Source: a virus
Direction: 5' to 3' (one strand)
IMG/VR virus record: IMGVR_UViG_3300030102_004535
Location: 12,508 to 46,293 of that record
DNA length: 33,786 bases
Shown here: one piece after another, positions 1 to 33,786 of the stretch
How the letters are laid out: each line of letters opens with the position of its first letter
How positions within the stretch are numbered: position 1 is the first letter of the stretch
Translations under genes and position numbers: made by a program
Notes under the pieces: model-generated
What the model was told of the DNA's origin: nothing
What the model saw: only the letters and a program-made list of their open reading frames with translations
The model's database searches: none

Positions 1-1
1 T

Positions 2-397
2 GGTGATAGTACAAGGTTCAGAGACGGCATTGTGGCAGAGTACGCCGCCCATGAGGGGGCCGCCGCATTCGTTGGGACTACCGATGCATTCGGTGAAGCC
101 ATCGACGGTTTACAGAACACCGACCTCGTGATATTCGGCCTTCTGCCTTGGACACCGGGCCAAGTGACGCAAGCTGAAGGACGATTCAGTCGGCACGGGT
201 CGAAGCGTTCGGTGCTCATTATGTATACGGTCGCGCAGGGCACGGTCGATGAACATGTCGCTGACATTCTCTTGACAAAGCTACAGGCTGTCGAGGCTGT
301 GCTGGATGATAAGGAGTCGGGGGAGGTGGCGAGCACACTCGCTGGTGACCAAGACGAGGACGCGATCATAGCCTCAATCTTGAGCTTGTGTTCTTGA
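2..397 (+). CDS. SNF2/superfamily 2 helicase, C-terminal part (5'-truncated by window edge)
   Basis: The frame is open back to base 2, so this is the tail of a longer gene; the first in-frame start-like codon (GTG at 32) is probably internal. About 131 residues are visible. A helicase motif V-like stretch (GEAIDGLQNTD) is followed by a motif VI-like stretch, QAEGRFSRHGSKRSV, with the two arginines expected of the arginine finger. Next comes the segment typical of SNF2-type helicases, MYTVAQGTVDEHVADIL. Such phage enzymes are ATP-driven DNA translocases or branch-migration helicases linked to replication and recombination, which fits the nuclease, ATPase and SSB-like genes that follow. The TGA stop lies inside the first TTGACA unit of the downstream array. 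The family call is good; the exact role is inferred. Confidence 0.8.
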   Translation, partial: GDSTRFRDGIVAEYAAHEGAAAFVGTTDAFGEAIDGLQNTDLVIFGLLPWTPGQVTQAEGRFSRHGSKRSVLIMYTVAQGTVDEHVADILLTKLQAVEAVLDDKESGEVASTLAGDQDEDAIIASILSLCS

Positions 398-491
398 CAA
401 TCTTTTGACACTCTTTTGACATCTCTGTTCTTGACTTGCTTTTGACATTTTCTTTACATCCTCTTGACATTCTCTTGACGCCCTCTTGACA
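394..491 (+). repeat. Nine-unit 11-bp TTGACA-like tandem array
   Basis: TTGACA or a one-base variant starts at 394, 405, 416, 431, 442, 453, 464, 475 and 486. Every interval is 11 bp except one of 15. The unit is roughly TTGACAtyCTy, so the plus strand is strongly pyrimidine-biased. Variants are TTGACT (431), TTTACA (453) and TTGACG (475). The pitch is close to one helical turn, so all units face nearly the same side of the DNA. It lies in the gap between the helicase stop and the next start. It may be an iteron or origin, an operator array, or duplicated -35 elements; the sequence alone does not decide. Confidence 0.85.
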
Positions 492-516
492 CCATATCTA
501 GTGGCATGTGTTATAT
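486..516 (+). promoter_or_regulatory. Putative sigma70-type early promoter
   Basis: The last repeat supplies a perfect TTGACA -35 at 486-491. A -10 follows in the AT-rich block at 509-517: TGTTAT at 509-514 gives a 17-bp spacer, TTATAT at 511-516 gives 19 bp. Transcription would start near 520 and leave a leader of about 40 nt before the ATG at 561. None of the other eight TTGACA-like units has a recognisable -10 at normal spacing. It probably drives the plus-strand replication genes. Confidence 0.6.
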
Positions 517-560
517 TAACTACGTCAGCAACAAAGCTGGCGACAACCAGAGAGGACAAC

Positions 561-923
561 ATGTCTGTTAGTAATGAAGAAGAAAGCAAGCGAATCTTTT
601 TGGCTATGGTGCCACACGGCTGGGCCAAAGCGAGCACCCCTGAAGGTGCCATCGTGGGTGCGACCAAGAACATGGTCTGTAGCAACGACTACGGCTGGTT
701 CAAGGTGTGGTCCTTTACGGGCACCTCCAAGGCTTTGGACGACTGCTACGTCAGCGGCTGGGGCAGCTTGCATTGGAGTGCAGATGCGCGTAAGGAGCTT
801 TGGTCCGAGGGCGAGGTCAAGGCGGAGGACCGTTGGGGCTACGTCAGCAGCGAGCAGCAGGACAAGTACGATTCGATCACTCGGATCACCATCAAAGAGA
901 AGTACGCTCCCGAAGAGGAGTAA
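561..923 (+). CDS. Hypothetical early protein, 120 aa
   Basis: The start is the ATG at 561 with AGAGGA at 551-556. The frame runs upstream to a TTG at 486, but that lies in the repeat/promoter block and has no ribosome site. The protein is acidic at both ends (starts MSVSNEEES, ends YAPEEE) and rich in Trp and Gly in the middle (GWFKVW, SGWGSLHW, RWGYVS), suggesting a compact beta-rich fold. There are two Cys but no metal-binding pair and no membrane segment. It is the first gene after the TTGACA array and promoter, the usual place for an early host-takeover or regulatory protein, but that is context only. I do not recognise the family. Confidence 0.8.
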   Translation: MSVSNEEESKRIFLAMVPHGWAKASTPEGAIVGATKNMVCSNDYGWFKVWSFTGTSKALDDCYVSGWGSLHWSADARKELWSEGEVKAEDRWGYVSSEQQDKYDSITRITIKEKYAPEEE

Positions 924-932
924 CCATTCACC

Positions 933-948
933 GGCCCCTTCGGGGGCC
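933..948 (+). other. UUCG-tetraloop hairpin in intergenic mRNA
   Basis: GGCCCC (933-938), TTCG (939-942) and GGGGCC (943-948) form a perfect 6-bp G+C stem closed by a C(UUCG)G tetraloop, an exceptionally stable RNA loop. It sits between the stop at 923 and the ribosome site GGAGG at 957-961. No T-run follows, so it does not look like an intrinsic terminator. It is more likely an mRNA stabiliser, a processing site or a translational spacer. Confidence 0.7.
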
Positions 949-966
949 ACAACCACGGAGGACAAT

Positions 967-1296
967 ATGGGATACGACGCACACATAAACGCCTACGCTG
1001 CCATCATCATAAACATCGTGTTGGAGGCAATGGGAGATGCGGAAGGCGACTATGACGGTGGCGGCGTTACCGTTGTGGATGCGACCGCAAAAATCGCTGA
1101 CCTTTATCACGACGGCGTGTACTTCCTCGCGGAGGAGCTAGCGCATGAGGTAGAGCACGAACAGTATCGGCACTGGCACAGGCAGCCTCGGAGTGCTTGG
1201 CCGCTGTCTCCTTACGTCACCTATATGCCGATCCCCGATTTCTATGTTCGCACATCAGACCTTCAACTCATGTCTTACGTCTTGGAGGCGGCATGA
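967..1296 (+). CDS. Hypothetical protein, 109 aa
   Basis: The start is the ATG at 967 behind GGAGGACAAT; the same frame extends to 574 but only as a shadow of the previous gene. The protein begins MGYDAHINAYAAIIINIVLEAMG, then has an acidic Gly-rich stretch, an alpha-helical HDGVYFLAEELAHEVEHEQYRHWHRQ region, and a Tyr/Pro-rich C-terminus. The HEVEH cluster looks a little like a metal site, but the HExxH arrangement of metalloproteases is not matched (His-Glu-Val-Glu-His sits in a generally His/Glu-rich helix). Its stop overlaps the next start as ATGA (1293-1296), so it is probably translationally coupled to the nuclease gene. Function unknown. Confidence 0.8.
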   Translation: MGYDAHINAYAAIIINIVLEAMGDAEGDYDGGGVTVVDATAKIADLYHDGVYFLAEELAHEVEHEQYRHWHRQPRSAWPLSPYVTYMPIPDFYVRTSDLQLMSYVLEAA

Positions 1297-2114
1297 AGTA
1301 TATCGACGCAGGCCCATCGCCCGCTGGCTGGAGCAGGCTCTCGAACGTGCTCAAGTGCCCGCGCTACTACGCGCTGAACAGAGAGCACGACCGCACGGCT
1401 TCGGACGCGCTGGTGCGTGGCTCGCTGATGCACATCGCGCTCGCCCACCACTACGCGGCTATCGGCGCAGAGCAGCACGACACTCAAGTCGAGTACCTCA
1501 GTCCCGAGGCTGCGGTCGAGAGGTGTGTCGCCGAGGCAGACTGCGAGCTTCACGACAAGTGGAAGGACAACGTGATTGGCGTGTATCACCAGTACGCGAT
1601 GATGTACCCGACCCCAAGCTGGCGCATCCAAGCGGTCGAAGAGATTGTCTCGACCAAGGTCCGCGATGACGTGCGGGATGTCTCGTATGATTACACGGCC
1701 CGCATCGACCTCATCGTAGCTCACCACGGCAAGCACTACTTCGTGGACCACAAGACGAGCTTCATGATTCTACGCAAGACGTACAACAAGTACACCTTGT
1801 CGGGTCAGTTCCTTGGTCAACAGATGATTGGGCGCGAGATGTTCGGCGACGACTTCGGGGGCGTCATCCTTAACCTCATCGGATGGGATGATAAGAAGCC
1901 TGTTTCTTCGTTTAAAAGGAAAGTTCTGCCTTATGCAGAAAAGTCTGTTGCGCTCTTTCCTGATACAGTTATAATGGGCGAGAGGATGATAGCCGACTTC
2001 AGCGGGAGGGATGCCTTCCACTGGCCCGGTGCTCATCGGGAGACAGCGTGCCAAACGACCTATGGCCCCTGTAGTTTTTTTGAGACCTGTAAAAGAGGAG
2101 GACACTATGAGTAA
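1293..2114 (+). CDS. PD-(D/E)XK nuclease, Cas4/AddB-like with Fe-S cysteines
   Basis: 273 aa. The ATG at 1293 overlaps the upstream stop and has GGAGG at 1284-1288. It shows the RecB-nuclease layout: CPRYYAL with Cys22 near the N-terminus, GSLMH around 43-47, ARIDLI with Asp139, VDHKT with Asp152 and Lys154 (the D...DxK core), then a Gln-rich helix GQFLGQQ near 171-177. The C-terminus carries Cys253, Cys260 and Cys266. With Cys22 this makes the four-Cys pattern that holds a 4Fe-4S cluster in Cas4 and AddB nucleases. In phages such enzymes resect DNA ends for recombination or degrade host DNA. It overlaps the ATPase gene by 8 bp, pointing to a joint recombination module. Polarity and substrate cannot be read from sequence. 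Confidence 0.88.
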   Translation: MKYIDAGPSPAGWSRLSNVLKCPRYYALNREHDRTASDALVRGSLMHIALAHHYAAIGAEQHDTQVEYLSPEAAVERCVAEADCELHDKWKDNVIGVYHQYAMMYPTPSWRIQAVEEIVSTKVRDDVRDVSYDYTARIDLIVAHHGKHYFVDHKTSFMILRKTYNKYTLSGQFLGQQMIGREMFGDDFGGVILNLIGWDDKKPVSSFKRKVLPYAEKSVALFPDTVIMGERMIADFSGRDAFHWPGAHRETACQTTYGPCSFFETCKRGGHYE

Positions 2115-3027
2115 GTTGCCGTTTGTCTTTGGCATCATTTACGCTGCGCCCAAGAAGGGCAAGACGCTTGGTTTGATTAAGGCTGACCCCGAGGCTCTGG
2201 TCATCACGCCAGTCGGCGGGACATCCTGCGCGGAGTACCTTGGTGTAGAGCCGGAGACTTGGCTTGTTACACCGGACACCCGTGTGGACAAAATCATCGA
2301 GGTCATCAACCGGGCGTCGAAGTCCAAGAAGTTTCGCTCCGTCATCATTGATGACTTCAGCCTCATTGCCGATTCAGAGCTTCACCACATCCAGACCAAC
2401 CCGCGCAACGCTGGCTTCAAGGCGTTCGACGTGTTGAACAAGACCATGTATAAACTTCGCGATGCTGCCCGCAACGCTGAGTGTCACGTCTTCCTCGTCA
2501 TGCACGAGACTCCTCCTCGCGAGGTTACCCGTGACAACAAGACCGTCTTCATTCCGGGGCACCCGTCCATCACAGGATGGAAACTCCCAGAGAAGATTCC
2601 GGCGATGGCTGACTTCGTGGTCCGCATCAAGCATGACCCTCGGGCTATCAGCAACTGGCCGTATGTCTACCAATCCGCGCCGACGCCCGACTACATTACC
2701 GGCAGTCGCTTGGCCATGATGCCTGCTTACTCCCCGACCAACATACGCGAGGTCATGCTTGCCACAGGTTACGACCTGCCCCGGCCCGAAGGCATGGAGT
2801 GGATGGACGATGTGGCGGAGGCTGTTTGTGAAGAGCTTGTCAAGGCGGAGGCCAAAGACAAGAGGTCTGTTAAGAAGTGGCTGTCCAGCGATGGCCCTGC
2901 TTTGGCAGAAGCGTACAAGGACAAAGACCCAAGGCACGTTCGCTGGGCAATCAGCGACGGCATCGATCGGGCGGTACTTCGCCGCCACAAAACCAACCTG
3001 TTGACCGATTTTATCGACAACTTTTAA
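2107..3027 (+). CDS. RecA-like P-loop ATPase (AAA_24/Sak4-type)
   Basis: 306 aa. The ATG at 2107 follows a strong AAGAGGAGG and overlaps the nuclease gene. The Walker A is AAPKKGKT (13-20), fitting [AG]x4GK[ST] with Ala in first place. The Walker B is SVIIDD (78-83). A following HVFLVMHE strand (127-134) resembles the sensor region of RecA-fold phage ATPases that assist single-strand annealing or recombination. The C-terminal 80 residues are helical and charged, with no known domain visible. Flanked by a Cas4-like nuclease and an SSB-like gene, it most likely promotes recombination-dependent replication. Helicase loader is an alternative role for the same fold. Confidence 0.8.
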   Translation: MSKLPFVFGIIYAAPKKGKTLGLIKADPEALVITPVGGTSCAEYLGVEPETWLVTPDTRVDKIIEVINRASKSKKFRSVIIDDFSLIADSELHHIQTNPRNAGFKAFDVLNKTMYKLRDAARNAECHVFLVMHETPPREVTRDNKTVFIPGHPSITGWKLPEKIPAMADFVVRIKHDPRAISNWPYVYQSAPTPDYITGSRLAMMPAYSPTNIREVMLATGYDLPRPEGMEWMDDVAEAVCEELVKAEAKDKRSVKKWLSSDGPALAEAYKDKDPRHVRWAISDGIDRAVLRRHKTNLLTDFIDNF

Positions 3028-3044
3028 TAGAGAGGGAGAGTAAA

Positions 3045-3512
3045 ATGGCTGTTATCTTTCGAGCAGATACAGATGATATGAACAGTGGCAAGCTAGAGGA
3101 GCGGGGCATCTACAAGGTGGAGGTCAAGTCTTTGAAGGCGGAAGTCAGCAAGAGCGGCAAGGACATGGTGAATGTCGCAGCCGAAGTTGTTGAGGGTGAG
3201 CACAAGGGCAAGATGGTGTATAAGCGCATCATGATTCCCACTGCCGAACTCAAGTGGCCCCGCTTCCGCTGGCTGAAGATGCTGGAGTCATTTGGACATT
3301 CCGTTGACGAGGCCAAAGCCATTATGGACAGCGGCGTGGATGACGAGCAGCACGTCCTCGGGCAGCAGGGTTGGATTGAGTTTACCCCTGCTGTCGGCGA
3401 AGGGTCGTTTGCGGAGGCGGAGTGGGTGACTGAGCGTGAAGCCAAGTCCCGCACGGCCATCGCAGCCGAGGCGGAAGCCGCTCGTGCCGACATGGACGAC
3501 ATGCCCTTCTAA
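3045..3512 (+). CDS. Single-stranded DNA-binding protein-like (DUF669-type)
   Basis: 155 aa. The ATG at 3045 lies behind GAGGGAGAG (3032-3040). The N-terminal half alternates short strands (GIYKVEVKSLKAEVSKSG, DMVNVAAEVVEG, MVYKRIMIP), as in OB-fold-like phage proteins of the DUF669 type. The C-terminal part is Ala/Glu-rich and ends in ADMDDMPF. That tail closely resembles the acidic tip of bacterial SSB (DDDIPF), which docks partner enzymes, and is the strongest evidence for an SSB role. It would cover ssDNA made by the neighbouring nuclease, helicase and polymerase. It is followed by a long structured gene-free region. Confidence 0.78.
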   Translation: MAVIFRADTDDMNSGKLEERGIYKVEVKSLKAEVSKSGKDMVNVAAEVVEGEHKGKMVYKRIMIPTAELKWPRFRWLKMLESFGHSVDEAKAIMDSGVDDEQHVLGQQGWIEFTPAVGEGSFAEAEWVTEREAKSRTAIAAEAEAARADMDDMPF

Positions 3513-3518
3513 ACACTT

Positions 3519-3704
3519 TGGGGCGCCCTAATCTCGTGGGTGGTTGTGTCCTTCCCGCTTGCGAGTAGGTTTCGTGGTTGTCGCCGTGGGGCGTCCCATT
3601 TATTTTAAGCGGGGGTCTTTGCAGACTCTTTCTTCAGCGGAGTTAGGGCAAGGTAGAGGTTTTACTAAATTTCCCTCCACCTGTCCGCGCAGAGGCCCCT
3701 GCTT
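3519..3704 (+). ncRNA. Candidate structured RNA, two long hairpin domains
   Basis: The 203-nt gap 3513-3715 holds no credible gene but folds strongly. Domain 1: 3519-3530 pairs with 3587-3598 as 12 continuous pairs and encloses a second hairpin, 3533-3543 with 3555-3565. Domain 2: 3607-3622 pairs with 3689-3704 as 16 continuous pairs, then 3637-3641 with 3684-3688, then 3651-3659 with 3674-3682 (one A/C mismatch). Several pairs are G-U on the plus strand and would be A-C mismatches on the minus strand, which favours a plus-sense RNA. A TTTATTTT linker (3599-3606) follows domain 1 and TTTT follows domain 2, so one or both may act as terminators. The 3' strand of domain 2 ends three bases before the GGAG of the next gene. 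The class is not recognised. Confidence 0.55.
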
Positions 3705-3715
3705 TTGGAGACACC

Positions 3716-3901
3716 ATGAACTGCTGGCATTGTAAAGACACCGAACTAATCTGGGGCGGCGACCATGAAGCCGAAGGTAGTACCGTTTACAGTATGGTCA
3801 CCAACCTGACCTGCCCCAAGTGTAGCGCACTGGTTCTGGTGTACTCTGGTGTAGAGGAAGTCGAGCCTCCTTCAAGGATCGTTTTTGATGGCGGAACTTG
3901 A
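3716..3901 (+). CDS. Small zinc-ribbon protein, 61 aa
   Basis: The ATG at 3716 is preceded by TTTTGGAG (3703-3710). Two CxxC pairs (Cys3/Cys6 and Cys33/Cys36) are separated by 26 residues, the pattern of a small zinc ribbon. The rest is hydrophobic strands and an acidic tail. Proteins of this size and pattern are common accessory factors in phage replication regions, but no specific role can be assigned. The leader carries the structured RNA described above, so expression may be controlled by RNA folding. The end overlaps the next gene by 14 bp. Confidence 0.75.
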   Translation: MNCWHCKDTELIWGGDHEAEGSTVYSMVTNLTCPKCSALVLVYSGVEEVEPPSRIVFDGGT

Positions 3902-4217
3902 TTTCTACAGGCCCGGACGGAAGGCAACTGCCGCGCTCGAACGCTTAATGAAGTTTTGGGAAGTCGAGCGGAAAGACTGCACCCCGATGGAAAAATCGGG
4001 GTTCACCATACTGAAACGGCGCGGCTTGGTGAAAAACAAGAAGGGCACTTACATGCGACCTGACTTTAATACCGCCGAAGAACTAGACGCTTGGTTTGAC
4101 TGGCTCGAAGACTGTCTCGGTGTTGCACGCGAGGCTCCACTGGCAGTAAACCCCGGCGAAGTAAATGCCCAGCGGAACACTGATGGCCACATAGGACAGC
4201 AGGTAGAACGTGACTAA
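3888..4217 (+). CDS. Hypothetical protein, 109 aa
   Basis: The ATG at 3888 is preferred over the adjacent TTG at 3885; AAGGAT lies about eight bases upstream (3874-3879), inside the previous gene. The protein starts MAELDFYRPGRKATAALERL and has a mixed helical, basic region (KSGFTILKRRGLVKNKKGTY), then an acidic helix (AEELDAWFDWLEDCLG) and a polar tail. The basic stretch with a Leu/Arg pattern could be a small winged-helix or other nucleic-acid-binding fold, but this is a guess. It lies between the zinc ribbon and the DNA polymerase. A 63-bp gap follows with only a very weak promoter-like sequence. Confidence 0.7.
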   Translation: MAELDFYRPGRKATAALERLMKFWEVERKDCTPMEKSGFTILKRRGLVKNKKGTYMRPDFNTAEELDAWFDWLEDCLGVAREAPLAVNPGEVNAQRNTDGHIGQQVERD

Positions 4218-4280
4218 TAGGGCACCGACTTCTTTGTGATTCATTCTCATTAACCTAACATACTAACCAAGGACACTCTT

Positions 4281-6743
4281 GTGGGATTTAACAAAGCGCA
4301 GTGCAGTAAATGTCCGTTGCGAAAATACTGGCAGGCTGAAGGCAAATGGGAGCGAGTAGATTTTCTTCACAACGAATCCGATGTCTTGGTCTTGGGTGAC
4401 GCGCCATCTAAACAGGCTTCTGCTTTGGGCAGAGCATGGGCAGATGAGCACGGCGTTGCCATGAAAGAGGCCCTTGAGTCCGCGAGAGTAAAGCCTCACA
4501 ATGTGGACTATGGTTATGTTGTCGGGTGCCGGTGGCCGAAAGACAATGCGGGCATGTTTATGCAGGTACTTAAAAAGAGAAACCGCAGGCTTGCGGCGAA
4601 GGGCAGGCCCTTAGAGATGTCTCCGATTGAGGCATGTCGCGGACACTTAGAGGAAGAACTGTCCCGATACAAAACAGTCATCACATGTGGCCCAACTGCG
4701 GCCAAGGCTGTACTAGCAGGCAACCCGTCACTGGAGGCTGTTAGAGGCGGCCCTACGGTTGCGGACGGACGCAAGGTACTGCCTACATACCATCCGTCCC
4801 AACTCGTCTCACAGAGGCATCTGCGGCCCGTATTGCACAGCGACATTCAGAAGGCGGTACGCCACCATCGTGACCGGCTTCGATGGCCTGAGCCTGTTGT
4901 CCGATACAATCCCCCGCCGGATGTTGTGCGGGAGTTTTTTGCGGATGCCGCGAAGAATGACTGGTTGTTGTCTTACGATGTTGAGACTGACGGAATCGAC
5001 GCGCTCAATGCTGACCTTCGCTGCATTGGTATAGGAACTGATAATGAAGTTTTAATGCTTGGATTCCTTAGCATTGACGGAACATCGAGATTCTATTCGC
5101 CAGCCGAGGAGGAGGACATTAAACGGCTGCTCCGCGAGGTGTTTGATGAGCGATCTAAAATTCGGATTTGTGGTCACAATGCAGGTTACTTTGATCGCCT
5201 TGTTGTGGAGCAGCATCTGGGCGTTACCCCTGCCCCTCTTGTAGACACACTCCTTCTGCACAAACTCGGGGCGTCTGAGTACAGGCACAGCCTTGGCTTT
5301 GTGGGGTCGGTGCTGACAGACGTTCCTGCGTGGAAGGCAGACCATGCGGGCGTCACGGCCAAGACGGACGAGGAACTCCACGAATACTGCGCGACTGACG
5401 TGGCAGTTACGGCTCGTATTGTGCAGCCGCTGCTTGAGATGGTATACGACCGTAAACAGACGCACTTGATTGAGAAGGACTTGCGTATGCAGAGCTTGTG
5501 CGCCGGGATGCGGCGGATGGGCATTCGTATACATGAGCCTACACGGGCCGCCCATGAGGAAGAGCAGACGGCTGTCGCCCGGAAATGGTTAGGCAAGCTA
5601 AGGCGGATAGAGCCGGACATAAACCCGAACTCCCCCACACAGCTTCGTCACTTGCTGTTTACAAAATGGAGCCTGCCCCCGCATGAGTATACCTTGTCGG
5701 GCGAGCCTTCGACCAGTGCCTCCTCACTGCGGGCACTGTCCGTCAATCCTCTCGCAGATGAAGAGCAGCAGGAGTTTATTCAGGCGCTTCGTTTTTACCG
5801 CAGGGCTGAAAAGCTGCTGTCCACCTACATTAGAAAGTTTGCGCCTGAGACCGGCGTAGTAAAGGATGGTTATGTCTACCCAGATTACAACTCACACGGA
5901 ACTGTTACCGGACGACTTTCTTCGTCTAACCCTAACTTCCAGAATATCCCGTTCAACCTACGAGATATGTTTATCCCTCCAGACGGTTGCGTCTTCGTCG
6001 GTGCGGACTATGATCAACTCGAACTACGCTTCGCAGCCGCCTTGGCAAACGCCAAGCACTACCTCGACGCCTTCGAGAAAAAAGAGATTGACCCCCACAA
6101 CCTCACCGCAGACCTCATGTTCGGAGAAGTCTTCTGGAATGCGGAAGGTGCGCCGGATACCAAGATGGGCAAAGGCAAGGGTCAGTTTAAGCAACTGCGT
6201 AACTTGGCCAAGACAATCTGCTTTGCCTCGCTATACGGTGCGTCCGCGCCTAAGGTTCATGAGATAATCCAGAGGGCCGAGGACGACGACGGCAACATGC
6301 TGTACGCCCACTATGACTTGCGTCAGATTCGACTACTTCACCGCCGCTGGAAATCTAAGGCCCCGGAGTTTGAGGCTTGGTGGAAAAGCGCGATGCGAAA
6401 GTTTGCGTTGGACGGCTACATTGAAGAGGTCGTCTGGATGCGGCGTCGGTACTTCGCCGAAGAGGACTACAACGCCATCCTGAACTTCGGGGTGCAGGCA
6501 GGCGGATTTGCTGTGGTAGCCATGTCTATGCTTGAGCTTGTCGAGAAGCACATCCCGTTCGACTTCGACAACAAGATAGGGCTGGTCAATCAACTACACG
6601 ATGCCGTGCTTCTGTCGGTTCCCGAGGCGCGTGCCGAGGAGGTCAAGCAGATCGTTGACGAAACCTTGACACGCAGGGTGGACGGTCTCGATGTTACCTT
6701 CAGCGCGGAAGCAGAGATAGGAATGACTTGGAAAGATGTCTAG
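4281..6743 (+). CDS. UDG family 4-like domain fused to family A DNA polymerase with 3'-5' exonuclease
   Basis: 820 aa. The start is a GTG at 4281 with AAGGA at 4269-4273. Residues 1-200 look like a family 4 uracil-DNA glycosylase: four Fe-S cysteines in the right places (C8, C11, C83, C119), LVLGDAPSK near 36-44 and TYHPS at 169-173. Proofreading motifs are complete: DVET (Asp233, Glu235), CGHNAGYFD (Asn300, Asp305) and YCATD (Tyr369, Asp373). Polymerase motifs are TGRLSSSNPNFQNIP (543-557), motif A DYDQLELR (Asp576), motif B RNLAKTICFASLYG (Lys644, Phe648, Tyr652) and motif C QLHDAV (His773, Asp774). Motif C has Ala where Pol I has Glu. Phe648 matches Phe762 of E. coli Pol I. This is the replicative polymerase; whether the UDG domain is an active repair enzyme or a binding module is open. 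Confidence 0.93.
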   Translation: MGFNKAQCSKCPLRKYWQAEGKWERVDFLHNESDVLVLGDAPSKQASALGRAWADEHGVAMKEALESARVKPHNVDYGYVVGCRWPKDNAGMFMQVLKKRNRRLAAKGRPLEMSPIEACRGHLEEELSRYKTVITCGPTAAKAVLAGNPSLEAVRGGPTVADGRKVLPTYHPSQLVSQRHLRPVLHSDIQKAVRHHRDRLRWPEPVVRYNPPPDVVREFFADAAKNDWLLSYDVETDGIDALNADLRCIGIGTDNEVLMLGFLSIDGTSRFYSPAEEEDIKRLLREVFDERSKIRICGHNAGYFDRLVVEQHLGVTPAPLVDTLLLHKLGASEYRHSLGFVGSVLTDVPAWKADHAGVTAKTDEELHEYCATDVAVTARIVQPLLEMVYDRKQTHLIEKDLRMQSLCAGMRRMGIRIHEPTRAAHEEEQTAVARKWLGKLRRIEPDINPNSPTQLRHLLFTKWSLPPHEYTLSGEPSTSASSLRALSVNPLADEEQQEFIQALRFYRRAEKLLSTYIRKFAPETGVVKDGYVYPDYNSHGTVTGRLSSSNPNFQNIPFNLRDMFIPPDGCVFVGADYDQLELRFAAALANAKHYLDAFEKKEIDPHNLTADLMFGEVFWNAEGAPDTKMGKGKGQFKQLRNLAKTICFASLYGASAPKVHEIIQRAEDDDGNMLYAHYDLRQIRLLHRRWKSKAPEFEAWWKSAMRKFALDGYIEEVVWMRRRYFAEEDYNAILNFGVQAGGFAVVAMSMLELVEKHIPFDFDNKIGLVNQLHDAVLLSVPEARAEEVKQIVDETLTRRVDGLDVTFSAEAEIGMTWKDV

Positions 6744-6752
6744 GGAGGACAC

Positions 6753-7307
6753 ATGAGTAATGAGAGGTACAAGGGCCACAAACAAGAACTCAAGGCTTGG
6801 ACGCCGACTAGAAGAGAGCTTATCGAGGAGCTTGGCACTGCGTCGGACAGGGAGCTTGGCCTGAAATACTCGTTGAGCACTGGCCGTGTTCGACAGTTGC
6901 GGCGTGAGATGGGCATCGCATCCCACACGGAAAATAAAAAACGCACGCCCCTAAGTGAACTACAGGAGAAGGTTCAGAGTCTTGAGGATGAAGTGTTTCG
7001 TCTTCGAGAGTTTGTGCAAACCGAGCGGGAGGCAGCCAGCCGGGAGGGCTGGGCCATTGTTGCGGCTAGCGCCCGTTGTGTCGATGAGGTTCCCAAGCTC
7101 CTTAACATGAAGAATGAGCTATCTGAACTTGTGAGGCGTGAGGTCCGCATAAAGACATCGCACATGCGTAGGCTGGTTGACCAAGCGGTACATGAAGAAG
7201 TCGCTCGCGTCCAAAAAGTGTACGAGATTGAAAACAGAAAGCAGGGCAAAAAGCTATTTGAGTTGCCCGGTTTTGTGTACCAAGAGTTTAGTGGGGAGAA
7301 CACATGA
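6753..7307 (+). CDS. HTH plus coiled-coil protein, partner of downstream ATPase
   Basis: 184 aa. The ATG at 6753 lies behind GGGAGGACAC, ten bases after the polymerase stop. Residues about 18-57 form a helix-turn-helix-like segment (ELIEELGTASDRELGLKYSL, then STGRVRQLRREMG), as in resolvase or sigma-region-4-type DNA-binding domains. Residues about 68-110 form a heptad-like coiled coil (LSELQEKVQSLEDEVFRLREFV). The C-terminal half is helical and basic. Its stop overlaps the next start as ATGA, so it is probably made in step with the SMC-like ATPase and may load or target it. It could also be a repressor or a replication-initiation protein. No exact family recognised. Confidence 0.72.
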   Translation: MSNERYKGHKQELKAWTPTRRELIEELGTASDRELGLKYSLSTGRVRQLRREMGIASHTENKKRTPLSELQEKVQSLEDEVFRLREFVQTEREAASREGWAIVAASARCVDEVPKLLNMKNELSELVRREVRIKTSHMRRLVDQAVHEEVARVQKVYEIENRKQGKKLFELPGFVYQEFSGENT

Positions 7308-8290
7308 TTGAGGGAATCTATTCTAATGTAAAAGGGCCGATTGACTTACAACTCGCATCGCCGTACAACCTTGTCTTTGGTCGGAATGGCTCGGGGAAGA
7401 GTGCCATCATACACTCAATTGAACTTGGCGCGTTCGACACTGCTTTCGATGCGGCAGGTAAGGATGTGAGGACAAAGGGCGCGTTAGAGTTGCTCGCCCC
7501 GCGAGGCGACGGGCTGTTCTGCCATCTTACCGTGGATGGGGAAGAGGTTAGTTGGGGCGATCGCAACAAGAAGTTTGACAACGTGGTCGCGATGGCAATG
7601 CGTGCTTTGACTGGGAGCCACGATCATCTGGTCGAGTTTCTCCTTAAACACATCGACGATGACGATCACCCCATCGTTCTCGACATTCCGGGGTGGGATG
7701 CCCGCGTAAAACATCACGGCTCTTACCGCAAGGCCCTGCTTGAGATGATGGCGTCGGTGGGTTCGTCTATTCGCAGCCATCAGAAGCGGCTTCGTGAGTT
7801 GGCTGTGATTCAAGAGTATGTCGAGGACAACGGTCTTGAATCCTACTTCGTGGACAATGAAAAGGATTCTCTTGAGGCGCAAATTCTGAAGTCTAAGCAG
7901 TTGAAGTCTAAAATTGACAAAGAGGCCCTTATCTTTGTGAAAGGAGCCTTCGATGCAGTCGAAGAAGGAATCAACCGCTACCTGCCCGAGCAGATTGGCA
8001 GGGCTGAGTTTGTTGAACTTGGGGGCAAGATCCGACTTTCCATCAACGGAGATGTCGTCATTCCTTCCGGCGTCGAGACCGTGGCTCTTGCTGTCGCGCT
8101 CGCTGGTGCCCTTCTGAGCGGTCCCCGCGCTCTTTTTATCTTACCGGACAGGGCATACGACCCAAGAACTCTAGGCTGGCTTATGCGCTCGCTTAGGAAT
8201 GTGGTGTGTGCGGGTGTCTTCGTGCAGACAACCGTGTTACCCGAAGGCTACGATTTTATGTCCCTCGGGTGGGACTTGGTGAGTGTCTAA
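7304..8290 (+). CDS. Small SMC/RecF-like P-loop ATPase
   Basis: 328 aa, ATG at 7304 coupled to the upstream gene. The N-terminus reads like an ABC-type SMC/RecF head: YNLVFGRNGSGKS, with Walker A at 26-33. About 80 residues in the middle (150-225) are helical and coiled-coil-like. At 253-265 IPSGVETVALAVA resembles the ABC signature (SGxE), followed by ALFILPDRAYD (276-286) in the Walker B position, with Asp-Arg rather than Asp-Glu. The catalytic Glu therefore seems absent or moved, so ATP turnover may be slow or need a partner. The length is far below RecN or SMC and closer to a head with a stub arm. It may act in recombination, in DNA-end handling or as an anti-host factor. Inference only. 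Confidence 0.72.
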   Translation: MIEGIYSNVKGPIDLQLASPYNLVFGRNGSGKSAIIHSIELGAFDTAFDAAGKDVRTKGALELLAPRGDGLFCHLTVDGEEVSWGDRNKKFDNVVAMAMRALTGSHDHLVEFLLKHIDDDDHPIVLDIPGWDARVKHHGSYRKALLEMMASVGSSIRSHQKRLRELAVIQEYVEDNGLESYFVDNEKDSLEAQILKSKQLKSKIDKEALIFVKGAFDAVEEGINRYLPEQIGRAEFVELGGKIRLSINGDVVIPSGVETVALAVALAGALLSGPRALFILPDRAYDPRTLGWLMRSLRNVVCAGVFVQTTVLPEGYDFMSLGWDLVSV

Positions 8291-8862
8291 TGGACGAGTG
8301 TACTATTGGCTTATATCCGTCTGAGGTCGGCAACCCTCGACTTCGGAATCGCATTCTCTCCTGCCTGCCTGTGTGGGAAGGCTATACTTACGGGCATAAG
8401 GTTGACTACCCGCCAGACATCCCCGGCGTTCCAAGTACGCTAATCCGGAGCGGAACCCGAGAGATTGACTGTTCGTCCTTTACCTACGGCCTGCTCGCCC
8501 AAGTATATCCAAAGGCGGGGTGGAACTTCACCCGCTATAAGCAGTGGCAGATGTGGGCGCGTGAAGACCTGTGGGGACCATTGACTACGGCGACAGACAT
8601 GGGCCTCACTACCAAAGGCACCGGCAATGGATGGTATCTGTATCAGAGATGGGACGAGCCGTGGAAACGTGGTCACTCGTTCATCGCTTTAAAGCGAGGG
8701 CAGAATCTCCTCGTTCTTGAGGCAACTCTGCGCTTCAATGAAGACGGTGTGGTCTGGCGCAACATCGGCCCCGCCGTTAACATCCTTCCTTCTATTTGGT
8801 CAGGCACGGAGACCGACATCCTTGGGGATGCCGAATACTTCTCTGTTCGACTCCGAGGCTGA
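8290..8862 (+). CDS. NlpC/P60-like cysteine peptidase, putative endolysin
   Basis: 190 aa. The start is the ATG at 8290 in a TAATG overlap with the ATPase gene; the upstream in-frame ATG at 8206 lies deep inside that gene. The active-site pattern is that of papain-like wall hydrolases: IDCSSFTYGLL with Cys61, GHSFIAL with His129, and LVLEAT with Glu144 as a likely third residue. No signal peptide or membrane segment is seen, so release would need a holin. NlpC/P60 enzymes cut peptide bonds in peptidoglycan stem peptides, so endolysin is the best call; a tail-associated wall-opening enzyme or an amidase-type fold is possible. It is the last plus-strand gene and its stop is one base from the stop of the opposing gene. 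Confidence 0.72.
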   Translation: MDECTIGLYPSEVGNPRLRNRILSCLPVWEGYTYGHKVDYPPDIPGVPSTLIRSGTREIDCSSFTYGLLAQVYPKAGWNFTRYKQWQMWAREDLWGPLTTATDMGLTTKGTGNGWYLYQRWDEPWKRGHSFIALKRGQNLLVLEATLRFNEDGVVWRNIGPAVNILPSIWSGTETDILGDAEYFSVRLRG

Positions 8863-8863
8863 C

Positions 8864-9238
8864 CTACGGAACAAACAGGATGTTTACCGTACATGCGTTG
8901 GACGGAGCGGATGGAGAGCCGACGCTATTGCTCTGCGTTGTCGTCGCAAGGTAAGTAATCGCTGTATCGTGGTCCATTCCAGTAGGCATCGAGAAGTATT
9001 CTTTCGTCGAGGCAGCCGCCTTCAAAATAAATGATGGGGCTGTCGTGCCGATGGTTGGCGAGGCGTTCTCATACATCTTCAAGTATGTCACCGACGAGTT
9101 CATGGTGTTGTCAAACTCGATGGCGTAGATCGTAGAAGACCCATTGGTGAAGCCGTTGACGGCGCTGTTCGTCACGGCTGTGTCGCGAAGAACGCGGGTG
9201 CCGAGTGGATTAAATAGACTGGTGATTTCTGCGGCCAT
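8864..9238 (-). CDS. Small virion-type protein, 124 aa, paralogue of neighbour
   Basis: The start is the ATG at 9238 (MAAEITSLFNPLGT), with AGTGAGG upstream. The body is Ser/Thr/Asn-rich beta-type sequence with no Cys pair or membrane segment. It aligns along its length with the 124-aa product of 9250-9624: IYAIEFDNTMNSSVTYLKMY against LYSIFVNASSAGGQFFLKLY, then AAASTKEYFSMPTGM against AARELLQFPEGI. It is the last gene of the late unit and ends one base from the endolysin stop. Role unknown; a head decoration or appendage subunit is plausible. Confidence 0.75.
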   Translation of the reverse strand: MAAEITSLFNPLGTRVLRDTAVTNSAVNGFTNGSSTIYAIEFDNTMNSSVTYLKMYENASPTIGTTAPSFILKAAASTKEYFSMPTGMDHDTAITYLATTTQSNSVGSPSAPSNACTVNILFVP

Positions 9239-9249
9239 TTATTGCCTCA

Positions 9250-9624
9250 CTACTTAAACGTAAACACGGTGGGGTTAGCTGCGGCGGATATAGCTGCGGC
9301 TGTTTGGCCCGCGTTTGTGCTCACGGTGTACCCCAAGCCGTTAGAGAAGGTAATGCCTTCGGGAAACTGGAGTAGCTCCCGAGCAGCGTCGAGCTTGAAC
9401 TGAAAGTCAGGGAAGTCCGAGGTCTCGTCAACCGCCCCCGCCTTGTCGTACAGCTTCAAGAAGAACTGGCCACCGGCACTGCTCGCGTTTACAAAAATGC
9501 TGTACAGTTTGCCTGCGGCTCCGAAGGCGTTGTCGCGCTCGGTCCCTGCGCCCCCGACGAGGCCGTCGTCGGAAAGAAACTTGAAGTCAATATGCGTGGA
9601 TTGATTATTTGCTGTTGCGGCCAT
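9250..9624 (-). CDS. Small virion-type protein, 124 aa, paralogue of neighbour
   Basis: The ATG at 9624 follows GGGGTGATGA and is just past the preceding stop. The length is identical to the downstream gene's 124 aa and the core pattern is the same (hydrophobic-Tyr, FFLKLYDKAG, LDAARELLQFPEG). It ends in an Ala-rich segment and VFTFK. There is no signal peptide. A tandem duplication with divergence is the simplest origin. Likely a small structural or decoration protein, because it lies at the end of the virion gene unit, but no family is recognised. Confidence 0.75.
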   Translation of the reverse strand: MAATANNQSTHIDFKFLSDDGLVGGAGTERDNAFGAAGKLYSIFVNASSAGGQFFLKLYDKAGAVDETSDFPDFQFKLDAARELLQFPEGITFSNGLGYTVSTNAGQTAAAISAAANPTVFTFK

Positions 9625-9627
9625 TCA

Positions 9628-9804
9628 TCACCCCATTACTTCGTCGAGGTACGCGGTGACCTCTGACAGCAAGAGTGCAATGATTTCGTCGCGCTCGTCT
9701 GGTGTGATCTTCTGATCGTCAGCGAGTGCCACGGTAATCTTCCGGCCAACGCGGAGGATGCGGGCCACGAGCTTAAAGATGTTGAACTTCTTGTTCTTAG
9801 CCAT
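9628..9804 (-). CDS. Small basic/amphipathic protein, 58 aa
   Basis: The start is the ATG at 9804 (MAKNKKFNIFKLVARIL). The frame stays open upstream to 9951, but only inside the metallophosphoesterase gene. The N-terminal half is a basic amphipathic helix (KLVARILRVGRKITVALA) and the C-terminal half an acidic helix (ITPDERDEIIALLLSEV). It overlaps the phosphoesterase by 8 bp. This could be a membrane-active or regulatory peptide or a minor virion component; unknown. Note its likeness to the 34-aa product at 28918-29022 (KVLDIVGSILRIVAPLVRKK). Confidence 0.6.
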   Translation of the reverse strand: MAKNKKFNIFKLVARILRVGRKITVALADDQKITPDERDEIIALLLSEVTAYLDEVMG

Positions 9805-10957
9805 TTCTGTCTCCGATAAACTGTTTCCATCCGGTTTCAAAAGCAATGCGCTCATAGGGGTCATGCCCCTCAAAGACGCGACCGTTCCAAACGATCCGGC
9901 CATTAGTGATTGGAAGTACCTGCATATGAACGTCATTGGTGTTCTCGTCAAGTATAGCGACCCCGACGCCTTGTTGCCAGTCAGGAGTTAAAGAAACTCC
10001 GGGGGTTGGTCCCGGCACACGGACAAGGCAGCCACTTGACATCGCTGTGATTTGACGCGGACCATCAGGACCATGAAACGTCTTCTGCACAAACTCGACC
10101 TTATGGATATGCCCGTAGACCTCGGACCAACGGGCCGTCTTGGCGATTGCCGTTGCGGTCGCACCACTGCCTGCGCGAACTTTGGTGCCGTGAGTCACGC
10201 GCACAGGAGAGTTGGAGTCGGGCCACAGCCACCAGTCCGCACCATACGGGCCAACGTAGTCTATGTCCAACTTGTCCAAGTGAAGCAGGCGGTTGAGACT
10301 TAGTACAGGATCTGTTTCTAACGCAGGAGCCACGCCCGTTGCTTCGGGCAAAAGCTCAACCGCTGCCTTGGCGATGCGCTCCTCGTGATTGCCAGCCAAG
10401 TACAAGATTTTAGATGCCATGCACGCGCTACGCAAGTCCGCCAACCACCAGTGTAGCTCATCAATCGCGGGCTGGGTTGTCTGACGAAACTCAGGTTTGC
10501 GGGGGAATCTCGTCGACCAAGGGGCTAAATCTAACATATCCCCTAAGAGCACAATAACGTCAGGCTGCATAGAGCGGGCCATTGAGACCACCGCGTCCAT
10601 CGCAGTGCGGTCGTGCATTGGGTCGAGGTAAGTGTAACGGTCACGCCATGCAAAACCCAACTGCAAGTCGGGCACAAATAGGCATGTCTTTAGCCCGTCA
10701 TCCCTGCCTTCAGCTTCGATCCGGGGGATAAACTTGGGAGGGTGAGCAGGCTGTCGGTCAGGTTCAATCCTGCGCTCAAGGTACGCTTTGACCTGATACA
10801 GCGTGATAGTATCTTCCCCGCCTTTGACGCTCTGCTCCCATGAGTTGCACTTCCATGAGGAGACTCGCCACAACTTTCGGTCCACATTTGCGTGCTTCAA
10901 TAACTGTGCGAGGGTCTTTACGCGATGGCCCTGTGCGCTGACAGTTATCTCTTCCAT
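9797..10957 (-). CDS. Calcineurin-like metallophosphoesterase
   Basis: 386 aa; the ATG at 10957 directly follows the stop of the previous gene. The five metallophosphoesterase blocks are visible: PDLQ (Asp97), GDMLD (Asp140, Asp143), GNHEE (Asn190, His191), THG (His256) and GHIH (His283, His285). The first block is DxQ (Gln99) instead of DxH, so one metal ligand is altered. About 85 residues precede the catalytic domain and are Trp/Lys-rich with no known fold. Phage members are variously phosphodiesterases or DNA-repair-like nucleases; its position in the late unit rather than among replication genes is notable. Substrate unknown. Confidence 0.88.
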   Translation of the reverse strand: MEEITVSAQGHRVKTLAQLLKHANVDRKLWRVSSWKCNSWEQSVKGGEDTITLYQVKAYLERRIEPDRQPAHPPKFIPRIEAEGRDDGLKTCLFVPDLQLGFAWRDRYTYLDPMHDRTAMDAVVSMARSMQPDVIVLLGDMLDLAPWSTRFPRKPEFRQTTQPAIDELHWWLADLRSACMASKILYLAGNHEERIAKAAVELLPEATGVAPALETDPVLSLNRLLHLDKLDIDYVGPYGADWWLWPDSNSPVRVTHGTKVRAGSGATATAIAKTARWSEVYGHIHKVEFVQKTFHGPDGPRQITAMSSGCLVRVPGPTPGVSLTPDWQQGVGVAILDENTNDVHMQVLPITNGRIVWNGRVFEGHDPYERIAFETGWKQFIGDRNG

Positions 10958-11290
10958 CTACTTTCGTCCGGCGTGCCGATCTAGAATCATGCGGGTCAGG
11001 ATCTTATCAAAATCATCACCCTTGGCGGAAGCCATGATCATGGCCAAACGCCTTCGGTTTGCCGCATCCGCACCACTCGCTTGGGACTCACCAGCTTTTT
11101 CGGCCACCATTTGCTGTGCCGCCCTTTGAGAAGCAGCTTCATTCTTGGCCTTGTTCTTTGATGCCGCAGCCGCGCCCCCGCCGATTGCGCCGACAACAGC
11201 ACCAATAGGATTAAAGCCGCTAGCAACAAAGCCCGCGCCTGCGCCGCCTAAAGCTCCGCCGAGAAAACGGCCTACGTCACTGTCAGCCAT
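10958..11290 (-). CDS. Glycine-rich small protein with hydrophobic N-terminal segment
   Basis: 110 aa. Residues about 8-43 are Gly/Ala-rich and hydrophobic (GRFLGGALGGAGAGFVASG, then PIGAVVGAIGGGAAAA), like a glycine-zipper membrane-inserting segment. They are followed by an Ala/Lys/Gln-rich helix and a basic C-terminus. Such proteins are found among podovirus ejection or tail-tip proteins and also among holin-like peptides; the sequence does not choose. It abuts the metallophosphoesterase gene with no spacer. Confidence 0.65.
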   Translation of the reverse strand: MADSDVGRFLGGALGGAGAGFVASGFNPIGAVVGAIGGGAAAASKNKAKNEAASQRAAQQMVAEKAGESQASGADAANRRRLAMIMASAKGDDFDKILTRMILDRHAGRK

Positions 11291-11299
11291 GGCAAACCC

Positions 11300-12004
11300 C
11301 TAGTGCGTGGGCTCAATGTCGATCAAAAACGTCACCCCGTTCGGGAAAGTTGTCTCGTAATTGAGGCCCTCACTCATAAGCGTAAGGTACAACTTGTTCC
11401 CGTCCGTAAAGTTAGGGCCATCAGCAGGGCTTGTTACCCCAGCAATCAGGGAACTCTGCGTGTCGTAGAAGATGCCGCCCGGAGGGAAAACTCCCGAGGT
11501 AGTCCGGATAGATGCGCCCTCGATGACGGGTGTATTCCCATCTGAGGTGCCGTCAAAACTCAGCAAAGTGCCGTCTAGAGGATGCGGGGCGTTGTAGAAT
11601 CCACCTGACCCCACGCCGCCACAGTTGACCGGAACGCAGTCTACAATACTGATAAATCTTGCGCTAGTACCGCTCGCGGCATCACTTACGGAGTAGCCTG
11701 AGAGGGTATTCCGATTTTGCTGGTCATACGCCAACTGACAAAACATTGTCTCAGCAAAGCCTGCGGATCGCTCGTTTTCCCCTGCTCTTCCGAGGTAGTG
11801 CAAATACACCGAGTCGTAAAAGCGAGGCTGATTGTTGACGGCTGCTTGAGATGAGGCAATAATCGCAACACGATGAATCAAGCCGCGTGCGGGAACACCT
11901 GAAAATTCAACGGTCGTCGAATCACCGGGGTTTGTAGGCAGCGTGGTTACATCAGGTTTTACCGCGTACTGGACACGAGATTGCCTAGTTCGAGCAATGC
12001 TCAT
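11300..12004 (-). CDS. Hypothetical structural protein, 234 aa
   Basis: The ATG at 12004 begins MSIARTRQSRVQYAV. The protein is Gly/Ser/Thr/Asn-rich with many predicted strands, a run DCVPVNCGGVGSGGF with two Cys, and a C-terminal FPNGVTFLIDIEPTH. The composition is that of phage appendage or capsid-decoration proteins, and its place in the late unit agrees. No coiled coil, signal peptide or catalytic motif is seen. Family not recognised. Confidence 0.7.
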   Translation of the reverse strand: MSIARTRQSRVQYAVKPDVTTLPTNPGDSTTVEFSGVPARGLIHRVAIIASSQAAVNNQPRFYDSVYLHYLGRAGENERSAGFAETMFCQLAYDQQNRNTLSGYSVSDAASGTSARFISIVDCVPVNCGGVGSGGFYNAPHPLDGTLLSFDGTSDGNTPVIEGASIRTTSGVFPPGGIFYDTQSSLIAGVTSPADGPNFTDGNKLYLTLMSEGLNYETTFPNGVTFLIDIEPTH

Positions 12005-12016
12005 TTAGGCCCCCTT

Positions 12017-12469
12017 TTATCCGTTGCCTTCGCCGCAGAACAAGATTGCACCGTCTGTGGTGGCGGGCCCGGTCGCAGCCGATACGACAACGCCGACTTT
12101 ACGAGCGCTGCTAGCCGAAGAAGCTGTAAAAGCACCGTTAGCCCCAAGGTATACTGCTGCGCCAAGTGATGCGCCTGACGCGCCGCCAACAACGCCTACC
12201 TGATTGTTCAGTCCAGTCAACAGCTTCCAAGGGAGACATACTCCGTACTCGCCTGCCGGAATGTCATGCTTTGCGACATGCAGTCGTCCAGTCTTGTTGG
12301 TGTTAGATGCGATCTTTACCGTCAAGAAAGGACCACTAAATCCAGAGGCGTAAACAATCGTGCCCGCAGCAATGGTGTCAGTGGTTTCGCCATTAAGAAC
12401 TTTGACGCCTTCTGCGTAGTTAAAATCTCGGCCTGCTTTGATGAGGCGCTGCTTCAAGTTGCCAGCCAT
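12017..12469 (-). CDS. Second capsid cement-like (DUF2190-like) protein, 150 aa
   Basis: The ATG at 12469 follows AGGAGACATTAA. The sequence is small-residue-rich and strand-forming, with KHDIPAGEYGVC at about 67-78. This matches the VDIPSGSFGFVL block of the cement-like protein encoded just after the major capsid gene (25341-25853), and the general layout is shared. DUF2190-type proteins coat capsids. A second diverged copy far downstream, right behind its own promoter, suggests separate timing or an alternative head or tail decoration. The assignment rests on the shared block and composition. Confidence 0.6.
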   Translation of the reverse strand: MAGNLKQRLIKAGRDFNYAEGVKVLNGETTDTIAAGTIVYASGFSGPFLTVKIASNTNKTGRLHVAKHDIPAGEYGVCLPWKLLTGLNNQVGVVGGASGASLGAAVYLGANGAFTASSASSARKVGVVVSAATGPATTDGAILFCGEGNG

Positions 12470-12507
12470 TTAATGTCTCCTATAGACTATCCAAAGCGGA
12501 TGTTGTT

Positions 12508-12536
12508 TCTATACAGTGCCTATGGTACTGTGTCAA
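12508..12536 (-). promoter_or_regulatory. Internal late promoter with palindromic 17-bp spacer
   Basis: On the minus strand TTGACA (12536-12531) is followed by exactly 17 bp and then TATAGA (12513-12508). The spacer 12514-12530 is an imperfect palindrome (7-bp arms around a 3-bp centre, one mismatch; one flanking pair extends it to 8). Such an operator would block polymerase when bound. The -35 lies in the 3' end of the holin-like gene, and a start near 12501 leaves a leader of about 30 nt before the cement-like gene. The -10 matches TATAAT at four of six positions. It probably drives the genes from 12469 to 8864. Confidence 0.55.
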
Positions 12537-12822
12537 GGGTTTGTGATGCCAAAGCAGGATTAGCGGCTGCACTTGCAAGCATCATCGTGTCGTGACCTAA
12601 AAGGCCCCCGATGAGAATCAAGGCCAAAACTATGGTTTGGGGATTCTTCAACGCAGTGCCCCAGTCGAACTGATTTCGCTTCGCCATCTCAGTAATCTGG
12701 GCTTCAATCCGGTCCAATGTGCGGACGGAGTGCTTTTGTTCATTTTGCACAATAGCCAAGGTCTCGCGAATACCGCCTACTTGATCTTCCAGAATGGTTA
12801 CACGTTGATCAAGGTTCGACAT
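12520..12822 (-). CDS. XhlA/holin-like membrane protein with coiled coil
   Basis: 100 aa. Residues 1-48 are a heptad-like coiled coil (LDQRVTILEDQVGGIRETLAIV), followed by a basic turn and a hydrophobic segment at about 61-80 (PQTIVLALILIGGLLGHD), then a small Ala-rich tail. Coiled coil plus one membrane span and a length near 100 aa resembles XhlA-type lysis accessory proteins and some holins. It overlaps the giant protein gene by 14 bp. Lysis is the best guess; a minor ejection-complex membrane protein is an alternative. Confidence 0.55.
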   Translation of the reverse strand: MSNLDQRVTILEDQVGGIRETLAIVQNEQKHSVRTLDRIEAQITEMAKRNQFDWGTALKNPQTIVLALILIGGLLGHDTMMLASAAANPALASQTLDTVP

Positions 12823-15800
12823 CTTCGTCTACTCCGTAGTGCTTGAGCAGGGCTTCAACCCTAGCTTCAGAGGCCATATCACCACCAACATCTCTAGCTT
12901 CATCCTGTCGAGCCTTTCTTATACCACGCTCGATGTCACTAACTCTGTAACCTTGTTGTTGGTCACCACGCCACATCCTTAGATTTAGTACGCCTACAAT
13001 CTGTAATAAAGCAATTGCCTTGGCTTTGCGGTCTTGGTCTTCTTCGTTTTCTAGGTCTGCGAGCAAGATTTTTATCGCGTCGGGAGCCGAGTCCACACCA
13101 TAAAATAAGGTTGCAAACAACTGAAGCCTCTGAAACTCTTGCGCCGCAATCTTGAACAAGCCCAAATTAGTAAGCAGGTCACGGCTTCTGATGCGGGGGT
13201 CTGTGTCAGTCGTCTCTCTCTTTGGAGCAATTCTGGCCTTCTGGAGCGCCTCAAATCCCTCTTTGACCACAAAGTTTTCGCTACGATCGATGTACTCGAT
13301 AAGCTCAACCTCTTGTGCCGATAAGGGTGCTCCAAACATGCTTACCGTATCATCGTCTAGGTTGCTTATTTTGTTCAACACTCCGCGAAAAAACTGCCCC
13401 GCAGGCGGGATGAGCGTCCTCTCGATGCCGTCGGCCATCCGAGTTGCAGCCGCCTTGCTGTCATAAATCGCATCTTCCCGCAGCCAAGATACCGCAAGAC
13501 CTGTGACCATAGAGAACACTTCGTTAAGTATGGACAGCCCCTCCATTGCGGGCACAGGGCTACCAAACGTATACATGTATTGCTCGTAGGGTAGCTTCAA
13601 CTCTCGCGCAAGCTCCCTGCCCTTTGGCCCGAGGGTGCGGGGCGATGTCGCGAGGTAGTTTTGATAGAAATAAGGTATCTGCCGTTCCGCCCTTAGCCTT
13701 CTCGCCTCTTCTTTTGTCAACTCTTGTTCAGGGTCGATATACTCATCAGGGCGGATAACGTCTGCAAAACGAGTCATGGCCATAATGCGCTGCTGAGGGG
13801 TCTGCATTTTCAGCATTTTTTTGGTGTAGTCCATCAGGTCGTCTGAACCACTGAACATGTTTCGCATTGTCGCCAGAAGGAAGTTTTTTGTGTAGGTGTA
13901 AAATGCCGCCCACGAAGCGATAAACCTGCTCTCTAGAGGCCCGACGCTTTTTTGGTAGTCATAGATGCTGAAAGCAAGATTGTCTCTAGCCTCGTTCCAC
14001 GATCTGCCCTTGTTGAACACCTCATCGATCATAAAGAGTTCGCGCTGACGCCTGTTGCCTGCACGGAGCGCTACGTCAACTGTTTCCCTCCACGCAAAAA
14101 CGCCCGCTTCGGTTAGCTTATAAACAACTTTACCGCCCTCTTTCGCTTGGGTCGCGTAGCCCTGAGCGACGAGAGCGGGGCCTGCTTTTTGAAGCCCTTC
14201 TTTTGCTATTCGCTCTGTCAATGCAAACCAGTCTTCACCCCGGAACCCGGACTCTAGCGGCGATTTGTTAAGCTCATGCCGGACTTCCGCAGGGTTGATT
14301 TTTACAGTTCTGCCGTTGGCCAACTTGTAGGTCTTGACTTGATTTACACCCTTGTAAATGTCGTCGAGCATCTCATTGAACACAGCAGTAAACATGAGCG
14401 GCAGTGGGAATTTCCCCCCAGAGGCTTTAGACAGTGCAGCGCCAGACGCTAGCGCCACGTCCTGTATCACCGGGCCGACAACAGGAATGTAACCAAGACC
14501 ACCCACGCCTCCGACAATCGCCGCTTTGCCTACGCCATCTCTAGCCAGCATTTGAAGCGTGTCACCGGACCACACAAAAAAAGCAAACGAAATGTCACCT
14601 AAAATTCCAATAGTTTGCGCGGCCCGCCATTGTGAGAACGTGCGCTTCATGAGGTCGCTGGCCGACACAGCAAGAGGGCTTCCGATTTTTTCGGCGGCAA
14701 GATTTACGTTTAAGTCTTTGACAATAGATTTTGTCATCTCGCCAAAAAGCCGCTCATCATTTGCGGGGGCCATGTATATTCGACCGTCAGGTCCGCGTCC
14801 GTTAACCACCATTCGGGCGTAAGCATTACGGGCAATAGTGAGCTTTTCCCTGAATTTTACCCTGTAAGCAGATTGAATAAGCTCTGGCCCCAAAATGTAC
14901 ATCGTGTCAATAAAATCAAGCCAAGACATTTCGGGCTCGTGCTTCGACAGCTCTGCCAAAGGCACCTTCTCAACACCATTCTCACCGAATAAAAATGCGG
15001 TGGTTACACCGTCAACCTCTTCAATTTTTTCTACTCTACGAGAGATGGGGACGGGAAGTCCAGCCCTGCCCATCCGCTCTGCAACCTCTGCCTCAACGAC
15101 AGGAGACGTGGGGCCACGTTTTTTCTCTGCTCTTTTTATTGCCTTTGCCGCTTTTGTTGCCTCTTCAGAGCCGGAAACCGCATAGTCTCCTTTGCCGAAA
15201 AGCAGTCTCCTGAGAGGGGCCATATCTGAGTTCAATACAACCATGTCCCCTATTTCAATGGTTGATCTTGAAGACATTCCCCGCGCCTTTGATCCCTCAA
15301 CCAAGATTCTATACGCCCTAGCGTTTCGCATGGTGATGGTTCGGGTAAGGCTATTTGAGATGTCGTCCGCAAGTTTTTGCTGTTGAGCCCCGGCCAAGAT
15401 CGAGCGGTATGACAGATTAAGTTCGCGGGCAGGAAGGTCGTCAACCTTGCCGCCTGCCACAAGTGGGGCCTTTACCTTCTTCAGCGCGGCGATCGCCATA
15501 TCTTGCATCCGCCTAAACTTGATGGCAGGGTCTGTTATAGCTACAAGGTCCGCCTCTTCTTTGGCAAGCGCCCGCGCAAATTCAACTGTTGCTTTGTTGG
15601 CTTTGCTTATGTGATCGCCTCCAACAGCGTCATCAATGAATGAGTAAACAAAGCCTCTTAAAGAGAGTGTTGACGCCGCAATGTCCCCTGAGACTTCATC
15701 GCCACCAGCAGCAGACTTGCCCAATTGTTCAGCCGCCTTACCCTTTCTGCCTCCTGAAAGGTACGCTCTGCCCGCCCCAGCCATATTGCGGATTGCAAGG

Positions 15801-18800
15801 TCTATAAATGTCTCGCCCATCCCAATGTTGCCTGTCAGCTCAAAACGCTTGTTCTTTGGCATAAGGGGGTGAGCAGGCACGGGTATGTTCCTGCCTCCCA
15901 AATAGAGACGGTCGCTCCCGCCGAGATACTGTACAATCATCGGGTGAATTTGGTCTTTGGGCGCTCTGGTCGCAATTAAGTACAGGTCTGTTTCGGCAAC
16001 ACGAAAAAAGCTGGCCACGTTGTTACTGGCTCTTACGATCTCTTTAGCGTACTTATCTCCGATAAGGCTGATTCTCTGCCTAAATATCGGGAACAGTTCT
16101 GTAAAAAATTTAGTCTGAGCGCCCGCCCAAGCCAGCATGTTTGAGGCTTGCGACAAAAAACTGTTCTGCGTTGAAATGCCTAAGACAGCCGCCATCCGCC
16201 CTTTGTTCAATTCCGGCAACGCTGACCAAACCAATGTCGTTATTTCACCTTCCAGCAGGGCCGAGAGGAACTCTTGATCGCTCAACTTGGCAAGCTCTTT
16301 GCCCCCGAGAGATCTTAGCTTGGCGGCCTCTTTAGTCAGGGGGTTAGCCATCACACTGGCAACATCGTCAGACACATTCAATGCTCTTGCGAGTGAGTTC
16401 TGCCCCTCTACCGTCCGAAGAATGCCTAGAGCCTCATGCAGGCGGGTCATGTGTCCATACATAATATCAGACACTGTTCGTAGGGCCGCTTCCGATACGG
16501 GCCGACGCAAACCGCCAACAGGGTCGTTTGCGGCTGCGAGCAGTTTGACATCGGCGTCAATGTTTTTAACTGTGTCTTCAGCGCGGAGTAAGCCCTTTTC
16601 AGCCCTTGCAATCTCGATATTTACAGATTTCATTAGGCGTTGAAATTCATTGCTGTCATCGGTCATGGTCAAAAGAGTGCGTAGTTGATCCATGATCTCT
16701 GATTCGGAAATGCCCTGTGTTCCGATGACCCGAATGTGGTTTTTTATCTGGCCCGCAATGTCTGACTGCTCTGCGAGTGATTCGTTTATGCGGGCGATAA
16801 GAGCGGCCTCCCGCGTAGCGACAGCGGTTTTCATGTCGTTCAAAACAAAATCTTCCAGCTTCTTCATGAATTTAGCGCGTGCCCCGTTAAACTTGGGGTC
16901 ACTTCGCTTGAGGCCGCTGTAGAGATCGTCCATCTCATCCAGAAGATCTCCGGCTTTGATGTTCTTTTGTTTGAGAATGTCGTCAAACTCGCCTGACTTC
17001 AGCATCCTAGCAAACTGTTCTCTGCCCGCCTCCAGAGACGCCGCCCGTTCTGCTTTCGACGCATCAGCGGGCTTGGGGCCTGTGAGCGCGTCAAGCGCAC
17101 GAACGTGCTCTAGCTCATCTTGGGCCTGTAGCATCTTGAGCCTTGCCGCTTGAAGTTGTTCTTCAAACAGATCGAGCTTCTCACGATTCGCCTTGATCGT
17201 CTGTCGCACTGCCCCAAGTATCGCTCTATCGCGGTCTAGACCCGCCTCCATTGCGCGAGCAGCTTGCAGGTTGGCCACGGCTTCTTGCTCGGTCTTCTGC
17301 AATTGTTGAGCACGATATTGCAGCCTAGCCACTGCTTCACGAAAAGCCGACTTTTCGCCCGTTTTGCTTTTTGACGCCAACACCTGAAGGTCCGCAAGGG
17401 TGTCTCGTATGATTGCGTCTTGAGCGGGACGCAAGTCCGCATTGATGCCCGTTTCTTTGCGTAGAATCTTCTCGGCTTCTATGGGGTCGATAAACCCATC
17501 GGCATCGCGGGAGTCATCTATTTTCTTAATGACTTTTCCTAGCGCGTTATACTGCGTGTTTTCCCCGCTGAGGCGTCGGACGTTCGTCGCCGAAGTCATC
17601 GTCCGGGCCTCACTACCTAGAGCGACTGTGCCCTTGACCGCTTTAATAGCGTAGGGGAGAAAGGATATGGGGTTTAAGTCGAATGGCGTCAACATAAACA
17701 AGAAGGAGAGCGAACCGGCGCTAAGATTCGCCCAAAACGGCTTCTGGTACCCGGCTTGGCCGCCCATTATTTCGCCCCACTCTGTTAGTAAGCGACCGCT
17801 GTTGTCGATTCCTGTAGACACCTCAAGAGCCAGCCTTGGGTCGTACCAAAGTTCAGGGATACGGCCTCGAATCCATTCCGCTCGATGCTCTCGTTTTTCC
17901 GGGGTATCAGCGGGCCCAAACTCTCGGAGGTAGTCTTTTCGGGCGAGATGAAATGCCGCGCCTAAAACTTCGCTCGTGGAAAATCTAATAAAGGAGTCAG
18001 CACCACGGACAAAGCCTGAGTTTGCTAAGTTGTACATAACTAAGGCGTCTATGGGCCTCCCCGTCATAAGACGTGCGGTCGCCGCGCTCTCCGTCAAAAA
18101 CTCCAACCCTCCGGGTCGGAACGCCTCTGAAACAACCTGAACCTCTTTTCCGTCATCGTCGGTTACGGTTTTGACAAACTCACCTGCCGCCTGCCTTTCA
18201 TTGATAAACAAATACAGGATCGGAGCAAGCGCGGGTATTTTTTGACCAAGCCAGCCGCTAGGCGTTTTGCCGTCTAAGTGTTTTTCGGCTTCAGTATCGT
18301 CAGGCATGTAGACGAATTGATCGGTCTTCTTTACGATACGCGCAATGTCTTCGTCTGCTTTTTTCCGCGCTTCTTTGCGAATCTCTTTAATGTCCCTCTC
18401 GGGATCGCGGGCGTATCCTGTTCGGACATAAAAGCTAACGAGGTTGCTTTTAGTGCTGGGCAGATCAATTCCCTCAGTTCGTCCCGTTGGATCGTCATAC
18501 AAAGGGACAAAGATGTTGGCGGCGTAAGCGGTCTTTTCCAGTCCCGGCTTGCCTACGATGCTGCTTTGCCGGTAACGAAACAGGTCTATCTTATTATCTT
18601 CGAGGACTTCATGAGTAGTGTAATACTCATGTTCACCGAACTTGCCCCTGTCGAGCACTTTGCCCTTGCTGCCGAATGCCCTCTCTTCGTGTGCCGCTTG
18701 TTCTTCTGCACTCGCAAGAGACCGCTGCCGCATTTCCTCTGCGATGTACCCCCAAACGGGGTCGTCAGGGATTTGATCTAGAAGTGCGCGATGCTCAAGT

Positions 18801-19402
18801 TGTTTTCTAGTGTTTAACGCTGGGTCGTCAGCAGTATCTGCTATTACAACGCCGTCTCTAACCGCGACTTTTCTAGGTTGCTCCGGAGGGGCGGCAATAG
18901 CGGCCTGTCTGTTTGTGTCCACAAATGAGTTGGCGTCCTTTACGAAGTTAATTTCGAGGTCGCGGGGGTCAGTATAGCTTTTCCCAAAGGCACGTTTTGC
19001 CATAATGTTGAGAGCAACAAACTCGGGGTCCGTCAAAACAGGGGCTACTTCATACGGGTCGGTGCCCTCGGCGATGTCCTCTTCATACGACATGATGCGC
19101 TGCACCAAGGAGTTGTTTGCCTTCGCCCTGTTTGCGGCGTTGACCTCCATTCCTTGCGAGGTGAGCATTGAGTCGAGTGCTTCGATTTGCAGGTTTACCT
19201 CGGAGTCACCCTCTCGCATTGTCGCGGCAATCTCAGGCTGATCCGCAAAAGCAGCATAGCGGGCCTCTTGTTCTTTTTGTGCCGCCTCTGCCTTTCGTTG
19301 CAGAGCCTGTGCAGCAAAGCCATCCGGGTTCGCTGTGGCAGCTTGAATCGCATCATCGAGGGCAAGCTCGTCTGCGGAAAGCCCCTGATTGTCGTCAGCC
19401 AT
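12809..19402 (-). CDS. Giant virion protein, probable internal/ejection protein, 2197 aa
   Basis: The start chosen is the ATG at 19402 (MADDNQGLSADELAL), just after the upstream stop; the in-frame ATG at 19492 would overlap the previous gene by 82 bp. The N-terminal quarter is charged and helical. A hydrophobic patch lies near 547-587 (AGSLSFLFMLTPFDLNP), a long coiled coil at about 660-780 and another hydrophobic Gly-rich stretch at about 1600-1667 (GGVGGLGYIPVVGPVIQ). The C-terminus is helical and acidic. Its size, position after nozzle and fibre-like genes and lack of tape-measure features fit the internal virion proteins that podoviruses eject. I see no RNA-polymerase, lytic transglycosylase or protease motif. 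It fills about one fifth of the window. Confidence 0.75.
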   Translation of the reverse strand: MADDNQGLSADELALDDAIQAATANPDGFAAQALQRKAEAAQKEQEARYAAFADQPEIAATMREGDSEVNLQIEALDSMLTSQGMEVNAANRAKANNSLVQRIMSYEEDIAEGTDPYEVAPVLTDPEFVALNIMAKRAFGKSYTDPRDLEINFVKDANSFVDTNRQAAIAAPPEQPRKVAVRDGVVIADTADDPALNTRKQLEHRALLDQIPDDPVWGYIAEEMRQRSLASAEEQAAHEERAFGSKGKVLDRGKFGEHEYYTTHEVLEDNKIDLFRYRQSSIVGKPGLEKTAYAANIFVPLYDDPTGRTEGIDLPSTKSNLVSFYVRTGYARDPERDIKEIRKEARKKADEDIARIVKKTDQFVYMPDDTEAEKHLDGKTPSGWLGQKIPALAPILYLFINERQAAGEFVKTVTDDDGKEVQVVSEAFRPGGLEFLTESAATARLMTGRPIDALVMYNLANSGFVRGADSFIRFSTSEVLGAAFHLARKDYLREFGPADTPEKREHRAEWIRGRIPELWYDPRLALEVSTGIDNSGRLLTEWGEIMGGQAGYQKPFWANLSAGSLSFLFMLTPFDLNPISFLPYAIKAVKGTVALGSEARTMTSATNVRRLSGENTQYNALGKVIKKIDDSRDADGFIDPIEAEKILRKETGINADLRPAQDAIIRDTLADLQVLASKSKTGEKSAFREAVARLQYRAQQLQKTEQEAVANLQAARAMEAGLDRDRAILGAVRQTIKANREKLDLFEEQLQAARLKMLQAQDELEHVRALDALTGPKPADASKAERAASLEAGREQFARMLKSGEFDDILKQKNIKAGDLLDEMDDLYSGLKRSDPKFNGARAKFMKKLEDFVLNDMKTAVATREAALIARINESLAEQSDIAGQIKNHIRVIGTQGISESEIMDQLRTLLTMTDDSNEFQRLMKSVNIEIARAEKGLLRAEDTVKNIDADVKLLAAANDPVGGLRRPVSEAALRTVSDIMYGHMTRLHEALGILRTVEGQNSLARALNVSDDVASVMANPLTKEAAKLRSLGGKELAKLSDQEFLSALLEGEITTLVWSALPELNKGRMAAVLGISTQNSFLSQASNMLAWAGAQTKFFTELFPIFRQRISLIGDKYAKEIVRASNNVASFFRVAETDLYLIATRAPKDQIHPMIVQYLGGSDRLYLGGRNIPVPAHPLMPKNKRFELTGNIGMGETFIDLAIRNMAGAGRAYLSGGRKGKAAEQLGKSAAGGDEVSGDIAASTLSLRGFVYSFIDDAVGGDHISKANKATVEFARALAKEEADLVAITDPAIKFRRMQDMAIAALKKVKAPLVAGGKVDDLPARELNLSYRSILAGAQQQKLADDISNSLTRTITMRNARAYRILVEGSKARGMSSRSTIEIGDMVVLNSDMAPLRRLLFGKGDYAVSGSEEATKAAKAIKRAEKKRGPTSPVVEAEVAERMGRAGLPVPISRRVEKIEEVDGVTTAFLFGENGVEKVPLAELSKHEPEMSWLDFIDTMYILGPELIQSAYRVKFREKLTIARNAYARMVVNGRGPDGRIYMAPANDERLFGEMTKSIVKDLNVNLAAEKIGSPLAVSASDLMKRTFSQWRAAQTIGILGDISFAFFVWSGDTLQMLARDGVGKAAIVGGVGGLGYIPVVGPVIQDVALASGAALSKASGGKFPLPLMFTAVFNEMLDDIYKGVNQVKTYKLANGRTVKINPAEVRHELNKSPLESGFRGEDWFALTERIAKEGLQKAGPALVAQGYATQAKEGGKVVYKLTEAGVFAWRETVDVALRAGNRRQRELFMIDEVFNKGRSWNEARDNLAFSIYDYQKSVGPLESRFIASWAAFYTYTKNFLLATMRNMFSGSDDLMDYTKKMLKMQTPQQRIMAMTRFADVIRPDEYIDPEQELTKEEARRLRAERQIPYFYQNYLATSPRTLGPKGRELARELKLPYEQYMYTFGSPVPAMEGLSILNEVFSMVTGLAVSWLREDAIYDSKAAATRMADGIERTLIPPAGQFFRGVLNKISNLDDDTVSMFGAPLSAQEVELIEYIDRSENFVVKEGFEALQKARIAPKRETTDTDPRIRSRDLLTNLGLFKIAAQEFQRLQLFATLFYGVDSAPDAIKILLADLENEEDQDRKAKAIALLQIVGVLNLRMWRGDQQQGYRVSDIERGIRKARQDEARDVGGDMASEARVEALLKHYGVDEDVEP

Positions 19403-19410
19403 AAGTACCC

Positions 19411-20265
19411 CTACACGTCGTTCAGTTTCGCATGAATAGGTATAACCGTTAAGTTGGCTTTGTTGTATTCTACCGATACACTTGTGATCCACAAGTTGTA
19501 GGATAGCCGGATGCGGACTTCGGCCACATCGGTAAGAGGCGCTAAATCGTCGGCTGAAATTACAGTTCTAATCGAGATGTCTTGATTCGTTTTGTTGTCA
19601 AAAGAATTGATAACTGTCCGGCTTTCTAGCAAAGGACTTCCTTTTAAAGCTGCCGTTTCATAGTTAATTGTAACGCGAGGTGAAACCGCACGGGCGGTTC
19701 GTTCAATAACCTTGTCATCGCCCGCGCTATCCACCAAAACTATGGATGCTACAACAAAATCCCTATCTTCGCAAGGGAAATTCAAAATAGCGTCCTGCAT
19801 GTCCACTATAAATCTTTGAATGTTCACGTTCGCCAAAACAAGCAATGCGGCGATGTTATCGCTGGCCCTACTAGTAGGTGATCCGGACCCAAGAACGTCT
19901 GGAGTTGCAATTTCATCTGACATGCCCAAGGCAAAAGGTGCTGACTGGGTATGAGTAAGAATATCCTGCGTGATATTTGTCGGGGTAAGTTTACCTGTAG
20001 TCGAGCCAAAGGGCACGTTTCTCATGACTGAAAAAAGGTTTTGGTTGGGATCGTCTGCTTTTGCGGCAGTCAATTCCGCGTAGGTAGTGTCGTCACGGTG
20101 AATTAAGCGGGGGAGATGGTTGTGCCTCAGCGCCCCGACAGACAAATCCTCCACCGTTAACTTGTTCAGTCCGGAAGTTGCGCCGATAAACTCTTCAAAG
20201 CGGACGTTTAGGGGATCAGCAGAAAAGTCAGCGTTTGTGGGCAGGTAGGGGTAGACTATAGGCAT
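19411..20265 (-). CDS. Appendage/fibre-like structural protein, 284 aa
   Basis: The ATG at 20265 overlaps the upstream stop (TAATG). The N-terminus (ADPLNVRFEEFIGATSGLN) shares the LN-x-x-F pattern with the next protein, a motif often seen at the particle-binding end of podovirus fibres. The rest is beta-rich with alternating hydrophobic residues and a C-terminal SVEYNKANLTVIPIHAKL. No enzyme motif is seen. It lies between the nozzle and the giant protein, so a tail appendage or tail-completion role is likely. Moderate confidence on role, high on the reading frame. Confidence 0.7.
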   Translation of the reverse strand: MPIVYPYLPTNADFSADPLNVRFEEFIGATSGLNKLTVEDLSVGALRHNHLPRLIHRDDTTYAELTAAKADDPNQNLFSVMRNVPFGSTTGKLTPTNITQDILTHTQSAPFALGMSDEIATPDVLGSGSPTSRASDNIAALLVLANVNIQRFIVDMQDAILNFPCEDRDFVVASIVLVDSAGDDKVIERTARAVSPRVTINYETAALKGSPLLESRTVINSFDNKTNQDISIRTVISADDLAPLTDVAEVRIRLSYNLWITSVSVEYNKANLTVIPIHAKLNDV

Positions 20266-20999
20266 TACCGCAACATCTCCAAAGCGAACATCTCATAACC
20301 TGTCAAAAACGTCGCGGAGTTGGACGCGGACTGACGCATCCTTCCCTTGATGTTCATGATGGCAAGTTCAAGCACATGTACGCCGGGAGATAGTTCTACA
20401 ACGGCGTCTACGCATACAGGTAGTTGCGCTCCCGATAAACCACCCCCGCATTGAGGCACAGAAAGGTCATTCTTGGAGCTAGGGATTAGCCTTGCGCCGC
20501 GCTGCTGGTAGCCCATGTAAAAGTCAGTGTCCGTGTCACCAGAACCGAGTAGGGAATCGTAGATAATCACCCCGTCCAACATCAGGGCCACATTGTAACC
20601 GAAGCCTTTTTGAAAAAATGAAGGCTTGCCCTCTGAAGCGGTAATTTGAGCAGAAGCGCAAAGCCAAGTTGTCCCTCCGGTGGCTTCAAACTTCATTCTT
20701 AGGCCGTCAACATTGTATGTCTGCCAGCCTTCCGCCGCGCTAATTTTACCCCGTGACCAATGTGTCTGATTAGTGTAATCCGTAGGGTTTGGCACTAAAG
20801 ACGGGGCGGATCGATGCAGTACGAAGGCGGCGTCGGCTGCAAGCTGTCTTCGCGTAATAACGGGGATGTCAGTGTTGATGTTGTGCTCATCAATACTGCC
20901 TGAAACCTCGTCAATCACGCCGTGAAAATTCTCGTTCAACGCCTCATTGTCTGCGGCATATCCGGTCTGAATGTCATGTTTAGGGTAACGCCAGCCCAT
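20265..20999 (-). CDS. Appendage/fibre-like structural protein, 244 aa
   Basis: The ATG at 20999 follows GGGGTAGAC, the same ribosome-site style used by other late genes here. The N-terminal segment ADNEALNENFHGVIDEVSGSID is of the kind that anchors tail fibres to the particle, followed by a strand-rich domain containing GGTTWLCASAQITASEG and a Cys-containing loop (PQCGGGLSGAQLPVCVDAV). It is short for a full receptor-binding fibre, so it may be a collar, adaptor or short spike. Confidence 0.7.
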   Translation of the reverse strand: MGWRYPKHDIQTGYAADNEALNENFHGVIDEVSGSIDEHNINTDIPVITRRQLAADAAFVLHRSAPSLVPNPTDYTNQTHWSRGKISAAEGWQTYNVDGLRMKFEATGGTTWLCASAQITASEGKPSFFQKGFGYNVALMLDGVIIYDSLLGSGDTDTDFYMGYQQRGARLIPSSKNDLSVPQCGGGLSGAQLPVCVDAVVELSPGVHVLELAIMNIKGRMRQSASNSATFLTGYEMFALEMLR

Positions 21000-21001
21000 G
21001 T

Positions 21002-23353
21002 CTACCCCTGTAGTTGTGCGCCGCCGAAGAAGCGCGGAGATTCGTCGAAAGAAATGCCCATGAACTCCCAGAATCCTGAGCCGCTAATTCTAAACTTGTA
21101 GGTCTCTGAAGACGGAAGGTAGATTTGCGCTCGGGTCCAATAAGGCCGTCGATCCCGAAACTCTTGATTCGATTCCCCAAGAACCGTTTCGCCCCAGAAG
21201 GCTGTGTCACCAATTGTGGAGTACCGCTTGGACTCAAGTGTTTCTATGACACGCTCTGACCAATCACGCATAACCTCTACTTTAACGGTGTCTTTCTCAC
21301 TCTCCCTGAACCAAAGATAGACGTGATGATTGCTCTTCTTCGCCATAGATTGCGGAGCCTGAAGCCATGAAGTCTCAATGACGGCAGAACGATCATCTAA
21401 AATCGCGGCGAGAGGGGCGTCTGAGCGATTGCCCATGCGATCTAGGACGTACACCCCATTGTGCCCGGAGTCGTTCGCCACAGCGCCCGCTATAAGCATC
21501 TGAGAGCGGTGGTCCTGTGTAACGCAGACATCCCTTGGCAAGACATCGTTACGAGTTCGCCAACCGGACCCGTCATAGACTACACACAGGTTGTTTTCTT
21601 GTGAACCATCAATTGAAACCCAGCAACGATATTCGCCCGTCTCAATGTCCAGCGCCGATACGGCTTGCGACAAGCGAGACTTAGTAAACCGCTTAAAGAG
21701 CCGGTTTAACTCTGAAGACACCTTGGCGACGGATTGGCCGTCGTAAGTAAAGAAGCCCATAGAACTCAACCAAATAACAGAACCGTCCGGAAGCGTCTGA
21801 ATCGAGTTGGGGCCAGAGCATCCAACTTCGTGAGAAACTGGGGAAGGCTGGAAAGACATCCCGTCAGATGATGCTTGGATAAGAAAGGTGCTCAATTCAC
21901 TAAACGCTAACAGTCCGGCCTGACTGCGCCACAAGCCGGTAATCTGTCCCCCGGTCGAATCGGGGCGAATCACCGCGTTGCGCTCAAAAGTTCCCCACTG
22001 GCCCGGACGTGAGTATTGAATTTTACTCTCGTCGTTGACCATGTTGGCAACAAACAGTCGTCCGAAGGCAACCCTGCAAATCCGAAACAGGGGAACAGGT
22101 GCAATCTCAACCGCTTCTACACCGAGGAAAGAGTCGGGGATGTTGTCCGGAAGAACCGTCGTCACATTGTCAGGCAGCGTGCCAAACCCGCTAAAGGTCG
22201 GAGAGGTATCGAGGGGCAAGCTGAAGTATTTAGCCGTACCAGAGTTAATGAGGTCTTTAGTTCGATACATCAACCGCCCGATACAGTGGTCGGGGCCGCG
22301 AGGAATGCCCGCCCAAGCAATCTGAACCCGAAGATGGTCTACATTGACTCCGTGTAGCTCGGTTTGTAGGTCAGATGAACCGTAGACGACAAAAGGAACT
22401 CTGTAATCAAGCCGGGTTTCGGCTCCTTGCCTGTCAATAGTAACGGGATCACTAGGCTCCGAAAGGGCGGACAGGTTTCCAAACTTATCAACAAACTGAA
22501 CGCGGCAGCGCCATTCTCCAGAATCCAGCATACCTGCGGAATACTTTGCGTCCTCCACATCAGTTACATAGGGGTTCGTGGTGCCTATTCTGCACTTCCC
22601 AAAACCGTGCGTCATGCCTGACTCGTTGTCTTCAGGAGCGCCCATGTACAGACCAGAATGGGCGTAATTGGTGTTGTTTACGCCTTTTGTTGCATCCGAA
22701 ACGCGGGTGCCTGAAGTAGCCCCTAGATTCTTTGCTCCTGCATTTGTGCTCCCCGGTCCTCGGCCCATCGGAGTAGTCGGAATCTCGGTAAAGCCAAGAG
22801 GGGCAATCGTGTGGCCGTCATAAAAAAACGACCGCCCTTCTTGAGGCACGATGACGATACCGTTTCCGGTGTTCTCGAACTGCGTAGGAAACCGGGGCGA
22901 TGTGTCGTCGTAGAGCGAATACCGCAGCCCGTGGATTCCTGCCGTGGGAGACAGGATTTTGCGCCAGTTGCGCTTCCAACCTCTGAACTCCCAAAGCTCA
23001 TCTCCGGTGTGGAGAAGGAGGACGCTTCGTTCGGTATTGTGCAGGTGAGCGTGAAAAATGCCGTGCTGCGTTTTGCCGTAAATTGGGTAGTTGTTGTCGA
23101 TGCCTCGACGCGACAAATCGGCGTTGTCTGTCGAAGGAGGCTGGGTTCCCGGCGCAATAGTGCTGGTTTGTAGGTTAAGCTCCGTTTTAAGCGGAACGTA
23201 GGTGGCAGGCCCGATAATAGAGCGCAGCGTCCCTTCTTGTGTGGGACGCATGTTCAAAATCTCTTGGGCAATCTCATTCGATAGAATCAGAGAACCTGCC
23301 TGATGGCGCAGAAAGATTGGACCTTGGCCTTTTTCGTTTTTTAAATTGGCCAT
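21002..23353 (-). CDS. Tail nozzle protein, tail tubular protein B-like, 783 aa
   Basis: The long beta-rich protein has repeated strand-turn blocks such as SVLLLHTGDELWEFRG, GRLFVANMVNDESKIQYS and GGQITGLWRSQAGLLAFS. These are typical of the propeller-like podovirus nozzle proteins (T7 gp12-type). The length is close to that family, which is about 800 aa. It directly follows the adaptor gene and a small gene in the late order, as the tube-adaptor-then-nozzle order predicts. The ribosome site (AGAGCTAG) is weak for this phage. The nozzle seals the tail and connects to fibres. Supported by composition, size and gene order; no single signature motif. Confidence 0.75.
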   Translation of the reverse strand: MANLKNEKGQGPIFLRHQAGSLILSNEIAQEILNMRPTQEGTLRSIIGPATYVPLKTELNLQTSTIAPGTQPPSTDNADLSRRGIDNNYPIYGKTQHGIFHAHLHNTERSVLLLHTGDELWEFRGWKRNWRKILSPTAGIHGLRYSLYDDTSPRFPTQFENTGNGIVIVPQEGRSFFYDGHTIAPLGFTEIPTTPMGRGPGSTNAGAKNLGATSGTRVSDATKGVNNTNYAHSGLYMGAPEDNESGMTHGFGKCRIGTTNPYVTDVEDAKYSAGMLDSGEWRCRVQFVDKFGNLSALSEPSDPVTIDRQGAETRLDYRVPFVVYGSSDLQTELHGVNVDHLRVQIAWAGIPRGPDHCIGRLMYRTKDLINSGTAKYFSLPLDTSPTFSGFGTLPDNVTTVLPDNIPDSFLGVEAVEIAPVPLFRICRVAFGRLFVANMVNDESKIQYSRPGQWGTFERNAVIRPDSTGGQITGLWRSQAGLLAFSELSTFLIQASSDGMSFQPSPVSHEVGCSGPNSIQTLPDGSVIWLSSMGFFTYDGQSVAKVSSELNRLFKRFTKSRLSQAVSALDIETGEYRCWVSIDGSQENNLCVVYDGSGWRTRNDVLPRDVCVTQDHRSQMLIAGAVANDSGHNGVYVLDRMGNRSDAPLAAILDDRSAVIETSWLQAPQSMAKKSNHHVYLWFRESEKDTVKVEVMRDWSERVIETLESKRYSTIGDTAFWGETVLGESNQEFRDRRPYWTRAQIYLPSSETYKFRISGSGFWEFMGISFDESPRFFGGAQLQG

Positions 23354-23356
23354 GAT

Positions 23357-23599
23357 CTAGCTCTTTTTCTTGGGACGCCCCACACTAGGAGAAGCGGGAC
23401 GACCAATCAGCTTTAGCTGTCCCCACCGCTCGGTTCCCGGAGCGACTGTTTCAGGCGCAAATCCAGAGGACATTAGTAGGCCCTCAACTCTTGTGCCATT
23501 GTAAGTTACACCAACAACTACGCCTTGGAATGTCTTCCCGCCGTTGTTAATCCACTCGTAAATTCCACCACAGATAAGTGGCGCTTCTCCCTTAGCCAT
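23357..23599 (-). CDS. Hypothetical small protein, 80 aa
   Basis: The ATG at 23599 overlaps the adaptor gene's end by 8 bp. The sequence is short-strand-rich (GIYEWINNGGKTFQGVVVGVTYNG), suggesting a small SH3-like barrel, and ends in a basic RPASPSVGRPKKKS tail. It sits between the adaptor and the nozzle. The role is unknown; it could be a minor tail protein. The overlap, conserved-style spacing and lack of alternatives support its being real. Confidence 0.7.
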   Translation of the reverse strand: MAKGEAPLICGGIYEWINNGGKTFQGVVVGVTYNGTRVEGLLMSSGFAPETVAPGTERWGQLKLIGRPASPSVGRPKKKS

Positions 23600-25337
23600 C
23601 GACTACTCCTCCCAGATCATCTGTTGTCAGGCGGCGGTTCCACCGCCTATTGCGCCGGACGCCTGTCGCCCGTGTCATTGTTCGTAACACAGGAACAGCG
23701 GGAGGTCGAAGGTCACCGTATCTTTTGGACAAAGTGAGCAGGGATTCCATATACTTCGCGTTGCTTACTTGCGACATAGAAGGGTTGCCCATGTTCTCAT
23801 ACAAGTAGACCATTGCACGCTCGATGAGGACATTGATGGCTTCAGCGTGAATAAGCGGAGTGTCAGTATCGGCGACCAACTCTTGTGGCCTCACAACGGC
23901 CCTAACTTCGACAGGATACCGCTTGTCAGGCTTAGGGTAAAACTGCATTGACTGATAGCCGTGAATATCACGCAACCGGCGGCTGTAGTCTGGGATAATC
24001 TCCCCTCGATCGATCCACAAGCCAGCGTTTGTGCTCTCGGCGCGGGTCTCTGCCAATAGGTAGAAGTCTTCCGCCGCATCAAGTTGAGACTTTTGCAGGC
24101 CGCTTGCCCTGTTGGTCATCTCACCGTATTGAGTCAAGTTAGTAGAGGTTCGCTTGCGGTAAATCCTAATATACAGCCCGCTTTGATTCAAGGACTGACG
24201 GCTGTAACTGGAAGCCCCGATGATTGAGTTGAGGTATCCAAGCGCGTAAGTGATGTTCGGTAGGGAAATCCTGACACCCGGCGTTATGGCTTTGGGCGAT
24301 ACTGATACCGTGACTGAATTTGAGGCGGGCGATGCCGGAGATTCAAATCGAGGCTCTCGGAACCTGTTTGCGGACGCATTGTCCAAGCTAGTTCCTGACG
24401 ACGGGAAGGTCGTGGTGTTTGTAATGGACAGGGGCTGGGCGAATCCATCCCACATGCCGAGGCCGGGAAGCTGATACTCAACGTCGCGTTTGCCCCAAGT
24501 GTAGGTCACCTTGTATTCAAACGTGCCGGGAGGCTCTGGGCCAAGCCATGAGATGTCGTCGCTTTCAAGCTCCCTTTGATCGGGAAGGTCGGCCACGGGC
24601 GCAACGCTTGGGCCTTGAAGATGGAGGTGGTTGCGACGGAAAATAACCCGAGGGATGCCCGAGGTTACTTGGCTAGGGGGCCCGTCGAGTTGGTAGTTTT
24701 CGGCCTCTCGCTGACCAAACACGTCGAGAGGGTAGTTGATGTCCTCATCTCGAAGGCGGGCGGATTTGAGTTCAATCAAATCATCAGGTAGCGGGTAGGC
24801 TTCTGTAAAGATGCGGTACTTAAAATCGCCGTTGCCGTAAGTCCCAATGTCCCACGGCGTAACGAGAGTAAAGTAGTAATAGTTGTCGGAAGCATTCTTC
24901 CAGACAGACCGGATTTGATTCCGGAGTTTTGTGCCATCGGTGGTTGTTATTTCAATCATGCGACCGTCCCAAGAACGATCGTGCTTCCAAGCGTTAAAGC
25001 CAGAAGGGTTTGCTGCCTGCGTCACTGAGGTGTACGTTGTACGCCATGTCCACGGATCGTTGGTAGTAGGGCCTCCCGGAAGCGTATTGGCCCCGGCGAG
25101 CCGGACAGTGTCAGTAAAGGCGTTGCCCGCACCATCTGTACCGCCGCCTAAAGAGGTAACATCCGGCTCTGTAGCCAGATGCACCTTGGACTCAAAGAAG
25201 AGAAACGGAGCTTCCAAGGCCAACTGATTGTAGGCCCTGTTAATGAAGTTGTTGACACGCGATGCCGCTTCAGGGGACTGGGTGGGTGCCCAATCCGCCT
25301 GAGCGAACATCGCCGTCCGAATCTCTTTGAGATTCAT
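23592..25337 (-). CDS. Tail adaptor / tail tubular protein A-like, 581 aa
   Basis: The ATG at 25337 begins MNLKEIRTAMFAQADW. The opening region (NFINRAYNQLALEAPFLFF) is the helical start seen in gp11-type adaptor proteins that line the portal exit, and the C-terminal region (ERAMVYLYENMGNPSMSQVSNAKYMESL) matches the same group. The protein is far longer than T7 gp11 (about 200 aa), so a large beta-rich insertion occupies the middle. It may also do the job of a collar. Position between capsid genes and nozzle supports the call. Confidence 0.68.
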   Translation of the reverse strand: MNLKEIRTAMFAQADWAPTQSPEAASRVNNFINRAYNQLALEAPFLFFESKVHLATEPDVTSLGGGTDGAGNAFTDTVRLAGANTLPGGPTTNDPWTWRTTYTSVTQAANPSGFNAWKHDRSWDGRMIEITTTDGTKLRNQIRSVWKNASDNYYYFTLVTPWDIGTYGNGDFKYRIFTEAYPLPDDLIELKSARLRDEDINYPLDVFGQREAENYQLDGPPSQVTSGIPRVIFRRNHLHLQGPSVAPVADLPDQRELESDDISWLGPEPPGTFEYKVTYTWGKRDVEYQLPGLGMWDGFAQPLSITNTTTFPSSGTSLDNASANRFREPRFESPASPASNSVTVSVSPKAITPGVRISLPNITYALGYLNSIIGASSYSRQSLNQSGLYIRIYRKRTSTNLTQYGEMTNRASGLQKSQLDAAEDFYLLAETRAESTNAGLWIDRGEIIPDYSRRLRDIHGYQSMQFYPKPDKRYPVEVRAVVRPQELVADTDTPLIHAEAINVLIERAMVYLYENMGNPSMSQVSNAKYMESLLTLSKRYGDLRPPAVPVLRTMTRATGVRRNRRWNRRLTTDDLGGVVDG

Positions 25338-25340
25338 CTA

Positions 25341-25853
25341 CTAGCCTCGGCAGTCGATCATTGCTGTACCATAGTTGAACGTACCGACAGTTGTGTCAGC
25401 CGCCCCTACGGTAAGCAGGTGACCCAAGTCGCCCGCAACCTTTGCCTCATTTCCAAGGTCGTTTGCAAGCGCAAAGCCATCTGCACTGCTGACTTGGCCC
25501 GACAAGATTTGGTCACCTGCCGCCGGTACAGACGTGCTAAACGTGGCAATCTTAGGGCAAAATCCTCGTGCAAGGACGAATCCGAATGATCCGCTAGGAA
25601 TGTCTACCTGCGCCACACCGTAAACCTTGTTGGCCTCTAGCGTAGCTGTCGCGAGAGTAGCAGTGTAAGGAACAACGCCCGATTGACCACAGATGTTGCC
25701 AACCTTAATATCTCCCGCCGACTTGATGTAAACATACTCGGCCATACCGTTGTCGCCTTGAGGAACCGTAAGGCGGAACCCAAGGGGTGCTTGAGCACCC
25801 TCTGCGGCAGTAGTAACTGTAGTTGGGCTAATGCCCGCTGCTGTGAAACCCAT
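25341..25853 (-). CDS. Capsid cement/decoration protein, DUF2190-like, 170 aa
   Basis: The start is the ATG at 25853, behind AAGGAGGA with good spacing; the longer frame starting at 25892 would overlap the capsid gene and lacks a site. The sequence is small-residue-rich with RLTVPQGDNGMAEYVYIKS and VDIPSGSFGFVLARGFC, the pattern of head-decoration proteins that bind outside the capsid. It follows the major capsid gene directly, the usual location. A second member lies at 12017-12469. Confident as a capsid accessory protein. Confidence 0.75.
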   Translation of the reverse strand: MGFTAAGISPTTVTTAAEGAQAPLGFRLTVPQGDNGMAEYVYIKSAGDIKVGNICGQSGVVPYTATLATATLEANKVYGVAQVDIPSGSFGFVLARGFCPKIATFSTSVPAAGDQILSGQVSSADGFALANDLGNEAKVAGDLGHLLTVGAADTTVGTFNYGTAMIDCRG

Positions 25854-25863
25854 GAGATCCTCC

Positions 25864-26955
25864 TTATGGGGTGCCTGCGCCGGTGACGACAAAGTTGGAA
25901 CGAAGCTGCGTGGTGTGAATGCCCATCATGAGCACCAACTCGTAGCGGAAGATGTCTTGGTCGGGGATACGGAACGGTCCACGGAGAGCGAAGTCGCCCT
26001 TCGTTTCACGATTCGCATCATGGCCAAGAGTAAACAGGTGCCAAGTCGGAGTCTTGAGACCGTAAATGATGCCGTCCTGTGCAGCAGCGCTGAACAAGTT
26101 GGCTCCGGCTGCGTCCACGGCAGCAGTGTCAATCGCATCATCGAGGTAGAAGTCAGCTTCGAGGAACTTCACGCCCTGACGAACCAGAGGTGGAGCCTTG
26201 TCGCCTTCGACCTTGACCACGCGGACTTGATCGTCCAAGTCGTCGATGTAGTTGAGGTAAGAAGCCTCGTCACCAATCATCAGGTCAACCGGACCCATAG
26301 TCTTGCCTTGTCGCGATGCAGCAAAGTAAGCCTTACGCATTTGGCTACGACCGTTGACAGCGAACGAGCCGATGTCTTCGTACTGGTTGCCCCAGCCGGA
26401 GATGCCGCCCGCAGCGCCTGAGCAAAGAAGCCCGTGAACTGTGTTGGTAGAAGCCGCTGACTGTTGCAGAACTCCATCGCGAGCCGTGCCGTCTGGGTTG
26501 AAGCTAGTGTTGCCGTTCAGCGTGCAGAAGCCGCCGACGCCTTCGCCGTTACCAGTACCAAGCTGCTTCGAGATGCGCTCGTGGAAGTCGGACAGCGCCA
26601 ACTCTGGGTAGTGCTGGAGGATTCGTGCGAGGTCCATCTCGCCGTTGGCCTCAGCCAAGTCCTTGCCGGGAACGTCGAACGCATAGATGAGGCGCGGTGC
26701 AACCACGTTTCCTCGGTGCGCGTTTTGTGTACGACCACCAGCGATGACTTCAGAACCGGTGTTGACTTGCGTCACAGTACCGGGACCGTCAGTCACGACA
26801 GCAAACTCTCGCTTTGGACCCTTGAGGGCATCGCGAGAGAGGTTACCGCCAAGCATCACTTTCTCCATCAGAGGGTGAAACTTGACGAACAATTCACTAT
26901 AGGACGGCATCAACTCATTGAGCGCCGTCGCTAGAACGTCAGGTGAAATAGCCAT
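25864..26955 (-). CDS. Major capsid protein
   Basis: 363 aa; the ATG at 26955 overlaps the scaffold stop as TAATG with GGAGAG upstream. It is preceded by a scaffold-type gene and followed by a cement-type gene, the standard head-gene order. The sequence shows the alternating helix and strand pattern of HK97-fold coats: an N-terminal helical arm, LIYAFDVPGKDLAEANG and GDEASYLNYIDDLDDQVR in the middle, and TKGDFALRGPFRIPDQDIF near the end. I see no chaperone or protease domain. It forms the icosahedral shell. The exact coat subfamily is not identified. Confidence 0.85.
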   Translation of the reverse strand: MAISPDVLATALNELMPSYSELFVKFHPLMEKVMLGGNLSRDALKGPKREFAVVTDGPGTVTQVNTGSEVIAGGRTQNAHRGNVVAPRLIYAFDVPGKDLAEANGEMDLARILQHYPELALSDFHERISKQLGTGNGEGVGGFCTLNGNTSFNPDGTARDGVLQQSAASTNTVHGLLCSGAAGGISGWGNQYEDIGSFAVNGRSQMRKAYFAASRQGKTMGPVDLMIGDEASYLNYIDDLDDQVRVVKVEGDKAPPLVRQGVKFLEADFYLDDAIDTAAVDAAGANLFSAAAQDGIIYGLKTPTWHLFTLGHDANRETKGDFALRGPFRIPDQDIFRYELVLMMGIHTTQLRSNFVVTGAGTP

Positions 26956-27839
26956 TAGGCTCTCCTTTTAGTTTTGTTCAGGGCATTACGCGCAACTTGT
27001 GATCTCCAGTCCGACAAGGACATTGCACCAGTTTCCGGCATGGAACTTTGCTCCGGTGGACGAGTTGGGGTCGTCGCACCTGCCGTAATCTCAGCGCCCG
27101 GTCGAGGCTCCGGCGTCTTCATCCTAGTTTCACGGGCAAACCGCAAAGCGTAGGAATCTGGAACACCGTCTTTTTTAGCCTCTTTTGCAACAGAGAGAAC
27201 TGACGTTGGAAGGCGCGAGGCTTCCGCTGCTGTCTCTATGTCCCAGCCCTCTTCGAGCAGGTCCGCAAAGGTTTCTTTAAGACTTTCGTCGTTAAAAATG
27301 TCCGCGTGCTTCTCCCTGAATTGCTCCGCGTAAGTCTGCGCTTCTTGTTGAACCATCTTGTTGATGTTGTCCAAAACGGTTCGATATTCGTTTGTCACCG
27401 CCTCATGTTGAGCGTTTAGTTCGGTATACTTCCCTTCCCACTCTTGGGAAGCGGTACGAAACTCCGCAACGCGGGGGTCTTCCTGCCCCGAGGTGATGGC
27501 CTCGTAGAGGCTTTTTGTGTATTGGTTGCTCTGCTCGATCTTAGCGGCGCGTTCATCCGCAAGACGAGTGTAGTGAGTCTTAAAGCCGTCCGCCCAACCA
27601 TGTACAGGCTCAGGAAGCGCATCATTTGTGCCGTCCCAATCATCCCACTTAAACTCATCCACAGAAGGAAAAGAGACGGGGGCCTCGTCAGCCGGTTCCG
27701 TGTCGGCGGAGAGGGAGGGCTCCGGAGCGGCAGGAGCCTCATCGGAAACGGTATCAGCCGGAGCCGCTTCTACAGGGGTTTCGACTGCCTCGGATACAGG
27801 GGCTTCAGCCCCCGCCTCAAGACTTTCTTCTTCACTCAT
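26955..27839 (-). CDS. Capsid scaffolding protein
   Basis: 294 aa; the ATG at 27839 follows GGGAGGGAGAG. The first 60 residues are very acidic and Ala/Pro/Glu-rich (MSEEESLEAGAEAPVSEAVE). A charged helical/coiled-coil middle follows (NQYTKSLYEAITSGQ, WEGKYTELNAQHEAV), and the end is basic (RNALNKTKRRA). An acidic start, helical rod and basic coat-binding end are the classic scaffold design. The gene is directly upstream of the major capsid gene. Scaffolds leave the procapsid during maturation; no fused protease is seen, so removal is presumably without self-cleavage. Confidence 0.82.
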   Translation of the reverse strand: MSEEESLEAGAEAPVSEAVETPVEAAPADTVSDEAPAAPEPSLSADTEPADEAPVSFPSVDEFKWDDWDGTNDALPEPVHGWADGFKTHYTRLADERAAKIEQSNQYTKSLYEAITSGQEDPRVAEFRTASQEWEGKYTELNAQHEAVTNEYRTVLDNINKMVQQEAQTYAEQFREKHADIFNDESLKETFADLLEEGWDIETAAEASRLPTSVLSVAKEAKKDGVPDSYALRFARETRMKTPEPRPGAEITAGATTPTRPPEQSSMPETGAMSLSDWRSQVARNALNKTKRRA

Positions 27840-28149
27840 CTCTCCCTCCCTTGTCTTTCGGCATCATTTTGTTCGCCACCAAAACAGTCATTCGACGCAT
27901 CTTGGAATGCGGATGTTCGTTTTTGTGGGGTGCGCCCATGCCGGGGGGCAAAATGTCAGAAAGGGCAGACATCAAGTCATCCTCTTCCTCATCCTCTGGT
28001 CCCATGTCTTCTTCATACTCGACATCGCCGTCAGAGGGCTGCTTCATAACCAAATCATACCCGCACTCATCCAGCAGTTCTTTAAGCTCGCCCGGTTCTT
28101 GCGGGGGGCTTTCATTTAGCTTCTCAATGAGTTTTTGCATTGCGGGCAT
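27832..28149 (-). CDS. Small acidic protein upstream of scaffold, 105 aa
   Basis: The ATG at 28149 follows GAGGTACAC. The protein has an acidic centre (YEEDMGPEDEEEDDLMSALSD) and a basic Met-rich tail ending KDKGGRDE. The end overlaps the scaffold start by 8 bp. The acidic/basic design resembles small scaffold-associated or internal head proteins, but no family is recognised. It is one of four very short genes between the portal and scaffold. Confidence 0.65.
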   Translation of the reverse strand: MPAMQKLIEKLNESPPQEPGELKELLDECGYDLVMKQPSDGDVEYEEDMGPEDEEEDDLMSALSDILPPGMGAPHKNEHPHSKMRRMTVLVANKMMPKDKGGRDE

Positions 28150-28167
28150 GTGTACCTCGTAAAGTCT

Positions 28168-28584
28168 TTAGTGAACAAAAATTTTCTTGTCAACTAAACC
28201 GGCCTTTTTAGCCTTTTCTTTTCGCCGCTCACGACGTTTATGTTCTAGGCTATTGTAACCAGATTGCTTTGCTTTAGCTTCTGCCTTAGCGTAAGCCTTG
28301 TCGCGGTGGTCCCGCCATGCGTTAGAATCCGATGAAACAATGGCGCAATCAGGGTTGTCACGTTGATACTGCCGCCACTCTGAACCGGATTCAAAACTTC
28401 GACCCACCTGTCCCACAACCAAGGGCTTAGAGGGCATGGGTCCGACTAAAGCTACTTCTGTGATGACCGTAGACATCAAAGCCCCGCACTCAGGACAAGT
28501 CGTTTTACCATGCTCTGCAAGTGGAACGTAGATGTCGGGAAAGTAGCCGCAGCCATCAGGACATTTAAAATCGTACATAGGCAT
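28168..28584 (-). CDS. FmdB-type zinc-ribbon protein, 138 aa
   Basis: The ATG at 28584 overlaps the upstream stop (TAATG). MPMYDFKCPDGCG, with Cys8/Cys12 and TTCPECG with Cys30/Cys33, gives the zinc-ribbon signature of the FmdB group. Residues beyond about 100 are very basic (HKRRERRKEKAKKAG) and could bind nucleic acid. Such proteins recur near portal and capsid genes of aquatic phages, possibly as regulators or DNA-packaging helpers, but the role is not established. Ribbon call strong, function unknown. Confidence 0.75.
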   Translation of the reverse strand: MPMYDFKCPDGCGYFPDIYVPLAEHGKTTCPECGALMSTVITEVALVGPMPSKPLVVGQVGRSFESGSEWRQYQRDNPDCAIVSSDSNAWRDHRDKAYAKAEAKAKQSGYNSLEHKRRERRKEKAKKAGLVDKKIFVH

Positions 28585-28727
28585 TAGTAGCCCTTCTTTT
28601 TGTAGCCGCCTTTCGGTCCCACTTTGCCCTTCTTCTTCATGTTATTGGCCGCAGCGTAAGCCTGCTTTGACCCCATGCCCTCTTTGATGAGCTTTTTAGT
28701 CTTTGCCCTCACAGCATCTTTGAACAT
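28584..28727 (-). CDS. Very small basic protein, 47 aa
   Basis: Too short for usual cut-offs. The ATG at 28727 directly follows the TAA of the preceding gene (28728-28730), and the TAA at 28584-28586 overlaps the next ATG. The product is strongly basic (starts MFKDAVRAKTKKLIKEG, ends GPKGGYKKKGY), with an amphipathic start and a Lys/Gly tail. Its tight fit between two genes in the same strand and overlap pattern argues that it is real. Perhaps a nucleic-acid-binding or internal head peptide. Confidence 0.65.
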   Translation of the reverse strand: MFKDAVRAKTKKLIKEGMGSKQAYAAANNMKKKGKVGPKGGYKKKGY

Positions 28728-28931
28728 TTAGTCCCCCACTTCTTCTTGTGTCATCTCATGAGCTTCGTCGAAGGACATGCCGTTCATCATAAGCTCACGC
28801 ATTCTCTTAATGTGCTCGGGCGAATGGTGCTCTGCGTGCTCGTCCAGCATCTTTTCCTGCTTTTCAGTGAGGCCGTTTTTACCGCCCGACATGGTTTTAC
28901 GGGCGACCTCTTTTGTGTCAGGCATCTGCAT
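28728..28931 (-). CDS. Small charged protein with PDTK motif, 67 aa
   Basis: The start is the ATG at 28931, eight bases after AAGGA; the alternative at 28925 is too far and the frame's opening at 28991 has no site. It begins MQMPDTKEVARKTMSGG, like MAVGLPDTKQVAKSVMDKITGG at the start of the protein encoded at 29022-29573, so the two share an N-terminal module. The rest is a His/Glu-rich helix (LDEHAEHHSPEHIKRM) and an acidic end. It follows the portal region and may be a head-interior or scaffold-like helper. Function unknown. Confidence 0.65.
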   Translation of the reverse strand: MQMPDTKEVARKTMSGGKNGLTEKQEKMLDEHAEHHSPEHIKRMRELMMNGMSFDEAHEMTQEEVGD

Positions 28932-29022
28932 TTTTCTTGTCCTTCTTTTTTCGAACCAAAGGCGCGACAATGCGGAGAATAGACCCCACAATGTCGAGAA
29001 CTTTCTTGACCGGAAACTTCAC
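28918..29022 (-). CDS. Putative 34-aa basic hydrophobic peptide (GTG start)
   Basis: A GTG at 29022 overlaps the preceding TAG (TAGTG), and the frame ends in TGA at 28918-28920, overlapping the next gene by 14 bp. The product reads KFPVKKVLDIVGSILRIVAPLV followed by a Lys/Asp-rich tail, an amphipathic or membrane-active helix. The overlap style matches this phage, but there is no clear ribosome site except through coupling to the previous gene, and it is very short. Similar short amphipathic helices occur at 9628-9804. Confidence 0.4.
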   Translation of the reverse strand: MKFPVKKVLDIVGSILRIVAPLVRKKKDKKNADA

Positions 29023-29573
29023 TAGCGACCGCCGCGTGTTGTTGTTCCACGCGGGGCGGCAGAAGCCTCGCCTCCTGAAGCCGGACGTTGCGCGGGGGTT
29101 CTGGGGGCTGGCTTGCCTCTAGCGGCTCGGGGAGATGCGGCTTCTTCAGCAGACCGCCCGCTTCGGCTGGCGGCTCCTCGCGGTGCGGTTTTAGGTGTGT
29201 CTGACCTAGTGCGGGCGCCTTTGGGGTGTCCTTCTGGGTAGACAATTCTGCCGCGTACTACTCGAATGACGGGGGTGACCTTCTGGGCTGGGATTTCCTG
29301 ATCGCTTGCTGACTGCCCAATATTACGAGCCGCCGCAATCGCCGCATCGCGGTCTACGCCTAGCTCTTCCATTCGGGCTAGGATCTGTTGCGCCCTAACG
29401 CTTTGCTCATCCCCAAGACGAAGTTCAGCGGCAAGAGCCCGGAGGTCACTCGTTACGTCAACGCCCTCTTCTTCTTCTGAAGTTGATTTTTCGTCGGCGG
29501 CGGCGTATCCTCCGGTAATCTTGTCCATAACGCTTTTTGCGACTTGCTTAGTATCGGGAAGACCAACGGCCAT
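29022..29573 (-). CDS. Hypothetical protein with Arg/Ala/Pro-rich tail, 183 aa
   Basis: The ATG at 29573 follows TAGGAGT and is ten bases after the portal stop. The N-terminus shares the PDTKxVAKxxM motif with the product of 28728-28931. An acidic stretch (DEKSTSEEEEGVDV) and a helical DLRALAAELRLGDEQSV segment follow. From about 115 on it is low complexity: Arg, Ala, Pro, Ser and Thr, ending TTTRGGR. Such tails may bind DNA or packaging components. I recognise no domain; the position behind the portal suggests a head-internal or packaging role. Confidence 0.6.
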   Translation of the reverse strand: MAVGLPDTKQVAKSVMDKITGGYAAADEKSTSEEEEGVDVTSDLRALAAELRLGDEQSVRAQQILARMEELGVDRDAAIAAARNIGQSASDQEIPAQKVTPVIRVVRGRIVYPEGHPKGARTRSDTPKTAPRGAASRSGRSAEEAASPRAARGKPAPRTPAQRPASGGEASAAPRGTTTRGGR

Positions 29574-29582
29574 TTGTAACTC

Positions 29583-31367
29583 CTAGTTAGTGGGCAGTCC
29601 GGGACCACCTGCGGGTAAAGGTATTTGAGGTGGTTCCTGTGTACCCGGAGGTAACGCGCCTGTAACCACATTGTCAACAGTAGGCGGTTGCATTGCAGAA
29701 GGTGGCGCTCCCGGCATCATCGGTGGAGCAGCGCCTGCTGCGGGTGCCGGTGTCGGCGGTGGTCCGTCAGAAAGAACATCACGCATGTCCAACAGGTCAA
29801 GAAGTTTGACGACCAGTTTACTCTTATCGACATTCGGCGCTTGAGCCAAAATTGGGAGGTACTGTTGAAACTTCTGTAGTTGGATGATCTTGTGATTCTC
29901 GGTCGGGGAGTACGGCAGCGCGTCATAGTCAAAGTCGAGTGGCTGCTCATTTGGGTCACGCTCGGGACGAAGACGTAGCGTCTCTCGGCTAACGTCGAGC
30001 ACTTCCTGACTTCCGGTCAAACGTACAGGCAGCTTCGTATTCGGGTCAAGATACTCTTCATACAGCCCGATGATACGCTCTGATACTTCCTTCACAACGT
30101 CTTCAATTTGCTTTATTCTTCGTCCGTTTCTTGTTCGGGTCGCAGTGTCGGCAAGCGCGACCTCCGTAGCAACGTCCGCCACACCCACAACCCCCCGACT
30201 ATACTGAGGGATGCCGAGGATAAACTCAATGACCTGATTGCAGCGATTCCGCATTTCCCCGAACGTCGGAGAAAATGCAGGTACGGGGGTAGATCCGATG
30301 ATGTCGCGCAATGGGGCATTCGCTTTTCCTTGGATTGAAATCATGGTTCCCGGCTGATTTGCGTCAGCCAGCGCCGTCATGATGTCCTCGGGGTTGTCGG
30401 CTAGTGCGGTGTTGACTAGCATGACCGGGGTCGAGGTGTGCGCGTGCCATAGCTCAAGCGTATCAATCTCGTTCAAACGCTCTTGCAGGGACTGAACCAG
30501 CTTAACATCAGACAGGCCCGCTAGATCGGTCATGTTCTCGTTAAAGGTCAACATGACAAACGGGTTGCGGATGTAGCGGTATGGAAGCTCGCCCTCAAAC
30601 AAAGGCTCTTCTACATCTTCTAGGTAGTGGTAATACTTGCCCTCGCCTTGAAAGTCGTACACCTCATACACCGTGACCCACTTATACACGTCACGCGAAG
30701 CCTCGTTTAAGTGGTTCTTTTCCCGAACAGTGTCTCGGAGAAAAGTAGGGAACCCGCCAAACTTAGCCTTTTCTGCGACTTTTGTGTTGTACATCGCACC
30801 TTTCCTGCCCCGCTTCTTTGTGCGAGACTTGAACTCTGCTTGAGTGAGAACAGTCACCTCAATCAAGTAGCGAATGTCGTCAAACCTTGCGGCAGACATG
30901 TCGAAGAAAACGTAGCGTGGATCTACCGTAAACACCTCAGCAGTATTCTTGCGAAAGTTCCAGATGACCTTCATCAAGGCGCGTCCGCAAATGGCTGTGT
31001 TGGTCGCAGTCTTCCACAGCATAGAATGCAAGTTGTTTCTCTTGAAAGTGTCGTTGATGAGAGCTTCGCGGAAACGTGCGGCAGGACGCATCTTCTCGCT
31101 ACGAGCAGTAACCGTAACTTGCGGATTCTGAGGGCAGACATTGGCAATCATCGTGTCAATAAAAGCGTAGGGGTAGTTCGTCTCAAAGTTGACATCTTCC
31201 CCCGCGCCCGTACCGACAGGCCCAGAGCCGCTAGGTTGTTCGTTGCCCTGACTCCAATACTCTGACATGTACCACGAGCGCCAACGGTCCCAGTCGCGGC
31301 GCTCATGTCTTGATTTTGATTTATGGGTACGGATAATACCCTGAATCTGTTTGCCGCTAAGGCTCAT
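29583..31367 (-). CDS. Portal protein
   Basis: 594 aa, a typical portal size. The ATG at 31367 overlaps the previous stop (ATGA) and AGGGAG lies upstream. The start is helical and basic (MSLSGKQIQGIIRTHKSKS), then a typical portal clip/wing arrangement: NYPYAFIDTMIANVCPQNPQ near 85-105, then TNTAICGRALMKVIWNF, FTVDPRYVFFDMSAARFDD, and helical RNRCNQVIEFILGIP before a final AVGV-like hinge. The C-terminal 50 residues are Pro/Ala/Gly-rich and probably disordered. Portals form the twelvefold entry for DNA packaging. No protease fusion seen. Confidence 0.82.
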   Translation of the reverse strand: MSLSGKQIQGIIRTHKSKSRHERRDWDRWRSWYMSEYWSQGNEQPSGSGPVGTGAGEDVNFETNYPYAFIDTMIANVCPQNPQVTVTARSEKMRPAARFREALINDTFKRNNLHSMLWKTATNTAICGRALMKVIWNFRKNTAEVFTVDPRYVFFDMSAARFDDIRYLIEVTVLTQAEFKSRTKKRGRKGAMYNTKVAEKAKFGGFPTFLRDTVREKNHLNEASRDVYKWVTVYEVYDFQGEGKYYHYLEDVEEPLFEGELPYRYIRNPFVMLTFNENMTDLAGLSDVKLVQSLQERLNEIDTLELWHAHTSTPVMLVNTALADNPEDIMTALADANQPGTMISIQGKANAPLRDIIGSTPVPAFSPTFGEMRNRCNQVIEFILGIPQYSRGVVGVADVATEVALADTATRTRNGRRIKQIEDVVKEVSERIIGLYEEYLDPNTKLPVRLTGSQEVLDVSRETLRLRPERDPNEQPLDFDYDALPYSPTENHKIIQLQKFQQYLPILAQAPNVDKSKLVVKLLDLLDMRDVLSDGPPPTPAPAAGAAPPMMPGAPPSAMQPPTVDNVVTGALPPGTQEPPQIPLPAGGPGLPTN

Positions 31368-32947
31368 CGGTTGCTCCCTGTGTCTGTCTCTTCTTTTGCG
31401 ATAGTGGCCTGTGGGTCTGGCGACATAGGCGTTACCCTACTGCCCGTCTGTCCCAAGAACATAGAGCTTCGCGTTCCACCCGGAGTTCCCGCACCGGAGG
31501 AAACATTAGCGCCGGTTCCGCCGCGTCCGGTCATGCCTTGTATCGTTTCCCGCTTGACTTGGTTGAGGCGCTGCTCTCCTTGCTTGGTCCCGTAGTCACG
31601 GGCGGCGGATTGAACAGCGAGGGCGCGAAGGGCGTTGACATTGTCAATAACGCCTGTGGTTTTGTTAACAAAACCGTTGTCACGAGCATAGGTTTGAAAC
31701 TGTGGAGTGTCAGTAAACCGGCCTGCCGCACCGGGGTTTTTAGCAAGCTCTTGGTACAATCGAGTACGCTCAGTCATAAGATTTTGCTGCTGTTGAATCT
31801 CAAACGCAGGGATATTGCCCATTGCTATCTCACGAGCAGCCTCGTCGATGGTCCCGACAAAGTTGGGGTTACCTGTTCGTTCTCGCAAAAACTCTTGTGT
31901 GGCCTCAGCAAACTTAGGGGTGCTGATTGCAAGTTTATTAGCGACTTGATTGCGTCGATCGATAAGGGCGCTGTAGGATAGGTTGTTTGGATCGATCTCA
32001 CCCGTATCTCTATTGAGGCCGTACTTAATGACTAACTGCTCATCCGCTGGGCTAAGAGTGTTGTCGATACCTAAATCTGAAATTAGATTCTCGTCTTTCT
32101 TGGCAGCCTGAATGAGAATTTCAAGCTGACCGTAAAACTGCGCCATCTCGATAGAATCTTCAACTTGGCCAGCTTCTATGTCATCATAATTGAGCAACTC
32201 TCCGTTTTCGTCAAAGATTTCATGCTGAAATTTAACAGCGGTTTCTCTCAACTTATCGCGAAAAGCTGTAAGCTCTTCTACAGTTCTTAGGGGGTTGCCG
32301 CCTGTACGGATAATGTTGGCAACGTCTTTGTTGTTTAGCCCGCTACCGATAACGCCTTTGCCAAGCTGCCCTACTGTCTTGAGGGCCAAGTCCTCCACAC
32401 GGACATCAAGGGGCTTACCTGCGCTTTTTGTCCCCGACGCAATCCCTTTGAGCTTATCGAGAACTTTGTTAAATTCATCAAGTTCCGAGAGTTGCCGTTT
32501 CTGGCGAGCGTTTAAAGCGGTAGTCAATTGACTCGCCTCGTAGGTCGCGCGCTTGTAGGCTTCGTCCGCCATGTCTTTTGCAAGTGAGGCTGCTTGCTCT
32601 TGCGCTTTGTAAGTCCCGGTTGTTGTGGGGTCTGGCAAATCTTCGAGGCGGCCCAAGAGAGCATCTCGTCTAGCTTCGGCAGCGTCAAACCGGCTCTTTT
32701 GCCTAGCTGTCAGGCCGGATTGGATGCCCCTAATGTCGGGAAGAGGTGCTCCTCTAAAGCCTGCGGTACGGTACAAAAAGTCTCTTGCGCCTCGAACGCC
32801 CGGTTGAACGGCACGCTCGTAACGAGTAAGCTCTTGGTCCTGAAGCTCGCGAAGTCGTGCCGACATTAGTTCGTCTTGAATCTGAGACGGAGTGACCCCC
32901 AAGTCGCTATAAATGCGGGCTAGCGCCATGTCTTCATTTTCTGCCAT
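31364..32947 (-). CDS. Helical virion-type protein upstream of portal, 527 aa
   Basis: The ATG at 32947 follows GAGGTAGAC, and the stop overlaps the portal start by 4 bp, so the two are coupled. The protein is largely alpha-helical with charged coiled-coil stretches (LTARQKSRFDAAEARRDALLG, TERTRLYQELAKN) and a Gly/Thr/Ser-rich C-terminal end. No catalytic motif is seen. Its position before the portal differs from the usual location of internal virion proteins. It could be a small terminase-linked factor, a core protein or a head-completion protein; not recognised. Confidence 0.65.
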   Translation of the reverse strand: MAENEDMALARIYSDLGVTPSQIQDELMSARLRELQDQELTRYERAVQPGVRGARDFLYRTAGFRGAPLPDIRGIQSGLTARQKSRFDAAEARRDALLGRLEDLPDPTTTGTYKAQEQAASLAKDMADEAYKRATYEASQLTTALNARQKRQLSELDEFNKVLDKLKGIASGTKSAGKPLDVRVEDLALKTVGQLGKGVIGSGLNNKDVANIIRTGGNPLRTVEELTAFRDKLRETAVKFQHEIFDENGELLNYDDIEAGQVEDSIEMAQFYGQLEILIQAAKKDENLISDLGIDNTLSPADEQLVIKYGLNRDTGEIDPNNLSYSALIDRRNQVANKLAISTPKFAEATQEFLRERTGNPNFVGTIDEAAREIAMGNIPAFEIQQQQNLMTERTRLYQELAKNPGAAGRFTDTPQFQTYARDNGFVNKTTGVIDNVNALRALAVQSAARDYGTKQGEQRLNQVKRETIQGMTGRGGTGANVSSGAGTPGGTRSSMFLGQTGSRVTPMSPDPQATIAKEETDTGSNR

Positions 32948-32963
32948 AATGTCTACCTCTGTA

Positions 32964-33710
32964 TCAATAGCCTAAAGTGCGATAAAATGGCTCGACAGTA
33001 TCGTCATCTTCGACACCAAAAATATTGTACTGGCCCTTTGGAATGTTAAGGTTGGCGTCAATTTGAGGAAGGGGCGCTTCCGTGTCAGTGCCGGTATCCG
33101 TGGTGGTCACAGGGTCTTTGGTTTTCGTGTTCAACAAAGAATCGGAAATCAAGAGAGGCAGCGCGATTGTTACGGCCCTTTGGAGTCCCTCTTGAAGACC
33201 TGCGGCGAGTGGCCCCGGCCCGCTTGAAGGGACGCCCATATAGCGCGAGTACGCGGTCTGTCCCCGGCGGCGAACATCCTCGGCTTGCGCGTCCGCTATC
33301 TGAGCGCCAAGTTGCGCCGTTCCTTCTTGAGCAGTGCCGAGGGCCTGCTTGTAAATGTCAGACAAGTCAGCTTCGTCAATGCCGCCGTACAGAGACGCTT
33401 GAGCTAAGGCGTTTCGCAGTCCTACCTCTGCCTGCTGGGCAAGTCGGCCAGCCTGTTCCTTGTAGTCGTCAAACTGAATCGTTGAATCACGGAAGGGGTT
33501 CTTCTTAAAGCGCTCGTACCCCTTGAGGGCCTCTGACTGCTGATACTCTTCAAGCGTCATGCCTTTGTCGCGGTAAATTTCCTGTTCTGCGGGCGACATG
33601 TTTTTAAACTTGAAAAAGTCAGATATTCCTTGAAAATCAATAAAGGGCGCGGTGTCTTCCGGATCGCGCTGGCTTGGGTCCGGATTTTGAAACAGGTTCT
33701 GGGAGTTCAT
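32964..33710 (-). CDS. Hypothetical protein, 248 aa
   Basis: The ATG at 33710 follows GAGGTAGAC. The N-terminal half is polar and helical with the phrase YRDKGMTLEEYQQSEAL, the middle is Ala/Gln-rich helix (GRLAQQAEVGLRNALAQAS), a short hydrophobic run appears near 180-193 (VTIALPLLISDSLL), and the end is Thr/Asp-rich. The hydrophobic run could insert in a membrane or core. Ribosome-site style equals that of the next gene. Possibly an internal virion or ejection protein by design; no family recognised. Confidence 0.65.
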   Translation of the reverse strand: MNSQNLFQNPDPSQRDPEDTAPFIDFQGISDFFKFKNMSPAEQEIYRDKGMTLEEYQQSEALKGYERFKKNPFRDSTIQFDDYKEQAGRLAQQAEVGLRNALAQASLYGGIDEADLSDIYKQALGTAQEGTAQLGAQIADAQAEDVRRRGQTAYSRYMGVPSSGPGPLAAGLQEGLQRAVTIALPLLISDSLLNTKTKDPVTTTDTGTDTEAPLPQIDANLNIPKGQYNIFGVEDDDTVEPFYRTLGY

Positions 33711-33717
33711 GTCTACC

Positions 33718-33786
33718 TCACTCGTCGTCAGTGGCCTTAAAGTAGATAACCTTCATTGACCGTGCCCGCACTCGGCTTTGCTTGAC
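33718..33786 (-). CDS. 3' end of an upstream gene (partial)
   Basis: Frame open from the window edge to a TGA at 33718-33720, eight bases before the next ATG at 33710. The 22 visible residues end KVIYFKATDDE. The late unit's order makes a terminase subunit or head protein a fair guess, but 22 residues cannot support a name. Confidence 0.5.
   Translation of the reverse strand, partial: VKQSRVRARSMKVIYFKATDDE

Follow-up and report, generated by a model that had tools for sequence, protein, structure and literature searches.

Tandem structured RNAs downstream of a marine phage SSB gene: loops complementary to early ribosome-binding sites point to a candidate C4-like antisense regulator

The DNA analyzed here (the window, 33,786 nucleotides) comes from an uncultured viral record of 46,293 bases in IMG/VR. 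Its plus-strand early genes encode an exonuclease, a Sak4-like recombinase, a ssDNA-binding protein (SSB; DUF669), a zinc ribbon, a 110-aa protein, and a UDG-PolA polymerase, and the structural genes lie on the minus strand. The DNA polymerase gene (4281–6743) codes for an N-terminal uracil-DNA-glycosylase-superfamily domain fused to a 3'-5' exonuclease and a family A polymerase (Pfam matches UDG, 3e-14; DNA_pol_A_exo1, 4e-7; DNA_pol_A, 3e-53). Among the structural genes, a single ORF of 2,227 aa occupies positions 12809–19492 of the minus strand. The SSB and zinc-ribbon genes are separated by a gap of 203 nt (3513–3715), which ends at a ribosome site, as the initial annotation had stated, namely the GGAG of the zinc-ribbon gene. 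The gene 3' of the RNA described below differs among related phages, and contigs L002 (5674–5896), L003, L038, and L043 have an additional gene for a small CxxC protein (MGECPFCW...) that separates the RNA from the zinc-ribbon gene. The features of the gap, its flanking genes, and the predicted targets are listed in Table 1.

Table 1. Features of the SSB–zinc-ribbon gap, flanking genes, and predicted target sites (window coordinates).
Feature	Position	Strand	Basis or remark
Predicted target GAGGACAC, leader of the Sak4-like recombinase gene	2098..2105	+	L2 duplex -12 to -17 kcal/mol, 15 members
Gene upstream of the gap: DUF669 / phage ssDNA-binding protein (SSB)	3045..3512	+	Pfam DUF669 1e-8, PHROG 378 1e-8; RNA-1 forms its 3' UTR
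RNA-1 (domain 1): three-way-junction RNA of ~80 nt, few nt 3' of the SSB stop codon	3516..3600	+	Covariation, 15 distinct relatives
RNA-1 P1, 5' strand (partner 3587-3598)	3519..3530	+	MFE; covariation
RNA-1 P2, 5' strand (partner 3555-3565); hypervariable sequence with pairing retained	3533..3543	+	Covariation
RNA-1 L2 seed GUGUCCUU, complement of the early-gene extended Shine-Dalgarno RRGGACAC	3546..3553	+	GUCC invariant in relatives; statistics
RNA-1 P2, 3' strand (partner 3533-3543)	3555..3565	+	Covariation
RNA-1 P3 hairpin	3568..3585	+	Closing pairs compensate
RNA-1 L3 seed GUGGUUGU, complement of ACAACCAC 5' of early Shine-Dalgarno	3574-3581	+	8-nt matches in early leaders; statistics
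RNA-1 P1, 3' strand (partner 3519-3530)	3587..3598	+	MFE; covariation
AU-rich single-stranded linker AUUUAUYU, RNA-1 to RNA-2	3599..3606	+	Near-invariant, 12 relatives
RNA-2 (domain 2): second three-way junction, then U-run and GGAG	3607..3704	+	99.4% of cells paired, 12 close relatives
RNA-2 stems P1'; P2'; P3'	3607-3622/3689-3704; 3624-3629/3639-3644; 3646-3652/3680-3686	+	Fold and alignment
Gene downstream of the gap: small CxxC..CxxC zinc-ribbon protein	3716..3901	+	Relatives have other genes here
Predicted target AAGGACAC, leader of the UDG-PolA DNA polymerase gene	4269..4276	+	8-nt match; weak or absent in ~half of members
Predicted target GAGGACAC, leader of a 184-aa gene	6745..6752	+	Sequence complementarity

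The gap had initially been proposed to hold a novel structured RNA with a 12-bp and a 16-bp stem, both carrying upper hairpins. The minimum free energy (MFE) fold of the gap contained both basal stems (P1 and P1' in Table 1), with two hairpins atop each. Its energy was -88.3 kcal/mol, compared to a mean of -69.9 kcal/mol for 200 dinucleotide shuffles, none of which folded as well (z = -4.0). The plus strand folded better than the minus strand (z of -2.1 to -5.4 vs -0.6 to -3.4 in seven members), in agreement with the plus-sense RNA that had been suggested. A protein encoded in the gap was ruled out, because the reading frames were not conserved and the loop indels were not multiples of three. 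Structure-stimulated stop readthrough or frameshifting after SSB was also rejected: the frame closes within P1 in L009, L012, L015, and L016, and is open in L004 and L013.

RNA-1 was aligned across 15 distinct sequences, where 99.3% of cells were paired and nine pairs were doubly compensated. The covariation score was 0.439 vs 0.204 for shuffled alignments; none of the 500 shuffles reached 0.439, and sliding of the pairing partner destroyed the score. In P1, 11 pairs were unbroken in all 15 sequences, with compensations from U-A to A-U and from G-C to A-U, and six of the seven tested P2 pairs had changed on both sides. One G-U pair was conserved in 15/15 sequences and the others were mixed. 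The P2 stem varies freely around an apical loop L2 that reads GUCC in all relatives (GUCCUY overall), loop L3 keeps UGGUU, and the junction contains the invariant unpaired nucleotides AAU and UA. A pseudoknot between AAUC of J1/2 and GGUU of L3 would be possible, but was set aside as it showed no covariation. The near-invariant linker that follows RNA-1 is a possible processing site.

About 23 related viral contigs were found by searches with SSB, an SSB alignment, RNA patterns, and Sak4. RNA-1 was located a few nucleotides after the SSB stop codon in every relative covering the region, and the RNA was confined to this site, in one uncultured marine phage clade. The RNA pattern had no match in 84,980 bacterial and archaeal genomes, the same genomes contained no Sak4 relatives, and DNA matching against 50,697 phage records returned no nearby relatives. 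A weak match to the RNA-1 model in L074 (8583–8623, minus strand, genome G007; 23.7 bits, E=0.004) covers just 41 nt outside the early region and is probably a terminator-like palindrome. When the window region and five relatives were searched by cmscan, no Rfam family matched near the gap, either at the gathering threshold or at E<=5; together with the covariation, this bears out the novelty of the RNA. A Hammerhead_II match within the L043 polymerase gene (E=4.8) was attributed to chance. In L031/L056 and L039–L044, SSB is swapped for a version that is 37–45% identical, while Sak4 (75–84%), the polymerase (82–88%), and the RNA stay close. The RNA is therefore more conserved than the gene that precedes it.

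RNA-2 is less uniform. Covariation supported both basal stems, strongly that of RNA-1 and more weakly that of RNA-2 among the 12 close relatives. A covariance model built from RNA-1 only matched RNA-2 of L041 (46.5 bits, E=3.8e-10) and of L039 (20.9 bits, E=0.0015), and the junction AAUC...GUAGG is common to RNA-1 and RNA-2 of L041. In L043, RNA-2 is absent and the next gene begins directly 3' of RNA-1. The arms of RNA-2 are mosaic (window 3607–3704, L002–L016): at least three versions of P2' and three of P3' combine independently (compare L038 and L004), which indicates exchange of arm modules by recombination between phages. Taken together, the matches in L041 and L039, the loss in L043, and the arm versions show that the gap consists of two paralogous RNAs, of which RNA-1 is the constant one. 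The RNA-1 model gave no score for RNA-2 of the window itself, so paralogy there rests on shape and position. RNA-2 appears to be a diverged copy of RNA-1 with exchangeable arms.

The switch that had been proposed for this domain, via the alternative pairing 3637–3641/3684–3688 (GCGGA/UCCGC), found no support, since relatives such as L009 and L012 are unable to form this pairing. The hairpin 3624–3629/3639–3644 is intact in 12/12 close relatives and includes one compensatory pair (U-G / U-A / A-U). The basal stem of RNA-2 overlaps the ribosome site of the next gene and looks terminator-like, being followed by UUUU in the window and by UUUUUCUCU in L041; a terminator scanner gave no flag, the loop being too long. 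RNA-2 may act simply as a terminator or as a mask of the ribosome site. No match clearly above chance was found between the RNA-2 loops and the leaders of the same or other phages.

The apical loops L2 and L3 of RNA-1 together complement a bipartite motif of early-gene leaders, ACAACCAC-n-AGGACAC, that covers the Shine-Dalgarno sequence, and the two halves lie in the correct antiparallel order. RRGGACAC, the complement of L2 of the window, occurs in 11 plus-strand copies in the genome, and 10 of the 11 lie just 5' of start codons (for example, AAGGAGGACACTATG). Across seven genomes, the nucleotide following [AG]GGA in ribosome sites was C in 55/129 early vs 9/94 late cases, and RGGAC was found in the ribosome sites of 55/192 early vs 10/232 late genes. 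ACAACCAC is the exact complement of the window L3, GUGGUUGU, and is carried 5' of RGGAC-type sites in early leaders of the phage of the window. One example is the leader at G000 6033, which reads ACAACCACACAAGGAGGACACTATG. In B-type phages, where L3 is CUGGUUAC, the arrangement UAACCAG-AG-AGGACAG is found in G003 leaders. The SSB leader has no target site. An action of L2 solely in cis, on the polymerase ribosome site, was rejected, because that match is present in only about half of the members. In G000 (5484–10400; L065), early leaders preceding many small unknown genes contain a recurring A/C-rich cassette (CACAACCACACAAGGAGGACAC and its variants), which is found in none of the late genes.

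Leader complementarity was evaluated statistically on genes called by a simple script. In the phage of the window, L2 alone had a match of at least 7 nt in 7/35 early vs 2/33 late leaders, and L3 alone in 7/35 vs 0/33; 0.4% of genomic 11-mers from this phage equaled the single-loop result. L3 alone reached no significance in G005 or G007 and was borderline in G003 (0.05). For the bipartite test, the L3 site was placed 5' of the L2 site. The mean energies were -25 to -27 kcal/mol for early leaders, compared to -20.5 to -22 kcal/mol for the reversed order, -20 to -23 kcal/mol for late leaders, and -20 to -22 kcal/mol for shuffled loops. Shuffled loops performed as well on early leaders in 0/600 trials for G000 and at frequencies of 0.0017 (G003), 0.018 (G005), 0.0017 (G007), and 0.005 (G002); these p-values, like those of the loop swaps below, ignore the relatedness of the phages and the repeated leader cassette of G000, whose leaders are not independent because the A/C-rich cassette is common to them. 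With random genomic pairs of the same spacing, the observed value was reached in 1–2 of 1500 draws per genome in the same five genomes (0.07%–0.13%). Late genes were never significant in the bipartite shuffle test (0.2–0.43). G008 gave no bipartite signal (p=0.295), with 14 usable early leaders on a contig that starts just upstream of the RNA.

The A-type L3 fitted A-type genomes better, and the B-type L3 fitted the one large B-type genome better. When own loops were compared with swapped loops, the own loops were favored for the Sak4 (p=0.0008) and polymerase (p=0.0046) leaders, and the SSB leader gave p=0.92. The bases adjoining GGAC, including the two after it, did not clearly track the L2 of each phage.

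Since the loops of RNA-1 complement many early ribosome-binding sites, RNA-1 is probably a small antisense RNA that reduces early protein synthesis. We propose, with a probability of roughly 0.58, that the SSB 3' UTR in this gap carries two C4-like antisense RNAs in tandem, and that RNA-1 masks many early ribosome sites. RNA-1 would be released as a small RNA from the 3' UTR of the SSB mRNA, probably by processing, and its three-way junction would present two seed loops in trans. In many early leaders, L3 would pair with the A/C-rich block (of the ACAACCAC type) and L2 would bind the Shine-Dalgarno sequence and spacer (RAGGACAC type). Masking of these ribosome sites would then lower early protein synthesis during infection, with SSB spared for want of a site. 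Phage_integrase (PF00589; tyrosine integrase) had no match in six records, which makes a role of RNA-1 in lytic timing more likely than one in lysogenic immunity. Among the functions suggested initially, a small RNA is thus the best supported, with its loops antisense to early ribosome-binding sites; a riboswitch and an origin gained no positive support, and a terminator-like role is possible for RNA-2 only, given its stem and U-run. A more ambitious version is doubtful: a global early-to-late switch based on RNA, in which one small RNA reads a bipartite early code, and the tandem, fast-exchanging RNA-2 contributes a changing specificity directed at further targets, such as mRNAs of the host or of competing phages.

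An unlikely alternative, although the strongest of those considered, is a cis-acting mRNA element, in which the junctions protect the 3' end of the SSB mRNA and RNA-2 attenuates downstream transcription or translation, including that of the DNA polymerase. The RNA does begin directly after the SSB stop codon and end at the next ribosome site, dividing conserved upstream genes from variable downstream genes. The GC-rich RNA-2 stem is followed by U-rich sequence in all but one member, and UCUC of the linker can pair with GGAGA in most close relatives. However, a hypervariable P2 around an invariant loop, together with invariant junction bases, exceeds what a stabilizer or terminator needs, RNA-2 is wholly missing in L043, and the complementarity of the loops to distant leaders is left unexplained. 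A cis element may additionally be true for RNA-2.

We regard as improbable that RNA-1 is an autoregulatory operator or a riboswitch aptamer, binding a phage protein (SSB or polymerase) or a ligand and controlling the downstream genes. Its conserved three-way junction, invariant unpaired AAU and UA, loop motifs, and the replication genes on either side would suit such a function, but the downstream gene varies between members. An operator would be expected to co-evolve with its protein, yet RNA-1 is nearly unchanged where SSB is merely 37–45% identical. The riboswitch suggested initially also loses ground, as the proposed alternative stem is not conserved and no Rfam aptamer matched. A DNA-level structure (replication origin or primase/packaging site) is hardly credible despite the position between the SSB and DNA polymerase genes, because G-U pairs are conserved, the plus strand folds better, and the cumulative GC skew of the contig has its extremes at 9.5 and 21.9 kb, ~6 kb from the RNA.

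An antisense RNA-1 invites comparison with the C4 RNA of phages P1 and P7, a three-stem RNA of ~77 nt that RNase P excises from a longer transcript; its loop b' lies partly over the ribosome site, and the upstream a' gives specificity (PMC5320573). The Rfam C4 model (RF01695) scored 68.8 bits on phage P1 itself and had no match at E<=10 in seven genomes. With the C4 site annotation taken from the phage P1 record (NC_005856), the sequence and fold of P1 C4 place b' within the loop of the third hairpin and a' on the 3' strand of the junction. RNA-1 resembles C4 in being a three-way junction of ~77–87 nt with a long closing P1 within a phage operon transcript, and in having two short seeds, for the ribosome-binding region and an upstream block, in antiparallel order (for RNA-1, as complementarity only). 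In contrast to C4, the seeds of RNA-1 are in the apical loops L2 and L3, two RNAs occur in tandem, and six records of this clade have no Phage_integrase match. The described target of C4 is the antirepressor (icd/ant) operon, whereas RNA-1 matches many early genes. Because the C4 model does not match and the seeds are placed elsewhere, RNA-1 is C4-like in its proposed working and not a member of the C4 family. The C4-like solution of a three-way junction with an upstream and a ribosome-site seed may have arisen more than once.

Passages of a phage small-RNA review (PMC12197685) describe P22 sar as a phage antisense RNA that pairs with phage mRNA and blocks translation initiation, as is proposed here for RNA-1. 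In these passages, C4, sar, and aQ each have one phage gene as their target, and no multi-target early-gene regulator RNA is described. By description, C4 and sar each control one antirepressor system; unlike what is proposed for RNA-1, sar is single-target and without bipartite multi-target logic. Here, a structurally distinct new RNA appears to be matched to a leader code that is repeated across the early genes of phages without an integrase match. Exact, testable predicted targets were obtained from the sequence alone, and the mosaic RNA-2 suggests modular diversification of such RNAs. Small RNAs of Alphaproteobacteria that carry anti-Shine-Dalgarno loops are host-encoded and have several targets. 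They share with RNA-1 the loop-presented anti-ribosome-site seeds and the multiple targets predicted for it, but their folds differ, and the RNA-1 seed extends past the Shine-Dalgarno sequence and is joined by a second seed. The translational shut-off of many early genes is carried out in phage T4 by the protein RegA. The same role is proposed for RNA-1, which, if the proposal is correct, would be an RNA counterpart of such protein-based early shut-off.
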